From Fictibacillus terranigra (GTDB lineage: Bacteria > Bacillota > Bacilli > Bacillales > Fictibacillaceae): a stretch of 64,000 nt of DNA. Shown here piece after piece: positions 1 to 64,000 of this stretch. Below the pieces are notes generated by a model. That model worked only from the letters and a program-made list of their open reading frames with translations. It searched no databases and had not been told where the DNA came from. The translations under genes and the position numbers were made by a program. Location: NCBI RefSeq assembly GCF_030412265.1, contig NZ_JAUHLN010000002.1:1240001-1304000 (forward strand), read 5' to 3'. Each line of letters starts with the position of its first letter. Position 1 is the first letter of the stretch.

Positions 1-739
1 CGACATTCCTTCGCTGCTCCGCTAAATCAGGATGTTCGAATGGATTGTATCCGCTCGGCCGCTGGGGCAATCCGGCAAGCAATGCGGCCTCTCCGATCGT
101 CAGTTGGTCGAGTGACTTATCGAAATACGTTTTGGCTGCTGTTTTAACTCCGTAGGCACTGTTCCCGAAATAGATTTTATTCAAATAGAATTCCAGAATC
201 TGATCTTTCGAATATTTGCGTTCAAGCTGTACAGCCAAATAGGCTTCCTGTATCTTTCTTGTCACTGTCTTTTCTGGAGATAAGAAAGAGTTCTTTACGA
301 CCTGCTGTGTAATGGTACTTGCACCTTCAGAACCAAATCCGTGAGTAATATTGGAAAGGACGGCGCCCGCGACCCTTTTCGTATCAATTCCATTATGTTT
401 GTAAAAACGAACATCCTCTGTCGCAATAAAAGCATTCCGAACACGGGGCGGGATATCCTTGATGGAAACATAATCCCTCTTTTCCTTCCCACTGATCGTA
501 ACGACCTTTTCATTGTTCATGTCATAGACGGTAGACGTCCGCGAATACTTTAGATTTTCCGGGTTCAAATCAGGCGCGCCCTTTGCAACTGAAAATACAG
601 TGGCGCCTCCACCAATAACCACTACAAGAAAGAGAACTAGAAAAGTTAGTGTACTGTATGTAAGGAATTTCCGAAAACGTTTTGGCCTTTTGTTTTGTTT
701 TCTTCTTTCCAATCGTGAAGCAGAATTTTTCTTTTCCAT
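1..739 (-). CDS. Class A penicillin-binding protein (PBP1A family), N-terminal part
   Basis: This gene runs off the left edge of the window, so only its first ~246 codons are visible. The protein would polymerise and cross-link peptidoglycan outside the membrane. It starts with a basic cytoplasmic tail (MEKKNSASRLERRKQ) and one transmembrane anchor around residues 25-48. The GT51 glycosyltransferase domain follows, with the catalytic-Glu motif ATEDVRFYKHNG and the motifs GASTITQQ, RKIQEAYLA and LERKYSKDQILEFYLN. The transpeptidase domain lies outside the window. The ATG has an AGGAG-like site upstream. Which paralogue (ponA-, pbpD- or pbpF-like) it is cannot be decided from this part. Confidence 0.93.
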   Translation of the reverse strand, partial: MEKKNSASRLERRKQNKRPKRFRKFLTYSTLTFLVLFLVVVIGGGATVFSVAKGAPDLNPENLKYSRTSTVYDMNNEKVVTISGKEKRDYVSIKDIPPRVRNAFIATEDVRFYKHNGIDTKRVAGAVLSNITHGFGSEGASTITQQVVKNSFLSPEKTVTRKIQEAYLAVQLERKYSKDQILEFYLNKIYFGNSAYGVKTAAKTYFDKSLDQLTIGEAALLAGLPQRPSGYNPFEHPDLAEQRRNV

Positions 740-924
740 CATTAACTCTCCTTAAATTGTTCCAAGCTGTTCCCTATGCTGAAATAGATTATTTTTCCTA
801 AACACCAATTTTATACTATTTTAATAGAAAATAATACGTAAATAACTCAGAAATGTTACATTTTTATTACAAACAGTACTGAAGTACTAGTTACCCTTTT
901 TTTCCACTTTTTAATCTATATGAA

Positions 925-1352
925 TCAAAAAAAGAACAAGAACTGGATGTCTTGTCTCAAAAACTTCGTCTGGCGGTATGCAGGTTCAGACTCGTTTGTT
1001 ATCACTGAATCCTCAGGATAATAAAAGGATACGTTCTTATAGCTCCATGCATATTTGCTCTCGGAAAAGTATTTGCCAAGAGAGATGGACTTCATTTTTT
1101 GATGATCAATATAGATTTTTTTATTCCTTGGTTTCTCCGTATCGAACCCATAAGCCAGCAAATCATTGGCAAAATGCATACTGCCTTTATTGATGCTCTC
1201 ATAAAACCGATTTACATCCGTTAAAGCTGTTTTATATTGGCCAACACGTCTTGTTTTATTAAAAACTTAAATGATAGCCGTAATTCACCATATAAATAGA
1301 GTCCGGCTGCGAGAAAGATTAATAGAATGGCAGCGCCCCATCTCTTCTTCAT
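925..1352 (-). pseudogene. Small membrane-anchored protein broken by a frameshift
   Basis: An ORF begins at 1352 with MKKRWGAAILLIFLAAG, a basic start plus one hydrophobic segment. It stops after 43 codons, near 1220. The adjacent frame then stays open without a good start and encodes an extracellular-looking stretch (TDVNRFYESINKGSMHFAND ... SKYAWSYKNVSFYYPEDS) down to the stop at 925. The two parts join naturally if one indel is assumed near 1215-1225. I do not recognise the family. It could be a real frameshift or an assembly error. Confidence 0.55.
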
Positions 1353-1384
1353 CCACGATCCCCATTTCCTAAGAGCTAAGATGG

Positions 1385-1564
1385 CTATTTTAAGCGGTGA
1401 TCCTGCTTGATGATTTGATCTAACTTTTGTTCAATCTGAAGAAGTCTATCTCTCTTTTTCTTTTCGCTTTTTACAAAGGTGAAAACAATTATTAAAAACA
1501 ATATTAATGGAATGAACATAATTACCGCACTTCCATATCCAATCATGTTAAGCATCAAATGCAT
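1385..1564 (-). CDS. DUF4083-like small membrane protein
   Basis: A 59-residue protein with an N-terminal hydrophobic segment (about residues 5-30, MIGYGSAVIMFIPLILFLII). A charged tail with a short amphipathic helix follows (KKKRDRLLQIEQKLDQIIK). This layout, with a closing KLDQII-type motif, is typical of the DUF4083 family of Bacillus membrane peptides of unknown role. An upstream in-frame ATG exists at 1585. The chosen start has GGAGG six bases upstream, while the longer start overlaps that ribosome site. The gene sits between two decayed genes. Confidence 0.7.
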   Translation of the reverse strand: MHLMLNMIGYGSAVIMFIPLILFLIIVFTFVKSEKKKRDRLLQIEQKLDQIIKQDHRLK

Positions 1565-1619
1565 CAACCACCTCCAACCTTCCAATTACTTACAGTTCAC
1601 CATCATAATTGTTCCTTTC

Positions 1620-2064
1620 TCAATTCCCAATTAAGCATTTCTCCCTCTTGCCCATGTTCAGCTTCTTCAACACGCGGAGGGAAGGCTCATTGCCCTTCAG
1701 ACATTCAGCAATGACACGGTTCACTCGATCCGAAGAAAAGGCCCGATCAACGATCGCTTTTACCGCCTCATTCGCGTACCCCTTCTGCTGAGCAGAAGGA
1801 AGGATTCCATAGCCAACCTCAACTGTGTGATTCTCATCCGGCTTGCCTTAGACCCGATATCATCGATAATTTTGCCCGTTTCTTTCTCAGCAACAAGCCA
1901 AACGCCCCAACCGTACAGCTCGGGATCTTGTTCACTGAGCAACTAGATCCGATTTGATTTCTGATTGGATAGGCATCAGGCGACAGTGATTCTATATATG
2001 TATTTCGCAAACACCTTGCCGCCGATTAAAGGTGAACCGGCCAGCAATATCTCGAGTTTGGCTC
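1620..2064 (-). pseudogene. GNAT acetyltransferase remnant with several frameshifts
   Basis: No single frame gives the protein, but the pieces line up in the order of a GNAT N-acetyltransferase of the RimJ type. The pieces are KLEILLAGSPLIGGKVFAKY, then ESLSPDAYPIRNQIGS, then LYGWGVWLVAEKETGKIIDD, then HTVEVGYGILPSAQQKGYAN followed by EAVKAIVDRAFSSDRVNRVI and a C-terminal ECLKGNEPSLRVLKKLNM. At least three frame changes are needed, so it is inactive. It lies directly downstream of the terminator of the neighbouring symporter gene. Confidence 0.8.
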
Positions 2065-2072
2065 AATTCCAT

Positions 2073-2101
2073 CAAAAAAGCTGCCGAGTCACTCGACAGC
2101 C
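2073..2101 (-). terminator. Rho-independent terminator of the first ProP-type gene
   Basis: On the minus strand GCTGTCGA/TCGGCAGC forms an 8-bp stem (one G-T pair) followed by TTTTTTG. It lies 20-50 bases after the stop at 2120. Confidence 0.85.
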
Positions 2102-2119
2102 TTCTTCAAAAATCCAGTC

Positions 2120-3574
2120 TTACGTGTGCTTGCTCTCTACAGTCAATGCCTGATCATCTTCAGGCTCTTCTTTTTCCCACCATAAAGCTTCTTCCGGGTC
2201 TTTTAATACTTCTTTAATTTCACTAGGATCCTCAACAGCAGGGAGAGAGCCTCTCAGCGACCGGCCGGCGGTTTCTTTGACAAAGAAGACCACAACCACG
2301 ATCCCAATCATACAGACTGCCATTAAGTAATAGGCCGGAATCATATTGTTACTGGTTTCCTTCACCAGCCACGCGACAATAAGCGGGGTAGTGCCGCCAA
2401 AAATGGATGTGGAAAGATTATAGGTTAGGGCCAGTGAACCATATCTTACATTCGTAAAAAACAAAGACGGAAGGGTTGCAGGAAGCGTTCCTTGGAAAGC
2501 CGTGAGCAAACACCCAAGAATCAGTACGCCAAAGAAGGCATTATAACCGTTTTCATTCCCTGCCAGCATAAACGCTGGAACACTTAAAACGATGGTCAGG
2601 ATCAAGGCCCCTATGAGAATTTTATTTCGGCCGATTCGGTCTCCTAAATATCCCATGCCCAAAACAAATGGAATCATGATCACCATCACGATCAATATAA
2701 GAAGCAGGCCTTTTGTTTCTCCATAACCTAGCTGTTCGGACAGATAGGACGGCATGTACGTCAGGACCATGTAGACAATCGTATTGTAAAAGAGCACGAC
2801 CCCGACGCAGATTAATAATGATCTCCAATGATTAACGATAATTTCTTTAAATGATGATCGGTTTTTCTTTTCCTCTTTCTTCTCCTCCATGGCCTGAAAT
2901 GCCGGTGTTTCCTCAAGATGAGAACGAAAATACAAACCGATAAGGCCAAGTGGCGCAGCAATAAAAAATGGAATTCTCCATCCCCAATCCAGCATGGTTT
3001 CTGATCCAAGAATAAAGGTCAGCAGAGTGACGAGGCCAGATCCTGCAATATAGCCGGCCAAGGTGCCTACTTCGAGCACACTGGACATTACACTGCGTTT
3101 CTTATCAGGCGTAGATTCTGCAATGAAAGTCATTGCGCCTGCATATTCTCCTCCGGTTGAGAACCCTTGTACCAGCCTTGCAGCGAGCAGAAGGATAGGT
3201 GCGGCAATTCCAATGGTAGAATAGCCCGGAATGAGCCCGATGGCCAGTGTGGCAATTGCCATCATGATTAAAGTAAGAGCCAGGACCTTCTTTCGGCCTA
3301 GACGATCACCCATAATGCCAAAAAATATGCCGCCGAGCGGCCTCGCAATAAAAGCCACCGCAAACGTCGCAAAAGCATAGATGACCTGAGCGGAAGAATC
3401 GACCTCCGGAAAAAAAACTTTGCCAATGGTAACTGCTAAATAAGAATAAATGCCAAAATCAAACCATTCCATCGCATTGCCTAGCGAGGTACCTAAAATC
3501 GACTGCTTTGCGATTTGTTTATCAACGACAGTGATATCCTCTCTTTTCAATCTTTTACTTTTTTTTTCACCCAC
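2120..3574 (-). CDS. ProP-type MFS symporter (metabolite:H+ symporter family), copy 1
   Basis: A 484-residue, 12-helix major facilitator of the MHS family, the family of ProP proline/betaine and KgtP oxoglutarate symporters. Diagnostic stretches are LGNAMEWFDFGIYSY in helix 1, FFGIMGDRLGRKK in loop 2-3, QGFSTGGEYAGAMTFIAE in helix 4-5 and GWRIPFFIAAPLGLIGLY in helix 6. It lacks the long C-terminal coiled coil of E. coli ProP. The start is GTG with AGGAGG seven bases upstream. It is a tandem paralogue of the next upstream gene and closes a probable ectoine catabolic cluster, so uptake of ectoine or hydroxyectoine is a reasonable inference. Substrate is not shown by sequence. Confidence 0.88.
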   Translation of the reverse strand: MGEKKSKRLKREDITVVDKQIAKQSILGTSLGNAMEWFDFGIYSYLAVTIGKVFFPEVDSSAQVIYAFATFAVAFIARPLGGIFFGIMGDRLGRKKVLALTLIMMAIATLAIGLIPGYSTIGIAAPILLLAARLVQGFSTGGEYAGAMTFIAESTPDKKRSVMSSVLEVGTLAGYIAGSGLVTLLTFILGSETMLDWGWRIPFFIAAPLGLIGLYFRSHLEETPAFQAMEEKKEEKKNRSSFKEIIVNHWRSLLICVGVVLFYNTIVYMVLTYMPSYLSEQLGYGETKGLLLILIVMVIMIPFVLGMGYLGDRIGRNKILIGALILTIVLSVPAFMLAGNENGYNAFFGVLILGCLLTAFQGTLPATLPSLFFTNVRYGSLALTYNLSTSIFGGTTPLIVAWLVKETSNNMIPAYYLMAVCMIGIVVVVFFVKETAGRSLRGSLPAVEDPSEIKEVLKDPEEALWWEKEEPEDDQALTVESKHT

Positions 3575-3676
3575 AGCGTGCCTCCTAAATATAAAATGAT
3601 TAATAGTTTCTCCACTAAACCTTTTCCCTAATTGCTGACACGCTAATCATGACTGGACAAATAGAATAAAATCCAT

Positions 3677-3706
3677 AAAAAAGCTGCCGGGTTTCCCCGA
3701 CAGCTT
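3677..3706 (-). terminator. Terminator between the two tandem symporter genes
   Basis: On the minus strand AAGCTGTCGGGG-AAA-CCCGGCAGCTT forms a long stem followed by TTTTTT. It closely resembles the terminator after the downstream copy, consistent with tandem duplication of gene plus terminator. Confidence 0.85.
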
Positions 3707-3711
3707 CTGTT

Positions 3712-5193
3712 TTATTGAATATTGCTTACATTTTTCTGCTGAGATCCCAAAATGCTTGGGTCAAGTTTTGCTGTTGCTTTTTCTTGTTTCTTCCTTAATT
3801 CTTCCTTCCACCAAAATGCTTCTGCGGAATTTGCCAACCGTTCGTCCACTTCACTTTCATGTTCAACTGCAGGATTGGATCCCCTTAATGAACGGCCCGC
3901 TGTTTCTTTTACGAAAAGGGCAACGATCACTAGTCCAATGACACATACTCCAATTAAATAATAAGCAGGCAGCATGTTGAAACCCGTGGCTTTAACGAGC
4001 CATGCGACAACCAGCGGTGTTGTTCCTCCAAAGATGGAGGTGGATACATTGTATGTGATCGCCAATGAACCATAACGCACCTCTGTAAAAAACAAGGATG
4101 GCAAAGCAGCAGGCAGGGTCCCTTGAAAAGCCGTGAACAAACAGCTCAGGACCAGCAGACCAAAAAACGCGAATATGCTTGAACCCGTTCCCATCATAAA
4201 AAATGCAGGGATACTAAGAACGATGATGCCGATCAGCGCTGTGATTATCAGCCGGTTTCGTCCGATGCGGTCACCCCAATATCCCATCAGCAATACAAAG
4301 GGAATCATGGCGATCATTACGAAAAGGATAAGGACCAATCCCTTTGTTTCCCCAAAACCGAGCTGCTCTGACAAATAGGACGGCATGTAAGTAAGGATCA
4401 TATAGTTGATGGTGTTATAGAAAAATACGACACCAATACAGATAAGAAGAGAACGCCAATGCTCAGTAAAAATATTTTTTACGGATTTCTGCTTCTTGGT
4501 CTCCTTCATTTCCTGAAACGCAGGTGTTTCTTCTAAATGCGACCGGAAGTATAACCCAATCAGTCCTAATGGAGCAGCGATAAAGAAAGGAATCCTCCAG
4601 CCCCATGCAAGCATGGTTTCAGATCCAAGCAGAAAAGTAAGCAATGTCACTAAACCGGATCCAGCTATAAAACCAACGAGCGTTCCAACTTCCAGGAAAC
4701 TCGACATGAAAGTTCGCTTTTTGTCCGGAGTGGATTCAGCAATAAAGGTCATGGCGCCCGCATATTCTCCCCCCGTTGAAAAACCTTGTACCATTCGGGC
4801 AAGAAGCAATAAGACAGGAGCTGCAGCACCGATTGTAGCATAACCCGGGATAAGGCCTATGCTTAATGTGGCGACCGCCATCATGATCAGGGTGATGGCG
4901 AGGACCTTCTTCCGTCCGATACGGTCTCCCATCATTCCGAAGAACATACCGCCGATCGGCCTTGCAATAAAAGCTACTGCAAATGTTGCAAAAGCATAGA
5001 TTAACTGGGCAGAAGGATCGATCTCAGGGAAAAACACTTTACCAATCGTTACTGCTAAATAAGAATAGATGCCAAAATCAAACCATTCCATCGCATTGCC
5101 GAGAGATGTTCCAAGTATTGATTTTTTCGCAATTTTGGTATCAACAATCGTGATATCCTCTTTGGTCAGCTGTTCGTTTTGTCCTCTTTCCAT
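3712..5193 (-). CDS. ProP-type MFS symporter (metabolite:H+ symporter family), copy 2
   Basis: A 493-residue paralogue of the downstream symporter, nearly identical through the first six helices (LGNAMEWFDFGIYSY, GDRIGRKKVLA, GFSTGGEYAGAMTFI, SHLEETPAFQ). It diverges more in the last helices and the acidic/basic tail. An in-frame TTG at 5208 overlaps the AGGAGGT site, so the ATG at 5193, five to six bases after that site, is the better start. The gene begins 56 bases after the aldehyde dehydrogenase stop and probably belongs to the same transcript. Family membership is firm; uptake of ectoine-type osmolytes or their breakdown products is inferred from context. Confidence 0.88.
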   Translation of the reverse strand: MERGQNEQLTKEDITIVDTKIAKKSILGTSLGNAMEWFDFGIYSYLAVTIGKVFFPEIDPSAQLIYAFATFAVAFIARPIGGMFFGMMGDRIGRKKVLAITLIMMAVATLSIGLIPGYATIGAAAPVLLLLARMVQGFSTGGEYAGAMTFIAESTPDKKRTFMSSFLEVGTLVGFIAGSGLVTLLTFLLGSETMLAWGWRIPFFIAAPLGLIGLYFRSHLEETPAFQEMKETKKQKSVKNIFTEHWRSLLICIGVVFFYNTINYMILTYMPSYLSEQLGFGETKGLVLILFVMIAMIPFVLLMGYWGDRIGRNRLIITALIGIIVLSIPAFFMMGTGSSIFAFFGLLVLSCLFTAFQGTLPAALPSLFFTEVRYGSLAITYNVSTSIFGGTTPLVVAWLVKATGFNMLPAYYLIGVCVIGLVIVALFVKETAGRSLRGSNPAVEHESEVDERLANSAEAFWWKEELRKKQEKATAKLDPSILGSQQKNVSNIQ

Positions 5194-5249
5194 ATCGTAC
5201 CTCCTCAAATTACAGTTATCTTGCTCTCTCCTTATCCCTCTTTCTTTTT

Positions 5250-6695
5250 TTAGTTTGACAGTTTATAGCAGACCACTTTAGGCTCGGTCATGTCTTGAAT
5301 CGCGAATTTAATGCCTTCTCGCCCCAAGCCTGACTTTTTCACTCCTCCAAACGGCATGGCGTCGATCCGGTAATCGCTGCTGTCATTGATCATGATGCCT
5401 CCAACTTCCATCCTGGCGATCGCTTTTTGTGCTTTATCGATGTTTTTTGTAAAAATGCCTGCCTGCAGCCCGTAGCTGACTTCATTTGATTTTTCGATGG
5501 CCTCGTCTACATCCGTCACTTCATAAAGCATCACTACAGGACCAAAAATTTCTTCCTTAGCCACCGTGCTTTCGTCGGGAATGTTCTTTAACACCGTCGG
5601 ATAGTAGAACGCACCGTCCCGTCTCCCTCCAGTCAGCAGCTCAGCACCTTTTTCAACCGCTTCATGGACCAGCTTCTCTACACGCAACGCCTCCTTTTCC
5701 GAAATCAAAGGGCCGATATCGGTATCCTCAGATAGCTTATCGCCTACACGATATTGGTTGGTACGTGCCACGAAGGCCGACTCAAATTTCCGCATCACAC
5801 TCTGCTGTACGTATATTCTTTGGACGCTCAGGCAGTTTTGCCCGGCTGCCCAATATGCTCCGGAAACGGTTGATTCAACCGCCGCTTCAAGGTCGGCATC
5901 CTCCAGAACGATCACAGGAGAATTAGAGCCAAGCTCCATGCTGATTTTTTTCAAGCCAGCTTTTCTCACAATCTCTTCTCCTGCCTCCACTCCTCCTGTA
6001 AAGGAAATCATTCGGACAGCAGGATGGGTGACCAGCACATCGCCAATTTCATTTCCATGTCCCGTGATAACGGACAAGACTTTTGGAGGCAGCCCCCCAT
6101 GGGCAAAAGCTTCAGCGAGTAGCAGCGCACTTAGCGGAGTGACAGTAGCCGGCTTAACGATGATGGCGTTTCCTGAGGCAATGGCCGGGCCTACTTTATG
6201 GGCGACCAGGTTCAGCGGATCATTAAATGGAGTGATCGCTCCAATGATGCCAATGGGAAAACGCTGATAGTAGCCGACCCGGTTGTCGTTCCCTTCCATC
6301 TGGTCGAACGGAATGGTCTCCCCGTGTATCCTTCTTGCCTCTTCTGCACTGATCCGAAGGGTCTGAATGCATCTTGCGGTTTCCTTTGCTGCCTCACGTA
6401 TCGTTTTGCTGCCCTCCCTTGCAATCGTCAACGCGTACTTTTCCTTATGGTTTTCAATGTAGTCTGCCGCTTTATGAATGACGTCCATCCGCTCATATAC
6501 CGGCATGGCAGCCGCAATCTTGGCCCCTTCCCTGGCCTGTTCAATACAAGCCAGCATGTCTTCTTTGGAGGCCGCCGGGACCGTGTCTATGAAGCTGTTA
6601 TCCTGAGGATCTCTTACCACAATCGTTCTTTCACGGTGCACCCATCTTCCGGCTAGATACATTTTTTGGCCAGCAACCTGAGTCGTCATCAACAT
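5250..6695 (-). CDS. NAD(P)-dependent aldehyde dehydrogenase in the ectoine-type cluster
   Basis: A 481-residue ALDH-superfamily enzyme oxidising an aldehyde to an acid. The Rossmann cofactor region shows TPFNDPLNLVAHKVGPAI and FTGGVEAGEEI. The general base Glu lies in SMELGSNSP and the catalytic Cys in WAAGQNCLSVQRI. PTVLKNIP and EEIFGPVV are further family motifs. It most resembles the lactaldehyde/phosphonoacetaldehyde dehydrogenase branch. It starts 16 bases after the homoserine-dehydrogenase-like gene. In ectoine degradation DoeC is an ALDH that turns aspartate semialdehyde into aspartate, and this gene is a candidate for that step. ATGs at 6695 and 6689 are both possible starts. Confidence 0.9.
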   Translation of the reverse strand: MLMTTQVAGQKMYLAGRWVHRERTIVVRDPQDNSFIDTVPAASKEDMLACIEQAREGAKIAAAMPVYERMDVIHKAADYIENHKEKYALTIAREGSKTIREAAKETARCIQTLRISAEEARRIHGETIPFDQMEGNDNRVGYYQRFPIGIIGAITPFNDPLNLVAHKVGPAIASGNAIIVKPATVTPLSALLLAEAFAHGGLPPKVLSVITGHGNEIGDVLVTHPAVRMISFTGGVEAGEEIVRKAGLKKISMELGSNSPVIVLEDADLEAAVESTVSGAYWAAGQNCLSVQRIYVQQSVMRKFESAFVARTNQYRVGDKLSEDTDIGPLISEKEALRVEKLVHEAVEKGAELLTGGRRDGAFYYPTVLKNIPDESTVAKEEIFGPVVMLYEVTDVDEAIEKSNEVSYGLQAGIFTKNIDKAQKAIARMEVGGIMINDSSDYRIDAMPFGGVKKSGLGREGIKFAIQDMTEPKVVCYKLSN

Positions 6696-6711
6696 CCCCG
6701 CCTTTCTCAGT

Positions 6712-7767
6712 TTAAATGTTTACAAGTCTTCTTTCGCGATCAATGTTAATTAAATCGATTAACAAGGAAAAGCCTGTCTCCACCTTGCCCGCCCCTGCTC
6801 CGCTCAGCGTAACCGTTCCTAAAAGGTCACATTCGTAAGCAATGGCGTTCACAGCTCCGCTGATGGAAGCAAGCGGATCAGACATATCCACTTTTTCTGG
6901 GGCGATGGAAGCATCAACCTTCCCGTTTTCTTTACGGGCTTTTGCCAGCAGTTTCCATCTTTTCCCTTCGGCTTTTGCCTCCTCTATATCCTTCGGGGTA
7001 AGATTTGTGATACCGCGGCATGAAACTTCCTCTACCCGAAGAGGTTCATTCATCACATAGTTCGCGAGAATCGTAATCTTGTACCGAGCATCATAGCCTT
7101 CAACATCGCTGGTGGGATCAGCTTCTGCATACCCCAGCAGTTGTGCTTCTTTCAAGGCTTCATCATACGTAGCTCCCTCTTCTTCCATCTTGGTTAAGAT
7201 AAAATTGGTCGTACCGTTTAAAATGGCGCGTATTTCCGTGATCTCGTTTCCTGCCAAAGCGGAAGCGGGCATCCTTAATGAAGGCGTTCCGCTCATGACG
7301 GTCCCTTCAAATCCCCAGTACACGCCTTCCTTTTTTGCCAGCTCAGAAAGCTCTTTATACGCAAGGGCAACCGGGCCCTTATTGGTCATGACCACATTTT
7401 TTTTCGCCAGGAATGCCGTTCGGCAATGATCGATCGCAGGCTGTCCTGTCCGGACATCGGTATATGAAACCTCAATAACCGTATCCGCGTTGCTTTCACG
7501 TATCGTTTTCAGGCTGTCCCAACCGGTTACGAGGCCAGGGGACGGCGGATAGTTTTCCAGATTTCCCGTCTCCTGCAGCACTTGTAAAACCGTATCGATG
7601 TCCAGTCCGTTCGGATGATAGATTGCACCTTTATTAAAATCTGAGATGGCCACAATTTCCGCTTCAAAATGCTCGTTGGCCTTTAAATCTTCATGCTTGT
7701 CCCTCAGAATTTCAGCCAATCCCTGTCCGACTGTTCCAAATCCAATAAAAGCAAGTTTATGTCCCAT
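6712..7767 (-). CDS. Homoserine dehydrogenase-like enzyme without ACT domain
   Basis: A 351-residue oxidoreductase with an N-terminal Rossmann fold ([16 protein letters not shown]). The homoserine dehydrogenase catalytic region follows ([46 protein letters not shown]). Biosynthetic Hom proteins of Bacillus are about 430 residues with a C-terminal ACT regulatory domain. That domain is missing here, as expected for a catabolic, non-feedback-regulated form. Its start overlaps the M20 gene by 11 bases, with GGAGGT inside the M20 3' end, so translation is probably coupled. Interconversion of aspartate semialdehyde and homoserine during osmolyte breakdown is inferred. Confidence 0.88.
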
Positions 7768-9004
7768 AGGTCTCTACCTCCACCTTTTCACGGCTTGGCA
7801 GGAATACCTCGCCTTTTAAATACTTTAATGCTGTCTGTGCCAGGATCGCTGTCCCGATCGGCAAGCAGTTTTCATTTATATCAAAAAACGGAGTGTGCAA
7901 TTCTCTCTGATCTTGTCCTTGCTCGGAACATCCCAGAAAGAACATGGCACCAGGAACTTTTTGTGTTACATATCCAAAATCTTCTCCGCCCATTCCAAAC
8001 GGGCCTCTTTTAATCGTAATTTCGGGATACAGCTCTCTTGCCGCCTCCATAAACCACTTGTTGATCATTTTATGATTGTTCAGCGCAGGTTCGCCCCGGT
8101 CCACTTTGAACGAGTAATCCCCGCCTAGTGAATGAACAATGGAAAACGCCTTTTCCAATTCTGAGGCGAGCAAGCCGCGTACTTCAGGTGTATAGCTGCG
8201 AATCGTTCCTGTTATGGATACCTCGGTAGGAATGATATTGCTTGCCGAACCCGCATGGATCTCCCCAATGCTGATCACGGCTGAATCCATTGCAGAGACT
8301 TTCCGTGCCACAATGCCATGAAGGGCCTGCATGACCGGGCCCAGCATCCAAATAGGATCGGTTCCCTGCTCAGGATAAGCACCGTGCCCCCCTGTTCCAT
8401 AAATTTTTCCCTGGAACACATCAACATTGGCCATGCTGTACCCATCGTTCACTTGAATGGCGCCAGCCGGAAGCCACGGGCACATATGGAGCGCAATGGC
8501 GGCATCTGCTTCATCATAAACTCCTGCCTGAACCATATAAGGAGAACCTGACAGACCTTGTTCATCAATGCTTTCTTCTGCCGGCTGAAACATAAATTTT
8601 ACCTTGCCCTGTATTTCTTCCCGTTTAAATGCATCTGCCAGAAGGCTGGCAACCCCAAGCAGGATGGCAGTATGAGCATCATGTCCGCAGGCATGCATCA
8701 CACCATCGTTCCGTGATTTGTAACTCAATTCGTTTTTCTCATGAATGGGCAAGGCATCCATGTCTGCGCGGATGGCGATGACCGGTCCTTCCCCCGAGGA
8801 AAGGGTTCCAACAACTCCAGTGGGAACCCCCACTCCGATCTCCGTTTTCATTCCGGGAATCCGTCTTAATGTTTCCGCCACCAGGCTTGACGTTTCAAAT
8901 TCCTGAAAACTGAGTTCAGGGTTTTGATGGATCTGCCGCCTCCATGCGATCAAATTTTCATTCAACTCTTTAACCGAAGCAGCAACAAACTGATGATTTG
9001 CCAT
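7757..9004 (-). CDS. M20-family amidohydrolase (probable N-acyl amino acid deacylase)
   Basis: A 415-residue zinc-dependent amidohydrolase of the IAA-amino-acid hydrolase/N-acetyldiaminopimelate deacetylase group. Visible metal and catalytic motifs are [33 protein letters not shown] and GGEDFGYV, plus a late His in [11 protein letters not shown]. The dimerisation lid domain is in the middle ([15 protein letters not shown]). There is no signal peptide. In known ectoine pathways N-acetyl-2,4-diaminobutyrate is deacetylated by DoeB, an M14-like enzyme. No DoeB is present here, so this M20 enzyme is the natural candidate for that step (inference). GAGGAG precedes the ATG. Confidence 0.9.
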
Positions 9005-9039
9005 TTGTCATTCATCTCCTCAAACACACTGGCTATCTC

Positions 9040-10239
9040 TTAGACCTTTAAAACACTTTCCACATGTTGAAAAGCCTGTTCAAAGTCCGCAATAATATCT
9101 TCGATGTCTTCTATGCCGCAGGAGATGCGGATCAATCCTTCAGGAATTCCCATCGCCGCCCGTTCTTCCGGTGTACATTCCACGTGGCTTGTGGTACGTG
9201 CAGGCCCGACCGTTGTTTCCACAGCGCCGAGATTGGCCGCACGGTTCGCAAATTGCAATTTTGGAAGCAGGTCCCTGACCGTTTCGACGCCTCCTTTTAC
9301 CGCAAAGCTGAGCATTCCGCCAAATCCCTTCATCTGCTTTTTCGCAATTTCATGGTTTGGATGGGTCTCAAGCCCTGGATAGTAGACTCCTTCTACTAAT
9401 TCTTGTGTTTGCAGGAACTTAGCAAGCGCCATTGCATTTTCGCTTTGCTGACGTACACGCAGGTGAAGGGTCTTCATACCCCTCAAGAGGAGGTACGCCG
9501 CCATCGGATCCATCGTAGCTCCGTTTATTTCACGGAAATGGTAGATTTTTTCCACCAATTCTTCCGGCCCGCAGACTACTCCTCCAAGCGCATCCGCATG
9601 TCCTCCCAGGAATTTGGTCGCACTATGGATGACTAAATCTGCTCCGAGAGCGAGCGGATTCTGGTTGATTGGTGTTCCGAACGTATTGTCTACCACCACT
9701 AACGCACCAGCTTCACGGCCAGCTTTCGCCATCCTCTCAATGTCTGTAATTTTAACCGTTGGATTGGTTGGTGTTTCCAAATAGAGAATGCTGCAGCCTT
9801 TTGCTACTTCTTTTTCAATCTGTTCATGGTTGCCGGTTTCACATAACACAACCTCGACCTGCTGGCGGGGGAGGAACTCGGTAAATATTTTGTTTGTTCC
9901 GCCATAGGTATCTTTGATGGAGACGATTCGGTCACCAGGCACTAAAAAAGTAGAAAGTGTATTGCTGATCGCAGCCATTCCTGTTGAAAAACTCGTAGCC
10001 GCTTCGGCTCCTTCGAGAATTTTTACTTTATCTTCAAAAGCCTGGACCGTCGGATTTGTGTTTCGTCCGTAAATATGCCCTTTTTTCTTGCCGATCGCAA
10101 CATCATACCATTCATCCATATCGTCGTAGCCATACGCCACACTAAGAACGACCGGCACCTGAGTCGCCCCGTGCACCAAATACTCTTTTTCTCCTGCCCA
10201 TACAGACTTCGTTCCTGCTTTTATGTTGTGGTTTGCCAT
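9040..10239 (-). CDS. Cys/Met-metabolism PLP enzyme (cystathionine gamma-synthase/gamma-lyase family)
   Basis: A 399-residue fold-type I PLP enzyme. The phosphate-binding and substrate motifs are HIYGRNTNPTVQAFE and SFSTGMAAISNTL. PLP stacking residues are in KDTYGGTNKIF, the cofactor Asp is in VVVDNTFGTP, and the Schiff-base Lys is in IHSATKFLGGHADALGG. GLIRISCGIEDIEDIIADF closes the domain. Family members catalyse gamma- or beta-elimination or replacement on C4 amino acids. In this cluster it could remove the gamma-substituent of 2,4-diaminobutyrate or homoserine to give 2-oxobutyrate and ammonia. That is an inference. It starts 14 bases after eutC with GAGGAG upstream. Confidence 0.9.
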   Translation of the reverse strand: MANHNIKAGTKSVWAGEKEYLVHGATQVPVVLSVAYGYDDMDEWYDVAIGKKKGHIYGRNTNPTVQAFEDKVKILEGAEAATSFSTGMAAISNTLSTFLVPGDRIVSIKDTYGGTNKIFTEFLPRQQVEVVLCETGNHEQIEKEVAKGCSILYLETPTNPTVKITDIERMAKAGREAGALVVVDNTFGTPINQNPLALGADLVIHSATKFLGGHADALGGVVCGPEELVEKIYHFREINGATMDPMAAYLLLRGMKTLHLRVRQQSENAMALAKFLQTQELVEGVYYPGLETHPNHEIAKKQMKGFGGMLSFAVKGGVETVRDLLPKLQFANRAANLGAVETTVGPARTTSHVECTPEERAAMGIPEGLIRISCGIEDIEDIIADFEQAFQHVESVLKV

Positions 10240-10253
10240 GTGATCACTCCTCG

Positions 10254-11258
10254 TTAATTTTTAAAGGCTGGTACTTTGTCTTCTATTTTCAAACCAAGTC
10301 CTCGTTGCACCATTTCTTGAAAAGCGAACAAGGCGATGGCGGTATCCTGTACTCCTGTTCCGGTTAAATCACAAACCGTAATCTGTTCCTCATGCTGCCT
10401 GCCCTCTGCCTTTTTTGAAGTAAGCTCGCCGAGTTCAACGATGGGGTGTTTACGGGATAACAGTCCTTGATCAAATGCATGATGAAGTTCGCCTAACCGC
10501 TCACATTGGGCGATGGTGTCGCAAACAAGCCTGCCAGCCTGTGCCAATACTTCAGCTTCGAGTTCCTGCTTGTGCTCCGCGTCCGATCCCATCGCTGTAA
10601 TATGAATTCCGGGATGGAGCCATTCCGCTTTGATCACCGGGTCCTTGGCCGGCGTTGTCGTAATGACGGTATCGCTGTTGCGTACGACTGCCTCTGCGCT
10701 ATCGACCACTTTAACCTCAATCCCAAGCTCAGCTGACATTTCCTCTGCGTACACCTTGGCCCTTTCCTCTGACCGTCCAAAAATGAGCACCTCTTGAAAA
10801 TCCCTTACGAGCCGCAGGGCTTTTGCCTGGTATCTCGCCTGGCTTCCTGTGCCGATCACGCCCACGGTTTGTATTTTCTTTCTTGATAAATATTTGGCAG
10901 CAATGGCCCCCGCGGCAGCTGTACGAATGTCGGTAAGATAACCGTTATCCAGCAGGATTGCCTGCGGTACGCCTGTTTTTGCACTGATGAGCATCATCAA
11001 TCCGCTTCCGCTCGGAAGGCCGATCTTGTAATTGTTAAAAAATCCAGAGGACACTTTAATCGCAAACATGCCTTTCCCTTCGACATAGGCGGTTTTCACG
11101 TCCACTTCTCCGTTCTGGTCGTGAACATCGACCCTCATGATGGGAGGCATGGTTACTCTATGCTCTGCAAGATTCGTAAAACCATCCTCGACCACGGATA
11201 GAGCTTCAAGATTTAGTGAAACGTGCTGCCTCAATTCATGTTCTGTAAAAATAAACAT
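10254..11258 (-). CDS. eutC: Ornithine cyclodeaminase/mu-crystallin family protein, EutC-like
   Basis: A 334-residue NAD(P)-binding protein of the ornithine cyclodeaminase/mu-crystallin family. The dinucleotide motif is VGVIGTGSQARYQAKALRLV, with substrate-side motifs VDVKTAYVEGKGMFAIKVSS and TDIRTAAAGAIAAKYLS. EutC works with EutB to convert hydroxyectoine to ectoine in organisms that eat both compounds. That role is assigned here because doeA lies 18 bases upstream and an EutB-like dehydratase gene lies 3.6 kb upstream. An alanine dehydrogenase or cyclodeaminase role cannot be excluded from sequence alone. Confidence 0.8.
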   Translation of the reverse strand: MFIFTEHELRQHVSLNLEALSVVEDGFTNLAEHRVTMPPIMRVDVHDQNGEVDVKTAYVEGKGMFAIKVSSGFFNNYKIGLPSGSGLMMLISAKTGVPQAILLDNGYLTDIRTAAAGAIAAKYLSRKKIQTVGVIGTGSQARYQAKALRLVRDFQEVLIFGRSEERAKVYAEEMSAELGIEVKVVDSAEAVVRNSDTVITTTPAKDPVIKAEWLHPGIHITAMGSDAEHKQELEAEVLAQAGRLVCDTIAQCERLGELHHAFDQGLLSRKHPIVELGELTSKKAEGRQHEEQITVCDLTGTGVQDTAIALFAFQEMVQRGLGLKIEDKVPAFKN

Positions 11259-11276
11259 CCTGTTCTTTCACTCCCT

Positions 11277-12464
11277 TCATGTTCGTTCCAATACACCGTC
11301 CCTGATAACCAGCTGTCTTGGCAGTGAAGCAAAGGTCTCGCAGCCGTTATCTGTCACCCGGAAAGATTCGCTGGCTTCAAATCCGTATTGGTCCAGCCAG
11401 ATTCCGGGGATCAGGTGGAAGGTCATATTCGGCTGCAGAATGGTTCTGTCTCCCTTTCGGATGCTCGCCGTGTGCTCTCCCCAGTCTGGAGGATAATTTA
11501 GTCCCATCGCATAGCCGAGACGAGATTCTTTAACGATGCCGCTTTTATGTATCGTCTTTCTCCACGTCTCTTCAATTTCTTCACAGGCAATTCCCGGCTT
11601 GATCATGTCCAGGCATGCGTTCAGTCCTTCAACAACAACATCGGATAGAGCTTTGAGCCCGTCGGATGGCGGCCCGATATTTACTGTTCTCGCCAGCGGC
11701 GAATGATACCGTCTGTAGCAGCCTGCCAGTTCCAAAATGACGGAGTCTCCTTTTTTATACCTGTCATCCGTCCAGGTTAAGTGTGGAGTAGACGTTTTTT
11801 CTCCTGAAGGCAGAAGGGGCACAATGGCCGGATAGTCACCACCGAAGTTTTCGGTCCCTTTGATCTGGGTATGAAAGATCTCGGCGGCCACATCGCATTC
11901 CCTGACGCCTTCACCGATGAGCCCGATTCCTTTCATCATGGCTTTTTCCACAATTTCAGCCGCGCGTTTCATATACGTAATTTCGGCATCTGATTTTACG
12001 AGGCGAACCCAGTTCACTAATAAAGTAGCATCCTTAAATGAAGCATTGGGCAGACCCTTCTTTAGCTGTTCATAACATTTTGCCGTAAAATAATAATTGT
12101 CCATCTCCACACCGATTGAACGCTTGTCCTGCCCGATCTGCTTTAGGATATCGGCAACAAAATCCATCGGATGCAGCGTGGCCGATTGGACGTAATCATC
12201 CGGATAAGGGATCAGGTTCTCATGGTATAGCCATGACGTCGCTTTTGCTCCATTGGCATCCTGGCCGCGGCCGATCCAGATCGGCTGATCTTCGTCATTA
12301 ATGACGATCAGCATCTGATGGACATAGAACGACCATCCATCATATCCGGACAAATAGTTCATATTGGCCGGGTCAGTAATCAGGAGGACTTCTATCCCTT
12401 TCTCTGCCATGCTTTTTTTCGTTTTATAAATTCTTTCCTGATATTCGGTTGTCCCAAATGACAT
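11277..12464 (-). CDS. doeA: Ectoine hydrolase DoeA (M24 peptidase/creatinase fold)
   Basis: A 395-residue protein with the creatinase N-terminal domain (DPANMNYLSGYDGWSFYVHQ) and a pita-bread C-terminal domain. Where metallopeptidases have metal-binding Asp residues, this protein reads LELAGCYRRYHSPLARTV, so it is a non-metal member, like DoeA and creatinase. The HPMDFVADILKQIG and GLNYPPDWGEHTASIRKGD stretches also fit DoeA. DoeA opens the ectoine ring to N-acetyl-2,4-diaminobutyrate. An ORF extends upstream to 12596, but the ATG at 12464 has AGGAGGGAAGG directly before it, so it is chosen. It is the first gene of the catabolic operon. Confidence 0.85.
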   Translation of the reverse strand: MSFGTTEYQERIYKTKKSMAEKGIEVLLITDPANMNYLSGYDGWSFYVHQMLIVINDEDQPIWIGRGQDANGAKATSWLYHENLIPYPDDYVQSATLHPMDFVADILKQIGQDKRSIGVEMDNYYFTAKCYEQLKKGLPNASFKDATLLVNWVRLVKSDAEITYMKRAAEIVEKAMMKGIGLIGEGVRECDVAAEIFHTQIKGTENFGGDYPAIVPLLPSGEKTSTPHLTWTDDRYKKGDSVILELAGCYRRYHSPLARTVNIGPPSDGLKALSDVVVEGLNACLDMIKPGIACEEIEETWRKTIHKSGIVKESRLGYAMGLNYPPDWGEHTASIRKGDRTILQPNMTFHLIPGIWLDQYGFEASESFRVTDNGCETFASLPRQLVIRDGVLERT

Positions 12465-12617
12465 AGGACCTTCCCTCCTGTATTCAATTATTATTAGAAT
12501 TTTATGAATAATCAATTTATAAATCCAGTATAGAATATCAGTCATCGTTTCATCATCTGCAAAACTGTATGAAGTTTTTGTAAAAGTTTTAGTCAAATTA
12601 TCAGAATAGCTGGCACA

Positions 12618-12653
12618 ATAAAAAAAGGGCTGTCGAAATTAGACGAGCCCTTA
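12618..12653 (-). terminator. Hairpin terminator, minus strand
   Basis: AAGGGCT and AGCCCTT arms separated by 14 bases, followed on the minus strand by a run of T. It may belong to a decayed minus-strand gene between pucR and doeA. Confidence 0.6.
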
Positions 12654-12956
12654 AGGAATGTTAAATGATCTTGGAAAGTAAATACGTCCAGTGTCCGGTG
12701 GATCTCTTTTTCTCCATGAACAGTGGACATGCTGTACGATTCATCGGTTTGGTATAAATCCCTTGGGTCAGCAAAGAGAAATCCGATTCTTTTCTCATGG
12801 GAAAATTCGATTGTTGAAAATCACGCGTTGAGTCTGATTAATAGCCTGATTGCCTACATTGGAAGGGAAAGGGTGGATGACGCGCAGGAACGTCTGAAAA
12901 AACTTGAGCATGTATGGGAAAGGTTCGAGGTCTTTCATAAAAAAATAATAAATAAC

Positions 12957-12995
12957 AAAAAACAAAGACCTTGTACAAGTCTTTGTTTTTTTATT
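12957..12995. terminator. Bidirectional terminator downstream of the PucR-type gene
   Basis: Arms AAACAAAGAC and GTCTTTGTTT flank a 9-base loop, with A and T runs on both sides. It lies just after the regulator stop at 13021. Confidence 0.8.
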
Positions 12996-13020
12996 GTTTG
13001 GCTGGACTGCCGTTTACTTT

Positions 13021-14712
13021 TCACAGGATTGAGCTGGCTTCCGGCAATCCCAGCTTCCATGTTTTAATGCTGAGATCCAATAAAAATAAATCATCCGTGT
13101 CGATCAAGGAAAGCCCAGTCAGAGTCTCTATTTTACGCAGCCTGTACAACAGGGATTGCCTGTGAAGATTTAGCAGGCGAGCGGTCTGGCTCACATTTCC
13201 GTGGCATTCATTGTAGGTGGTGAATGTACCGATAAGATCCATGGTGCGCTGCTGGTCATATTGAATAAGCGGCTCGATGGCTGATACGATGATCTCTTTC
13301 ATTTCTTTGTTCTGTGCGAGCGTCAACAATACCCGGTCAACCTTTGTGTTCTCATACAGTACCCGGTGTCCTGCTCCCTTCTTATTTCTTCCAATCTGCA
13401 GAGCTGTCTTTGCCTGGTCAAATCCTTTTTTAAACCCTGCAACCTCCTCCTGATGAGCACCAATTCCCCATGAAATAATGACATCAGGCAGCAGATTCCT
13501 GAGACGCCTCTCAACCAGATCCAAAAAGTGATGCGCCGGGTTCTCATGGCTTGTCATTTCTACAAAGAGGATCAGTTTTTCTCCTTGATAGGTCATCATG
13601 ACTTCTTTTTTAAGAGATTGGGCCGCATAATTAATTTCTTCCTCAATGTAACGGATCATGCTGTCAAGCCAGTGAGCATACGAATCATAGTGCTGTTTTC
13701 TTTTTTTAAACAGCAGTTCCAGGTTCTCAGGATAGCCCGCGATACATATATAAGAGAGCTTGAGATTAAATCCGAGCAATTTTGCTCTGGATTCTGCTTG
13801 CTCGCGCGATGAGAACTCTCCCTTTGCCAATTCCTGAACAAAATCACTGCGAAGACGCATCTCTGTTTCTTCTATGGCGTTTTGCCGAGACAGCCAAAGC
13901 GCGATCGTAGTAGCTGCATGTTCGAGCACGTTCACCCGGTACTGATTTAAAAAGTCCTCGATCAAATCATTCGGGGGCAGAACAAATAAATATCCTTGTA
14001 TATCTCCTGAAGCCTTTAGTATTGGCAATTGGACAATGGTCTGACCATCCCTTTCAACGAGATGGAACTTTTGATACATCGGATCCTGTGGCAGAACAGC
14101 GTGTTCAGTAGAGATGCAATCTTTAAGATCATAGAATTTCCATCTGTCATCAGGCTCGTACGTCTCAGACCTGTCCTGGACGACTCCAGCTCTGTCCGTA
14201 ATAACGAGAGGACAGCCAATATGTTTTTGAATAAAACCGGATATTTCATTAAGACTTGTTTCCTTTAAAATCAATTGAAGGAGTTCCTGCTGAACTCTTT
14301 CAGACTTTTCCCGGTCTTTATACTGCATGTCATTGAGTGCGTGAAGTACATCTTCAATGATTGTAGAAAAACGGATTTCCCATGGAATTTCAATAATGAT
14401 AAAATTATGCTTTTCCGCCATCTGTATCACTTCTTTGGGAACATCATATATGTACCGCCCCAAAGCAATAATAAGTGCTGAAGCTTTCGATTGAATGATA
14501 TCCTCAACGAATTTTTTGAATAACAATACATCATGGCCGCACCCAATGGCTGTGCTCAGGACCACTTCATTTTTGCGGACAAAATTTTCTACAGGCATCT
14601 CAATAACAGAAATCCATTGAACATAACGCTCATTCAGGATATGGCCGCCCATTCGTACCCGGGCATTTTTCATGATCTCAAAGTTTAGTATATCTCCTAC
14701 TGACAACCTCAT
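13021..14712 (-). CDS. PucR-family transcriptional regulator
   Basis: A 563-residue regulator. The N-terminal PucR ligand domain (about residues 1-125, SVGDILNFEIM, VVLSTAIGCGHD) is followed by a GAF/GGDEF-like central region. The C-terminal HTH_30 domain reads TYNECHGNVSQTARLLNLHR then QSLLYRLRKIETLTG. PucR-type proteins activate catabolic operons in response to a metabolite. Here it sits between eutB and the doeA operon, all on the same strand, and is the obvious candidate regulator of both. AGGAGGG lies five bases before the ATG. The inducer is unknown; N-acetyl-diaminobutyrate or diaminobutyrate would be the analogy with other ectoine regulators. Confidence 0.93.
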   Translation of the reverse strand: MRLSVGDILNFEIMKNARVRMGGHILNERYVQWISVIEMPVENFVRKNEVVLSTAIGCGHDVLLFKKFVEDIIQSKASALIIALGRYIYDVPKEVIQMAEKHNFIIIEIPWEIRFSTIIEDVLHALNDMQYKDREKSERVQQELLQLILKETSLNEISGFIQKHIGCPLVITDRAGVVQDRSETYEPDDRWKFYDLKDCISTEHAVLPQDPMYQKFHLVERDGQTIVQLPILKASGDIQGYLFVLPPNDLIEDFLNQYRVNVLEHAATTIALWLSRQNAIEETEMRLRSDFVQELAKGEFSSREQAESRAKLLGFNLKLSYICIAGYPENLELLFKKRKQHYDSYAHWLDSMIRYIEEEINYAAQSLKKEVMMTYQGEKLILFVEMTSHENPAHHFLDLVERRLRNLLPDVIISWGIGAHQEEVAGFKKGFDQAKTALQIGRNKKGAGHRVLYENTKVDRVLLTLAQNKEMKEIIVSAIEPLIQYDQQRTMDLIGTFTTYNECHGNVSQTARLLNLHRQSLLYRLRKIETLTGLSLIDTDDLFLLDLSIKTWKLGLPEASSIL

Positions 14713-14855
14713 ATGAACCCTCCTGACCGCAAGATATTTCTGATTAAATTATACATATTGTTAAATATAGCACACCATCATATTGGAGGTTTTTCCTATA
14801 TTTTTTATCACAAAACGAAATCATCCTCTATATCTTGCGGAAAAGTGGAGAATTT

Positions 14856-15860
14856 TCAAGATGGTGAGTAGGAAGTAAGTACGTGCTGTATGACAGAAAG
14901 ATCAACATTATGGCCTGTGATAATGACAGCAATGGCTCCTTCCTGATCTTCTATTTTATTTCCTAATAATGCCGCGATCCCAGTACCGGCCGCTCCCTCC
15001 ATGATCATTCGATGATGATCCATCATAAAGGCCATGCTGTATGCGATCTCTTCTTCAGGAATTAATAAAACCTGGTCCATATACCTTTTCACCATTTCAA
15101 ATGTATATTGATTGTCCAGCCCTATACCTCCAAGCAAGCTGTCTGCAAGAGTATCCTTTTCTGGTAAACTTATGGGTTTTCCGGCTCTAAGGCTTTCGTA
15201 CATTACAGCGGATTCTTCCATGGAGACCCCCGTTACCCGAATGCTCCTGTCATTTGACTTTAGAGCCATACCGATGCCGGATAGCAGCCCCCCTCCGGAA
15301 AGCGGCACGATCACATCTGATAAGGATGGTATATCCTCCAGCAATTCCAAACCGATGGTACCCTGTCCAGCGATAATATACGGATCATCGAATGGCTCAA
15401 TCACGGTCAGCCCCTGCTCTTTTACTAATGCAAAGCATCTTTCGCCGGCCTCATCCTGGCTTTCTCCACAAAACTCAATGGCCGCCCCCAATCTCTTGAG
15501 CGAATCGACTTTTGCTTTCGGCACCCGGTTGGATATACAGACAGTAGCCTCAATGCCCAGCTTTTTCGCTACAAAGGCTACAGCCATTCCATGATTTCCA
15601 GTAGAATACGTTGTAATCCCTCTCTTTTTTTCTTCTTCACTTAAACTTAAAATTTTGTTCGCTGCCCCCCGGACTTTAAATGCTCCAGTATCATGAACGG
15701 TCTCCAGTTTAAGATAAACCGGCCGTCCTGTTCTTTCAGAAAGAACAAAGGATTCGACTGCAGGTGTTTTTTTAATAAGGGAACCGATTCTTTTTCTAGC
15801 TTCCAATATGTCTCGTATCGTTACTTCAGCTTGCCGGCTTGACGTTAAATTGTTATTCAT
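14856..15860 (-). CDS. eutB: Threonine dehydratase-like PLP enzyme, EutB-like
   Basis: A 334-residue fold-type II PLP enzyme of the serine/threonine dehydratase family. The Schiff-base Lys lies in DTGAFKVRGAANKI, a Ser/Asn loop in YSTGNHGMAVAFVAKKLG, and the PLP-phosphate Gly-rich loop in VPLSGGGLLSGIGMAL. It lacks the C-terminal ACT regulatory domain of biosynthetic IlvA. In ectoine utilisers EutB is a dehydratase-like enzyme acting with EutC to strip the hydroxyl of hydroxyectoine. Proximity to PucR, EutC and DoeA supports that role over ordinary threonine deamination. An upstream in-frame ATG at 15884 lacks a site, whereas GGAGGAGGG precedes the ATG at 15860. Confidence 0.82.
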   Translation of the reverse strand: MNNNLTSSRQAEVTIRDILEARKRIGSLIKKTPAVESFVLSERTGRPVYLKLETVHDTGAFKVRGAANKILSLSEEEKKRGITTYSTGNHGMAVAFVAKKLGIEATVCISNRVPKAKVDSLKRLGAAIEFCGESQDEAGERCFALVKEQGLTVIEPFDDPYIIAGQGTIGLELLEDIPSLSDVIVPLSGGGLLSGIGMALKSNDRSIRVTGVSMEESAVMYESLRAGKPISLPEKDTLADSLLGGIGLDNQYTFEMVKRYMDQVLLIPEEEIAYSMAFMMDHHRMIMEGAAGTGIAALLGNKIEDQEGAIAVIITGHNVDLSVIQHVLTSYSPS

Positions 15861-15973
15861 ATTTGTACCCTCCTCCGGTGTCAATCCTACTTCGCATTAT
15901 ATAGTAAGAATATTCTGTAATCTACTATTAAAAGTGACTAGTGAACGAATGCAGTTTTCATACAAAATGACAT

Positions 15974-16005
15974 TAAAAAAGCCGCCGGGTACTCCTCCGG
16001 CAGCT
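15974..16005 (-). terminator. Terminator of the pullulanase gene
   Basis: On the minus strand GCTGCCGG and CCGGCGGC form an 8-bp stem (one G-T pair) followed by TTTTTT, immediately after the pulA stop. Confidence 0.85.
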
Positions 16006-16011
16006 TATAGA

Positions 16012-18924
16012 TTATTTCCCTTCTAGGACGACAGCACTCAATGCAGGTACACTTATTTTATTACCGAGCAAAACACCTAGTGATTTGTTTCCGGCATTTT
16101 CGCCGTTTACAAGTACCTTCCAAGGGCCTGCTGCCGGGAGAGAAATCGTTTGAGCGTCAACATTGGCGTTATACACGACAACCAGATCCTTGGCTCTGTC
16201 TTTGTTCGCATGGCCTTTAAGTTCATAGGCGACAGTATTCTTTGGAGCCGGCAGGAAGGATAAATGGCGCCGGATATCCTGTGCCGTTCTCATACGAAAA
16301 GCCGGATGGCTCTTGCGAAGCCTGATCAAGCCTTTCATGTAATTGACTTCCTTGCCGAAGTCGGCACGGCGCTGCCAGTCGAGCTGGTTCACTGAATCAG
16401 GGGACTGATAGCTGTTATGATCGCCGCCTTTCGTTCTCATGAACTCCTGTCCGGCATGAAGGAACGTAACGCCCTGTGAAGTCAATATGATGGAAGACGC
16501 CAGTTCGTGCATCTTTTTACGTGCCTCGATGGAGCTGTCAGGATTGGTCAGCTGCAGTTTGTCCCATAAGGTGTGGTTATCATGCGCTTCCACATACGTG
16601 ATCACTTGCTGCGGATCCTTATAACTCGCCATGGTGCTTGGGTAATCGATGCCTGCTTTAACGCCTTCCTTAATGGTATCCCCGGTACTTGGTTTGCCGT
16701 TCACAAATCCTTTATCTGTATCATTGAACACACTGCCTTTAAGCCCGTCACGGATATTGTCATTGAAATGCGCAATCCCTGGCATTTTTCCGGCATTCTT
16801 CTGGTTGGCTTTGGCTGCTGGATCAATCGGTGTGTTGAGGTCCCACCCTTCACCAAGCACGATCATCGAAGGATCGATTTTGTTTAATGCTTTTCTGACT
16901 TCGTTCATCGTTTCAACGTCATGGATCCCCATCAAGTCAAAGCGAAAGCCATCCAGATTGTATTCTTTCGCCCAATAGCTCACTGAATCTACGATGAATT
17001 TGCGCATCATCTTCCGTTCTGAAGCTGTATCGTTTCCTACACCAGTACCGTTCGCCAACGTTCCGTCTTCGTTGTAGCGGAAATAGTAACCCGGTACAAG
17101 CTTCTGGAAGTTGGACTCCCCGGCGGAAAACATATGGTTATAGACGACGTCCATGATCACGCGGAGATTGTTATGGTGCAGCGTGTTCACCATCTGCTTC
17201 ATCTCTCTGATCCTGACGGCGGGCATGTAAGGATCCGTAGAATAGGAACCTTCTGGTGCATTATAGTTCTTCGGATCATAGCCCCAGTTGAATTGCGGTA
17301 TATCGAGTTTCGTTTCATCGACTGAGTTGTAGTCAAAGACCGGCAGCAGCTGAACATGCGTAACCCCGAGGTCTTTAATATGGTCTAGTCCGGTCTTTAC
17401 CCCTTTTGGACCTCTTGTTTTTTCTTCAGCAACCCCCAGGAATTTTCCTTTATGCTCGATGCCGCTCTTCGGATGCATGGAGAGGTCTCTGACATGCAGC
17501 TCGTAGATGATCGCATCTTCAGGAGTGAGGGCTTTCATTCGTTTGCGAAAATGCCTCGGATCCGTTTTATCCAAATCGATCACTGTCCCCTTGTTTCCGT
17601 TAACAGTAACGGCACGGGCATAGGGATCCACCGCTTCATTCCACTGGTCGCCGATCTTCACTTTGTACGTATAGATCAATCCCTCTTGATTTCCTTTTAG
17701 TGCAGTCACCCAGGTCCCGCGCTCAGACTTCTTCATCGGCAGCTCGGTGCCATTTTCGCCATGCCAGGTTTTATACTTAACCAGCCTAGCTTCACTGGCG
17801 GTTGGCGCCCAAAGCCTGAAACTCGTTTCTTTTTTCGAATACGTGTTTCCTAGATCATTTCCGCTGTAAAAAAACTGCTGATCAAACTCTGGTGTTCGGA
17901 CGACTTTACCTGTCTGTACAACAGCCTCTCCGAAATCGTCCTTAGCTATCTTGTAAACTTTTGTGAGATCCAGATTCCTTGCCGTAATGACCTTCACCTT
18001 GTTTGTAAACTCACCGGCTTTGCTGTCAAAAGGAACCACTTCTTTTATGTCCGCTCCTCCTGAAAGTGATAAGCCGTGATTCTTAACATCTAACGGAAAG
18101 TTCGTTTCAAAAGTAATTTCGTTAAACCCGTCGATGCTTGCTCTTACAATCGTCGGTGCACGGTCGACCAAATCCTTGTCATAGTAAATACGCTCCTGCC
18201 CTTGTGCGATCCATATTTCAGCAGAACCGTCTTCTTTAAAGTTCGTCACATAACGGTCTCCGAATTCTTTGTCGGCCCACTCGTTTCCAGGAAAGCTTTT
18301 CCTTACGATCAAACCGATTTTGTGAACGTCCTTTAAGTTTTTCATCTGAATGTTGGCTACTTTTCCGAAATCATCTTCATCAGTGAATGGAACGGATTTT
18401 CCTTCAGCGTTCTCCGGCCAGGTCCATAAGTTCCAGCCTTCATATTGGTCGTCATAGCGAAAGTAGTGAACCTTCACATCGATATTTTCATAGGAAGGCA
18501 GATCACGGTACTCTCCATCCGGCGGCTCTGTATAGGTGTTTCCATCCCCGGCCTTTACCCAGACTTCCCCTTCTCCGGCCGCAATATCGATAAAACGATC
18601 CCCGCCATCCTTTTCCCAGCTGTCAGTTCTAACGATAAAGCCGACTTTCTTATAGGCACCGCTAAGTTCGATTTCAGCTACTTTTCCAAACTTGTCCTCT
18701 CCGGTAAACGGATAGGCTTTTCCTTCTCCTCCTTCAGGGAAGACCCATAGATTCCAATCCTTCGTATTGTCCTTTGCTGCTTGATAGTGTATGGTGACTT
18801 TCGTTTTTCCACCTGCTGCCGTCTCCGCAAACGATTGCACAGAATGGAAAGAAAAAAGCCCGCCGATCACCAATGCAATCATTGAGAGTAACGCCGTAAA
18901 CCGTTTGAGCGATGCCGACTTCAT
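16012..18924 (-). CDS. pulA: Secreted type I pullulanase
   Basis: A 970-residue GH13 debranching enzyme that cleaves alpha-1,6 bonds of pullulan and starch outside the cell. It has a Sec signal peptide (cleavage near SFA-ETAAGG, about residue 35) and two successive CBM41/PUD starch-binding domains (about residues 43-140 and 148-250). A CBM48 domain (FRLWAPTASEARLVKY) precedes the catalytic barrel. Barrel motifs are FNWGYDPKNYNAPEGSYS near 550, DVVYNHMF near 590, DGFRFDLMGIHD with the nucleophile near 660, VLGEGWD with the acid/base near 690 and VEAHDNHTLWD near 780. Full length is typical. GGGAGGATAAGG precedes the ATG, and a cre-like site lies upstream. It appears to be a single-gene transcript. 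Confidence 0.96.
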   Translation of the reverse strand: MKSASLKRFTALLSMIALVIGGLFSFHSVQSFAETAAGGKTKVTIHYQAAKDNTKDWNLWVFPEGGEGKAYPFTGEDKFGKVAEIELSGAYKKVGFIVRTDSWEKDGGDRFIDIAAGEGEVWVKAGDGNTYTEPPDGEYRDLPSYENIDVKVHYFRYDDQYEGWNLWTWPENAEGKSVPFTDEDDFGKVANIQMKNLKDVHKIGLIVRKSFPGNEWADKEFGDRYVTNFKEDGSAEIWIAQGQERIYYDKDLVDRAPTIVRASIDGFNEITFETNFPLDVKNHGLSLSGGADIKEVVPFDSKAGEFTNKVKVITARNLDLTKVYKIAKDDFGEAVVQTGKVVRTPEFDQQFFYSGNDLGNTYSKKETSFRLWAPTASEARLVKYKTWHGENGTELPMKKSERGTWVTALKGNQEGLIYTYKVKIGDQWNEAVDPYARAVTVNGNKGTVIDLDKTDPRHFRKRMKALTPEDAIIYELHVRDLSMHPKSGIEHKGKFLGVAEEKTRGPKGVKTGLDHIKDLGVTHVQLLPVFDYNSVDETKLDIPQFNWGYDPKNYNAPEGSYSTDPYMPAVRIREMKQMVNTLHHNNLRVIMDVVYNHMFSAGESNFQKLVPGYYFRYNEDGTLANGTGVGNDTASERKMMRKFIVDSVSYWAKEYNLDGFRFDLMGIHDVETMNEVRKALNKIDPSMIVLGEGWDLNTPIDPAAKANQKNAGKMPGIAHFNDNIRDGLKGSVFNDTDKGFVNGKPSTGDTIKEGVKAGIDYPSTMASYKDPQQVITYVEAHDNHTLWDKLQLTNPDSSIEARKKMHELASSIILTSQGVTFLHAGQEFMRTKGGDHNSYQSPDSVNQLDWQRRADFGKEVNYMKGLIRLRKSHPAFRMRTAQDIRRHLSFLPAPKNTVAYELKGHANKDRAKDLVVVYNANVDAQTISLPAAGPWKVLVNGENAGNKSLGVLLGNKISVPALSAVVLEGK

Positions 18925-18990
18925 TCCTTATCCTCCCTTAAATATAGAAAATGAGATTTCAACCATAACTTTACCATGATAAAGGAGCGA

Positions 18991-19005
18991 ATGAAAGCGT
19001 TTGCA
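18991..19005. promoter_or_regulatory. cre-like catabolite repression site upstream of pulA
   Basis: ATGAAAGCGTTTGCA matches the CcpA-site consensus WTGNAARCGNWWWCA at all but one position (a G in the last W). It lies 67-81 bases before the pullulanase start codon. That fits glucose repression of a starch-degrading enzyme, but the site is predicted only from sequence. Confidence 0.6.
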
Positions 19006-19056
19006 TTAACTTGTTTCATAGATAGGAAAAAAGGCTGATTCCTGAATAAAAACGGA

Positions 19057-19812
19057 TTAGGGGCTAGCCTCATCCGTTTCGGATGCTGCGTTTTTCAGCA
19101 ACTCGCGGTAATAATTCACTTGATCAGGAAACAGAGTGATCTCTTTCTTCCCTGTTTCGCTGACCGCATACAGCCCCCTGGCAATTTTCTCGTACCATCC
19201 GTAATAATTTTTGTTCAGGATCGGCAGCGTTTTTTCGCCTGTCCCCAGCTTCCTCAGTGCTCTTGGGGATAACGGTCCGAACTGTTCCAGCAGGAAGGCA
19301 ATCTGAATACAATTTTCTTTGTAGGCGGTCATGAGCTTCGTTTTGCTGCTGCCTCCAACGTTGTAGTCACCGTTTCTTCCTTTGATTTCTTCCAATAGCT
19401 TTACTCTTTTTTTCTTATAGCCCTGCTTGCTTTTTACCCGATCAAAAGCACCAGGTGAAAGAACGGGCTCCACAACCGGGCCGCTCTTTGGAAACGAAAC
19501 GAGGAGCAGGCCGAGCTCCAGCCTTCTGATCAGGTGAAGGATATCCTGCCACTTTTTTGATCTCCTGTTATACTTCGGCTTCGGAATGGCGATATAGACG
19601 AGATCAGTCAGCCTCTGCCTATTCACGGCCTGAACAAGAAGATCAACATTCAGATTAAGCTTCAATTCTACAAGGATCAGCTCCTCTTCCTTTACCACAG
19701 CGATGTCACAGTGGTTGACCTCACCATACACTTCAAACCCTTTTTCCATAAAAAAATCCCTGACTGGTTCATACAAGTCTGTTTCGTAACGTTTCTCACT
19801 CTTGTTCTTCAT
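19057..19812 (-). CDS. DUF2161-type putative PD-(D/E)XK phosphodiesterase
   Basis: A 251-residue cytoplasmic protein. The N-terminal half carries a PD-(D/E)XK-like core: a helix (DLYEPVRDFFMEKGFEVYGE), then HCDIAVVKEEELILVELKLN with the Asp and the ExK pair, then a helix with QAVNRQRLTDLVYIAIPKP. The C-terminal half (YKENCIQIAFLLEQFGPLSP) resembles a winged-helix segment. This layout fits DUF2161, a family of uncharacterised predicted nucleases. It is a single gene. The role is unknown. Confidence 0.7.
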   Translation of the reverse strand: MKNKSEKRYETDLYEPVRDFFMEKGFEVYGEVNHCDIAVVKEEELILVELKLNLNVDLLVQAVNRQRLTDLVYIAIPKPKYNRRSKKWQDILHLIRRLELGLLLVSFPKSGPVVEPVLSPGAFDRVKSKQGYKKKRVKLLEEIKGRNGDYNVGGSSKTKLMTAYKENCIQIAFLLEQFGPLSPRALRKLGTGEKTLPILNKNYYGWYEKIARGLYAVSETGKKEITLFPDQVNYYRELLKNAASETDEASP

Positions 19813-20019
19813 GAAAACCCTCTGCCTGTCTATTAGTTACCTTTAATGCTAACACAAAAAAGGGTGCAGTGCGGATCAAGTGCCTTGCTAAGGAATAGCT
19901 GGGGCTTTTGTCACATGAAATCTTCTCACCACTTCTCCAACTAAACATATTCTGTAATTACCATCACCATGGGCATATGCCCCTTAAAGGAATATGGAAC
20001 GATGAAGGGAGAGAAGAGA

Positions 20020-21423
20020 ATGGGCGTTGAACTTGCAGCGCTTCATTGGATTTATGTCGTGTTCATCTTTTTAATTATTGGCTTTATGGTATTAAGACGG
20101 GATACGACTCTGGTCTGTATCATTGGAATCTTCTTAATTGCCATAACTGCTACTGGCTCGTTAAGCGCTTCAGTCAGCAGCATCTTCAACAGCTTTGTCT
20201 ATGCCATTACCGAGCTGCTCTCAACCATCCTGGTCATCTCCATTATCGTAGCGATGAGCAAGACGCTGACGGCTACCGGCATCAATGATGTGATGATCTC
20301 ACCGTTTTCAAAGCTGATACGGACTCCGGCTCTCGCTTACTGGACCATCGGCATTCTCATGATGGTCATCTCCTGGTTTTTCTGGCCATCTCCTGCCGTT
20401 GCTTTAATGGGAGCGGTTCTACTGCCGGTTGCCATCCGAGCAGGTTTGCCGGCGCTTGGCGTAGCGATGGCGATGAACCTGTTTGGCCATGGTATTGCCC
20501 TTTCAGGCGATTATGTCATCCAGGCTGCTCCTAAACTGACTGCGGATGCGGCGGGACTCCCGGTCAGCCAGGTTATTCAAGCGAGCATCCCGCTCGTGGC
20601 TGTGATGGGAGTGGTAACAACCCTAACCGCTTTCTACTTTTTAAAACGGGATTTAAAATCCGGGAGATTAACCGCAACGACTGGATTGTCTTCAGTCGCA
20701 GAGCCGAAGGAACGGCTCCAAAGTCAAAGCAACCTTCTTTCTGACGGCCAAAAACGCTTATTTGCTCTGCTGATTCCTCTGTTGTTTGCTCTGGATGTTG
20801 CAGCCATGTATATCCTTCATCTTCAAGGTGGTGATGCAACCGCACTGATCGGCGGCACTTCGGTGTTCATTCTCTTGCTCATCACGATGGCGAGCCACAA
20901 GAACGAAGGATTGGAAAAAACCACAAGCTATCTGATTGAAGGTTTCCAGTTCGGTTTTAAAGTGTTTGGCCCTGTAATTCCAATCGCGGCCTTCTTTTAC
21001 CTGGGAGATGCCGGCTTTACAAAAATCATTGGTGATGTTCTCCCAAAAGGTTCTCATGGAATCGTCAATGACTTAGGTGTCGCGCTTGCTTCAGTCGTGC
21101 CCCTAAGCAATGAGGTCGGCGCTGTTACCTTAACGGTTGTGGGGTCCATCACCGGACTCGACGGCTCAGGTTTTTCAGGCATTTCACTGGCCGGTTCGAT
21201 TGCTGCTTTATTCGCGCACTCGATCGGTGCAGGAGCCGCAACACTTACCGCCTTGGGGCAGATTTCGGCCATCTGGGTAGGAGGCGGCACGTTAATCCCG
21301 TGGGCACTGATTCCTGCTGCAGCCATCTGCGGTGTTGATCCTTTTGAACTGGCAAGGCGTAATCTTTTGCCGGTTGTCATCGGTCTCGCAGTTACCACCA
21401 TTGTCGCTATGTTTATCATCTGA
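20020..21423 (+). CDS. Multi-span permease of the ion-transporter (DcuC/CitM-like) type
   Basis: A 467-residue integral membrane protein with about 12 hydrophobic segments and two pseudo-symmetric halves. Gly/Ser/Pro-rich re-entrant-like stretches (WFFWPSPAVALMG, NLFGHGIALSGDYVIQ, PLSNEVGAVTLTVVGSITG, AHSIGAGAATLTALG) resemble the ion-transporter superfamily of carboxylate carriers. I do not recognise a precise family and will not name a substrate. Earlier in-frame ATGs exist at 19969 and 20002. The start at 20020 has AAGGGAG eight bases upstream. A 12-bp perfect palindrome (GGGCATATGCCC, 19972-19983) lies just upstream and could be an operator. Confidence 0.7.
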   Translation: MGVELAALHWIYVVFIFLIIGFMVLRRDTTLVCIIGIFLIAITATGSLSASVSSIFNSFVYAITELLSTILVISIIVAMSKTLTATGINDVMISPFSKLIRTPALAYWTIGILMMVISWFFWPSPAVALMGAVLLPVAIRAGLPALGVAMAMNLFGHGIALSGDYVIQAAPKLTADAAGLPVSQVIQASIPLVAVMGVVTTLTAFYFLKRDLKSGRLTATTGLSSVAEPKERLQSQSNLLSDGQKRLFALLIPLLFALDVAAMYILHLQGGDATALIGGTSVFILLLITMASHKNEGLEKTTSYLIEGFQFGFKVFGPVIPIAAFFYLGDAGFTKIIGDVLPKGSHGIVNDLGVALASVVPLSNEVGAVTLTVVGSITGLDGSGFSGISLAGSIAALFAHSIGAGAATLTALGQISAIWVGGGTLIPWALIPAAAICGVDPFELARRNLLPVVIGLAVTTIVAMFII

Positions 21424-21553
21424 TCAGTAAGGGAGATACTTACAGTATAACGCTGTGAGATCTTCTTTTTTTCTGGCTCCCCCCCTATCATTTCACTTTT
21501 TGTCTCATATCCGTTATAATGCGCACCAAGGATGTTTTGAAAGGAGTGGAATG

Positions 21554-22315
21554 ATGAAAAAAATCATTTCGATATTAATGGTGTGTTTATTGGCCGTGGC
21601 ATTAACGGCTTGTGGATCAAATGATAAAGAGAAAAAGGCTTCGGACAACGATAAAACGAAAACGTCCGAAGCTCAGAAAAAGCAAGAAGAACAGATGAAG
21701 GAAATGCAAAAAAAGCTTGAAGCACAAAAAGTGGCCAATGGTAAGGTGGTCGCGACAGTAAATAATGACAAGATCATCGGCAAAGATTACAACCAGGCGC
21801 TTTCTTCCTCTCAAATGCAGATGCAGCAGATGGGACAAGACCCTTCTTCAAAAGAAGCATCAAAACAGATCAAGAGCCAGACTATTGAAAGCTTGATCGG
21901 GCAATCACTGATCATGCAGGATGCGAAGAAGAAAGGCTATAAAGCATCTTCAGCTGAGGTGAACAAAGAGCTCGAAAAAACGAAGAAGCAATATAAAGGC
22001 GAGAAGAACTTTAACAAAGCCTTAAAGCAGGCGAAGCTAACGGAATCTGAATTAAAAGATCAGATCACAGATGGCATTACTTCTCAAAAATATATCGATA
22101 AAGAAGTGCCTGCCGATACAGTGACAGACAAAGAGATTCAGGATTACTATAACCAGTACGCGAAACAAGGTACAGGCAAAGGACAGAAGCCTCCAAAACT
22201 GGAAGAAGTAAAGCCCCAAATCAAGCAGCAGCTTGAACAGCAAAAAAAGCAGGAGAAATTGATGAGCCACGTTAAAGAGCTTAAGAAAAATGCAAAGATT
22301 GATATTAAAATCTAA
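21554..22315 (+). CDS. SurA/PrsA-like N-terminal domain lipoprotein
   Basis: A 253-residue predicted lipoprotein. The signal peptide ends at a lipobox (VALTAC, Cys at residue 20). A charged KE-rich linker follows, then a SurA-N-type helical domain (GKVVATVNNDKIIGKDYNQA, IKSQTIESLIGQSLIMQDAK). The closing segment is helical and QK-rich (PQIKQQLEQQKKQEKLMSHV). It lacks the parvulin isomerase domain found in PrsA, so it is probably a chaperone-like surface protein and not an isomerase. Two adjacent ATGs (21551, 21554) both follow AAGGAG; the second has better spacing. Confidence 0.8.
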   Translation: MKKIISILMVCLLAVALTACGSNDKEKKASDNDKTKTSEAQKKQEEQMKEMQKKLEAQKVANGKVVATVNNDKIIGKDYNQALSSSQMQMQQMGQDPSSKEASKQIKSQTIESLIGQSLIMQDAKKKGYKASSAEVNKELEKTKKQYKGEKNFNKALKQAKLTESELKDQITDGITSQKYIDKEVPADTVTDKEIQDYYNQYAKQGTGKGQKPPKLEEVKPQIKQQLEQQKKQEKLMSHVKELKKNAKIDIKI

Positions 22316-22325
22316 CGATGATTTG

Positions 22326-22354
22326 GAGGGATGACATTATGTCATCCCTCTTTG
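22326..22354 (+). terminator. Terminator of the SurA-like lipoprotein gene
   Basis: GAGGGATGAC and GTCATCCCTC form a perfect 10-bp stem with a 5-base loop, followed by TTTGTT. Confidence 0.85.
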
Positions 22355-22471
22355 TTGCGGATTCGGCTGATCGATTTCTTTTCAGAAGCGCTTCATTCTT
22401 TCTAAAAAAGTAACAACTTATCCCTCTTCCATTCATATAGTTGAAAAGACAAGCTCATGGAGGTGGGATAC

Positions 22472-22918
22472 TTGAAAATACTATATGTTCCAAAAAAGTG
22501 GATACTGGCCATTATCCTATTCATTTGTCTCGGGATGGGAACGTGGTATGTGGTTAAACCGGAAGCGGTAGAGACGGCGGGTTCACCAGCTGCTTCAAAA
22601 CGGCTGGTCATCAACATGGTTACTGGAGAATTTAAGTCCCAACTCGAAAATGGCAAAGAAATTGAGGCTTACAGGTGGGATCCAGGGACGATTCATATCC
22701 CGTATGATCAGCCAGTGACCTTAAGCATTTATGGCGTGAACGGCAAAGAGCATCCGTTTTTTATTGAAGGAACAGATGTGAAAGGAACGGTAGTGAAAGG
22801 AAAAGAAACCGTGCTGCATCTGCGGTTTAAAAAACAAGGCATCTACCGATTAATCTGCAAAACTCATTCGGATATCTCACACAACGGACCAATGATCGCC
22901 TATCTTGTCGTGGATTGA
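22472..22918 (+). CDS. Membrane-anchored cupredoxin-domain protein
   Basis: A 148-residue protein with a single N-terminal membrane anchor (about residues 9-27) and an extracellular cupredoxin domain. Candidate copper ligands are His in GKEHPFFIEGT and the C-terminal Cys, His and Met in ICKTHSDISHNGPM, the arrangement of type I or CuA-like copper sites. Such proteins resemble a detached cytochrome oxidase subunit II domain and may carry copper or electrons. An ATG at 22457 overlaps the GGAGGTGGG site, so the TTG at 22472, eight bases after it, is the likely start. Confidence 0.82.
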   Translation: MKILYVPKKWILAIILFICLGMGTWYVVKPEAVETAGSPAASKRLVINMVTGEFKSQLENGKEIEAYRWDPGTIHIPYDQPVTLSIYGVNGKEHPFFIEGTDVKGTVVKGKETVLHLRFKKQGIYRLICKTHSDISHNGPMIAYLVVD

Positions 22919-22926
22919 ACAAGATG

Positions 22927-22964
22927 AAAAAAGCATGCTGATGTCTCCATCAGAATGCTTTTTT
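22927..22964. terminator. Bidirectional terminator after the cupredoxin gene
   Basis: AAAAAAGCAT and ATGCTTTTTT arms with an inner CTGATG/CATCAG stem around TCTC. Confidence 0.85.
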
Positions 22965-23246
22965 CATTAGGACTTCCTTTTTCTTTCCTTGCAGATCAAA
23001 TCGATCGATCACGTTCTCCCTGCCCCTTCCAAAAAACCCAATAAAGCTAGCCGGAGGATCGGTCGCCAGAGTGAATCGAGATCCGTCAAGATACAAGCGG
23101 TATTCCTTTATCGTTGTCCTCGTGTTTTTTGGAAACATGAAGCTTGCATGATCGTTGTTTTCGCAAATACCTTTTTTGGAGAAATATTGTCAATAGAAAA
23201 ACTGACCGGTTCTGAGTTGGACGGAGCCTGATTTGGTGTAGTCGGG
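22950..23246 (-). pseudogene. C-terminal remnant of a secreted or lipoprotein-like gene
   Basis: No start codon fits and two frames are needed. The upstream frame gives NPTTPNQAPSNSEPVSFSID then NISPKKVFAKTTIMQAS. After a frame change near 23125 it continues as FPKNTRTTIKEYRLYLDG then SRFTLATDPPASFIGFF and ends with KKEVLMKKAF. The upstream frame is closed by a stop at its beginning. The Pro/Ser/Thr-rich head suggests an extracellular linker. It looks like the tail of a lost gene; family not recognised. Confidence 0.45.
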
Positions 23247-23259
23247 TTATCTTTTTATT

Positions 23260-24510
23260 CTATAAAGACTCTTTGTACAACTGATTAAGTTTTGCATAGT
23301 AATGATTGGCATGTTTATAAGAAAACTTGTTGGAATAGTAGATAGCCAGTTCCTCATACATTTCAATCAGATGTAAACGGTCCTGTATTTTTTCTAAGTA
23401 TGGAATAGCCTTTTCTTCTATAAATTGCTGATATTCTTCGGTTTGTTCCAGATCATGCAATTTGTAATCCATTGTTTTTAGTCGAATAAAGCTAGGAGTA
23501 TTAATTTCTTCCCCTGTAACTTTTAAGCCTTTTCTAATCCACTGTTTGGCTTCTCTTAGTTGTCTTTTCATGTAGTAGCTATAAGCAATCAGGCAGATGG
23601 TTAACGCCGTGTTTATCCCCCTCTTCTTTCGGAGGCTTTCTTTTAATACAGATATTGCCTCGTCATATTGTTCAGCCTGATAATAGGAATGTCCCATGTT
23701 GTGAAGGATGTTTGGCAGCATCGCTTTTAATGTGGGGTTAAAAGTTGCTGCATTTAAAGCGACGAGGTAGTGGGATTTGGCCGCTTCAAAATCCTTCAAT
23801 CGGCTATAGGCAATACCCAGTGTAATATGGCAATCCAGGCCTTTAGAATAATTGGCTTCTGCATTGAATGCTTCCAGTGCTGTTTTTGCGTAATAGAGAG
23901 CTTGAGAAAAATAACCCAACCTGCTGCTGATACTGGCTATTTGGTAAATTAAATCCGGTTCTAAAATGTTGAGCTTGCTTGCTAATAAGTAAGCTTTTTT
24001 ATAAAAATGTAGTGCTGTTTTGTAATTATCCGTTAAATATTCATAAAGGGCTCTGAACTGAAAAATATAAAACTCCATCTCAGTGGTATACATTTTTTTC
24101 ATTTCAGTCAGCTTTTCGAGCTGTTCTTTTGCCTTATCCAAGTCCTCTATATACATAAAGTAGCGTGCTGAAAAAATTTGAAAAAGATTGACTAGACCAA
24201 GATCATTCAATTGGTTTACTTCGGTCTGAAGCTCTTCAAACTTCCTGTGTGCATCGTCTGCATTTCTGTACTTTATATCCTGATACCAGTCATAGATTTC
24301 TTTTTTAAGATGATTGACGACCTCTTCACTGACAATAGAGGTTTGGATGTCTAACCGTTCACACAACAACTGTAATATTTCAGGGCTAGCCGTTATGCTG
24401 TTGTTTTCTATCTTACTTAAGTATGAAACAGAACAGATTCCTTCACAGGCAGCTTTTTGGGTTAAGCCTTTTTTAATTCTGTAAAAATAGATTTTTTTGC
24501 CGTCAATCAC
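23260..24510 (-). CDS. XRE/TPR regulator of the RRNPP (peptide-sensing) type
   Basis: A 416-residue protein with an N-terminal XRE-type helix-turn-helix (about residues 5-60, IYFYRIKKGLTQKAACEG, SVSYLSKIENNSITASPEI). A long array of TPR-like helices follows, for example LDKAKEQLEKLTEMKKMY, LGIAYSRLKDFEAAKSHY, MGHSYYQAEQYDEAISVL and ELAIYYSNKFSYKHANHY. This architecture is that of RRNPP receptors (PlcR, NprR), which bind secreted peptides. No convincing peptide gene was found next to it. The start is taken as GTG at 24510 with GGGGAGG six bases upstream; a longer GTG start at 24528 overlaps that site. Confidence 0.85.
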   Translation of the reverse strand: MIDGKKIYFYRIKKGLTQKAACEGICSVSYLSKIENNSITASPEILQLLCERLDIQTSIVSEEVVNHLKKEIYDWYQDIKYRNADDAHRKFEELQTEVNQLNDLGLVNLFQIFSARYFMYIEDLDKAKEQLEKLTEMKKMYTTEMEFYIFQFRALYEYLTDNYKTALHFYKKAYLLASKLNILEPDLIYQIASISSRLGYFSQALYYAKTALEAFNAEANYSKGLDCHITLGIAYSRLKDFEAAKSHYLVALNAATFNPTLKAMLPNILHNMGHSYYQAEQYDEAISVLKESLRKKRGINTALTICLIAYSYYMKRQLREAKQWIRKGLKVTGEEINTPSFIRLKTMDYKLHDLEQTEEYQQFIEEKAIPYLEKIQDRLHLIEMYEELAIYYSNKFSYKHANHYYAKLNQLYKESL

Positions 24511-24569
24511 GTGCTGCCTCCCCCTCACATCATTAAAGACAGAAAATATTTCTTTGTAAAAATTCTACC

Positions 24570-24591
24570 ATATGTTTACCAATACACATAT
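24570..24591. promoter_or_regulatory. 22-bp dyad in the RRNPP-type regulator promoter
   Basis: On the minus strand ATATGTGTA-TTGG-TAAACATAT is an inverted repeat with one mismatch per arm. It lies about 60-80 bases before the regulator start. It may be the regulator's own operator (inference). Confidence 0.5.
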
Positions 24592-24697
24592 ATGCTAGTG
24601 AGAGTTTAGTACATAAGAAGGTATAGTGCAGGAAACAGGGGTAGGATAAGAGAAATAAAAAATCGGATGAGGAAGGAATACAATCAGGGGCAAATCA

Positions 24698-24880
24698 CTA
24701 AATCTTTTTCAAGGGATGTATAGAAAGCAGTTTCTGATAACAGTTTAACAGTTCATTCAGTTCATTTCCCCGGCTGACGGTCTCCTCGTTATGAAAACCT
24801 TTCTCCATCGCTGAATGAATTACTTCTGTTCTCTTATTCTCTATTAACTTTAGTAATTCCCTATTTAACGCTGGACTCAT
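24698..24880 (-). CDS. Spo0E-like aspartyl-phosphate phosphatase
   Basis: A 60-residue protein that is almost entirely two helices: LNRELLKLIENKRTEVIHSA and SRGNELNELLNCYQKLL. It matches the Spo0E family, small phosphatases that remove phosphate from Spo0A and block sporulation. The family signature S-x-x-L-D-x-L-I-x-x-Y appears here in altered form as SRGNELNELLNCYQ, with Asn in place of the usual Asp. That may weaken activity. The ATG at 24880 follows AGGAG by eight bases. It precedes the RRNPP-type regulator on the same strand. Confidence 0.75.
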   Translation of the reverse strand: MSPALNRELLKLIENKRTEVIHSAMEKGFHNEETVSRGNELNELLNCYQKLLSIHPLKKI

Positions 24881-25038
24881 GCCGTTCACTCCTGATTGAA
24901 TAAGATATTTCTAACCCCCATCATAAATCAAAAAATAATCCAATAGTAGTAAAGACCGGCTTTCACAGGTTGAGAAATTTTATAAAAAACGAGCCGTTCT
25001 CTAGGTCATTTGGCGGGAAGTTTCTCAACCTCCTGCCG

Positions 25039-25076
25039 AAAAAGCAAAAACAGCGGCTCTTTGGAGGAGCCGCTGA
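25039..25076 (-). terminator. Terminator after the decayed glycosyltransferase locus
   Basis: A perfect 9-bp stem CAGCGGCTC/GAGCCGCTG with a 7-base loop, followed on the minus strand by TTTTTGCTTTTT. Confidence 0.85.
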
Positions 25077-25078
25077 GT

Positions 25079-25816
25079 TTATCCTTTGTATACATATAGA
25101 GCTTGGTCTTGAACAGATCCAGAGCGAAGAGTATTCTTTTCTTTGTTCGAGTTCCATTCACTCGACGGCACTTGATCACAATTTTTCTTGATCCAATCCG
25201 TCAACTTTTGGCTTCCGCGACCCATCGCCCCTGTCTGCCGGAAACCAAGAAATATTTCACTTCGCCTGCTTTGGCCAATTTTCACTGCCCGAAAAACCTC
25301 CCATTGCCATAACGGCATGCTTTGTATTTAAGATGATGGGAGCGACTGACAGTGAGCTTTCCGTATTTGTCATCCGTCGCAACGTCCGATAGAACAGGGC
25401 AGCTGTCCGTTTCTTAAAAAACGTTTCCCCTTTCCTTGCCGTCCTCTCGGCATATACGACATCAAAGCCCTCTCTCCATTTATTGATCATGGCAGGGATC
25501 AATTCTGGAGGATCCTGCAGATCAGCATCAATAATGATGACCGCATCTCCTCTCGCATGATCCATACCAGCCGAGATAGCGACCTGATGGCCAAAATTCC
25601 GGGAGAATTCCATCGGCTTTACCCGGTGATCCTCTTGTCTGATCTTCAGCAATTGTTCTGAGGTCGTGTCTTGGCTTCCGTCATTCACAAAGAGAAACTC
25701 ATAATCGCTTCCTGTTGAATCCATGACCGTTTTCAGCCGGTGGTACGTTGTTCAATAACCTCCTCTTCGTTGAATGCCGGGATCACGACCGATAACATGC
25801 CGTTCATTGTTTCCAT
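25079..25816 (-). pseudogene. Deletion fusion of a GT2 glycosyltransferase and a GT39-like mannosyltransferase (ykcC/ykcB type)
   Basis: The start reads METMNGMLSVVIPAFNEEE, then after a frameshift near 25745 a GT2 catalytic core: YEFLFVNDGSQDTTSEQL, EFSRNFGHQVAISAGMDH and VIIIDADLQDPPELIP. Just after YRTLRRMTNTE the GT2 domain breaks off. The sequence continues as the tail of an ArnT/PMT-type enzyme (ILNTKHAVMAMGGFSGSE, KLAKAGEVKYFLVSGRQG, GRGSQKLTDWIKKNCDQV, DQALYVYKG), itself needing two more frame changes near 25280 and 25225. In Bacillus the two genes are neighbours (ykcC, ykcB), so a deletion between them explains the fusion. Confidence 0.8.
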
Positions 25817-26141
25817 ACTTCCTCTCATCCTCTCTGTCCGAAGCAACATTACAGCCACTTTAAAAGGAGAAGTTTAACTCTTCCTTAAGATAAAAGAAAA
25901 AACCAGATTCCTATGAACAGAATCTCGTTTCTCTTATTTTTCATTGATGATGTGCACGGTAAGATGCAGATCATAGACCTACAGCCGGCTTAACTGGGAT
26001 TTAAAATCCGAAGAAGAAAGGTCTAGTTTTAATTTTCATTCGATTTTTGAAAAGCGAGGTCGTATTGTTCCTGAACCACCGAAAGTTATAATCAGTTATA
26101 CTAAGAAAGAATTGAAAATTGTAAATCGGAGTGATCTTACC
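25817..26141. other. Intergenic region between the glycosyltransferase wreck and modA
   Basis: AT-rich. It contains one hairpin (AGATTC/GAATCT arms around 25905-25926) with T-rich flanks, and the probable modA promoter just before 26110. No ORF could be supported. Confidence 0.4.
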
Positions 26142-26939
26142 ATGAAAAAAACAGTTGGTCTGCTTCTTCTTCTCTTTTTGTTCACGACAATTACGGCTTG
26201 TACAGGCCAATCGGACAAGGATGAGGCTTCCAAACAAAAACAAACCGTCAACTTAACGATTTCAGCTGCAGCCAGCCTTAAGGATGCCCTTACAGACCTG
26301 CAGCATACATACGAGAAAAAGCATCCATTCGTTAAGCTTCATTTCAATTTTGGCGCTTCGGGTACATTGCAGCAGCAAATCTCACAAGGGGCACCTGTCG
26401 ATCTGTTCTTTTCTGCAGCCCAGGACAAGTTTCAGGCTCTTGTGAAGGATGGCAGTATTGAAAGAAAAGAGGGGGCAAATGTAGTAGGAAACGATTTAGT
26501 TCTGATTGTTCCAAAAGAATCTGAATCCAGTATAAAGACATTCAATGATTTAAAGAACAGCTCTGTTAAAAAGATCTCGATCGGGACTCCTGAAGCCGTG
26601 CCCGCCGGCCAATATGCACTGGAAACTTTTAAAAACATGAAGGTATGGGGAAAAGCGAAACCAAAGCTCGTCTATGCAAAGGATGTACGTCAAGTCCTTT
26701 CCTATGTGGAAACGGGAAATGTTGATGCCGGAGTCGTTTATCGAACGGATGCTCTGGTTTCGAAAAAAGTGAGCATTGCAGCATCAGCCGATTCAGCCTC
26801 TCACAGTCCGATCGTTTATCCATTAGGAGTTATTAAGGATTCGAAACAAAAAGCAGAGGCAAAAAAACTGTACACATTTCTTAAGAGTGAGTCGTCCGTA
26901 AAGACACTTGAAAAATACGGATTTAAAAAGATCCATTAA
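26142..26939 (+). CDS. modA: Molybdate ABC transporter substrate-binding lipoprotein
   Basis: A 265-residue lipoprotein (signal peptide ending in TITAC) with the ModA fold. Motifs are TISAAASLKDALTDLQ, FGASGTLQQQISQGAPVDLF, VGNDLVLIVPKES, GTPEAVPAGQYALETF and GNVDAGVVYRTDAL, which form the oxyanion-binding cleft. It would capture molybdate or tungstate outside the membrane. The permease modB and ATPase modC are not adjacent, so it is orphaned here or works with components elsewhere. The ATG at 26142 follows GGAGTGA. The in-frame upstream start at 26112 would spoil the signal peptide. Confidence 0.93.
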   Translation: MKKTVGLLLLLFLFTTITACTGQSDKDEASKQKQTVNLTISAAASLKDALTDLQHTYEKKHPFVKLHFNFGASGTLQQQISQGAPVDLFFSAAQDKFQALVKDGSIERKEGANVVGNDLVLIVPKESESSIKTFNDLKNSSVKKISIGTPEAVPAGQYALETFKNMKVWGKAKPKLVYAKDVRQVLSYVETGNVDAGVVYRTDALVSKKVSIAASADSASHSPIVYPLGVIKDSKQKAEAKKLYTFLKSESSVKTLEKYGFKKIH

Positions 26940-27010
26940 GAAAAGCATTCATAAATAACAAGTCCTTTCCATACACATAGATAGTATGCCTCAGAACAGG
27001 AGGTGAAGAA

Positions 27011-27346
27011 TTGCATGTTAAAGTGATTAACCGCAAAATTGCTGTTCATGAACTCGACATTATGGGGGTCAGTATTTCCTCCATCCTATTGATCGGTGAT
27101 GCAGAATCGATCTCATCCGGTTCAGCCTTTGATACTCCTCCTACCTCACTCGTTGTCGGTCCTTTGTTGACACCGATTCAAGGTACACTTCAAAAGAAAC
27201 CGCCCACTCCTGAAACTCCCGCACAAGCTGGAGCCGGTCCCGCTGTACCATTGACCCCTGCCCAAGCTGCCGGCCCGTCAACTACAAGCGGTGCAGCACC
27301 TAGTGCACAAGCGCTCTCTTCTGGCGGAGGAGCAGCCCCGACATAA
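27011..27346 (+). CDS. GerPD-like spore germination protein with Pro/Ala-rich tail
   Basis: A 111-residue protein. The first ~60 residues (VINRKIAVHELDIMGVSISS, LLIGDAESISSGSAFDTPP, SLVVGPLLTP) match the GerPD/GerPB type, spore proteins of the gerP group thought to help germinants pass the coat. The remaining ~50 residues are a low-complexity Pro/Ala/Thr/Gly tail (PPTPETPAQAGAGP), longer than in ordinary GerPD. The start is TTG, four bases after AGGAGGTG. It stands alone, outside a gerP operon. Confidence 0.75.
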   Translation: MHVKVINRKIAVHELDIMGVSISSILLIGDAESISSGSAFDTPPTSLVVGPLLTPIQGTLQKKPPTPETPAQAGAGPAVPLTPAQAAGPSTTSGAAPSAQALSSGGGAAPT

Positions 27347-27358
27347 GGAAAAACGTAA

Positions 27359-27397
27359 AGCCGATTCTCTCCCATAGAGAATCGGCTATTTTTTTTG
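27359..27397 (+). terminator. Terminator of the GerPD-like gene
   Basis: AGCCGATTCTC and GAGAATCGGCT form an 11-bp stem with a 7-base loop, followed by eight T. Confidence 0.9.
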
Positions 27398-27404
27398 TTA
27401 TTTT

Positions 27405-28016
27405 TTATTGATTCCCTTTTTTGACCCAATCCGCAACCGTCACTGTCCGTTTCGCCTGATGAATGACGGCGTCCTTCACATCTTCCTTCATGTTTCCGTT
27501 TTGGTCTACCGTAACACTGGTTCCATATGGATTTCCGCCTGCGCCGTATAACACGGGATCCGTATATCCCGGTGTCGCTACGATCGCACCCCAATGGTAC
27601 ATCGTCGTATAAAGAGAAAGGATTGTAGCTTCCTGTCCGCCATGAGGGTTTTGAGCAGATGTCATGGCACTGGCCACTTTATTCACCAATTTTCCGTTAA
27701 ACCATAGACCACCTGTCGTATCAAGAAATTGTTTAACTTGTGCAGGCACATTCCCAAAACGGGTAGGGATGCTGAATATGAACGCATCTGCCCATTCTAA
27801 ATCATTCAGAGATACTTCCGGAACGTCCCTCGTCTCTTCTGCATGCGTCTTCCATGCGGCATTGGATTCAATCGCCTCAGGCGGAGCAAGTTCCGGCACC
27901 TTTAAAATTCGCACTTCTGCACCTGCTTCTTTTCCGCCTTCCGCAGCCCAATTCGCCAGCTTGTAGTTGGTTCCCGTAGAACTGTAATAGATGACCGCCA
28001 GTTTGACATTTGACAT
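27405..28016 (-). CDS. wrbA: WrbA-type NAD(P)H:quinone oxidoreductase
   Basis: A 203-residue flavodoxin-fold protein. FMN phosphate binding is seen in VIYYSSTGTNYKLANW. Further WrbA motifs are AFIFSIPTRFGNVPAQVKQF, DTTGGLWFNGKLVNKVASA and NPHGGQEATILSLYTTMYHW, plus NPYGTSVT near the C terminus. WrbA reduces quinones by two electrons and protects against redox stress. The start at 28016 follows AAGGAG; upstream in-frame ATGs belong to the leader. Monocistronic. Confidence 0.92.
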   Translation of the reverse strand: MSNVKLAVIYYSSTGTNYKLANWAAEGGKEAGAEVRILKVPELAPPEAIESNAAWKTHAEETRDVPEVSLNDLEWADAFIFSIPTRFGNVPAQVKQFLDTTGGLWFNGKLVNKVASAMTSAQNPHGGQEATILSLYTTMYHWGAIVATPGYTDPVLYGAGGNPYGTSVTVDQNGNMKEDVKDAVIHQAKRTVTVADWVKKGNQ

Positions 28017-28098
28017 GCTTCCCATCTCCTTCATTAATAAAGTACATACCACTAAAATAGCCTATTGGGGGTACTTTAAAACGTTTAGAAAAAAGAGA

Positions 28099-28875
28099 TT
28101 ATTGATGTGCCGTCGATCTGAGAACGACGACCTGATTGATGTCATAAAAATCGGCAGATGGTTTAATGTAGGCAATGTTTGTAAGTCCGTAGGGATCCGG
28201 TTTGACCTTCACGATGGTTCCGATATCCAGGTTAGGAGGCAGAATTTCGCCCAGTCCTGACGTAACGACCTTCTCGCCCTTTTTAATGTTTTTATTTAAA
28301 ATATCTCGTACCATTAAGTATTTATTGCTTGAGTCATACCCGTTCAGGATACCGTTGACGTTCTTTTTTCCTTTGATGGAAGCAGAGATGCGGTACCTTT
28401 TGTCTTTGCTGCTGAGCAGCTTAACTTCGGAGCAGGTGGGTTTTACGTCGGTTATTTTTCCGATCAATCCGTCCTTCGTAATCACCGCCATATTGTTTTG
28501 AACTTTGTCCTGGCTTCCTTTATCGATCACAACGGTTTCATACCAGCTGGATGTGTCTGAATTTCTGTACATCACGCTCGCTTGAAGCGGATCGTACTGT
28601 TCCACTTCTTTTGTTTTGTCCACAACCGCTTGAAGATTTTTGTTTTCTTTTTCAAGCTCCACCTTTTGTACAGAAAGAGATTCCTGTTCCTGCAGCTTTG
28701 ATTTTAGTACTTTATTTTCATTTTCGATGGAAGACATATCTTTCACATTATCGATGACATTAAGAATGGGTTGTTTTCCAGGAATTTTAATGCCTGTAAA
28801 GTAATAGAGCAGTAAAACGGCTAACACAGCCGAAAAAAATATCAAGAGCAGAAATTTAAAACTAAGAAATCTCAT
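28099..28875 (-). CDS. mreC: MreC-family rod-shape protein, stand-alone copy
   Basis: A 258-residue bitopic protein with one N-terminal transmembrane helix (FLLLIFFSAVLAVLLLYYF). A coiled coil follows (about residues 50-90, SIENENKVLKSKLQEQE, VELEKENKNLQAVVDK). The MreC beta-barrel domain shows WYETVVIDKGSQDKVQNN, MAVITKDGLIGKITDVKP and VTSGLGEILPPNLDIGTI. MreC links the cytoskeletal MreB to cell wall synthesis. The usual mreB, mreD and minCD neighbours are missing, so this is probably a second paralogue. The start is uncertain between 28875 and 28896. Confidence 0.88.
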   Translation of the reverse strand: MRFLSFKFLLLIFFSAVLAVLLLYYFTGIKIPGKQPILNVIDNVKDMSSIENENKVLKSKLQEQESLSVQKVELEKENKNLQAVVDKTKEVEQYDPLQASVMYRNSDTSSWYETVVIDKGSQDKVQNNMAVITKDGLIGKITDVKPTCSEVKLLSSKDKRYRISASIKGKKNVNGILNGYDSSNKYLMVRDILNKNIKKGEKVVTSGLGEILPPNLDIGTIVKVKPDPYGLTNIAYIKPSADFYDINQVVVLRSTAHQ

Positions 28876-29062
28876 GAATGAAAATTCACCTTTCATGTTA
28901 TGGTTTCAATCATAGCAAAAGGCAGCATTAATTTCTGTTCTGCTGCCGCATGCACGTCCATTTATTTCATCAATACTCCTACCGCATATTAACATAGATT
29001 GATAGCCAACAGATCAAACAATACTACCATTTTATCGTGATTTGTCAAATTCGGTGTGAATA

Positions 29063-29118
29063 TTTGGTGCCAGGCACCTCCATTACACAAGTGTGTAAAT
29101 GGGGGGCTTGGCACCAAA
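29063..29118. repeat. Dispersed palindromic repeat, copy 1
   Basis: An imperfect 56-bp palindrome with TTTGGTGCC and GGCACCAAA ends, a TGGTGCCAGGCACC left arm and a TTACACAAGTGTGTAA centre. It lies 10 bases past the stop of the DDAH-like gene. A closely related copy is at 55181-55232. Confidence 0.85.
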
Positions 29119-29128
29119 CCGTACCATC

Positions 29129-29983
29129 TCATTTTCTTAATATGGGCATTGTGCAGCAGCGGAAAGAACCGCCGGATTTGATGATTTCGGACAAGTCGAC
29201 TTCAATCACTTCGTATCCTCTTTTTCGAAGGTTGTTGTTCACCTGAGGATTTACGGGCAGGCTGAACACTTTTTTATTCCCAATGGAGAGTACGTTTGTG
29301 CCTAATGAGAACTGTTCTTCCTTGCTCACTTCGATCAAATCGTACCTTTTCGCCAAGAAATCCAATTCCTTTTTACGAAAAGCAGATGGAAACACAAGCG
29401 CCTGAGTCGGAGATAGTATGTTGAGCACACAATCAAGATGTAGATATTTTGGATTAAACGGCAAGGAAACCACTTCATGTTCTGGTATCATTCCTCTTAA
29501 AGATTGTATGGATGAATGAGCGGTCCTGCTGCTTACACCTACATAAATAGTACGTTTATCAACAAGTACGTCACCGCCCTCTATCTTTCCTCCATTGATT
29601 TCTCGAAGGCGTGCGTTTTTATTCTTCAGCCAGTTTTTTAATACAATTTCTTCTCCTCGTCTGATCTTGCTTCCCATTGAAGAGACAAAAATAGTGGAAT
29701 CCAGCGTAAAACCAATATCCCGGGTAAATACCTGTTCTGGAAATTCCTGACGCGGGGGGAGTTCAATCACCTCGACTTCATGGGCACGCAAAGTACGGAC
29801 GAAGTTCCGGTGCTGTTTGGCAGCCAGTCTCTTATTAATATTTTGATCTGCATAATGACGCTGTGTTTCATTAATTACTTCAGAGATATGCATGTATTTT
29901 GGTTCACATACAATCACGCGGGCGAGTGAATCATACTCGCTCCTGCATGATACTGTTTCCGTTCGTTTAAGTGCGATGGACAT
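29129..29983 (-). CDS. Dimethylarginine dimethylaminohydrolase/amidinotransferase-fold enzyme
   Basis: A 284-residue pentein-fold protein. Family features are FTRDIGFTLDSTIFVSSMG, KIEGGDVLVDKRTIYVGVSS with the substrate carboxylates, LHLDCVLNILSPTQALVFP with the catalytic His, and GGSFRCCTMPILRK with the nucleophilic Cys at the C terminus. The nearest families are DDAH and arginine deiminase-related hydrolases, which release citrulline or a similar ureido compound from guanidino substrates. The exact substrate is not predictable. GGGGGT precedes the ATG. A palindromic repeat directly follows the stop. Confidence 0.85.
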   Translation of the reverse strand: MSIALKRTETVSCRSEYDSLARVIVCEPKYMHISEVINETQRHYADQNINKRLAAKQHRNFVRTLRAHEVEVIELPPRQEFPEQVFTRDIGFTLDSTIFVSSMGSKIRRGEEIVLKNWLKNKNARLREINGGKIEGGDVLVDKRTIYVGVSSRTAHSSIQSLRGMIPEHEVVSLPFNPKYLHLDCVLNILSPTQALVFPSAFRKKELDFLAKRYDLIEVSKEEQFSLGTNVLSIGNKKVFSLPVNPQVNNNLRKRGYEVIEVDLSEIIKSGGSFRCCTMPILRK

Positions 29984-30131
29984 TCTGTACCCCCGATATA
30001 AGAGATTTAATATGACATTTCCCTTTATGGGCTTGAAATTAAACAGAATTCTTTAAATGAATGACAACCGCACAAACAAGCAGCCGGCGATAAACTCGCT
30101 TTGGCTGCTTGCTTCTAATCTCGTATACCTT

Positions 30132-30977
30132 CTATTTTTTCGAACTCAGCTTTACTACTGAGTCTATAATTTTACCCCAGTCTTCACTATGGATCTCATG
30201 CCCCGCTCCTTCAAGTGTCACCAATTCAGCATAGGGAATGGATTTTGCGAGAGCCAAACCATGCTCATACGGCAGAGCAGGGTCCTCTGTACCATGAATG
30301 ATGACCGTTGGCACCCTGATTTCTCCCATCCTATCAAAGTACTCCCCGCCGCCCTGAAGCATAGCGTGATTGAATCGGCTCGGTAGTTGTTTCGCCCGGT
30401 TCACTTCCCGTTCTGCCAGCTTGTTCATACGTTTCTGCTCAAAAGGCTTAATTCCCGCTAACGTTTTCCAGCCATCGGCAAGATAGGTGATAACGGACTG
30501 ACGATCTGACCAATCGACAGAAGCGCTATTCGTATGATAGTCCAGAATACGCTGATCCATCGGCGGCAGCTTCTCCTGCTCCGTTCCAAATACACTTGAA
30601 GCAATCGCTGTAAGGGTAAGAACGCGTTCAGGAAATCGTAAAGCCAGAATCTGGCCGATCATTCCCCCAAGGGACATTCCTACGATATGAGCTTTCTGAA
30701 TCGAGTAAGCATCAAGGACACCCATCGCATCATCTGCCAGATCTGTAATCGTATAATTGGAGGTCCCTGGTTCATAAACCGTCGATCGTCCCACATCTCT
30801 ATGATCGTATCGTATGACGAACTTTCCTTGATCAGCAAGCCGTTGACAAATTTCATCGTCCCACCAGTCCAATGACGCCATCGCTCCCATAATGAGAAGC
30901 ACAGGCGGATTTTCAGGATTACCAAAGCTCTCTGAACAAATTTCCACATTGTTTATCCCCAATATCTGTTCTCTCAT
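30132..30977 (-). CDS. Alpha/beta hydrolase (esterase type)
   Basis: A 281-residue hydrolase without signal peptide. The oxyanion region is PPVLLIMGAMASLDWWDD, the nucleophile elbow is AHIVGMSLGGMIGQ (Ser), the acid is in VIIHGTEDPALPYEHG (Asp), and the His is in LEGAGHEIHSEDWG. The family is close to aclacinomycin methylesterase (RdmC)-like hydrolases. Substrate unknown. GGAGGT lies before the ATG. Single gene. Confidence 0.9.
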   Translation of the reverse strand: MREQILGINNVEICSESFGNPENPPVLLIMGAMASLDWWDDEICQRLADQGKFVIRYDHRDVGRSTVYEPGTSNYTITDLADDAMGVLDAYSIQKAHIVGMSLGGMIGQILALRFPERVLTLTAIASSVFGTEQEKLPPMDQRILDYHTNSASVDWSDRQSVITYLADGWKTLAGIKPFEQKRMNKLAEREVNRAKQLPSRFNHAMLQGGGEYFDRMGEIRVPTVIIHGTEDPALPYEHGLALAKSIPYAELVTLEGAGHEIHSEDWGKIIDSVVKLSSKK

Positions 30978-31238
30978 GTTTTCGTTACCTCCGTAAAATT
31001 TATTATCTATTCGCCGTCGGTTACCATGGCGCAGATCAATAAACGCTTCCCGGAGTATTGGCCTGCACCTTGAATTATCGAATACGAACCCACTTGATAA
31101 TCATGACGAGGCCTCCTTTACACTGTCTTTTTAAGGGCAACCGGCCCAGCTTTTATTGTAACATGGTTTTCCTGAATTTTACTTGAATCCTTTTCCCTAT
31201 CTAACCTCTTGCTGGCCTCATTTTTCTTCGATCATTTA

Positions 31239-31754
31239 TTATTGATTGCTATTTATCGTTTTTTTCTCAACACTTGCCTCTGCCTCCCAGCCTTTGCAAA
31301 CATCAATCCAGCCCTTGGCATTGGAATATTCGTAGATCTCATCAATTGTCAGTTGAATCGCTGAGTTTGAACTGCCGCATGCCGGGAAAAGGGTTTGAAA
31401 CCTTTTCATCGATTCGTCCAGATAAACAGCAATCTCGTTTTTTAAACCAAAAGGACAGACACCGCCTACCGCATGCCCAGTCTGCTCAAGCACCTCTTCA
31501 GGTGAAAGCATTTTCGCTTTAAAACCGAACTGCTGGCGGAATTTCTTGTTATCGATCTTAGCGTCCCCTGCTGCTGTGATCAGCATAGCGGTTCCATCTT
31601 CTCCTTTGAATGATAGCGTCTTGGCGATCCTGGCAGGGATGACTCCAATCGTATCGGCAGCCTGTTGGACGGTTGCACTTGATGCATCGAATTCCATCAC
31701 ATCTTTTTCACGGTTCCATTGCTTTAAATGAGCTTTAACGCTTTCAATCGACAT
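31239..31754 (-). CDS. YbaK/EbsC-family aminoacyl-tRNA deacylase, copy 1
   Basis: A 171-residue protein of the YbaK/ProX editing family that clears mischarged aminoacyl-tRNA in trans. Core motifs are TVQQAADTIGVIPARIAKTL, FKGEDGTAMLITAAGDAKID with the conserved Lys region, HAVGGVCPFGLKNEIAVYLD with the GGVCPFG loop, and CGSSNSAIQLTIDE. Three in-frame ATGs crowd the start (31862 frame, 31760, 31754). The one at 31754 has AAGGA eight bases upstream. A second, distinct YbaK-family gene lies at 33765. Confidence 0.88.
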   Translation of the reverse strand: MSIESVKAHLKQWNREKDVMEFDASSATVQQAADTIGVIPARIAKTLSFKGEDGTAMLITAAGDAKIDNKKFRQQFGFKAKMLSPEEVLEQTGHAVGGVCPFGLKNEIAVYLDESMKRFQTLFPACGSSNSAIQLTIDEIYEYSNAKGWIDVCKGWEAEASVEKKTINSNQ

Positions 31755-31810
31755 TTCCATCATCCTTCCATGCTGATATAAGATAGAATATAACACTTTT
31801 TTCAGGAAAC

Positions 31811-31839
31811 AAAAAGGAACCTCCTGTCCGGGAAGCTCC
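31811..31839 (-). terminator. Weak terminator-like hairpin
   Basis: On the minus strand GGAGCTTCC and GGAGGTTCC form an imperfect stem followed by TTTTT, at the end of the broken LD-carboxypeptidase gene. Confidence 0.5.
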
Positions 31840-32081
31840 TGAGATAATATCGATATCTTCATTCTTCATCATATCGTTAAATTCACTGGCACGTGTTGCG
31901 GCGTCTGCTGACTTTGCCTTTCGCTGCGTCCAAGTCGTTTACCGCTAATGAGATGAAACCCTTCAGCCTCCACTTGCCGGATGGATTGTTTTAAATGGTC
32001 ATGAAGTTCAGGCTGTACACCGGATGAAGGAGCGGTAACCCCGATGGAAGACTCATTTGGTAAAAGCGGATATGTGATCAT
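31824..32081 (-). pseudogene. N-terminal remnant of an S66 LD-carboxypeptidase
   Basis: The start reads MITYPLLPNESSIGVTAPSS then GVQPELHDHLKQSIRQVE then AEGFHLISGKR, the usual head of an LD-carboxypeptidase/MccF-type S66 peptidase. A frameshift near 31935 diverts the ORF. The other frame continues correctly with TWTQRKAKSADAATRASEF and NDMMKNEDIDIISGAS. Everything after that (over 200 residues) is missing, replaced by a terminator. A complete S66 gene is present at 62010. Confidence 0.8.
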
Positions 32082-32096
32082 AAACGAATCCTCCTT

Positions 32097-32540
32097 TTAA
32101 AGCGCTCTCGTCATGACGAACCGGTTCTCGTTCACTCTGTAACCATTTTTCTCGTAAAACAATTTTGCCAGACCTTGCTTAGCCGTTAATAAATAAAGAC
32201 TTGGAATCTCTCTTCGTTTCAATTCTTCTTCAAACCGCTTCAGCATTTTAGAGCCATACCCCTTCCCTTGAATGTTGTTATTCACACAGAGCTCAGCAAT
32301 ATAGAACGTTAATCCGCTATACGTCCTTTTGCTGTTTCCAGCAATAAATCCAATAAGCTGGCTGTTTTCATAAAATACAAATCCGAGAAACTTTGGTGTA
32401 TTCATCAAATCAGCTAATCTCTCTTTTGCTGTTTCTTCGGTCCAGCTCTCATTCCACGGACTGCGGTTAAATACATCCTGATACAGCTCAACACAAGCAT
32501 CCAAGTGCTCTTCCTCCATAAAAATCATTTGTTCAGACAC
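32097..32540 (-). CDS. GNAT N-acetyltransferase
   Basis: A 147-residue single-domain acetyltransferase. The acetyl-CoA-binding motif A is YIAELCVNNNIQGKGYGSKM, with an upstream beta-strand GFVFYENSQLIGFIAG and a motif B LYLLTAKQGLAKLFYEKNGY. Substrate unknown. The likely start is GTG at 32540, seven bases after AAAGGAGG; an in-frame GTG at 32546 overlaps that site. Confidence 0.88.
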   Translation of the reverse strand: MSEQMIFMEEEHLDACVELYQDVFNRSPWNESWTEETAKERLADLMNTPKFLGFVFYENSQLIGFIAGNSKRTYSGLTFYIAELCVNNNIQGKGYGSKMLKRFEEELKRREIPSLYLLTAKQGLAKLFYEKNGYRVNENRFVMTRAL

Positions 32541-33020
32541 AGGCACTCCTCCTTTCTTTTCAAGGACTATAAAAACTTAAGTAATCAGCAGCATGCCCCA
32601 CCTTCCGGATCTATAAGACTCTGTCCCATCTTCCAAAATTCCATGCTTAACTCTTAAATCCATTCTAATGGAACAGGTACAATTTAGTAACAAAAAAGCA
32701 GCTAGTTGCTGCTTGGAAAAAAGATGAATGATATTGAGTCATTTATTATGTATTAGCCACTAGTTAACTGGATGTAAGGAGAATTTTAGCCTTTTCTGCC
32801 TTGTGCGGGCAAAGAAGGCGATTGAACGGCCTTCTTTCACCTGCAGAATGATTATGCTACATTTTTTTGTTCAAAATACAGATTTTTGTTCAAAATGTTC
32901 ACAAAATCTGTTTGATGTCCAAAAACCCGCCATTTATGTTCAAACCGTTTATACGCAACATCTTACGACGGGATTCGACCCAATCATTCCTAAAAGAAGT
33001 AGACCTCTAAGCCTATATGA
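32541..33020. other. Long intergenic stretch with short repeats and hairpins
   Basis: No gene could be supported. It contains a GCAGC/GCTGC hairpin with a T run on the minus strand near 32695-32716 and an AAGAAGGC/GCCTTCTT hairpin near 32811-32837. It also has two direct copies of TTTTTGTTCAAAAT 19 bases apart (32864, 32883). A plus-strand ORF across 32803-33063 overlaps bcrC antisense and looks like a shadow. Confidence 0.5.
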
Positions 33021-33605
33021 TCAAAAGTTCTCCACTCTCTCCTTCGTATCGCTTTTTGCATAACGCTTCATTAATGGTTTGGCAAATGGCAGCAATGGGA
33101 TGATTTTATAGACAACCATTGACGAGATCATACCTATCAAAGCACCTGCCGCTACATCGATCGGATAATGTACACCGACCCAAACACGGGAAAAAGCCAC
33201 ACAAAGTGCGAGAAGAAGCCATATTACACCTTCTTTCCTTCTAAAGAGCCAAATCGATGTACATATTGAAAAAAAGATGATGGTATGATCACTTGGGAAA
33301 GAATTATCGATTACGTGTTCGACCAGTTGATGCACATTCGTCAGCTCTGCAAAAGGCTGATGATGAGAATAGGCCAAACCTGCAAATTTTCCTAGAATCT
33401 CCGCAATTCCACAGCTCATAATAGCAAAAACAATCATCAGCCGGTTCCGGTTGGAGCGGGTGAGACAGTACCCGATGACAAGGATTCCCAATGCATAGGG
33501 CATATACTCCGCTAGAAACACCATGACAGGGTTTGCTTCTGAAAAACGGTCCGCCAGTTCATTGATACTTCGGAAGGTTTCATTATTAAATTGTGTAAGT
33601 GACAT
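33021..33605 (-). CDS. bcrC: BcrC-type undecaprenyl-diphosphatase (PAP2)
   Basis: A 194-residue, five- to six-helix PAP2 phosphatase. Motifs are FAGLAYSHHQPF (phosphatase motif 1, with His in place of the usual Arg), NSFPSDHTIIFFS (motif 2) and FSRVWVGVHYPIDVAAG (motif 3). The early MVFLAEYMPYALGI is typical of BcrC. It recycles the lipid carrier for cell wall synthesis on the outer membrane face and confers bacitracin tolerance. AAAGGGGG precedes the ATG. Monocistronic. Confidence 0.85.
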   Translation of the reverse strand: MSLTQFNNETFRSINELADRFSEANPVMVFLAEYMPYALGILVIGYCLTRSNRNRLMIVFAIMSCGIAEILGKFAGLAYSHHQPFAELTNVHQLVEHVIDNSFPSDHTIIFFSICTSIWLFRRKEGVIWLLLALCVAFSRVWVGVHYPIDVAAGALIGMISSMVVYKIIPLLPFAKPLMKRYAKSDTKERVENF

Positions 33606-33721
33606 TCTTTGTCCCCCTTTTACTGATTCATCCTTTTTCCTCTATTTTTATTTTATGACGGAACACAGCCGCCTAACTATGGATGGACCTTACACTTACT
33701 TACAAAGCTGTAAGGTTACCA

Positions 33722-33758
33722 TAAAAAAAACAGAACCCTTATTTTGGTTCTGCTTTTT
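33722..33758 (-). terminator. Terminator of the second YbaK-family gene
   Basis: AGCAGAACC/GGTTCTG stem with TTTTTTTT on the minus strand, directly after the stop at 33765. Confidence 0.85.
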
Positions 33759-33764
33759 CATTGA

Positions 33765-34241
33765 TTACTTCGTGATCGCTGCATATTTCGCCTTGGTCAC
33801 ATTTTCTAAATCCCGCGGCGACAGTTCAATTTGCACCCCGATTTTTCCGCCGCTAACGATGATGGTTTCTAATGACTGTGCTGACTCTTCAATGATTGTC
33901 GCCAGCTGTTTTTTCATGCCTACGGGCGAGCAGCCGCCGCGAATATAGCCTGTGACGGCCAGTAATTCTTTGACAGCAATCATCTCCACTTTCTTTTCGT
34001 TGACCGCCTTAGCTGCTTTTTTCAGGTCAAGCTCGGCTTCAACCGGTATGACAAAGACATAATGTTCCTTGCCAGCGCCTTGTGCAACAAGTGTCTTGTA
34101 TACGATTCCAGGTTCCCTGCCAATTTTATGAGCTACAGATACTCCGTCAATCTTGCCGTCCTCTGTATTGTAATTCATATTCTCATACGCGATGTTTTCT
34201 TTATCCAAAATTCTCATCGCGTTCGTTTTGTTCTTTTTCAT
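33765..34241 (-). CDS. ybaK: Cys-tRNA(Pro) deacylase, YbaK/EbsC family, copy 2
   Basis: A 158-residue editing protein of the YbaK branch. Visible motifs are TNAMRILDKENIAYENMNY, GREPGIVYKTLVAQG, YVFVIPVEAELDLKKAAKAV with the catalytic Lys region, and TGYIRGGCSPVGMKKQLATI with the GGCSPVG loop. Length is normal for Cys-tRNA(Pro)/Cys-tRNA(Cys) deacylases. AAGGAG lies before the ATG. It differs clearly from the EbsC/ProX-like copy 2 kb away. Confidence 0.92.
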   Translation of the reverse strand: MKKNKTNAMRILDKENIAYENMNYNTEDGKIDGVSVAHKIGREPGIVYKTLVAQGAGKEHYVFVIPVEAELDLKKAAKAVNEKKVEMIAVKELLAVTGYIRGGCSPVGMKKQLATIIEESAQSLETIIVSGGKIGVQIELSPRDLENVTKAKYAAITK

Positions 34242-34336
34242 ATTCTTCTCCTTATTTCCTGTCTCTCCCCCATTATATAGTACTGCTTAGGTTTGCCCCT
34301 TGTTTTTTATTCGCTTGCAACAAGGAAAAAGATAAC

Positions 34337-34693
34337 TCTTTTTAAAGGACGTAAAAAATCTGCAGCTTTATGAACAGGTGGATGAACTGGAGCATTGGGT
34401 TCAAGATGCAGAGCAACAGGATACCGCTCGACACCCAGTTCTTGTGCATGGTGATCTCCATATCCGCAACATAACAGTGGATGACCAAGGTAAGATTTCA
34501 GGAATCATCGACTGGAGGGATGATCGTCTACAGTTTTCTTCCTCCCGAAGGCCGGGAGCCTTTCTTTCAAGAGGAACTCACACGTTTCAAGGCGCTCTAT
34601 ACGACTGTTCTCCTTATGCTTTATGGACATGGGCATCTTGACGCAGAATTAATAAAAGCCGCCAGTCACAGCTTGGACCTGTTACGCTTGTGA
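34337..34693 (+). pseudogene. C-terminal remnant of an APH-type phosphotransferase
   Basis: There is no start codon and the first ~200 residues are missing. One frame carries the kinase catalytic loop and metal motif (VLVHGDLHIRNITVDDQG, ISGIIDW). Another frame, after a deletion and frame change near 34515, gives MIVYSFLPPEGREPFFQEE and ALYTTVLLMLYGHGHLDAEL. The family is aminoglycoside/macrolide-type phosphotransferases. The tail of the remnant is embedded in a large terminator hairpin. Confidence 0.8.
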
Positions 34694-34708
34694 CTGGCGG
34701 CTTTTATT
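34651..34708. terminator. Bidirectional terminator with perfect 20-bp arms
   Basis: AATAAAAGCCGCCAGTCACA pairs with TGTGACTGGCGGCTTTTATT around an 18-base loop. It serves the APH remnant and the convergent HxlR gene. Confidence 0.9.
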
Positions 34709-34721
34709 CTTATTATCCCAA

Positions 34722-35087
34722 TTAATTCGCTTCTCCATCAAGTGAAGCGCCTTGTTCATTTTTTAGTTTCATATGCTCAACATGGGCAGCGCCCCAATGG
34801 TGCATAGCATCCATCACCGGCCCTAAACTTTTGCCATATTCCGTAATGGAGTACTCCACTTTCGGCGGGATTTGGGGGTAGACCACCCGCTGTACAATAT
34901 CCTGCTCTTCTAATTCACGCAGGTGAAGCGTCAGCATTCGTTGAGTGATATCGGGCATGAGTCTTCTTAATTCGTTAAATCTTAAAATATCACCGGAAAG
35001 CAAGTGCTGTATGATAATCGGCTTCCATTTACCAACGATCATGTCCAATGCGACAACGACCTGACATTGTTCTGGATTTTTTTTCAT
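34722..35087 (-). CDS. HxlR-family regulator, probably thiol-based
   Basis: A 121-residue winged-helix protein: IVGKWKPIIIQHLLSGDILR, FNELRRLMPDITQRMLTLHL, LEEQDIVQRVVYPQIPPKVE and YSITEYGKSLGPVMDAM. A Cys at residue 8 (NPEQCQVVVALD) matches the position of the sensing Cys in YodB-type HxlR proteins, which respond to quinones and diamide. It is divergent from an azoreductase gene, the same pairing as YodB/AzoR1 in B. subtilis, so repression of that gene is likely. GGAGGAG precedes the ATG. Confidence 0.9.
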   Translation of the reverse strand: MKKNPEQCQVVVALDMIVGKWKPIIIQHLLSGDILRFNELRRLMPDITQRMLTLHLRELEEQDIVQRVVYPQIPPKVEYSITEYGKSLGPVMDAMHHWGAAHVEHMKLKNEQGASLDGEAN

Positions 35088-35109
35088 GAAACGGCTCCTC
35101 CATTTTTAC

Positions 35110-35127
35110 AGTACCTTTTTTTATACT
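35110..35127. promoter_or_regulatory. Possible HxlR operator between hxlR-type and azoreductase genes
   Basis: AGTA-N10-TACT dyad lying in the 147-bp divergent intergenic region, near the HxlR gene. It is short and only suggestive. Confidence 0.35.
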
Positions 35128-35234
35128 ATACCACATGAATGTGCCTACTTCACAAATCTGTGCCTATGCTTAATAATTGCTTATGCAGGTAATTTACAAT
35201 AACTGCTCTATATCAAACAAAAGGTGGAATACAA

Positions 35235-35870
35235 ATGGCAAAAGTATTATACATTACTGCCCACCCGCATAATGAAAGTCAATCTTTCAGTATGGCTGCA
35301 GGTAAGGCATTTATCGACACTTATAAAGAAGTGAATGCCGGCGATGAAGTGGTGCATATCGATCTTTATAAAGAAAATATTCCTCATATTGATGCTGATG
35401 TATTCAGCGGCTGGGGAAAACTTCAAAGCGGTAAAGGATTTGAAGAACTGTCGGCTGACGAGAAAGCAAAAGTCCAGCGTCTTGGTGAACTGAGCGAACA
35501 GTTCGTTGAGGCGGACAAATATGTTTTCGTTACACCTTTGTGGAACTTCTCATTCCCGCCAGTGATGAAAGCTTATCTTGATTCAGTTGCTGTTGCAGGT
35601 AAAGCTTTCAAATATACTGAAAATGGGCCAGTGGGTCTTTTGACGGACAAAAAAGCTCTTCATATTCAAGCTCGCGGCGGTATTTACTCTGAGGGTCCTG
35701 CTGCAGAATTTGAAATGGGGCACCGTTATTTGAATGTAATGATGAACTTCTTCGGCGTTCCTTCATTGGAAGGCGTATTTATTGAAGGACATGCTGCCAT
35801 GCCTGATAAAGCGCAAGAAATTAAAGAAAACGGAATTGTGCGTGCTAAGGATGCTGCACATACATTTTAA
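35235..35870 (+). CDS. azoR: FMN-dependent NADH-azoreductase
   Basis: A 211-residue flavodoxin-like enzyme. FMN-binding and family motifs are [39 protein letters not shown] and [15 protein letters not shown], plus [20 protein letters not shown]. It reduces quinones and azo compounds by two electrons and defends against electrophile stress. AAAGGTGG lies before the ATG, and a strong terminator follows. It is divergently transcribed from an HxlR-type regulator. Confidence 0.94.
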
Positions 35871-35881
35871 GCTTATAGAGA

Positions 35882-35919
35882 AACAAGGCGGTGCTTTACA
35901 GTGGCCGCCTTGTTTTTTT
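35882..35919. terminator. Terminator of azoR
   Basis: AACAAGGCGG and CCGCCTTGTT arms followed by TTTTTT; it also sits at the end of the convergent hypothetical gene. Confidence 0.88.
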
Positions 35920-35920
35920 A

Positions 35921-36331
35921 TTAAAATAGCATCTCGTGAAACGCTTCTTTAAGGTAACTGTTCAGCAGGGGAATCGTAAATTCCTTGTCATATCGTTCAG
36001 AAGCTACCCTGCTTCCATCCCACCCCAGAGTGTCCAGTTCTGTCGTCATCTCGCCGCCATTCTTCAACTGTACCAGGATCGTACCGTTTGGTGTCCGTTC
36101 AAAACTGAGCACCGTCTGCTTAATCATGATTTGTGCAAAAACACCCGGGACGGCTTCATTGATCCGGATATTAATCTCATCCGTCTTTTCTTCCACTATT
36201 CTTAACTTAAACTTCATATCACTAAAGAAAACATTAATAGAATGCTGGGTCTTATCAATATGAACCCTTGCTTTATGGTCCAGCATGTACATTTCTTTAA
36301 CCTTCTGGATCAATTTTTCTGAGTATGACAT
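35921..36331 (-). CDS. Hypothetical protein
   Basis: A 136-residue soluble protein that I do not recognise. It has an amphipathic N-terminal helix (SEKLIQKVKEMYMLDHKARV) and alternating beta-like segments (HSINVFFSDMKFKLRIVEE, ILVQLKNGGEMTTELDTLGW). A conserved-looking end reads FTIPLLNSYLKEAFHEMLF. AGGTGG lies before the ATG. No signal peptide or membrane segment is seen. Confidence 0.7.
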   Translation of the reverse strand: MSYSEKLIQKVKEMYMLDHKARVHIDKTQHSINVFFSDMKFKLRIVEEKTDEINIRINEAVPGVFAQIMIKQTVLSFERTPNGTILVQLKNGGEMTTELDTLGWDGSRVASERYDKEFTIPLLNSYLKEAFHEMLF

Positions 36332-36572
36332 AATCCACCTGCCTTTATCTTTCTATGGAATTACATTCGCTAAAAAGGAAGTTTTCCCTTCTCATTTCTG
36401 TCTGAATTTCTCCTTTTGCGTCATTTTTTGTCCATGATTATTTCTGCCGATTAAGGGAAAAATACAAGCTGTCGTTTATACGAGCGCCAGGCAAATTATT
36501 TTATCAGGTTATTTTGATTGTGTTACTATGATTTTGTTTTCAACTATTAAAAAAACAGAAGGAGACTTTTCA

Positions 36573-37652
36573 ATGCCACACCTTTTTTCTCCGCTTACTA
36601 TCAAAGATATTACGCTCAGAAACCGAATTGGGGTTTCTCCTATGTGCCAATACAGTGCCGAGGATGGGATGCCGAATGACTGGCATTACGTTCACTTAGG
36701 CTCTCGTGCTGTAGGGGGAGCTGGTCTTGTCATCGTTGAGGCGACCGCCGTGGAACCTAGAGGCAGGATTTCGCCAGAAGATCTTGGCATCTATACGGAT
36801 AAGCATATTGAGCCATTCAAACGCATCACCTCTTTTCTGAAAGAACACGGAGCTGTACCCGGCATCCAGCTGGCACATGCCGGACGGAAAGCATCAACGT
36901 ACAGCCCTTGGAAAGAAAAAGAGCAAAGTACAGCCGGAGTCCCGAACGATCAAGGCGGCTGGGATGTAGTCGGTCCGAGTGAGATTCCTTTTAGTGAAGG
37001 ATATAAAGAACCCAAGGAATTAAGTATCGACGAAATCAAAGAGATTCAGGAAAACTTCCGGCTGGCGACAATCAGAGCACGCGAGGCGGGCTTTGAGTGG
37101 ATGGAATTTCATGGGGCGCACGGCTATTTGGCACACAGCTTCTATTCTCCGATCTCTAACAAGCGAACGGACGAATACGGCGGCTCTTTCGAGAACCGTA
37201 TCCGCTTTTTCTTAGAGACTGTACGCATCATGAGAAAGGAATGGCCGGAAAACCTCCCGTTCACCGTCCGTATCTCCTCAACAGACTGGGTGGATGACGG
37301 CTGGACAATAGAGGATTCCATCGAGCTGGCTAAACGCCTCAAAGAAGAGGGTGTGGATCTCGTGGACTGCAGCTCAGGCGGAAATCTCCCGAAAGCACCT
37401 ATTCCTGTCGGTGCTGGCTATCAGAATCTATTCGCCGAAAAAATACGTGAACAAGCGGGTATTCCTACTGCAGCTGTAGGTTTGATCACACAAGCCATGC
37501 AGGCTGACGAAATCATCCGCAACGAAAAAGCGGATCTTGTACTGCTAGCACGTGAGCTGCTTCGTGATCCATACTGGCCACTGCGTGCTGCGGAAACTGT
37601 GCATCAGAAAGGTGCGCTGGACATCCCCGTTCAATATGAGCGAGGCTGGTAA
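36573..37652 (+). CDS. namA: Old yellow enzyme, NADPH dehydrogenase NamA/XenA-like
   Basis: A 359-residue FMN-binding TIM barrel of the thermophilic-like (YqjM/XenA) class. The redox-tuning Cys lies in IGVSPMCQYSAEDG and the substrate His pair in EFHGAHGYLAHSFYSPISN. The FMN phosphate region is VLLARELLRDPYWPLRAA, and the subunit-crossing tail ends in YERGW with the arginine finger. An insertion (STYSPWKEKEQSTAG) makes it closer to XenA than to YqjM. It reduces electrophilic alkenes and nitro compounds. The ATG at 36573 follows AAGGAGAC; the longer ORF start at 36528 has no site. Confidence 0.93.
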   Translation: MPHLFSPLTIKDITLRNRIGVSPMCQYSAEDGMPNDWHYVHLGSRAVGGAGLVIVEATAVEPRGRISPEDLGIYTDKHIEPFKRITSFLKEHGAVPGIQLAHAGRKASTYSPWKEKEQSTAGVPNDQGGWDVVGPSEIPFSEGYKEPKELSIDEIKEIQENFRLATIRAREAGFEWMEFHGAHGYLAHSFYSPISNKRTDEYGGSFENRIRFFLETVRIMRKEWPENLPFTVRISSTDWVDDGWTIEDSIELAKRLKEEGVDLVDCSSGGNLPKAPIPVGAGYQNLFAEKIREQAGIPTAAVGLITQAMQADEIIRNEKADLVLLARELLRDPYWPLRAAETVHQKGALDIPVQYERGW

Positions 37653-38157
37653 ACATGAAAACCCGGCAAGGACCAAGGTTCCTTGCCGGGTTTTCATTGA
37701 TTTCATAAAGAGCTGAGAATCGATCATCAGGGTTCTTTATTAACTTATACATCATGATCGTTTGCAGCGGCTTAAAGCCCATTTTTTCATACACACCTTT
37801 TGCAAAGTTCGCATCAAACACATTCAATCTTACTTCTTCATATCCATTTCCCTTCAACGCCGTGATCCCGGCTTCTACAAGCTTCTTGGACTGGCCTCTT
37901 CCTCTATATTCCTGATGAACGTAGACATCATAAATAAAACCGATCTCATTGCCAGTAAAGTAGTCGGTATTACGGCCAATCATAATCCATCCAGCTACTC
38001 TGCCTTGATCTTTGTAGACGAGGTGATAGGTCCCCATCTCTAAGATGGATGAAAGCATACACTCAGCCTTTTCCTGTGAAAGAACACCTTTCCCCTGCAT
38101 TCCTTCATTTGCAGACAGCGAACATTCGACGTATTCGCGGGTTGCTTGCTCAATCAT
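37513..38157 (-). CDS. GNAT N-acetyltransferase with unusual C-terminal extension
   Basis: The first ~145 residues are a normal GNAT domain (EMGTYHLVYKDQGRVAGWIM, FIYDVYVHQEYRGRGQSKKL, LNVFDANFAKGVYEKMGFKP, ending near MMYKLI). The frame then continues for about 70 more residues, through the bidirectional terminator at 37658-37694 and 140 bases into the antisense of namA, stopping at 37513. A lost stop codon or nearby indel is likely. The ATG at 38157 follows AAGAAGGG by nine bases; earlier in-frame starts exist at 38166 and 38187. Confidence 0.78.
   Translation of the reverse strand: MIEQATREYVECSLSANEGMQGKGVLSQEKAECMLSSILEMGTYHLVYKDQGRVAGWIMIGRNTDYFTGNEIGFIYDVYVHQEYRGRGQSKKLVEAGITALKGNGYEEVRLNVFDANFAKGVYEKMGFKPLQTIMMYKLIKNPDDRFSALYEINENPARNLGPCRVFMFTSLAHIERGCPAHLSDAQFPQHAVASMDHEAAHVLAVQDPLFRCG
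37658..37694. terminator. Bidirectional terminator of namA and the convergent GNAT gene
   Basis: AAAACCCGGCAAGG and CCTTGCCGGGTTTT form a perfect 14-bp stem with a 9-base loop. Confidence 0.9.
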
Positions 38158-38297
38158 TCGAATCATCCCTTCTTGAATCTTTCTCAATGCGCTGGAAACA
38201 AATAGGATGCTTCTTTTCCTAAAAATTACTGAACTAGGGGTAATGGACCAAACTTATTCTTTATATAGTTTAAAGAAGGTTTCTTGGAGGTGATACC

Positions 38298-38726
38298 GTG
38301 GCTGTCGTGCAAGCCAGCAGCTCAGATATTAATTTGTTAGCCCGATTGCTTCGAGCGGAAGGAGAAGGAGAAGGCGTCCGGGGAATGCAGCTGGTCGGAA
38401 ATGTTGGAATTAACAGGATCCGTGCCAATTGTTCCGATTTTAAAGGACTGAGGACAATTCCTCAGATGATTTACCAGCCCCATGCATTTGAAGCCGTAAC
38501 ACACGGTTATTTTTATCAATCAGCAAGAACGAGTGAAAAACGCTTGGCAAAGCGAGCGATTAATGGAGAACGTTACTGGCCGGCAAAATACAGCTTGTGG
38601 TATTTTCGGCCACAGGGAAATTGTCCGTCCACCTGGTATGGCCAGCCGCTTGTTGCCAGATATAAACTTCATTGCTTCTATCAGCCCCAACCGGAAGAGT
38701 GCGACAATGTCTACAATACGTTTTAA
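38298..38726 (+). CDS. cwlJ: Spore cortex-lytic cell wall hydrolase CwlJ
   Basis: A 142-residue single-domain hydrolase of the SleB/CwlJ family, the exact usual length of CwlJ. Motifs are LLARLLRAEGEGEGVRGM with the conserved Glu, LVGNVGINRIRANCSDFKG, MIYQPHAFEAVTHGYFYQSA, and the end CFYQPQPEECDNVYNTF. It acts in the spore coat to degrade cortex peptidoglycan during Ca-DPA germination and normally depends on GerQ. There is no signal peptide, as expected. The start is GTG with GGAGGTG upstream. Confidence 0.95.
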   Translation: MAVVQASSSDINLLARLLRAEGEGEGVRGMQLVGNVGINRIRANCSDFKGLRTIPQMIYQPHAFEAVTHGYFYQSARTSEKRLAKRAINGERYWPAKYSLWYFRPQGNCPSTWYGQPLVARYKLHCFYQPQPEECDNVYNTF

Positions 38727-39138
38727 TGCTTTTAGCAGGCTGGGATCATACAAACAGCCTGCTCCTTCTTGTTTAACAGATAATTCCAGTTCGGCCGATG
38801 TTATTCGTGACCGTGGTGACATAAAACGGAAGACAAGCTTGATGCTGCCGGAAACCGTAAGCCAGCTAAATCACTGGTTTCTGAAGGAATATTATGAAGA
38901 GGAAGAACCGTTTTCTGATGAACAGCAGCTTGAAGAGATGAACGAATGGATGTTAGATCCTATGGAGTTTGCGTTCCCATTAAATTTCTCGGTGGTTGAG
39001 AAAGGCCTCTCGGAAATAAAAGGAATGATTCATTACATGGACGAATCAGCGCGCAAGCTCAGAATCCTTGACAAGGGTGGTCAATTGCGTCATCTTTCGC
39101 TGAAGAATATCAAGAATATATCGAAAGCCGATCAGTAA
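38707..39138 (+). CDS. YolD-like family protein, start uncertain
   Basis: The second part is a clear YolD-like domain: IRDRGDIKRKTSLMLPETVS, DEQQLEEMNEWMLDPMEF and KGMIHYMDESARKLRILDKG, then LRHLSLKNIKNI. YolD proteins often accompany Y-family polymerases, but none is near. The only in-frame start is an ATG at 38707 inside the end of cwlJ, with GGAAGAG seven bases upstream. The resulting ~32-residue head crosses a hairpin and is not typical. Homologues usually begin close to IRDRG. A one-base deletion at 38799-38804 (ATGTTATT in place of ATGTTTATT) could have broken a native start. Confidence 0.6.
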   Translation: MSTIRFNAFSRLGSYKQPAPSCLTDNSSSADVIRDRGDIKRKTSLMLPETVSQLNHWFLKEYYEEEEPFSDEQQLEEMNEWMLDPMEFAFPLNFSVVEKGLSEIKGMIHYMDESARKLRILDKGGQLRHLSLKNIKNISKADQ

Positions 39139-39146
39139 GAAAAATA

Positions 39147-39172
39147 GGTGCCATTCACGGCGCCTGACACCA
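39147..39172. repeat. Degenerate copy of the GGTGCC repeat
   Basis: GGTGCC-N6-GGCGCCTGACACC, related to the GGTGCCTGGCACC palindrome at 29063, 55181 and 59032. It lies between the convergent YolD and RsbR genes. Confidence 0.5.
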
Positions 39173-39994
39173 TTAATTCAACGTCTTTTTTCCAATGGCC
39201 TGTTTCACGTTTCCATAGACTTTGATCGAAGTAAAATCAATCCCGGCATTTATAATTCTGCTGGCCAATTCAGGGCGTATCCCTGTAACTGCGATATCGA
39301 TTCCGAGCAGAGCCAAAACACTGTGTACAGTAAAAATGTGCCTTGCCACTTCGGTATCAATGGTAATAATACCTGAAAAATCAAGAATAAGATATTTGAC
39401 GCCCAAAGGAGAAATCTTTGGAACCACACGATTTAGCAAGTGGTCCGATCGATTGGAGTCTATCGTTCCGATCAAAGGAAGAATGGCAATTCCGTCTTGT
39501 ATGGGTACGATAGGTGTTGATAATTCCATGATCTCTTTTTGTGCTTCATGAATGACACGGTCTTTATAGCGTTCAAAAGCGATCACCGTTTCATTTATAC
39601 TGAGATCCAGCATCAGATTCACTCTTTTGATGACCATGACGACTTCTCTCGTATTCAATCCAAATTCCATGCCGATGTCCGTCAAGAAATCTGCTAACAC
39701 CATACGGGTATCCGTATAACGAATGATAATTTGGGAAATTTCCAGCTGGCTTCTTGCCGCTGTTTCTCCGTTACCCTTACTCCATGATAACAGCGCCTCA
39801 GGAACAGAGCCCTCCTGGCAATCAAGGGATTGTGCTAAAAACACTAAAAACTCATCATACATTGATTTAGCTTGATCGATCTCCTCTTCCGGAACATCAA
39901 AACGAAATCTGACGACAATCTCATCAACAATGTCTGAAGCGAGTGTGCCAGAGTTCTCCAATAGATAATGCGCCATAGTGATGAAAGAGTTCAT
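39173..39994 (-). CDS. RsbR-family stressosome protein
   Basis: A 273-residue protein. The N-terminal half is a helical RsbR-N-like sensor domain (SLDCQEGSVPEALLSWSKG, FGLNTREVVMVIKRVNLMLD). The C-terminal half is a STAS domain (LPLIGTIDSNRSDHLLNRVV, YLILDFSGIITIDTEVARHI, GIDFTSIKVYGNVKQAIGK). The conserved Asp-Thr in TIDTEVA is the phosphorylation site by RsbT. RsbR paralogues build the stressosome that activates sigma-B. AGGAG lies before the ATG. It is a lone paralogue with no rsbS/rsbT beside it. Confidence 0.9.
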   Translation of the reverse strand: MNSFITMAHYLLENSGTLASDIVDEIVVRFRFDVPEEEIDQAKSMYDEFLVFLAQSLDCQEGSVPEALLSWSKGNGETAARSQLEISQIIIRYTDTRMVLADFLTDIGMEFGLNTREVVMVIKRVNLMLDLSINETVIAFERYKDRVIHEAQKEIMELSTPIVPIQDGIAILPLIGTIDSNRSDHLLNRVVPKISPLGVKYLILDFSGIITIDTEVARHIFTVHSVLALLGIDIAVTGIRPELASRIINAGIDFTSIKVYGNVKQAIGKKTLN

Positions 39995-40216
39995 GAACGT
40001 ACACTCCTATATGTTTAATATCCATTCAGCATGGAGGAATTGATATTTTAATGGTTATTGATAACAAAAGTAATAGTCATATTGTAAACGGCTAGACCTC
40101 ATTATAGCTTATTTTGTCACGATTGTAAGGGTTTCTTAGAATTGGAAGGATGAAACTCCCTTCTGCCCGTAATTGTTTTATAAGTATGGTACGATATAGG
40201 CTAAAAAGGTGGGAAA

Positions 40217-40759
40217 ATGAGAATGGATGGCGAACACTTCTTTTTAAAGCTTCTTGATCCATCCGATAGCGAAGCACTGCTTCAGCTGGAAGTAGACAAC
40301 CGTGAATTTTTTCAAATGTATAGTCCGCTAAGAAACGATGAATTTTATACGCTGGAAGGACAGCGGGAACGGCTGGAAGTGATCAATAAGATGAGGGAAA
40401 TGGGTCATCAATACACGTTTGGGATCTTTTTAAAAGGATCTGAAGAGCTCATTGGCGATGTTTCATTGTTTAAGATTGAGCGTGGCCCTGCACAAACGGG
40501 AATGCTCGGTTACTGTCTCGATCATCATCACAATGGTAAAGGATATATGACGAAGGTCGTCAAACGGATGATTACGTTTGCGTTCAACGTCAAGAAACTT
40601 CATCGTATCGAAGCGGGTGTGATGCCTCAAAACGCTGGTTCCATCAAGGTATTAGAGAAAGCCGGATTCCATAGAGAAGGCATTGCTGTAAAATCAATAA
40701 AAATAAACGGAAGATGGGAAGATCATCAAATGCTTGCCATCATTAATGATGCCGAATGA
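40217..40759 (+). CDS. RimJ/RimL-type GNAT N-acetyltransferase
   Basis: A 180-residue GNAT. It has an N-terminal strand (GEHFFLKLLDPSDSEALLQL), then GDVSLFKIERGPAQTGMLGY, motif A (YCLDHHHNGKGYMTKVVKRM) and motif B (LHRIEAGVMPQNAGSIKVLE then KAGFHREG). It resembles the ribosomal-protein-alanine acetyltransferase branch; the true substrate may differ. AGGTGGGAAA lies directly before the ATG at 40217. A terminator follows. Confidence 0.9.
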   Translation: MRMDGEHFFLKLLDPSDSEALLQLEVDNREFFQMYSPLRNDEFYTLEGQRERLEVINKMREMGHQYTFGIFLKGSEELIGDVSLFKIERGPAQTGMLGYCLDHHHNGKGYMTKVVKRMITFAFNVKKLHRIEAGVMPQNAGSIKVLEKAGFHREGIAVKSIKINGRWEDHQMLAIINDAE

Positions 40760-40767
40760 CCTCACCT

Positions 40768-40801
40768 AAAAAGACCGCTCGAATTAAAGAGCGGTCACTT
40801 T
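40768..40801. terminator. Bidirectional terminator between the GNAT gene and opuFB
   Basis: GACCGCTC and GAGCGGTC arms with an 8-base loop and T run on the minus strand. Confidence 0.85.
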
Positions 40802-40803
40802 AC

Positions 40804-42318
40804 TTATAGAAGGTTTTCTTTCTCTAAGTATTGCTTTGCCACCTCATCAGGTGACATGCCATTAACATTCACTTTGTAGTTCATCTCCCTCATCTCGCCG
40901 TCTGTAATTTTATTGGAAAGTTTATTGAGGGCTTTTTTTATTTCAGGATACTTTTCGGCCGTTTCCTTTTTCAGGAGAGGTGCTCCTTGATAAGGAGGAA
41001 ACAGGTGCTTGTCGTCTTTTAAAACGGTCAGATCGTACTGACGCAGCTCACTATCGGTGGAATAGGCGTCCACGACATTAATATCTCCTTTTTCAACAGC
41101 GTTGTACCTCAGCTTTGGTTCCATCGTTTTAACGTTAGCAAGCTTGATTCCGTATTTCTTTTGTATGCCGCGGTAGCCATCCTCCCTGTCAGCAAATTCC
41201 AGCGTAAAACCTGCATTAATATTGTTGCTCGCCTGTTTAAGGTCGGAAATGGTTCTAAGGTTATACTGGTCCGCTGTCTGCCGGGGAACCGCCAAGGCAT
41301 ATGTATTGTTGTATTTCATTGGACGAAGCAGCTGCATATCAAATTTATCCGCCATCCCTTTTCTTGCCTGCTCGTACACTTTTCTGCTGTCCGTGCTTGA
41401 GGCTGTTTCTTTTAAGAATTCAGAGATCGCTGTTCCTGTAAATTCTGGATAGACATCGATGCTTCCTGATTTTAGCGCATTGAAAACAAAAGATGTCTTC
41501 CCCAGTCCAGGCTTGAGTTCAACATTCAAGTCCGTGTCTTTTTCAATTAAGAGCTTGTACATATTGATTAGAATTTCAGGCTCTGAACCGAGCTTTCCGG
41601 CAATTACGATATCTTTTTGTTCACCCCTCATGGCGAAAGGAACAATGACGACGAGCAGAGCGACAACACCCAGAATCCCAAAGGTAGTCATAGACCGTTT
41701 AAAGGTCATACGTTCAAAGCTTCTGAGCAGAAAATCAAACAGGATCGCGAGCAAAGCAGCCGGTACTGCCCCGAGGACGATGAGCATGGAATTGTTGCGG
41801 TCGATGCCAAGCAGGATAAGGTCTCCCAGTCCACCTGCCCCTATTAATGCAGCGAGTGTTGCGGTACCGATAATCAGAACCATCGCCGTCCGAATTCCCG
41901 CCATGATGACCGGCATCGCCAGCGGAAGTTCCACCTTGATCAGCCTTTTTCTGCTGTCCATGCCCATCGCTCTCGCTGCCTCAATCAGTGATGGATCCAC
42001 TTCTTTGATCCCCGTATACGTGTTTCTTAAGATAGGAAGCAGCGCATAGACAACGAGCGCGATGATCGCCGGTATTTTACCGATCCCGAACAGGGGAATC
42101 AACAGTCCGAGCAGAGCCAATGACGGTATCGTCTGCAGGACCGCGGTCACTCCGATCACGGGCTCAGCGGCTCTTGGCCTCTTGGTGAGAAAGATGCCGA
42201 GCGGAATAGAAATCATTACGGCAAATAAAAGTGCAATAAAGGAAATCTGTATATGCTCGAGCAGTGCGCTTGCCAGCGCACCTTGTCTATCTTGAAAAAC
42301 CTGTAAGAAATTATTCAT
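40804..42318 (-). CDS. opuFB: Osmolyte ABC transporter permease fused to substrate-binding domain
   Basis: A 504-residue fusion. The first ~210 residues are a ProW/OpuCB-type permease (LQTIPSLALLGLLIPLFGIG, the EAA loop EAARAMGMDSRKRLIKVELP, ATLAALIGAGGLGDLILLGI). A linking membrane helix (FGILGVVALLVVIVPFAM) leads to an extracellular OpuAC/QAT-type binding domain (KLGSEPEILINMYKLLIEKD, GSIDVYPEFTGTAISEFLKE, YPEIKKALNKLSNKITDGEM). This layout matches OpuF, a Bacillus compatible-solute importer with the binding protein fused to the permease. It overlaps the ATPase gene by eight bases. Confidence 0.93.
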   Translation of the reverse strand: MNNFLQVFQDRQGALASALLEHIQISFIALLFAVMISIPLGIFLTKRPRAAEPVIGVTAVLQTIPSLALLGLLIPLFGIGKIPAIIALVVYALLPILRNTYTGIKEVDPSLIEAARAMGMDSRKRLIKVELPLAMPVIMAGIRTAMVLIIGTATLAALIGAGGLGDLILLGIDRNNSMLIVLGAVPAALLAILFDFLLRSFERMTFKRSMTTFGILGVVALLVVIVPFAMRGEQKDIVIAGKLGSEPEILINMYKLLIEKDTDLNVELKPGLGKTSFVFNALKSGSIDVYPEFTGTAISEFLKETASSTDSRKVYEQARKGMADKFDMQLLRPMKYNNTYALAVPRQTADQYNLRTISDLKQASNNINAGFTLEFADREDGYRGIQKKYGIKLANVKTMEPKLRYNAVEKGDINVVDAYSTDSELRQYDLTVLKDDKHLFPPYQGAPLLKKETAEKYPEIKKALNKLSNKITDGEMREMNYKVNVNGMSPDEVAKQYLEKENLL

Positions 42319-43279
42319 GGCCGCCGCTCCCTTCCTTTAGATGATCGGCAAGATATTGAATGACGGCCTGCCTGTTGATGGTGCCGATGACTGCGCCTTG
42401 TGCTTCAACTCCAAGCTTTTCTTCCTTTGTTAAAAGTGCCAGTGCATCTTTTAAAGAAGATGATGCAGGTATTGTTTTGAGCTGATCGGGGAAAATTTCA
42501 TCCTTCCTCAAAGGTTCCGCAATACGGGAAAGATCTGCCATTGCTTCAAAACTCCCTTTGTCATTTCCAACAAAATTTCTTACGAATTCATCCGCAGGCC
42601 GCTGTATAATGTCTTCTGGTGTTCCTACCTGAACCACTTCTCCATCCCTCATTACACAGATTCTGTCACCCAGCTTTAACGCTTCTTTCATATCATGTGT
42701 GACGAACACGATGGTCTTCTTAATGCGGCGCTGCAGGCTGTACAGGTCCTCCTGCAGCTTTTCACGGCTGATCGGATCGAGGGCGCTGAACGGTTCGTCC
42801 ATCAGAATGATCTCAGGATCTGCTGCCAAAGCCCGCACCACGCCGATCCGCTGCTGCTGGCCGCCAGACAGTTCCTTCGGTTTGCGGTTTCGGTACGTTT
42901 TTGAATCTAATCCCACCATGTCCAGCAGTTCATCCACACGTTCATGAATTCTCTCCTTGCTCCATCCTCTTAGCTCAGGAACCACTGAAATGTTTTCCTG
43001 GATGGACATGTGGGGAAACAGGGCGATCTGCTGAAGAACGTACCCGATGTTCCAGCGCAATTCATGGATATCATAGTCACTGATCCTCATGCCATTGATC
43101 AGAAGAGTGCCCTCTGACAGTGTGATCAGCCGGTTGATCATCTTGAGCATCGTTGTTTTGCCGCATCCGCTTGGTCCGATGACCACGAAGAATTCGCCCG
43201 CTTTGATTTCCAGATTTAGAGATTTGACCGCAGCTGTGCCATCTTGGTACTTTTTCGAAACGTTATCAAATTTAATCAT
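42311..43279 (-). CDS. opuFA: Osmolyte ABC transporter ATPase
   Basis: A 322-residue ABC ATPase of the ProV/OpuCA type: Walker A VIGPSGCGKTTMLKMINR, Q-loop GYVLQQIALFPHMSIQENIS, signature KELSGGQQQRIGVVRALAAD and Walker B EIILMDEPFSALDPISREKL. It also has TIVFVTHDMKEALKLGDRI and a short C-terminal CBS-like region (ASSSLKDALALLTKEEKLGV, GTINRQAVIQYLADHL). It is the first gene of a two-gene operon with the fused permease/binding protein. AGGAGCAGG lies before the ATG. Confidence 0.94.
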   Translation of the reverse strand: MIKFDNVSKKYQDGTAAVKSLNLEIKAGEFFVVIGPSGCGKTTMLKMINRLITLSEGTLLINGMRISDYDIHELRWNIGYVLQQIALFPHMSIQENISVVPELRGWSKERIHERVDELLDMVGLDSKTYRNRKPKELSGGQQQRIGVVRALAADPEIILMDEPFSALDPISREKLQEDLYSLQRRIKKTIVFVTHDMKEALKLGDRICVMRDGEVVQVGTPEDIIQRPADEFVRNFVGNDKGSFEAMADLSRIAEPLRKDEIFPDQLKTIPASSSLKDALALLTKEEKLGVEAQGAVIGTINRQAVIQYLADHLKEGSGGHE

Positions 43280-43386
43280 TCACCTGCTCCTTAAATATAA
43301 AGTAGCTAAACATCTATAATATATAAAAAGCCGGCACAACACTACACCTGTTCGGTTATGTGAGCCAGCTCTCCATTTTATGTTTA

Positions 43387-44342
43387 TTATTCTACAGCCT
43401 CAGGAAGATGGACAGTGAAAATAGTCCCTTTTCGCAGTTCGCTCTCGACTTCTATCCGTCCATCATGCATCTCCACAATTTTTTTTACGATAGACAATCC
43501 CAGGCCGCTTCCTTCAGCCGCTCTGTTTCTGGATTTATCCGATTTGAAGAATCGTTCAAAGTTGTGAATCTTATCTTTTTCTGAGATTCCAATTCCGTTA
43601 TCCTGAATGGATCGCCTGGTATTTTCCTTCCTTGATGCCGAAAATGAAGAAGGTTCTGAATCCCGCTTCTGCCGTTTTGATATTCCTTCTCCTCCGCATT
43701 TGAAGATTTCACAAGACGGATTTCCATAAGCACTTTACTAAGTATCCCAGTGAATCTCGCATTCTCGTCTTGTGTGGCCTTTGAGATTTTATGCATTTGC
43801 TTGCCAATCGGAATTATAACCAGCATGGCGACCGGTACGATGACTAACGTGATGAGCGTCAGCTTCCAGTCGAGGATTAACAGAAAAATCACAGAGCCGA
43901 TGATCGAGATGATACCTTTAATAAAAATTTCGTAAAATGCTCGGATGCCAGATTTTTAATCACAGCGGTGTCGTTAGTCATCCGGCTGATCGTTTCCCCG
44001 GTCTGGTTATGATCGTAAAAAGGAATGGGCAGGGAAATCAGTTTTCTCCATAACCAGTCGCGGATTCCGGCCACGATTCCATTGCCAACCATACTCAACA
44101 GATAGACAGATATTCCCCCTGCTGCGGCACGTGCAAGCAGTACAGCCGCCAGCAGCGCGATCTGACCCCCTTTTAATGTTGATAAAGAAAATTCATCCAC
44201 AAAGTTTTTTGTAAAAAGCGGAACACATAAACCGACAAGTGTCGTAATGACACTCATGACAATCGCCATACCGCGGATTGATCTTTTTTATCAGATCAAT
44301 GAACTGCTTCGAGCTTACATTATTCTCTTTTTTCAAGTTCAT
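43387..44342 (-). pseudogene. ABC exporter half fused by deletion to a histidine kinase tail
   Basis: The start (MNLKKENNVSSKQFIDLIKK) leads, after a frameshift near 44262, into the membrane domain of a BmrA-type ABC exporter (LFTKNFVDEFSLSTLKGGQI, FYDHNQTGETISRMTNDTAV). After another frameshift near 43925 it continues ([40 protein letters not shown]). The ABC ATPase domain is missing. From about 43610 on, the sequence is the ATP-binding end of a histidine kinase in yet another frame ([50 protein letters not shown], stop at 43387). Confidence 0.85.
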
Positions 44343-44532
44343 CACCTTCATTGGCAAAATTTGTCCCTTCTCCCTTTACTATACCGGAAAGAAATGAACA
44401 AAGTATGAACGGCATACGCTGCTGTTTACCATTTTTGCAGAATGTCTAAATTGTCCCATATTTCCTCTGAACACGGGACAAACTGATATAGTAAACACAT
44501 CCCAACAACCCCTTTTCATATTTTCAGACGTA

Positions 44533-44599
44533 AAACCCGGTCATCGGGCCTTTGATGATATTCTTTTATCAAAATCCCTTGGGCCGGGTCTTTTTTTTT
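44533..44599 (+). terminator. Terminator-like hairpin in the ppc upstream region
   Basis: ACCCGG pairs with CCGGGT, with an inner TTTGAT/ATCAAA stem, followed by TCTTTTTTTTT. A local CCCG-GTCAT-CGGG hairpin would compete with it. No plus-strand gene lies close upstream. Confidence 0.6.
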
Positions 44600-44690
44600 G
44601 GACGATTCTTTTGAATCCGCTTACACCTAGAACTGTTATAGTTTTTTTTGATCCTAAAGTTACACAGTTTCACCTCCATCTCGTATTCTT

Positions 44691-44721
44691 TTGTGAAAAT
44701 CTAGACAATTTATGATACAAT
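44691..44721 (+). promoter_or_regulatory. Probable sigma-A promoter of ppc
   Basis: TTGTGA and an extended -10 TGATACAAT, spaced 19 bases, about 80 bases before the ppc start. Confidence 0.5.
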
Positions 44722-44799
44722 GCCTATAAATCGAAATATTCTAATAATAGAACAGCACCAAAATAAAAGAATGACAGCTAAGAAACGGAAGGTGAGACG

Positions 44800-47559
44800 A
44801 TGACAACAATTACAGAAACAGCAAAATTGGAACAAAGCAGTTCACCCCTCCGCCGAGATGTAAAATCTCTCGGCCAGCTGCTCGGAAATGTTCTGGTTCA
44901 TCAATGCGGGCAGGCACTTCTGGATAAAGTTGAAAAAATAAGAGAAATGACAAAATCTCTTAGGAACAATGACCGGTTATCCTATCAAGAACTGAAAAAT
45001 GAGATTGCCAGCTTAAAGCACCCAGAGCGCCAGCAAGTGATACGGGCGTTTGCTGTGTACTTCCACCTCGTCAATATCGCTGAACAAAACCACCGCATCC
45101 GGCGCAGAAGAGAATACCAGCTTAAAGATGGACATCAGCCTGGGTCATTGGAATACACAGTCACCCAGTTTAAAGAAAACGGCATTAACGCTGAAGTCAT
45201 TAAGAACGTCGTTGAGAAACTTTCGATGGAGCTGATTATTACTGCCCATCCGACAGAGGCGACAAGGCGCAGTGTGCTGGAAGCCCATAAAAGAATCGCT
45301 CTTCTGCTTCACCAGCTCGACCAGAACGTGCTTACTTCCCGTGAGAGGGAGGAGCTCAATGAAAAATTGCTTAACGAGATTACCATCCTCTGGCAGACCG
45401 ATGAATTGCGTCACCGAAAGCCGACCGTGATGGATGAAGTAGCAAACGGGCTTTACTATTTCGATGAAACATTATTCGAGGTTCTTCCGCAGATCCATCA
45501 GGAGCTGGAAGACACGCTGCAGGAACATTATTCAGCTGAGGACTGGCATGTGCCAAACATTTTGCGCTTCGGTTCATGGATTGGCGGTGACCGTGATGGA
45601 AATCCGAATGTCACCCCTGCGTTAACATGGGAAACATTAAAGAAACATCGTAAACTCGCGCTAAGAAAATACCATCAGGCCCTTACTAACCTCATGAAGC
45701 AGATGAGCCAATCTTCTAAACATGTGGCGGTTTCTCAGGAATTAAAAGATTCCATTCAAAAGGAATTATCCATTCTGCCGGTTGAAGAACAATGGAAAAT
45801 CGAGCATGAAGTATACCGATGCAAAATTGCGATAATGAAGAAAAAGCTGGAGCTCGTCGGCAAAAAGAAAGACGGCTATAAAAGTTCTGAAGCGTTCTTA
45901 AAAGACCTTCAGCTTATAAAACGCAGCCTTCTCGGACATTCTCCGCAAGGCTTCCGTCTTAAATGCCTGGACCAGCTCATTCGGCAGGTTGAATTGTTCG
46001 GCTTTCACCTTGCGACACTCGATATCCGCAATCATAGCGGGGAGCATGAAGCGGCGATCAGTGAGATCTTTCATTCTGTGAATCTTGCTGACGACTATTC
46101 GAGTCTGACGGAAGAAGAAAAAGTAGAACTGTTAGGGAAAGTATTACAGGATCCCCGGCCATTGCTTCTTCCCTACGCTGAAGATTACTCTAAAGAAACA
46201 ACGCAGATTATCGATGTCTTCCGGATGATTAATAAGGCCCATGAGGAATTTGGCGACCGGTCAATAGAGGTATATTTAGTCAGTATGACAGAGTCGGTAA
46301 GTGATTTATTGGAAGTCCTTGTGCTAGCCAAAGAAGCAGGAGTTTATCGGCTTCATGCTGACGGTCGGGTAGAAAGCAAGCTGAATGTCGCTCCCCTCCT
46401 CGAAACGATCGATGACCTGATAGCCGGTCCAGCCATTATGGATAAGCTGTTTTCCATGGATTTTTACCAAAAACAGCTGAAGGAGCATGGCAATACACAG
46501 GAAATCATGCTCGGTTACTCGGATGGAAGCAAGGATGGGGGCACGTTGACGGCCAACTGGAAGCTGTATAAAGCTCAGCAGGAAATCCATGAGGTGGCCG
46601 ATCGATACAATGTCCGTTTAAAATTCTTCCATGGCCGCGGCGGATCGCTCGGGCGCGGTGGCGGACCGCTCTATCGCAGCATTCTATCACAGCCTTCTGA
46701 AACTCTGGGAGACGGCTTTAAAATCACCGAACAAGGTGAAGTGCTGTCTTCAAGGTATTCACTTTATGACATTGCCTATCGCAGCCTTGAGCAGGCAACC
46801 TCTACCATGCTCTCTGCAGCTGCTAACGCTTCTAAAGATGCCGAGCAGAACAACAGCCGAACGAAAGCATGGGAAGAAGTCATGGAACGCATCTCTGCGG
46901 CTTCACTCAAAAAATATCAGGAGCTTGTCTTTAAGGACCCAGACTTCCTGACATACTTTAAACAAGCGACTCCTCTTCCAGAACTTGGATCTCTCAATAT
47001 CGGTTCCCGTCCCATGAGCCGTAAAGGGAGCGAACGATTCGAAGATCTCCGGGCCATTCCATGGGTGTTCGCCTGGACACAGAGCCGCCAGCTCCTTCCC
47101 GCCTGGTATGCGGCTGGCACTGGGCTTCAAAGCTTTATGGAAAGCGAGGATCAGCGGGATCTTCTGAAGCAAATGTATCGTGACTGGCCGTTCTTCCGTT
47201 CGACCATCGATAACCTGCAGATGGCATTAATGAAAGCTGACTTAACCGCTGCAAGGGAATATACTGCAATGGTAAAAGACCAGGAGATGGCGAAACGGAT
47301 TTTCTCTGAAATTGAGAATGAATACCGCCGCACGACTGAAGCGATCCTTTTCATCACCCAGCAGGAGCATTTAATGGACCAGCTGCCAAACATTAAGGAA
47401 TCCATCAGACTGAGAAACCCGTACGTTGATCCACTAAGCTTCCTTCAGGTTGAATTGATTTCCAAACTGCGTGAAGACGAGCCATTGGACGAAGACCTGT
47501 TAAGGGAAGCATTGCTGACCATCAATGGGATTGCAGCCGGACTGAGGAATACCGGCTGA
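44800..47559 (+). CDS. ppc: Phosphoenolpyruvate carboxylase
   Basis: A 919-residue enzyme that carboxylates PEP with bicarbonate to oxaloacetate, replenishing the TCA cycle. Catalytic motifs are ELIITAHPTEATRRSVLEAH (His), FGSWIGGDRDGNPNVTPA, EIMLGYSDGSKDGGTLTAN, FFHGRGGSLGRGGGPLYRSI and ITEQGEVLSSRYSLYDIA, with the C-terminal RNTG tetrapeptide. Length is normal for the bacterial type. GGAAGGTGAG lies before the ATG, and a strong terminator follows. Bicarbonate for the reaction could come from the SulP/carbonic anhydrase locus 8-10 kb away (inference). Confidence 0.97.
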   Translation: MTTITETAKLEQSSSPLRRDVKSLGQLLGNVLVHQCGQALLDKVEKIREMTKSLRNNDRLSYQELKNEIASLKHPERQQVIRAFAVYFHLVNIAEQNHRIRRRREYQLKDGHQPGSLEYTVTQFKENGINAEVIKNVVEKLSMELIITAHPTEATRRSVLEAHKRIALLLHQLDQNVLTSREREELNEKLLNEITILWQTDELRHRKPTVMDEVANGLYYFDETLFEVLPQIHQELEDTLQEHYSAEDWHVPNILRFGSWIGGDRDGNPNVTPALTWETLKKHRKLALRKYHQALTNLMKQMSQSSKHVAVSQELKDSIQKELSILPVEEQWKIEHEVYRCKIAIMKKKLELVGKKKDGYKSSEAFLKDLQLIKRSLLGHSPQGFRLKCLDQLIRQVELFGFHLATLDIRNHSGEHEAAISEIFHSVNLADDYSSLTEEEKVELLGKVLQDPRPLLLPYAEDYSKETTQIIDVFRMINKAHEEFGDRSIEVYLVSMTESVSDLLEVLVLAKEAGVYRLHADGRVESKLNVAPLLETIDDLIAGPAIMDKLFSMDFYQKQLKEHGNTQEIMLGYSDGSKDGGTLTANWKLYKAQQEIHEVADRYNVRLKFFHGRGGSLGRGGGPLYRSILSQPSETLGDGFKITEQGEVLSSRYSLYDIAYRSLEQATSTMLSAAANASKDAEQNNSRTKAWEEVMERISAASLKKYQELVFKDPDFLTYFKQATPLPELGSLNIGSRPMSRKGSERFEDLRAIPWVFAWTQSRQLLPAWYAAGTGLQSFMESEDQRDLLKQMYRDWPFFRSTIDNLQMALMKADLTAAREYTAMVKDQEMAKRIFSEIENEYRRTTEAILFITQQEHLMDQLPNIKESIRLRNPYVDPLSFLQVELISKLREDEPLDEDLLREALLTINGIAAGLRNTG

Positions 47560-47568
47560 GTATAAATA

Positions 47569-47605
47569 AAAACAGCCATTCGTTCATCGAATGGCTGTTT
47601 TTTAT
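47569..47605 (+). terminator. Terminator of ppc
   Basis: AACAGCCATTCG and CGAATGGCTGTT arms with a 5-base loop followed by TTTT; nearly symmetrical, so it may also serve the convergent prohibitin-like gene. Confidence 0.9.
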
Positions 47606-47621
47606 GGTTTTTTGCCTGCCT

Positions 47622-48443
47622 CTATTTTTCGTCGATCGGCAATTGAATCAATTGATTGGAACCGGTGGCTTTCGGCATCTTGCCATCCCATTTCTCAATC
47701 CATTTATTCTGAATTACTTCTTTTGAGATTGATTTCTTTATGATGTCATTGTAGTCAGCAACCCCTTTTGCTTCAATCTGTTTCTTGGCTGCTTCTGCTT
47801 TGGCGATCTTCAGCTCAATCTGCTTACGTTCAAGCTCCTGGGCTGCATCCACTCTCTTGTCAATGGCCGCTTGTGTTGACTTATCAGGCTTTGGCACGCC
47901 AAGCGTCAGGTTGTTGACATTAAAACCGAGCTTTCGGACATCTTCTGCAAAGATTTTCTGAACGTCTCCAGCGGCTTCTGATGATTTCTCACCATATGTA
48001 TCAATTACAGAATATTTAGCGATCGCTTTACGCCCTGCATCCCATAATCTTGTTCTTAGATAAGAGCCTTCAATTTCTTCAATCTCAACCGGACCGAATT
48101 TGTTAAAAACATTCACGACTTTATCGGGCTGTATGCTGTAGTTATAGGCAAAGTCAATCGTTACACTCTTCCCGTCAGAAGTAGCTACCTGTATGTTGCT
48201 ATAATTTACAGTCTGCATCCTTACGGGGTAAACTGTAACCTTGTCAAACAACCCTACCAGGTGCCACCCTTGGCCGAGCGTATCCTCCTGAACGCCCCCA
48301 TTCGGGCTGTAAACAACACCGACGTATCCATTTGGAATCTTTTCTATGAATAATGATGTGAGCCCGACTGCAAGAAGCAATGCAATTCCAATGATGACTC
48401 CCCCTAAAACTCTACGGTTTTTCCCCTTTTTGCTCTTCTCCAT
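47622..48443 (-). CDS. Prohibitin-family (SPFH) membrane protein
   Basis: A 273-residue protein with a basic head (KSKKGKNRR) and one transmembrane helix (about residues 12-32). The SPFH/band-7 domain follows (IPNGYVGVVYSPNGGVQED, YPVRMQTVNYSNIQVATSDG, LRTRLWDAGRKAIAKYSVID). A C-terminal coiled coil reads AAQELERKQIELKIAKAEAA then KKQIEAKGVADYND. SPFH proteins scaffold membrane microdomains or proteases. It overlaps by 32 bases a small upstream membrane-protein gene, which suggests coupled translation. Confidence 0.9.
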   Translation of the reverse strand: MEKSKKGKNRRVLGGVIIGIALLLAVGLTSLFIEKIPNGYVGVVYSPNGGVQEDTLGQGWHLVGLFDKVTVYPVRMQTVNYSNIQVATSDGKSVTIDFAYNYSIQPDKVVNVFNKFGPVEIEEIEGSYLRTRLWDAGRKAIAKYSVIDTYGEKSSEAAGDVQKIFAEDVRKLGFNVNNLTLGVPKPDKSTQAAIDKRVDAAQELERKQIELKIAKAEAAKKQIEAKGVADYNDIIKKSISKEVIQNKWIEKWDGKMPKATGSNQLIQLPIDEK

Positions 48444-48576
48444 CCTGTTCCTCCTGCAGTTTTTCTTTTAATTTTGTTGCCGTAACACCCACTTTTTTAA
48501 ACGAAGGAGATAGGATTAGCCATACACCAAAACAAAGTACCAGCACAAGAAGCATTGAGCCGAGCCATACTTTCAT
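48412..48576 (-). CDS. Small membrane protein co-transcribed with the prohibitin-like gene
   Basis: A 54-residue ORF. It has one N-terminal transmembrane helix (VWLGSMLLVLVLCFGVWLIL) and a charged cytoplasmic tail (TKLKEKLQEEQDGEEQKGEK). GGGAGG lies seven bases before the ATG at 48576. The stop falls 32 bases inside the prohibitin-like gene, so the two are probably translated together. I do not recognise a family; a partner or anchor for the SPFH protein is a guess. Confidence 0.65.
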   Translation of the reverse strand: MKVWLGSMLLVLVLCFGVWLILSPSFKKVGVTATKLKEKLQEEQDGEEQKGEKP

Positions 48577-48640
48577 TCTTCTCCCTCCCCTTTACTATTA
48601 TTGCGATGAATCCTAAATATGTCATTATGGAACTCTCCTA

Positions 48641-49018
48641 CTATAGCATACCGGCAACTCCCCTAAAAAAGAACAACTGGGATTCCAGCTGTTCTTTCCT
48701 CGCAGATTTCTGTTCTTGACGCCAATCTTCAATGTTCCAAACATGAGTGATCCTGTCTTTAGAGAAGTCTGGTTCATGTGATACAAGCAATACCGCTCCC
48801 TCATATGTTACAAGAGCTTCTTTAAGAGCTTGTTTGGACTGGGGATCCTGAAGTTTTCCATACTCCATTAACAAAGACTCCAGCAAGGTGGATTTCCCAG
48901 ATCCGTTTCTCCCCGCCAATCCTGCGTGTTCACGCGGCAGCAGCAGGAAACAGATATCTTTAAAATTCAGCTGATCTCCATACTTATGGGTCATATATTC
49001 TACTGATAAAATACTCAT
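48641..49018 (-). pseudogene. ABC-F ATPase gene with large in-frame internal deletion
   Basis: The ORF begins like an ABC-F protein (MSILSVEYMTHKYGDQLNF, Walker A AGLAGRNGSGKSTLLESLL). After EYGKLQ it jumps directly to the end of the second ATPase domain (QSKQALKEALVTYEGAVLLV, SHEPDFSKDRITHVWNIEDW). Roughly 350-400 residues, including both signature motifs and the first Walker B, are gone, yet the frame stays open for 125 codons. ABC-F proteins act on ribosomes and give antibiotic resistance; this one cannot. AAAGGAG still precedes the ATG. Confidence 0.85.
48665..48697 (-). terminator. Terminator-like hairpin overlapping the end of the gutted ABC-F gene
   Basis: On the minus strand GAACAGCTGG and CCAGTTGTTC form a stem followed by TTTTTT. 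Confidence 0.8.
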
Positions 49019-49100
49019 TTCATTCTCTCCTTTGCTTATTCCTTGCAAAGCTAACAGAGAGAACAGTATGATAAAAAACTATTGAATTTTTGGCAATAAA

Positions 49101-49131
49101 AAGGGGGTAAGGCGAATACGCCTTACCCATT
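49101..49131 (-). terminator. Terminator of the DUF2512 gene
   Basis: GGGTAAGGCG and CGCCTTACCC form a perfect 10-bp stem with a 4-base loop; CCTTTTT follows on the minus strand. Confidence 0.88.
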
Positions 49132-49197
49132 GATTATTTTATAACATAAGAAGGGAACGGCGATTTTTCACCTGCAAACAAATCCATGAATGATCCG

Positions 49198-49635
49198 TCA
49201 CTTTTTGCGGGTTGGATCTTCGTCCTTTGCAAATTCTGTAACAAACCTCAGCTTTGGAGTGGCGCCGTGGTGCCTGATCTCCCTTTTTTGTTCTGGCATG
49301 TGTTTGAGCAGATAGCGATGAACATAAACCTCCGCTGCAGTAATAATAGCAGCTGAAATGGCGCTTCCCCAGGCAATCTGCAGATAGCCATGAAGCAGAA
49401 TCGACCCAAAAATCCACACGATCGCATACGTTAAAATAAATTCTGCCCATAATGTATTGGTTTTGCCGATTCGCGACAGCAGGATGCGGTCAGCCAGGAT
49501 GTAGGATACGGCCGTTGCTGTAACACTGAAAGAAATGATGTCAGCCAGTGTTGCATCGAAAAAAAGATCAAGCCCAATAGAAAATGCGATCAAGCTCACG
49601 ATAAATTTTAATAAAATTACTTTTGCCTGTTCCAA
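49198..49635 (-). CDS. DUF2512 (YndM-like) membrane protein
   Basis: A 145-residue protein with four hydrophobic segments (VILLKFIVSLIAFSIGLDLF, ISFSVTATAVSYILADRILL, AEFILTYAIVWIFGSILLHG, AWGSAISAAIITAAEVYVHR) and a basic cytoplasmic tail. The layout matches the DUF2512/YndM family of Bacillus membrane proteins of unknown role. The start is TTG, eight bases after GGGAGG. Confidence 0.85.
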   Translation of the reverse strand: MEQAKVILLKFIVSLIAFSIGLDLFFDATLADIISFSVTATAVSYILADRILLSRIGKTNTLWAEFILTYAIVWIFGSILLHGYLQIAWGSAISAAIITAAEVYVHRYLLKHMPEQKREIRHHGATPKLRFVTEFAKDEDPTRKK

Positions 49636-49733
49636 TGATAAAACCTCCCTTTCCTGCTACTAGTTTGCAACAAATAAAGCAGGTTCATTCTTTTTGGCAA
49701 AGAATTTAAACATGCAAAAAAAGCTGGTGCGCA

Positions 49734-49736
49734 TCA
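49734..49736. repeat. Target-site duplication, left copy
   Basis: TCA directly before the left end of the IS3-family element; the same TCA follows the right end at 50879-50881. Confidence 0.65.
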
Positions 49737-49772
49737 TAAACTGTACCCCTTGTAAAGGACATTGTAAAAAAA

Positions 49773-50384
49773 CTAGGCTACTTTAAGAAGATGATCTCTG
49801 TATTGAACAGGGGTCATCTCAGGGGTCATCTTTTTCATATTCCATTGGTATCTGTCGTAATTGTAATAGCGAATGGCATCTTTTACTTCTTGTTGGAGCT
49901 CTTTTAAGGTTTCACACGATTTTACCTCAAGCAGGTCCTTAAGGACTCCCTGTTTAAATTGTCTATTCAGCAGATTGGGAACCACCTTGTGCTCCTGTGT
50001 CGCTTTGATCGTCCGCTTGTATGGATTGGCTCTCCGAATAGGGCATTCAATCCCGTATTTCTTCATGATCCTTCGGATTAATTTAAGGTTTGCGACAACA
50101 CCAAATTGAGCAGCCAAAACCATCTTGATCTGCCGTGCCCCTTTCTTGCGATTCTTAAATTTGTACGCCTTTAGAATCAAGTCGCGCCAGGCCACATCCT
50201 TTTTCTCCTTCACTTTTCTTCGTTCTACTTGTTCAGCTGAAAAATAGTTATAATAACCCTGACGGGATACACCAGCGACTTTACAGAGGTGGGAAACCAT
50301 TCCTTTTAAGTAGTACTTCTCAATGACAGATTGGATCAGATTGAATTTCTGGTCCGCTGATACCTTTATTTCTTTTTCTTTTGA
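49773..50384 (-). pseudogene. IS3-family transposase OrfB, catalytic core deleted
   Basis: The frame opens in the A-rich end of orfA, consistent with -1 frameshifting, and continues with VSADQKFNLIQSVIEKYYLK and MVSHLCKVAGVSRQGYYNYF. It includes the HTH_21-type region (NRKKGARQIKMVLAAQFGVV, LIRRIMKKYGIECPIRRANP). After VVPNLLNRQFKQG the usual DDE integrase core is missing. The sequence resumes at the C-terminal end (VKSCETLKELQQEVKDAIRY, YQWNMKKMTPEMTPVQYRDH). About 100 or more residues carrying the catalytic acids are gone, so it cannot transpose itself. Confidence 0.85.
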
Positions 50385-50785
50385 CCCCTTTCGGCAAAGC
50401 GAATCTTTTTTAATAGTTCGTTCTCTGCTTTCAACAAATTATTTTCGGCCTCTAGTCGAGCAAACTTATCTTCGACGGATAACTCTCCGTCCTTAGATCG
50501 GCCTGAATTGCCTGCCCTTGTATCACGGAGTCCCATAACACCTTGATTACGATAAGCCAATCGCCACCTGTTGGCCGCAGCCTTAATACGTTCCATTCCA
50601 ACAATCTCTATATCAAATCCACAATCTTCGAAGATCTCTCTCGGAAACTTCCCCTGATTATTTTCAGTGATAAAGATCTCTTTAAATTCGTCTGTATAGG
50701 TAATTCCTTTGGTGCTTACTGACTTTACATAAGGATTTTTGGATAATAACTCGATGTCTTTTTTCGAGAATAATTTTTTACTCAT
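50366..50785 (-). CDS. IS3-family OrfA (transposase N-terminal HTH protein)
   Basis: A 139-residue protein. It has a first helix-turn-helix-like domain (LFSKKDIELLSKNPYVKSVS, TKGITYTDEFKEIFITENNQ), an AAANRWRLAYRNQGVMGLRD segment and a leucine-zipper region (DKFARLEAENNLLKAENELL). It ends in an A-rich stretch (AAAAGAAAAAG), the typical place for programmed -1 frameshifting into orfB. The ATG at 50785 follows GGGAGAAGAG; earlier ATGs lie in the same frame. Confidence 0.88.
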   Translation of the reverse strand: MSKKLFSKKDIELLSKNPYVKSVSTKGITYTDEFKEIFITENNQGKFPREIFEDCGFDIEIVGMERIKAAANRWRLAYRNQGVMGLRDTRAGNSGRSKDGELSVEDKFARLEAENNLLKAENELLKKIRFAERGQKKKK

Positions 50786-50878
50786 ACTCTTCTCCCGTAC
50801 CATTTTTTCTTCATTGTACATAAAAAGACCCTCTGCAGTAGACTTTTTTTAAGTGTCTACTACACAGGGTACAGTTTA

Positions 50879-50881
50879 TCA
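50879..50881. repeat. Target-site duplication, right copy
   Basis: TCA matching 49734-49736 on the other side of the insertion sequence. Confidence 0.65.
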
Positions 50882-50903
50882 CTGCGGCCAGCTTTTTTTA
50901 GAA

Positions 50904-51107
50904 TTAGCGAGTAAATCCAGAAAGCTGCTGCTGAGCAGTAGCCACCAGACGTTTGGTGATTTCTCCGCCTACTGATCCGTTTGCACGGGATGTTGTATCA
51001 GCTCCAAGCTGAACACCAAATTCAGAAGCGATTTCCCACTTCATTTGATCAAGTCCCTGTTTTGCCCCTTGGACTAAAACATCATTGTTATTTCCACGTC
51101 TTGCCAT
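50904..51107 (-). CDS. Alpha/beta-type small acid-soluble spore protein
   Basis: A 67-residue DNA-binding spore protein. The family body is [40 protein letters not shown]. The GPR protease cleavage site lies in the EIASEFGV region. It coats spore DNA and protects it from UV and heat. AGGAGGTG lies before the ATG at 51107; the in-frame GTG at 51119 is part of the site. Its own terminator was split by the insertion sequence downstream. Confidence 0.97.
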
Positions 51108-51236
51108 ATGTATGTTCACCTCCTTTTTGTTAACTTCTCTCTAAAAAGGTTTTTTAATGCAAAATTGAATGAAAATATTTCCTCCGCTAATGATAAAAGC
51201 AAATCGTCTATTTTATTAGTATGGGGGAAGTAAACC

Positions 51237-52073
51237 ATGATATTCGGCAGCCATGTCAGCATAAGAAACGGCTATTTCTCGGCCGCTCAATATGCCGCAT
51301 CCATTGAGGCACGTGCTTTTCAATTCTTTCCTAAAAACCCCAGAAGTCTCACGATCAAACCATTTAATCAAGAAGATGCTGAACGGTGCAAGACCTATTG
51401 CCAGCAGCGGCAACTTGTGTCCATCGCGCATACTCCTTATCCTACCAGTCTTACTCCGCATGAGGATAAAAAGCAGCTGACCATTGATTCTCTCGTAAAC
51501 GATCTTGAAATTGCAGAGGCATGTGGTGCGGCAGGGGTAGTCGTTCATTTCGGCACCAGGATCATCAATAATGCTCCGCTATCATCTTACCGCCTAATGA
51601 TTGCTATGCTCAACAAGGTGCTTCAGCACTGGGATGGCAAATGTAAAATACTGCTCGAAAATAATGCAGGAAAAGCGGGTTCACTTGGAGTAACGATGGA
51701 AGAACTTGTACAAGTAAGGAATCTTACAGACTTTCCGGAGCATATCGGTTTTTGCCTTGATACATGTCATGCTTTTGCAAGCGGGCTATGGAATGGGGAC
51801 AATTGGCAAGAAATCGTGGAGAATGGTGAAAAACTGGGATATTTTGAGCATTTAAAGGCTATTCATCTTAATAATTCGAAATATCCATCTGGACAGGGAA
51901 AAGACCGCCACGCCAATCTTTTTCATAATGGAAAGATCCATAAAGATCAGCTTCTTGGGCTCATCAATTCTCCTGTACTGTCTGGCCTCCCTTTTGTTCT
52001 GGAAACTCCTTCAGAAGAGGGAATAACTCATGCGGAGGAAATACAACAGTTACACAAGGAGTGTGGAAAATAA
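51237..52073 (+). CDS. nfo: Endonuclease IV (Nfo-type AP endonuclease)
   Basis: A 278-residue TIM-barrel AP endonuclease. Metal ligands are visible in GSHVSIRNGYFSAA, SIAHTPYPTSL (His), VVVHFGTR (His), ILLENNAGKAGSLG (Glu), IGFCLDTCHAFASG (Asp, His), KAIHLNNSKYPSGQGKDRHA (His, Asp, His) and FVLETPSEEG (Glu). It cuts 5' of abasic sites. In Bacillus Nfo repairs spore DNA during germination, and here it lies between two SASP genes. The Shine-Dalgarno site (GGGGGAAGT) is only moderate. Confidence 0.92.
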   Translation: MIFGSHVSIRNGYFSAAQYAASIEARAFQFFPKNPRSLTIKPFNQEDAERCKTYCQQRQLVSIAHTPYPTSLTPHEDKKQLTIDSLVNDLEIAEACGAAGVVVHFGTRIINNAPLSSYRLMIAMLNKVLQHWDGKCKILLENNAGKAGSLGVTMEELVQVRNLTDFPEHIGFCLDTCHAFASGLWNGDNWQEIVENGEKLGYFEHLKAIHLNNSKYPSGQGKDRHANLFHNGKIHKDQLLGLINSPVLSGLPFVLETPSEEGITHAEEIQQLHKECGK

Positions 52074-52106
52074 AAAACTCCCTGTATACTACAAAAGGAG
52101 TTTTTA
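52073..52106. terminator. Terminator between nfo and yteA
   Basis: AAAAACTCC and GGAGTTTTT arms with a 14-base loop; usable in both directions. Confidence 0.75.
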
Positions 52107-52111
52107 TCGGC

Positions 52112-52834
52112 TTACACATAGTCAGAGTCGTCATCCGTTAGTTCCTGATCCAACAGGAACCTCTCATAATCTTTATGCATTTTATTCGGGATGATACGGG
52201 TATTGCTGCCATCCATGTCTGTTGCAATGAAACCTTCAATATCCTCAACGTATCCCACATTTTCCTCTGATTCAACAAACATTTCGTTGTAATTGAGCAT
52301 TCCGTTTTCGGAGAAATCCGATGGCGTCTCACTCGTTCCATAAACGGCTACATCCTGCCAGGAGTCTTCTGCATCGTAGAAGGTAGCATCTTTTTCATCA
52401 TTATCGTATTTGCCATATGGCGGCATCAATACTTCTTCTTCGATTGGGCGGTCATTGGAACTCGTTTGTTCAAGGCTATGTTCTTTGCAGTAAGCTGTAG
52501 TAGGAAGGGCCTCCAGCCTCTCCGCGCTGATTGGCTGTCCGCACGTTTTACAAAATCCATATTCTCCTGCATCGATTCTTTCAAGAGCTTGCTGAATGGA
52601 TTTCAATTCAGCTTCATTTAAATCGTTGAGCGCAATATCTTTTTGCCTCTCGAACAGTTCTGTTCCCAGATCACCCGGATGGTTATCATAATTGGAAAGT
52701 TCTTTTACCGAATCTTTCACAAGCTCCAATTCATTTCCATAATGACGGTTAAATTCCAATCGATCATTCAGTTCCTTTTGCATTTGCTCCAGCCGATCTT
52801 TAAACTGACTGATTTTCTGCTGTGACCACACCAT
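52112..52834 (-). CDS. yteA: YteA-family sporulation protein (TraR/DksA-type zinc finger)
   Basis: A 240-residue protein. It has an N-terminal coiled coil (QQKISQFKDRLEQMQKELND), then the DksA-like region (NYDNHPGDLGTELFERQKDI, RIDAGEYGFCKTCGQPISAE) with a CxxC pair and a second half (AYCKEHSLEQT) that is reduced to Cys-x-x-His. The tail is long and acidic (DNDEKDATFYDAEDSWQDVA). This fits the YteA family, expressed during sporulation, role unclear. GGAGGT lies before the ATG. Confidence 0.88.
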   Translation of the reverse strand: MVWSQQKISQFKDRLEQMQKELNDRLEFNRHYGNELELVKDSVKELSNYDNHPGDLGTELFERQKDIALNDLNEAELKSIQQALERIDAGEYGFCKTCGQPISAERLEALPTTAYCKEHSLEQTSSNDRPIEEEVLMPPYGKYDNDEKDATFYDAEDSWQDVAVYGTSETPSDFSENGMLNYNEMFVESEENVGYVEDIEGFIATDMDGSNTRIIPNKMHKDYERFLLDQELTDDDSDYV

Positions 52835-53004
52835 GTTATAACCTCCGAAAGTAGAATCTCGTTCACATTTGTATTATTCAACACAAAGAGAACGCTCATA
52901 CTTTTCAATCATTGGAAAAAAATAAGGACTGCCTATTTAAAATAGGCAGCCTTGTCCATTAAATATTCTGTTTTGGAGTTAAGCTTGAATGCTATATCCG
53001 CTAA

Positions 53005-53223
53005 TTAGCGAGATTGTTGTCCACCAAATCCAGAAAGTTGAGATTGAGCCTGAGCTACTAGACGTTTAGTGATTTCTCCACCAACAGATCCGTTAGCGCG
53101 AGAAGTTTGGTCAGCACCAAGTTGTACACCAAATTCAGAAGCGATTTCATACTTCATTTGGTCGATAGCTTGTTGAGCACCTTGAACTAATAGTTCGTTA
53201 CGGTTTCCACTTTGTTGAGCCAT
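53005..53223 (-). CDS. Alpha/beta-type small acid-soluble spore protein, second copy
   Basis: A 72-residue spore DNA-binding protein with the conserved body [37 protein letters not shown] and a Gln/Gly-rich end (SGFGGQQSR). It is closely related to the copy at 50904. GAGGAGGTG precedes the ATG at 53223; an in-frame GTG at 53232 is part of that site. Confidence 0.97.
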
Positions 53224-53312
53224 GTGTTTCACCTCCTCGATTGGTATACTTAAATTCTCTCTCTAATGGTGTTGAACCATACTATGTAATATTTGTAAAA
53301 ATCAAAAGGCCA

Positions 53313-53365
53313 TTGACATGTAACCAACTGGTTTTATATAATCCATAAAGTGAAACCATTTGGTT
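53313..53365 (+). promoter_or_regulatory. Promoter with two ArsR-type operator palindromes
   Basis: TTGACA (53313) and TATAAT (53337) are spaced 18 bases apart. AACCAACTGGTT (53322-53333) lies between them and AACCATTTGGTT (53354-53365) lies at or after the transcription start. Both are AACCA-N2-TGGTT palindromes. They sit upstream of the AHSA1/ArsR pair, so the ArsR protein probably represses its own operon (inference). Confidence 0.8.
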
Positions 53366-53395
53366 TTATATTTCCAATTAAAAAGAGAGGTTAAA

Positions 53396-53830
53396 ATGAT
53401 GTCCAATACGACTGAAGAACGATCAAAAGATATTCAATACTCGGAAATTTTTAATGCTCCCATTGAAAAAGTGTGGGAGACTGTCGCGACTGCAGAAGGA
53501 ATCTCTTCTTGGTTTATGCCCAATGATTTTGAGCCGAAAGTCGGCCAGGAATTTCATATCCAATCTCCATTTGGACCTTCGCCATGTAAAGTGCTGGTCG
53601 TTGACAAGCCGCATAAGCTTTCATTTGCATGGGATCAATTTGGCTGGATCGTAACATTTGAACTAAAAGAAGAAGATGGCAAAACCCATTTCACACTCAC
53701 TCATGGAGGTTGGGGCCACCCGGATGCCATCCTTCCAAAAGCACAGCAAAAAGTGTCCGCTGTCCGGGACAATATGAACGGCGGCTGGGCGAAAATTATG
53801 CAGAGCTTGAAGAAAACTGTTGAAAAATAA
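53396..53830 (+). CDS. AHSA1/SRPBCC-domain protein
   Basis: A 144-residue single START-like domain: YSEIFNAPIEKVWETVATAE, GISSWFMPNDFEPKVGQEFH, KVLVVDKPHKLSFAWDQFG and HFTLTHGGWGHPDAIL, then NMNGGWAKIMQSLKKTVEK. The fold has a hydrophobic ligand cavity; the ligand is unknown. The stop overlaps the start of an ArsR-family gene (TAATG). Such AHSA1/ArsR pairs are common and self-regulated. The start at 53396 follows AGAGG; an adjacent ATG at 53399 is equally possible. Confidence 0.9.
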   Translation: MMSNTTEERSKDIQYSEIFNAPIEKVWETVATAEGISSWFMPNDFEPKVGQEFHIQSPFGPSPCKVLVVDKPHKLSFAWDQFGWIVTFELKEEDGKTHFTLTHGGWGHPDAILPKAQQKVSAVRDNMNGGWAKIMQSLKKTVEK

Positions 53831-54159
53831 TGAACACAGCTAAAAAGCACGACGTCTTCCAAGCAATCGCCGATCCCACGCGCCGTGAAATTTTAAAAAT
53901 GCTTGCTGGCAAAGAACTTGCGATTACAGAAATAACGGTTCGATTCCCAATGAGCCGGACGGCAGTGTCCAAACACCTGCTGATCCTGTCTGAAGCAGGT
54001 TTAGTAAAAAATCGGAAGTCCGGCAGGGAAAAACTGTACACTCTTCAAGCCGAGCCTTTATCGGAGTTAGACCAATGGCTCTCCTACTTCGATCAGTTCT
54101 GGCAAAATAAAATATCCGTTCTGAAGCATCTGGTAGAAAATGAAGGTCAAAATTCATAG
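53830..54159 (+). CDS. ArsR-family transcriptional repressor
   Basis: A 109-residue winged-helix regulator: FQAIADPTRREILKMLAGKE, ITEITVRFPMSRTAVSKHLL, ILSEAGLVKNRKSGREKLYT, then EPLSELDQWLSYFDQFWQNK. It lacks the Cys ligands of metal-sensing ArsR proteins, so it probably senses something else or acts with its AHSA1 partner. Its ATG overlaps the stop of the AHSA1 gene by one base. Two AACCA-N2-TGGTT palindromes in the operon promoter are likely targets. Confidence 0.92.
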   Translation: MNTAKKHDVFQAIADPTRREILKMLAGKELAITEITVRFPMSRTAVSKHLLILSEAGLVKNRKSGREKLYTLQAEPLSELDQWLSYFDQFWQNKISVLKHLVENEGQNS

Positions 54160-54160
54160 C

Positions 54161-54193
54161 AAAACCCGCCGTTTCCGCGGGTTTTGTTTTTTA
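54161..54193. terminator. Terminator of the AHSA1/ArsR operon
   Basis: AAAACCCGC and GCGGGTTTT arms followed by GTTTTTT. It overlaps the stop of the convergent YitT gene. Confidence 0.88.
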
Positions 54194-55033
54194 CCAAATA
54201 TTCTTGAAGTTGCCGACAATCTTATGGGCAGGGATTGCCGAGATGAAGGCTGTCTCATCGATTTTCTTCACAATCTCGACAAGATCTGCCCATTGAATAT
54301 TAACAATGACACATAATACAACCTGTTTACTCGCGTGAGAATAGGCGCCTTCCCCTTCCCACGACGTCACACCACGATGGAAGGCTTCATTTAATGCAGC
54401 TGAAACCTCAGTGCCTTTATCGGTGACGATCATGACAGAGCTTCGTTCGGCCACAGTCAGTATCGTATCGTATGTTTTCGCGCCGACATACATCGAAAGA
54501 ATGGTGAACATGGCCGACTGAACATTAAAGATAACAGCGGAAACGGAAATAATAATAAAGTTCATAATCAGACCGAAGCGTGCAATCGAAAGATTCTTGT
54601 ACTTTGCGATGACCCGTCCAAGTACATCAAGCCCCCCGTTGGAACCGCCTGCTCGAAGCATAATGGCTCCGCCAGCAAACGAAACCGCCCCTCCAAATAT
54701 GGAAGCCAGAATGATGTTATGTGTCCACATCATCTTGATGGGAATAACGTGCAAAAACAACGAATCAAAACCGACGGCAAGCAGTGTATAGATGATGAAT
54801 TTTTTGCCCAAATGAATATAGGCCAGGACGAGGAGCGGAATATTATAGAGAAAGTATTGTGTACCCACGGACCACCCCAGCGTATTGTAGAGGATCATAC
54901 AGATTCCCATCAGCCCGCCCGAAAGCAGGTGAGCCGGAAGAAGCAGCGTATTCGAGCCTACTCCGATAAGGAAACTTCCAAAAATAATACAAAGCACTTC
55001 AAAGGCAATTCTAACCATTCTGTTCTCCATCAT
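54191..55033 (-). CDS. YitT-family membrane protein (DUF161/DUF2179)
   Basis: A 280-residue protein with five to six N-terminal membrane helices (IAFEVLCIIFGSFLIGVGSN, LPAHLLSGGLMGICMILYNT, GAVSFAGGAIMLRAGGSNGG). A cytoplasmic DUF2179 domain follows (SVMIVTDKGTEVSAALNEAF, RGVTSWEGEGAYSHASKQVV). The function of the family is unknown. A TTG at 55039 is in frame, but the ATG at 55033 is seven bases after GAAGGG and is preferred. Confidence 0.9.
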   Translation of the reverse strand: MMENRMVRIAFEVLCIIFGSFLIGVGSNTLLLPAHLLSGGLMGICMILYNTLGWSVGTQYFLYNIPLLVLAYIHLGKKFIIYTLLAVGFDSLFLHVIPIKMMWTHNIILASIFGGAVSFAGGAIMLRAGGSNGGLDVLGRVIAKYKNLSIARFGLIMNFIIISVSAVIFNVQSAMFTILSMYVGAKTYDTILTVAERSSVMIVTDKGTEVSAALNEAFHRGVTSWEGEGAYSHASKQVVLCVIVNIQWADLVEIVKKIDETAFISAIPAHKIVGNFKNIW

Positions 55034-55180
55034 GTGCAACCCTTCTTTTCAAGCAATTATGTATTAAACGTATGTATCTTACTATAAAAAACTTTATGAA
55101 TGAACAAAAGCAATTACTTCTCGTTTAATATTATCTTTATTGCCTGAGAGTAAACCTTTAAAGAAGAGAGCTGAAGGAAA

Positions 55181-55232
55181 TGGTGCCAGGCACCGCAATT
55201 ACACAAGTATGTAAAAGCGGTGCCTGGCACCA
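55181..55232. repeat. Dispersed palindromic repeat, copy 2
   Basis: TGGTGCCAGGCACCGC pairs with GCGGTGCCTGGCACCA around AATTACACAAGTATGTAAAA, a nearly perfect 52-bp palindrome. It lies 16 bases past the SulP stop. Related copies are at 29063, 59032 and, degenerate, 39147. Confidence 0.9.
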
Positions 55233-55248
55233 GTTTAGCAGAACCAAT

Positions 55249-56883
55249 TCAGCTGATGTTCATAGACACCTCTTTTGTTCTGAGAAGTGTTTGAGCCCTT
55301 TGGAGCGCTTCTTCCATTCGATCGAAGAAATGATGGTGCCCGATTTTCCCTGCCAATCCTGTCTTTTCAAGCAGCCTCTTTGGGTCCGGCTGCAATCCCA
55401 CGATGATGAGTTCCCCGTTCTGCCGAGTGACTTTATTCGTGAGGCTCAATAATGCGGCTTCAGCACTCGTATCAATGTATGGAACGTTTTGCAGTTTAAG
55501 AATAACGACTCCCTTTTTGTGCTTATTACTGACATGTTCTTCCAATTGATTGGTAGATCCAAAAAACAGCGGTCCGCTTAACGTAAAGACTTGAATCCCT
55601 TCATATTCTTGCTGAACCATACCGTTTTCTATTGTCTGGACTTTATTAATATGCAAAGAGCTACTCATTCTTCTGATAAACGCAGCGAATGCCAAAATTA
55701 AACCGGCAATAACAGCTGTTGCCAGATCCGTGAATACAGTAAGAAGAAACGTAATAAGCAATACCACCGAATCCATCGTTTTGGTTTTCAGTACATGCAT
55801 AAACTGATTTCTCTCACTCATGTTCCAGGCTACTGCCATCAGGATAGGTGCCATACTTGCTAAAGGAATATGTGAAGCGTATGGGGAAAATAGAAGCAGG
55901 ACCAGAAGTACGACCACCCCATGTGTGACCCCCGAAACCTTGGATACGGCTCCGCTTCTAATATTCGTCGCAGTTCTTGCGATGGCTCCTGTTGCTGGTA
56001 TTCCGCCAAACAGCGGCGTCACCATATTTGCGATTCCTTGTCCGACCAATTCTTTGTTGCTGTCATGCTTGCTTCCTTCTTTCATTCCATCTGCCACCAT
56101 GGCGGATAACAGGGATTCAATACCTCCAAGCAAGGCGATGGCGATGGCCGGCGGAAGCAAGTAAACCAATTTCTCGACGGATAGCTCAAAGAACTGCAAC
56201 TCAGGCAATTTATTCGGTATATCGCCGAAAGTCGTTCCGATCGTAGGAATCTTGTCGGGAAACACCAGTAAAGCGAACAAGGTCGATCCCAGGAGGCCAA
56301 CAAGAGCCGGAGGTATTTTTGTCGTCATTTTCGGAACAATAATCAGCAGGAATAGGCACGTTAGTGCAACCGCCACACTTTGCCAGTTGAACGTATAGAT
56401 CTTGTCCGCGATCGCCATCATGTTCAGGTGAAACTCCTCATGCTTTTCAACCTTTTTCAAGCCTAAAAAGTTTGCGATCTGGCCAGAGAAGATAATAACA
56501 GCAATACCTGTAGTAAAACCTATGATGACGGGTCTCGGTATGTACTTAATGAGTGAACCCCATTTCAGCAAACCCATGATGACAAGTATAATCCCTGCCA
56601 TAAATCCTGCGATCAGCAGGTTTTGAAAGCCATATTGCATAACAATTCCAAGAAGAATAGGAACGAATGCCCCGGTGGGACCGCCGATCTGATATTTTGA
56701 ACCGCCTAAAAGGGAGATGAGAATACCGGCAATAATCACCGTATATAATCCGTTCTCCGGCCGGACTCCAGAGGCAATGGCAAATGCCATCCCAAGCGGA
56801 ATCGCAACAATTCCAACGATGAAGCCTGCAACCAGATCTTTCCTAAAATCCTGAAAAGTATATCCTTTAAATCTGTTCAACAT
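55249..56883 (-). CDS. SulP-family anion (bicarbonate/sulfate) transporter
   Basis: A 544-residue SLC26/SulP carrier. The membrane part shows DLVAGFIVGIVAIPLGMAFA, YQIGGPTGAFVPILLGI, YIPRPVIIGFTTGIAVII and NMVTPLFGGIPATGAIARTA. A C-terminal cytoplasmic STAS domain follows (GIQVFTLSGPLFFGSTNQLE, VVILKLQNVPYIDTSAEAAL). The neighbouring carbonic anhydrase gene suggests bicarbonate as substrate (inference). The first in-frame start is GTG at 56895 inside the ribosome site; the ATG at 56883 follows AGGAG at a longer spacing. The choice is open. Confidence 0.92.
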   Translation of the reverse strand: MLNRFKGYTFQDFRKDLVAGFIVGIVAIPLGMAFAIASGVRPENGLYTVIIAGILISLLGGSKYQIGGPTGAFVPILLGIVMQYGFQNLLIAGFMAGIILVIMGLLKWGSLIKYIPRPVIIGFTTGIAVIIFSGQIANFLGLKKVEKHEEFHLNMMAIADKIYTFNWQSVAVALTCLFLLIIVPKMTTKIPPALVGLLGSTLFALLVFPDKIPTIGTTFGDIPNKLPELQFFELSVEKLVYLLPPAIAIALLGGIESLLSAMVADGMKEGSKHDSNKELVGQGIANMVTPLFGGIPATGAIARTATNIRSGAVSKVSGVTHGVVVLLVLLLFSPYASHIPLASMAPILMAVAWNMSERNQFMHVLKTKTMDSVVLLITFLLTVFTDLATAVIAGLILAFAAFIRRMSSSLHINKVQTIENGMVQQEYEGIQVFTLSGPLFFGSTNQLEEHVSNKHKKGVVILKLQNVPYIDTSAEAALLSLTNKVTRQNGELIIVGLQPDPKRLLEKTGLAGKIGHHHFFDRMEEALQRAQTLLRTKEVSMNIS

Positions 56884-56909
56884 CTCAATAATCACTCCTC
56901 TTCCTCTGT

Positions 56910-57498
56910 CTATGATTCCGAACGGTACAACACTTGCTCTTCGAAAAGTTCACCTTTTACAGGGAATAACTCACCGGTATGCGGATCGATAACAAGCCCG
57001 TGGACACGAATATCTTCTGGGAGTAAAGGATGCTTCTTTATAAGATGAACGGTGTGCTCAACACTATGCTCCACTTTTTCAAAACCTGTCAGCCAGCTTT
57101 CAAGATCAATACCTGCTGAAGAGATCGTTTCTATTTGTTCTTTTTTAATACCTTTTTCGATTACTTTTCATGAAGGTTCGGTGCCTTAAGCCGGCCATAC
57201 CACAATCGAGGTGACCGACCACACAAACTTCTGAAGCATTCAATTCATAGATGGCTACCAAGATGCTTCTCATAACACTGCCGAACGGATGTGAGATTAC
57301 AGCACCCGCATTCTTAATGATTTTTGCGTCGCCATTACAAAGCCCCATGGCTTTTGGCAACAACTCGGTGAGCCGTGTATCCATACACGTTAAAATAACA
57401 AGCTTCTTATCCGGAAACTTTGTGGTCTCATACGCTCTGAACGCTTCCTCTCTAACAAAGGATTGATTGTGCTGAAGAATTTCTGAAATAATGGCCAT
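56910..57498 (-). pseudogene. Beta-carbonic anhydrase interrupted by a frameshift
   Basis: The first part reads MAIISEILQHNQSFVREEAF, LVILTCMDTRLTELLPKAMG (zinc Cys, Asp-Arg dyad), IIKNAGAVISHPFGSVMRSI and VCVVGHLDCGMAGL (zinc His and Cys). Near 57167 the frame changes. The rest is intact in another frame (VIEKGIKKEQIETISSAGID, EHSVEHTVHLIKKHPLLPED, VHGLVIDPHTGELFPVKGE). One indel in the A-rich context would restore the protein, so recent inactivation or a sequencing error are both possible. It precedes the SulP gene by 26 bases. Confidence 0.88.
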
Positions 57499-57931
57499 TA
57501 TTCTCTCTCCTTTTTCAGTTGAGTGTAAGGATTATAGCGCTCATTATACAGTGTAACGTGACACTGTACATTTACAGCATTGTAAAAAAAACTGGGTATG
57601 TAACCGCAATCATTGAAAAGAAATACATATTTTATGACAAAAGAAAGACAGGAATGATAATGTTAACGGGCTGAATGGTACAGGCTATGTGACTTTTTTC
57701 CGGGTCAAAAGAAGAATCATGATGTACACTGAACCCCATGTATTAATAATCTCCAAAGAGATATTAAGCAGGTTTGACGTTACAATAAACGAAAAAAAAA
57801 CGGAAATCTATAGGGATTGTTCAAATTTTCCTTCAAAAAGCGAAAACCATCCTGAATAGCAAGAGCTGAAATTAAAAAAGAAGCATCCGCCAATGAGCGG
57901 ATACTCCTTTTTATTGTATTCGAAAACAAAA
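57499..57931. other. Intergenic stretch with traces of a lost membrane protein
   Basis: No intact gene. Near 57710-57800 the minus strand encodes a hydrophobic fragment without start (SFIVTSNLLNISLEIINTWG, SVYIMILLLTRKKVT, then stop), perhaps the end of a small membrane protein. A hairpin ATCCGC/GCGGAT with T runs at 57873-57914 terminates the gene at 57932 or its neighbour. Confidence 0.4.
57873..57914. terminator. Terminator-like hairpin near the end of the coiled-coil protein gene
   Basis: ATCCGC and GCGGAT arms with a 6-base loop and CTCCTTTTT on the plus side, CTTCTTTTTT on the minus side. Confidence 0.65.
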
Positions 57932-59011
57932 TTAGATCAGTTTGCTTGTATGAATGGCCTCCCGATACCCTGAACGTGTAAAATGAAACGATTCATCGAG
58001 AAATCCTTCCCGCTGAAGTGATTCAAGAGTTTCCTCCGGTATATTAATGGTCAGTTCATCCAGGCGTGCATTAATTTCACTTAATGATGCCGTACTTACA
58101 AAGTCAGGCTTAAGCAGACGAACAATTCCTTCAATTCTGGAATCCCGCTTTTGGAAAAGCTGTGGTGTTTTATTAATCGCCTGGGAAATCTTGTTCGTAA
58201 ACTGTATGAGTTCCTGCTTAAGATTAGAGGCCTGAGTTTCTTTTTCCTGAAGCTGCTGTTGGAAATATTTCCTCTCTTCTTCATTCAGATCGGCTCTCGT
58301 ATACAGCTGCTGGTAAATCTGGGTTTTATCCATCTCAATCTGTCTGAGTTCTTCTTCTTTAAGCCGCTGGGTTTTCATGTCTTCTTCACTCGGCTCATAA
58401 CGGTAATCTTCATATTCAATCCTATCTTCTGTCTTCGGCCGTTCTTCCTCTGCTGCCCGCGACGTGACGGACGGAGCCTGAGGCTCCTCAAGACGTTCTT
58501 CAGCAGCAGGCTCTCTTTGCCCATCCCTGTCTGCAGCTTCCACAGCCTGTTCTTCCTGTACGTCCTCTGCCAGCTTATCATCAACCGGCGGTTCTTCATC
58601 AATGACCGATTTATTCCTCGTAGTTTTCACTTCTGCTTCAAGGAACGTTTCCTCTGGTTCGGTATGATTTTGATTTTGATCGTTTCTTGATGCCTGGGCT
58701 TGAGGAAATGCTTGTACTGCTGCAGGCTCATCCCTATTCAACTGAATGGAACCTTCCTCTAATCTGCGGACGAGGTCATTAAACTTTTTGTAAAACATCA
58801 CTGAGATCGTCAACGCAAAAAGAGAAGCAAAGAGAGAAATAAAATCAGAGAATCGGAAAACAAAAGGCGAGGTGGCAATCTTATAAAAAAGTAAAAGAGC
58901 AAATGCACCAATAACAATAACCTTAAGCCAGCTTTCACGATTCTGAATCTGTTCACTTTTGCCAGAACCTCTGCTGCTTCCTCCAAAAAAAGATAATAAC
59001 TTTTTATTCAT
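57932..59011 (-). CDS. Hypothetical membrane protein with acidic linker and coiled coil
   Basis: A 359-residue protein I do not recognise. Two hydrophobic segments lie near the N terminus (LKVIVIGAFALLLFYKIA, FRFSDFISLFASLFALTISV). A long acidic, low-complexity linker follows (EEQAVEAADRDGQREPAAEE) with many Glu/Pro/Ala. A helical coiled-coil region comes next (EEELRQIEMDKTQIYQQLYT, FQQQLQEKETQASNLKQELI), then a compact C-terminal domain (SLSEINARLDELTINIPEET, then FHFTRSGYREAI). An in-frame ATG at 59128 reads through a palindromic repeat; the ATG at 59011 follows AAAGGG and is chosen. It is divergent from a DUF2254 gene. Confidence 0.75.
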   Translation of the reverse strand: MNKKLLSFFGGSSRGSGKSEQIQNRESWLKVIVIGAFALLLFYKIATSPFVFRFSDFISLFASLFALTISVMFYKKFNDLVRRLEEGSIQLNRDEPAAVQAFPQAQASRNDQNQNHTEPEETFLEAEVKTTRNKSVIDEEPPVDDKLAEDVQEEQAVEAADRDGQREPAAEERLEEPQAPSVTSRAAEEERPKTEDRIEYEDYRYEPSEEDMKTQRLKEEELRQIEMDKTQIYQQLYTRADLNEEERKYFQQQLQEKETQASNLKQELIQFTNKISQAINKTPQLFQKRDSRIEGIVRLLKPDFVSTASLSEINARLDELTINIPEETLESLQREGFLDESFHFTRSGYREAIHTSKLI

Positions 59012-59438
59012 AGCGTGTCCCTTTCTTCCACTGGTGCCAGGCACCAGGTAGTAAAGCCTTATGCTGCTATTACATAAATATCGAGAACTTCCGTTTGTTT
59101 TTAGGGGTTTATTATTCCTTTTACCCATTTTCCAAACCTTTAATTACCACCTCCTACAATATTTGTAATGCATTTATACCTTATTGCCCAGGTAAGCGGG
59201 GAGATCCTCAATTCCTATATTCAATTTTTCGTTCTGTAGTCCTTCTTACATAAATTAGAAGTGTAAAAGTGTGTTATAAAGGTAAAAGTTAACTGAATCT
59301 ACCGTTGCTAGATGAGTGTCTTTATTGTGAAGCATTTTTCGATGCCTTTACGCTTTTGTTACAAAAGACACATGCCCGGCAGCACGATCGAACCATTTAA
59401 TGCGGGTCAGGAATATCTTTCCATGAGGAGTGTATGAT
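59012..59438. other. Divergent intergenic region with repeat and inverted repeats
   Basis: It holds the repeat copy at 59032-59046 and a GTGTCTTT/AAAGACAC inverted repeat (59316-59371) enclosing a GCAT/ATGC hairpin and a TTTTGTTACAAAA palindrome. It should contain promoters for both flanking genes, but none is clear. No ORF supported. Confidence 0.5.
59032..59046. repeat. Dispersed palindromic repeat, single-arm copy
   Basis: TGGTGCCAGGCACCA is a perfect 15-bp palindrome (odd centre), identical to one arm of the 52-bp copy at 55181. It lies about 20 bases before the start of the 57932 gene, so it would be in its mRNA leader. Confidence 0.8.
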
Positions 59439-60824
59439 ATGGCACAAGTAAGGCTGCTTGATAAATATTTACGAAGATATACACAATTGTCTGAACGGGA
59501 ACTTTCCCATCAGCTCCAGACTAATTTATGGTTTACCCCTGTACTTTACATTTTTAATTCGTTTATTCTCTTGGCGATCGCATTCACAGCTGACTACAAG
59601 CTGAAGACCGGGGAAAAAATGTGGAGTATCTTTTCAGTGAATTATGATCTTACCCAGGCTCTGGTCAGCACCCTGACTGCAGCAACCTTAACACTTACCA
59701 CTTTTACCTTCAACTTGATTCTAGTCGTTTTCACTACCTTTTCCGGCCAATTCTCACCCCGGATCCTAAAAAACTTTATCGCCAGCAAAGCCACACAGCG
59801 AATCCTGGGAATATTCACCGCCAGTTTTTTCTACATGCTTTTTTCCTTTTTGTTTTTAAACAAACGCTTTACTGAGCAGTTTTTTACTGTTCCGCTCATG
59901 GCGGTGATTCTCGCTTCTGTGTCCATGGGCACTTTTATTTTCTTCATTAATCATGCCGTTGCCTGGCTGCAGGTGAATAAAATGACTAACGAGATGAAAA
60001 AAGAATCATTAGCCATCGTTGATGGATCTCTTCAGAAGGAAATTGAACCCTACAGAGTAAAAGATACAGGGCCCGTTAAAAAATTGGTGGAGGACCTCGT
60101 AAAATCACCCGGCAATCAAATTAAATCGAATAAAGCCGGATACATCCAGCTTATTGATTTTGCTGAAATTATGGAGGAAGCTCAGAAAGACGACATTATT
60201 ATTGAGCTGAAGCATGCGATCGGCGATTACGTGTTCAATACGACTCCTATACTTACCTATTGGAAAAGGCAAGGGCAAACAATTGATGAGTACAAATATC
60301 TCGCGTTTTTTAGTTTTGGAAAACGCCAGACGGAAGTACAGGACATCGAATTCAGTATCAACAAACTGGTTGAGGTCGCTATCCGCTCAGTGGGAAACTT
60401 CGACCCTAAAACAGCACAGAACGCGATATATCAGCTGGGTGAGCTCTTAACTTACATTTCATGTGTCGCTAATTTTGACCCTTATTTAGTTGATCCGAAT
60501 GGACAGCTGCGTGTCATCCTTCAGGAAAAAGAGTTCAGTCATTACCTTTATAACGGATTGGGATATATCCGGCACTATTCTGAGAATAATGTGGTGGTCG
60601 GCATCGAAATTCTGAAAGTCCTGGATATGATTGCACAATCAGCAAATCCAAGAGACTATGAAGCGATATGGGACTTTGCCGTCTACACAGCCCAAGGATT
60701 TGAAAAAGACTTCCTATTCGGGCTTGATTATGAAAAATTCAATAGTGCCCTGTATGATATCGCGGTCTCCACAAAACATGAAGGAGACTACGAGCATCTG
60801 CGGGAAAAAGCAGGATCTCAATGA
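59439..60824 (+). CDS. DUF2254 predicted membrane protein
   Basis: A 461-residue protein. The N-terminal half has about four membrane helices (FTPVLYIFNSFILLAIAFTA, TFTFNLILVVFTTFSGQFSP, FTASFFYMLFSFLFLNKR). The C-terminal half is soluble (AGYIQLIDFAEIMEEAQKDD, IGDYVFNTTPILTYWKRQG, VRSVGNFDPKTAQNA-like text around the conserved SVGNFDPKTA). This matches DUF2254, whose role is unknown. A GTG at 59430 is in frame; the ATG at 59439 is eight bases after GAGGAG and is preferred. Confidence 0.88.
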   Translation: MAQVRLLDKYLRRYTQLSERELSHQLQTNLWFTPVLYIFNSFILLAIAFTADYKLKTGEKMWSIFSVNYDLTQALVSTLTAATLTLTTFTFNLILVVFTTFSGQFSPRILKNFIASKATQRILGIFTASFFYMLFSFLFLNKRFTEQFFTVPLMAVILASVSMGTFIFFINHAVAWLQVNKMTNEMKKESLAIVDGSLQKEIEPYRVKDTGPVKKLVEDLVKSPGNQIKSNKAGYIQLIDFAEIMEEAQKDDIIIELKHAIGDYVFNTTPILTYWKRQGQTIDEYKYLAFFSFGKRQTEVQDIEFSINKLVEVAIRSVGNFDPKTAQNAIYQLGELLTYISCVANFDPYLVDPNGQLRVILQEKEFSHYLYNGLGYIRHYSENNVVVGIEILKVLDMIAQSANPRDYEAIWDFAVYTAQGFEKDFLFGLDYEKFNSALYDIAVSTKHEGDYEHLREKAGSQ

Positions 60825-60844
60825 AAGTAAAGGAGGCAGCTGTT

Positions 60845-61071
60845 ATGTTTAAAAACTTTGAGTTAAAAGAATGCAGTTGAATGAAGTCACGATTCGCGTC
60901 CGTATTGGCGGGGATGGCCCCCCTCTTCTTCTTTTGCACGGACATCCGCAGACTCATGTTATGTGGCATAAGATCGCCCCAAGACTCGCCGATGATTTTA
61001 CGGTCGTTGTTCCTGACCTAAGGGGATATGGCGAGAGTTCCAAACCTACATATGATAGGCTATATAAATAA
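60845..61071 (+). pseudogene. N-terminal remnant of a haloacetate dehalogenase-like hydrolase
   Basis: The start (MFKNFELKE) is followed by a frameshift at about 60876 and then [40 protein letters not shown] and [15 protein letters not shown], the first quarter of a fluoroacetate/haloacetate dehalogenase-type alpha/beta hydrolase. The nucleophile, acid and His regions are missing; the ORF ends with TYDRLYK. Truncated and inactive. Confidence 0.85.
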
Positions 61072-61089
61072 AAGATTAGGAGTTTGTCT

Positions 61090-61998
61090 ATGTGGATTCA
61101 GAAGGGAAATCGGATTGAGATCGAACGGCATGATGTTCTTTTTGAAGAGTGTCTTCGTTATTTAAACCGGAACCAAAATGAGCTGCTGCATGAAGTAGAT
61201 ATAGAAAATAAAGTCATTAGGAAAGCGGTACGCTGTGAAAAAGAAATTGTTTTGATCCAGCTGGAAGCCACAGATCAGCATCTCCTTTTATCATTTCCAT
61301 TACGTGTTCCTGATTCACGTTCAAAAGCCGAGATCGTTCATCACGTCATCGATTGGATGGACCTGGACCGCGATCTTGCCCCCTTCTACCAGTTGGCAAA
61401 ACAGGATCATATCTTAAATCACATCGTACACGGACGGGAGGGGCTTCGGATGATTGGGGTCCCTGACCTGTTTGAGGCTATGGCCTGGTCGATCATGGGA
61501 CAGCAAGTCAGCCTTCATGTGGCTTATTTGCTTAAGAAGAGGCTTGTGGAACGCTATGGGGAATCTGTGGTTTGCGAAGGAAAAGAGTATTGGACGTTTC
61601 CTGAGCCTGGCATCATCGCCAAACTTACAAAAGAGGACTTGCTCTCCTTAAAGTTCACGAACCGAAAAGCAGAATATTTGCTTGGGGTTGCTGACATAAT
61701 CGCCACAGGTCAATTAAAAAAAACGGCGTTGCAGCAAATGCCTCTGCCTGTGATGGAGAAATCATTGATTGCCATTCGCGGAATCGGGAGCTGGTCAGCA
61801 AATTACGTGATGATGAGATGTCTGCGCCACCCTGATGCTTTTCCTGCAGCCGATGTGGGTCTTCATAATGCTTTAAAGAAGGTTATCGGTTCCCATTCCA
61901 AGCCAAGCCTTTCAGAAATCATGGAATGGTCTGAAAAATGGACGGACTGGCGAGCCTACGCCACATTTTATTTATGGATGGAGCTGGCGGCTGAATGA
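61090..61998 (+). CDS. alkA: DNA-3-methyladenine glycosylase II
   Basis: A 302-residue base-excision repair enzyme. It has an N-terminal AlkA-N-like domain, then the HhH-GPD domain: DLFEAMAWSIMGQQVSLHVA, FTNRKAEYLLGVADIIATG, the helix-hairpin-helix LIAIRGIGSWSANYVMM and the catalytic Asp in FPAADVGLHNALKKVIG. It removes alkylated purines. A TTG at 61084 is in frame; the ATG at 61090 is seven bases after AGGAG. Confidence 0.94.
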   Translation: MWIQKGNRIEIERHDVLFEECLRYLNRNQNELLHEVDIENKVIRKAVRCEKEIVLIQLEATDQHLLLSFPLRVPDSRSKAEIVHHVIDWMDLDRDLAPFYQLAKQDHILNHIVHGREGLRMIGVPDLFEAMAWSIMGQQVSLHVAYLLKKRLVERYGESVVCEGKEYWTFPEPGIIAKLTKEDLLSLKFTNRKAEYLLGVADIIATGQLKKTALQQMPLPVMEKSLIAIRGIGSWSANYVMMRCLRHPDAFPAADVGLHNALKKVIGSHSKPSLSEIMEWSEKWTDWRAYATFYLWMELAAE

Positions 61999-62009
61999 AA
62001 ATGACAGCA

Positions 62010-62936
62010 TTATGCATTGCTCACACTCGGCTCTAGAATCGTAAAGCGGTTGTTCACGGTATCCAGGTTTGCCTGGGCGCCGATCGGAATGGCCGCCTTA
62101 TAATACCCATGCGCGGTTGTGACGTTAGTCATCAATGGTTTTCCAAGTGGAACCATATAGTTAGTAATGAGCTGATCATATGTTACTCCGTAAGCAGGTT
62201 CGCATCCTGTACATTCTCCCATCACAATGCCTGCACACTCCTCGAATGTCCCTGCTAGTTTTAAATGATCGATATAGCGGTAAACGGTGTTGATCGGTTC
62301 ATGGGTTTCCTCGATTACTACAATTTTTCCGGCCATATCTATTTCATACGGAGTTCCTAATGTATCCACAAATGAAGTCAAATTGCCGCCAACAACTTCT
62401 CCTGTTACATTTCCCCTTACTCGGCTGATTTGTGGAATGCCAGGCGGATTCACAATTTGCCGTGGCGACTGGAACGTTGAAGTGGCCAGAAAGAACTGGT
62501 CATAGTTATATGCTGGTGTATTCAGATTAAAATCCAGAAGAAGAAGACTTTGCAAGGTCATTAAATCTGCATATTGATACAGCACATTCAGCAAGATCGT
62601 AATGTCGCTGTAGCCCGAGACGATTTTAGGGTTCTGCCGAATGACATCAAAATCAAGATAGGGCAAGATCCCTGCAACTCCTACCCCTCCTCTAGTCGGA
62701 AGAATCATCTTCACGTTTTTGTTCGTAAACATCTCCATTAGATCGTCCGCCCGCTGTTGATCCGTTCCAGCTAAAAATCCAGTATTCGCATATACATTTC
62801 TTCCAAGGACAATATTAAATCCAAGATTTCTCAGTGTCGTTATACCTTCATTAATTCTCTGGGCCGAAAGAGGGCTCCCGAGTGTCACAATTCCGATGGT
62901 GTCACCTCTTTGCAGTATCGGTGGTTTAACAGCCAT
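62010..62936 (-). CDS. S66-family LD-carboxypeptidase (YkfA/MccF-like)
   Basis: A 308-residue serine peptidase of the LD-carboxypeptidase A family. Motifs are GDTIGIVTLGSPLSAQRINE, LPTRGGVGVAGILPYLDFDV, IVSGYSDITILLNVLYQY with the nucleophile region, GEVVGGNLTSFVDTLGTP, IVVIEETHEP (Glu) and MTNVTTAHGYYKAAIPIGAQ (His). It recycles murein tetrapeptides or cleaves microcin-like amides. No signal peptide is seen, so it is probably cytosolic. A truncated relative lies at 31824. Confidence 0.9.
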   Translation of the reverse strand: MAVKPPILQRGDTIGIVTLGSPLSAQRINEGITTLRNLGFNIVLGRNVYANTGFLAGTDQQRADDLMEMFTNKNVKMILPTRGGVGVAGILPYLDFDVIRQNPKIVSGYSDITILLNVLYQYADLMTLQSLLLLDFNLNTPAYNYDQFFLATSTFQSPRQIVNPPGIPQISRVRGNVTGEVVGGNLTSFVDTLGTPYEIDMAGKIVVIEETHEPINTVYRYIDHLKLAGTFEECAGIVMGECTGCEPAYGVTYDQLITNYMVPLGKPLMTNVTTAHGYYKAAIPIGAQANLDTVNNRFTILEPSVSNA

Positions 62937-63142
62937 AAAATCATCCCTCCATCAGCACGATCTCCCATCGAAATTCCATCATTTATGTATATTAAAGGGA
63001 TCATTTTGCTATAACTGAATCTTTTTTATATCCTGCAAATGAATTTCTAAAAAGGAACAGGGAACAGAGCGGATACGTAGAAGTATATAAATATAACATC
63101 GTGCCGTTCCTGATTCCAAAAAAATAAGAAAGGGGAATTTGT

Positions 63143-63316
63143 ATGAAAGAATATAAGGTTATTGAATCCAGCGGGCGGTTTACTTTCAGCCTGGAAACGT
63201 TAAAGGACCTAAACACTCCGTTATCCCGAGAGGAAGCCGAACAAATCAAAGAAAAGCTGGAAGAATGCGTCCCCTTCCAGCTCGAGGTTGTAAAAATTGA
63301 TTCAACGAAAAATTGA
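63143..63316 (+). CDS. Small hypothetical protein
   Basis: A 57-residue ORF with a strong AAAGGGG site seven bases before the ATG and a terminator three bases after the stop. It reads MKEYKVIESSGRFTFSLE, then TLKDLNTPLSREEAEQIKEK and CVPFQLEVVKIDSTKN: two short strands around a helix. I recognise no family, but start, stop, ribosome site and terminator together support a real gene. Confidence 0.7.
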   Translation: MKEYKVIESSGRFTFSLETLKDLNTPLSREEAEQIKEKLEECVPFQLEVVKIDSTKN

Positions 63317-63318
63317 TG

Positions 63319-63346
63319 ACCTGCCCATCGTATGGCAGGTTTTTTC
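63319..63346 (+). terminator. Terminator of the small hypothetical gene
   Basis: ACCTGCC and GGCAGGT arms around an ATCG-type loop, followed by TTTTT. Confidence 0.88.
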
Positions 63347-63674
63347 ATGTTAAAATGAAAGCCTCCTTCTTATGTTTTGTGTGATTATTTAAGATTTTTG
63401 TTTTTTCAAGTACCGCATAGATCGAGCACCAGGATCTCTTTGAAAAATAGATCGGTATGTTCTGTTTGTTAGCCTTTTTCTTAATTGCAGCTGAAAATTC
63501 ATGATTAATAAAATCCGTTAGTACGAGAACTAAATTCACATGGCTGGGAATCTCCTTTTGAGACATTCTAGCTTTTCTTCCGCTCACATGAATGATTTCC
63601 TTTATCCCTTCATACTGCAGCTTCTTTGTAATTTTTCCAAGATGATCTCCGCCAACAATCATTAACGATGGCAT
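63345..63674 (-). CDS. DUF2325 domain-containing protein
   Basis: A 109-residue protein: [60 protein letters not shown] and [19 protein letters not shown]. This is the DUF2325 pattern (GGD near the start, [13 protein letters not shown]-type end), a small Rossmann-like domain of unknown function found in many firmicutes. The ORF extends upstream through a broken ABC ATPase gene, but GGGAGAGG lies just before the ATG at 63674, which is taken as the start. Confidence 0.85.
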
Positions 63675-63699
63675 AACAGCCTCTCCCTTCCCTAGCGGC

Positions 63700-63813
63700 G
63701 ACAGGTTCATCCATGACAAGAAAATCTGGATTGAGTGCCATCGCTCTTGCGATGACGATCCTTTGCCTTTGGCCACCGGAAAATTCATGAGAATTCTCCA
63801 ATCGCATCTTCAA
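63700..63813 (-). pseudogene. ABC transporter ATPase remnant
   Basis: A fragment with the ABC signature and Walker B of a peptide-type ATPase ([32 protein letters not shown]). Walker A, the H-loop and the rest are missing. It directly precedes the DUF2325 gene on the same strand. Confidence 0.8.
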
Positions 63814-63874
63814 TCCTGATTGTTTTTTTCTTCCAGTAACATCTATTTTGTTTAAGCAAGTTTACTACAGTGCT

Positions 63875-64000
63875 TTATTTTGCTTTACTTTTCAAAGGGA
63901 GATACGTATTGGCTACCACTTCTCCAAACGAATGAAACGGGCGCTTCGCCTCCGTTTCTGGATGTGCGAGTTTAAGTCTTGGAAAGAGCAGTTCAGCCAC
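63875..64000 (-). CDS. C-terminal end of an unidentified protein (cut by window edge)
   Basis: An open frame enters from the right edge and stops at 63875: AELLFPRLKLAHPETEAKRP then FHSFGEVVANTYLPLKSKAK. The composition is protein-like, and a hairpin (GAAACGG/CCGTTTC) lies inside it. The family cannot be told from 41 residues. Confidence 0.45.
   Translation of the reverse strand: MAELLFPRLKLAHPETEAKRPFHSFGEVVANTYLPLKSKAK

Follow-up and report, generated by a model that had tools for sequence, protein, structure and literature searches.

Known Systems of Ectoine Degradation

Ectoine is a salt-stress protectant, widespread both as an osmolyte and as a nutrient. The canonical pathway of its breakdown, DoeABCD in H. 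elongata and EutDE-Ssd-Atf in R. pomeroyi, resembles the island described here in a DoeA homologue, a predicted deacetylation, a predicted aldehyde dehydrogenase (ALDH) step, and EutB/EutC. Unlike that pathway, the island holds neither DoeB nor a class III aminotransferase in its cluster, is accompanied by PucR rather than EnuR, and carries a PLP enzyme and a homoserine dehydrogenase (HSD) rather than DoeD.

Most work on ectoine breakdown concerns Proteobacteria, and Boas Lichty et al. 2026 (April 2026; PMC13188858) call the clusters of Gram-positive bacteria new and unvalidated. They already describe this cluster type in Bacillales as putatively ectoine-degrading, with the arrangement pucR-eutBCD-atf / abgB-thrA-adh / eutD-msf, which matches the island in genes and order as well as in regulator type and MFS transporter; they report no eutE in those genomes. 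There, abgB, thrA, and adh are named by enzyme type alone and no route is given, whereas the route proposed here is drawn from gene swaps; moreover, their 'atf', which by gene order corresponds to the PLP position, is here a Cys/Met-family enzyme. The cluster type itself is already published; comparison with relatives suggests a route via homoserine, in which an unstudied enzyme takes over from the customary aminotransferase. If this is true, many Bacillales would run a different chemistry in the middle of the pathway, and the printed label 'atf', if it means the PLP gene, would mislead both annotation and metabolic models.

The literature searched yielded no report of a PLP-type conversion of diaminobutyrate to homoserine. 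The nearest reaction is that of canavanine gamma-lyase (Hauth et al. 2022, as cited in PMC10018355), which, compared by reaction alone, resembles the proposed enzyme in being PLP-dependent and in forming homoserine, although its leaving group is hydroxyguanidine instead of the proposed NH3.

Organization of the Island and Proposed Route

The ORF list of the window (the whole 64,000-nucleotide stretch analysed) places all ten ORFs of the island on the minus strand, at 2120-15884. The intergenic gaps are 18 bases between doeA and eutC, 14 between eutC and the PLP gene, 35 between the latter and the M20 gene, and 16 between the HSD and ALDH genes, while the M20 and HSD genes overlap by 11. Coordinates and profile scores thus bear out the original prediction of a one-strand cluster of DoeA, EutC, EutB, PucR, and two ProP-type symporters, with gaps of at most 35 bases and a single 11-base overlap from doeA through the ALDH gene. 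The M20 enzyme, Cys/Met-family PLP enzyme, ACT-less HSD, and ALDH that it listed are likewise recovered by Pfam and NCBIfam, and neither DoeB nor DoeD, both of which it had declared missing from the cluster, is found among the ten ORFs, none of which encodes a class III aminotransferase.

The PucR-family regulator (13021..14712) exceeds the cut-offs of PF07905, PF13556, and PF17853. Symporter 1 (3712..5208), which probably starts at ATG 5193, falls just below the NF007927 cut-off of 544 bits, with 535.6, and symporter 2 (2120..3574) exceeds it, with 551.6. A scan of window positions 1-20000 against Rfam gave no match, and promoter and terminator matches were no commoner than in shuffled sequence, so that none is claimed.

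The island probably breaks ectoine down to aspartate by way of homoserine. What was computed is gene content, conservation, co-occurrence, and the swap pattern, from which we infer all the reactions. The island would import ectoine and, through EutB/EutC, handle hydroxyectoine; DoeA would open ectoine to N-acetyl-2,4-diaminobutyrate, which the M20 enzyme would split into 2,4-diaminobutyrate and acetate. The PLP enzyme, a member of PRK08249, would then swap the gamma-amino group of 2,4-diaminobutyrate for water, yielding homoserine and NH3. HSD, working in the oxidative direction, would convert homoserine into aspartate semialdehyde, and ALDH would convert the latter into aspartate, the PLP enzyme and HSD standing in for the 2-oxoglutarate-dependent diaminobutyrate aminotransferase (DoeD/Atf).

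Ectoine and Hydroxyectoine as Probable Substrates

The DoeA/EutD homologue, a predicted ectoine hydrolase (11277..12464), has a mechanical ORF start at 12596, and homology places its start at ATG 12464 (395 aa). Its best solved relative is DoeA from H. elongata (6twk, E 2.3e-117), aligned over residues 3-386, nearly the whole length. The EutB homologue, of the hydroxyectoine dehydratase family (14856..15884, most likely starting at ATG 15860), scores 431.4 bits in NF005680 (cut-off 413) and 385.5 in TIGR02991 (below 413.35). EutC, of the ornithine cyclodeaminase family (10254..11258), scores 491.7 bits in NF006141 (cut-off 408) and 423.8 in TIGR02992 (below 471.65). By the NF005680 and NF006141 cut-offs, both members of the hydroxyectoine module are present.

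Ehu-type ectoine-transporter genes lie at 7 of 80 related loci; of the EhuB proteins of these seven, six were tested and all exceed the NCBI cut-off, and one EhuD and one EhuA representative likewise exceed theirs. A BLAST comparison had also placed the ABC genes of L055-L057 with Ehu, but these were dropped, their permease and binding protein being just 28-32% alike; the one binding protein tested, from L055, is GlnH-like instead. A Klebsiella plasmid carries ehuA-D and, on the opposite strand, genes for a MocR-type regulator, doeA and doeB of the canonical type, and a PLP enzyme 59% identical to that of the window.

It is very unlikely that the island serves some other cyclic amide, or an acylated amino acid, instead of ectoine. 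Such a reading could appeal to the DoeA score, 517.7 bits in TIGR02993 against a curated cut-off of 613, and to the 73 of 80 loci lacking Ehu genes, but it is opposed by the Ehu genes at the other loci, by EutB and EutC, by ectB near the L142 cluster, and by the Klebsiella operon joining DoeA, DoeB, and Ehu. The role in ectoine and hydroxyectoine catabolism originally assigned to the island is therefore supported by the likeness of DoeA, by EutB/EutC, and by the Ehu genes of relatives, and the gene content indicates that the island very probably allows this soil-type Bacillus relative to consume ectoine. No ectoine synthase was found in its own genome by a search in which the controls gave no match either.

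Probable Replacement of the Aminotransferase by the PLP Enzyme and HSD

The PLP enzyme (9040..10239), proposed as a diaminobutyrate gamma-hydrolase making homoserine, belongs to the Cys/Met family (PF01053) and exceeds the NF006097/PRK08249 cut-off (767.9 vs 600 bits). Its gene travels with doeA: of 80 related loci, 75 have a member of the DoeA family in the sequence retrieved around the PLP gene, more than expected by chance, and among 397 genomes of the order 113 hold both, 6 just one, 6 just the other, and 272 neither. In each of these 113, at most 5,468 bases separate the closest pair. In Priestia megaterium ATCC 14581 the cluster lies on a plasmid.

The short HSD (6712..7767) scores 447.9 bits in PRK06270 (NF004912; cut-off 373) and has no ACT domain in Pfam; it carries Asp43, and the residue at this position is acidic in 96 of 98 cluster HSDs. 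Two further HSDs in the genome are both longer. The ALDH (5250..6695), a candidate aspartate-semialdehyde dehydrogenase in the role of DoeC, scores 530.5 bits in PF00171 and reaches the cut-off of none of the 25 NCBIfam models listed, of 45 matched.

The 123 loci with DoeA divide into 115 that have the PLP enzyme and eight that do not. HSD lies nearby in 95 of the former and one of the latter, and class III aminotransferases of the kinds involved in the swap occur in 0/115 and 4/8, as screened at 45% identity with the swapped aminotransferases themselves as queries; the significance of these counts is overstated, since the loci are related and overlap in species, and the four swapped loci all belong to one family and perhaps reflect two events. 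A laxer screen also matched PLP-bearing L004 (glutamate-semialdehyde-aminomutase-like), L055-L057 (an ornithine aminotransferase in L056), and L142 (ectB). L099 and L105 combine M20, the orthologous ALDH, and an aminotransferase, but have no PLP enzyme and no HSD. These two are missing from L101 as well, where M20, ALDH, and DoeA are retained; the DoeA of L101 falls inside a PLP-plus-HSD clade, and in the relatives of L101 the two missing genes occupy separate positions. L103 has HSD and ALDH, and the PLP enzyme is missing. The HSD and aminotransferase counts with and without the PLP enzyme suggest that this enzyme and HSD together fill the role of the aminotransferase.

That the PLP enzyme is itself a true diaminobutyrate aminotransferase, as the label 'atf' implies and its place in the cluster would allow, is scarcely credible: it is of the Cys/Met family rather than class III, an accompanying HSD would draw off aspartate semialdehyde, and none of the four class III aminotransferase clusters contains HSD.

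The genome does encode a diaminobutyrate aminotransferase elsewhere (584 bits, above cut-off), so the DoeD homologue named beforehand as a possible refutation exists; its gene, however, adjoins diaminobutyrate-decarboxylase-like and N-monooxygenase-like genes, neighbours which suggest a siderophore cluster and make a hidden DoeD less likely.

Homoserine or 2-Oxobutyrate as the Product

Of the two routes originally offered, that through homoserine and aspartate semialdehyde is supported, whereas gamma-elimination to 2-oxobutyrate has become less likely. In the latter, the PLP enzyme would act on diaminobutyrate in the way methionine gamma-lyase acts on methionine, eliminating both amino groups to leave 2-oxobutyrate and ammonia, and HSD and ALDH would serve otherwise. 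The best solved relatives of the enzyme are indeed methionine gamma-lyases, with which it shares family and catalytic residues, its active-site residues being conserved in the alignment of homologues. It nevertheless scores 384.6 bits in the methionine gamma-lyase model TIGR01328 (cut-off 549.7), and 120 of 121 homologues hold Gly114 in place of the typical Cys, at a site that we take to be Cys116 in P. putida numbering.

The partner genes point both ways. HSD is not nearby at 20 of the 115 PLP-bearing loci, and a search of the 19-kb Klebsiella stretch revealed neither HSD nor ALDH; of the six genomes that have the PLP enzyme without DoeA, HSD and ALDH follow it in three, and the other three, like two second PLP copies read, have no HSD alongside. 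On the other hand, HSD and ALDH accompany the enzyme at most loci and in some DoeA-less offshoots; a full ALDH occurs at 93 PLP-bearing loci with HSD and at none without it; and the aminotransferase clusters retain ALDH without HSD. Given that the PLP enzyme keeps company with HSD and ALDH, and that loci using a class III aminotransferase instead have no HSD, 2-oxobutyrate is an improbable product, and formation of homoserine is preferred.

Proposed Deacetylation in the Absence of DoeB

The M20 amidohydrolase (7757..9004), the putative N-acetyl-diaminobutyrate deacetylase, scores 385.3 bits in TIGR01891 (cut-off 153.75) and 238.2 in the M20-type DoeB2 family NF038260, below its cut-off of 550; despite this score, it may work like DoeB2. 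The idea that the genome encodes a canonical DoeB at another site is rejected, as the best AstE/AspA protein reaches 77.9 bits against 402.7 and TIGR02994 has no match at E 1e-30. Across the order, TIGR02994 is above cut-off in 0/397 genomes, in a search where control genomes gave no match either. The idea that the M20 enzyme stands in DoeB's place is supported.

Nineteen of the 115 PLP-bearing loci have HSD and no M20 nearby (18 PH-D-, 1 PH---), and 11 genomes with an M20-less cluster hold elsewhere just M20 paralogues at 36-40%, which leaves deacetylation in those 11 unexplained. These loci would fit a scheme in which DoeA makes N-gamma-acetyl-diaminobutyrate and the PLP enzyme cleaves it directly into acetamide and homoserine, with M20 off the main path; H. 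elongata DoeA is reported to form both isomers (PMC5924519). Such a direct cleavage is, even so, quite unlikely, since in Klebsiella the PLP enzyme comes after a canonical DoeB, deacylases of other types adjoin it in L062, L077, and L082, and each of the four aminotransferase clusters, whose chemistry requires a free gamma-amino group, retains M20. Prior deacetylation thus remains the preferred order of events.

PRK08249 beyond the Island

A tentative but serious possibility is that PRK08249 constitutes an unrecognised family of homoserine-forming gamma-hydrolases, which in ectoine consumers would turn 2,4-diaminobutyrate into homoserine and NH3, allowing a transaminase-free path from ectoine to aspartate, and which, in a derived offshoot adjoining S-methylmethionine-permease-like and homocysteine S-methyltransferase genes, may form homoserine from S-methylmethionine with release of dimethyl sulfide.

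A further arrangement is found on a Rhizobium acidisoli plasmid (L086), where an HSD of the same PRK06270 family and a similar ALDH accompany a Cys/Met PLP enzyme and an aspartate ammonia-lyase. Unlike the island's enzyme, this PLP enzyme reaches just 301.1 bits in NF006097, and no ectoine genes are annotated in the stretch read. A reading of this locus as a canavanine operon was also considered; the annotation of the stretch includes no tRNA-editing protein, and a 1-kb unannotated gap holds, by eye, a dapA-like ORF.

The proposed ectoine island and its probable substrate

Family-model searches recovered the ten genes named in the original prediction, namely EutB, PucR, DoeA/EutD, EutC, a Cys/Met-family PLP enzyme, an M20 amidohydrolase, a homoserine dehydrogenase (HSD), an aldehyde dehydrogenase (ALDH) and two ProP-type symporters (island at 2120-15860), and the ORF coordinates put all of them on the minus strand and reproduce the spacing described there. 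Judged by the PLP enzyme (PRK08249, NF006097; 9040-10239), the closest named relatives among the matches listed are, at 96% identity, Fictibacillus enclensis and F. solisalsi. DoeA scores below the curated ectoine-hydrolase cut-off, and its alignment with H. elongata DoeA spans residues 3-386. The HSD is a PRK06270 enzyme without an ACT domain; since the 4.97-Mb genome encodes two further HSDs (431 and 461 aa, counted from the first Met), the HSD of the island is unlikely to be the biosynthetic enzyme. A second DoeA paralogue (L098; G000 contig C16:1730-2911; 412.1 bits) has PucR-like, ProP-like and M20-like genes in its vicinity, as judged by eye, and may use another compound, because its motifs differ from those of the window DoeA (e.g., AHFSW for PHLTW).

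With the PLP enzyme as query, ORF clustering of 80 loci (the best 80 of 585 relatives) revealed the DoeA family in 75, PucR and HSD in 64 each, ALDH and M20 in 61 each, EutC in 31 and EutB in 25. BCCT transporters occur in 13 of the 80. Seven of these loci hold a binding-protein family with adjacent permeases; all six binding proteins tested passed the EhuB cut-off, as did one representative each for EhuD and EhuA. Of the 397 genomes searched in the order, 119 encode the PLP enzyme (E <= 1e-180), 119 encode DoeA (E <= 1e-110) and 113 encode both (Fisher P 2.5e-83, kinship uncorrected), with the nearest pair at most 5,468 bases apart in all 113 (median 2,177).

A plasmid from Klebsiella pneumoniae carries ehuA-D and, on the opposite strand, a gene of MocR type (with GntR and aminotransferase domains), doeA (758.4 bits, cut-off 613), doeB (539.7, cut-off 402.7) and then a PRK08249-type enzyme with 59% identity to that of the window. 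Searches of this 19-kb stretch with the HSD, ALDH and class III aminotransferase queries found no genes of these types. In this gene order the PLP enzyme follows the canonical deacetylase within an ectoine operon, at the place expected for doeD/doeC. The DoeA linkage, the Ehu genes and the Klebsiella operon make the proposed ectoine substrate very likely.

Loci lacking the PLP enzyme

The PLP enzyme is missing from six of the 119 genomes with DoeA; in these six, eight DoeA loci were read. Two are arranged as eutB-pucR-doeA-eutC-M20-ALDH-aminotransferase (L099) and MFS-pucR-doeA-M20-ALDH-aminotransferase (L105). Both aminotransferases are of class III and come closest to PRK07480, whose cut-off of 510 they do not reach (457.1 and 415.3). 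Since M20 (55-60% identity) and ALDH (68-72%) of both loci resemble those of the window, the exchange touches the PLP enzyme and the HSD. L100 and L106 carry GABA-aminotransferase-like and succinate-semialdehyde-dehydrogenase-like genes, both over cut-off, along with M20 and eutB. HSD is absent from all four of the loci named so far. L101 retains M20, ALDH and doeA and lacks both the PLP enzyme and the HSD, which stand at two separate places in its relatives (PLP-M20-HSD-ALDH-doeA in L066 and others). L103, which keeps HSD and ALDH without the PLP enzyme and M20, fits this pairing less well, and L102 and L104 hold no PLP enzyme, HSD or ALDH by the same screen.

In the DoeA tree, L101 is nested in a PLP- and HSD-bearing clade, L100 and L106 group with PLP-bearing loci with weak support, and the placement of L099 and L105 is unsettled. 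The two kinds of aminotransferase share about 32% identity, which suggests two separate exchanges, with no proof from the tree.

A pool of 126 loci comprised L003-L080 (drawn from the best 80 of 585 relatives), the eight PLP-less loci and 40 of the 113 two-gene genomes, hand-picked along the list; L081 and L082 stood outside it, and L032, L077 and L079, without DoeA, were dropped, leaving 123. Among the 115 loci with the PLP enzyme, 95 have an HSD nearby, vs one of the eight without it (P 8e-5); aminotransferases of the exchanged types show the opposite pattern, with 0/115 vs 4/8 (P 8e-6). These P values ignore kinship, and some species are counted twice. The PLP-bearing loci hold HSD and ALDH in 93 cases, HSD without ALDH in two, neither in 20 (one of which, L160, retains a 52-residue ALDH remnant), and ALDH without HSD in none.

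Proposed role of the PLP enzyme and HSD

From sequence comparison, the PLP enzyme and HSD are predicted to take the role of the aminotransferase: the former would yield homoserine for the HSD, and the ALDH would act on aspartate semialdehyde supplied by either the aminotransferase or the HSD, a reading that fits the pooled HSD, ALDH and PLP enzyme counts. Of the two routes originally proposed from diaminobutyrate, the swap comparison thus renders that through homoserine likely and gamma-elimination to 2-oxobutyrate less so. The PLP loci without an HSD, namely the 20 pooled cases and the Klebsiella stretch, count against this reading; at these, homoserine could pass to threonine synthesis, or 2-oxobutyrate could be the product.

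Lys209, Tyr57, Arg59, Tyr112 and Arg371, which we take to be catalytic, are conserved in all 121 PLP enzyme homologues of at least 55% identity. Unlike methionine gamma-lyase, which has a Cys in the active site, 120 of these 121 hold a Gly at that position. Asp43 is found in 96 of 98 cluster HSDs; an acidic residue where strand 2 of the nucleotide-binding fold ends generally favours NAD over NADP, and with it oxidation.

Six genomes encode the PLP enzyme but no DoeA. In three of them (L107, L110, L112) HSD and ALDH lie next after the PLP gene; an amino-acid permease then follows in L107 and L110, and an ORF of similar size in L112. L108, L109 and L111 have neither HSD nor ALDH. The order PLP-HSD-ALDH-permease also occurs in L032 and L079. 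On a rhizobial plasmid (L086), a PRK06270-family HSD (473.9 bits) and a similar ALDH lie near another Cys/Met enzyme.

The cluster type is already known from Boas Lichty et al. 2026 (PMC13188858), where the gene named 'atf' is, by the gene order in the text, the PRK08249 enzyme. In the portions of the literature consulted (including PMC10228743, PMC10203224 and PMC7192451), no report was found of a diaminobutyrate-to-homoserine step or of this Cys/Met PLP enzyme type in connection with ectoine; the putative route, and the PLP enzyme and HSD as stand-ins for the aminotransferase, would be new as far as that literature extends. Canavanine gamma-lyase yields homoserine (PMC10018355) through chemistry similar to that proposed here.

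A second PRK08249 copy (L113; G403 contig C1:3846000-3865000) has as neighbours a gene resembling S-methylmethionine permease (668.8 bits, cut-off 716) and one for a homocysteine S-methyltransferase (457.9, cut-off 215). Such copies form a clade nested among DoeA-linked ones, possibly an S-methylmethionine-cleaving offshoot.

Proposed deacetylation step

In 11 genomes with M20-less clusters, M20 paralogues elsewhere reach only 36-40% identity, vs 48-62% in three control genomes whose clusters contain M20. Canonical DoeB was ruled out as a stand-in: its model, which scores the Klebsiella DoeB well, found none over cut-off in the 397 genomes and matched no control genome. Because M20 is absent from some clusters and DoeB does not replace it, deacetylation is the least secure step.

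Further observations

A 75-kb plasmid of Priestia megaterium ATCC 14581 (L083) carries the cluster, with the PLP-synthesis gene pdxS between eutB and doeA, and L142 has ectB (674.4 bits, cut-off 552.2) near its catabolic cluster, on the opposite strand. The DoeA tree places L008, whose record bears the name Pseudomonas sp. ISL-84, with Cytobacillus; the record is probably misnamed or contaminated. Downstream of doeA, L101 (7839-9203) and L069 (16329-17708) carry genes for proteins of 454 and 459 aa that have no NCBIfam match at the thresholds applied; in Pfam, the first matches DctM weakly (33.2 bits) and the second nothing. Elsewhere in the phylum, 16 loci (L115-L130) contain no HSD, have M20 genes at 34-38% identity in 12 cases and often include ORFs of ~426 and ~180 aa, matching a TRAP transporter pair in size; in L117 and L128, more distant Cys/Met enzymes lie close to DoeA.
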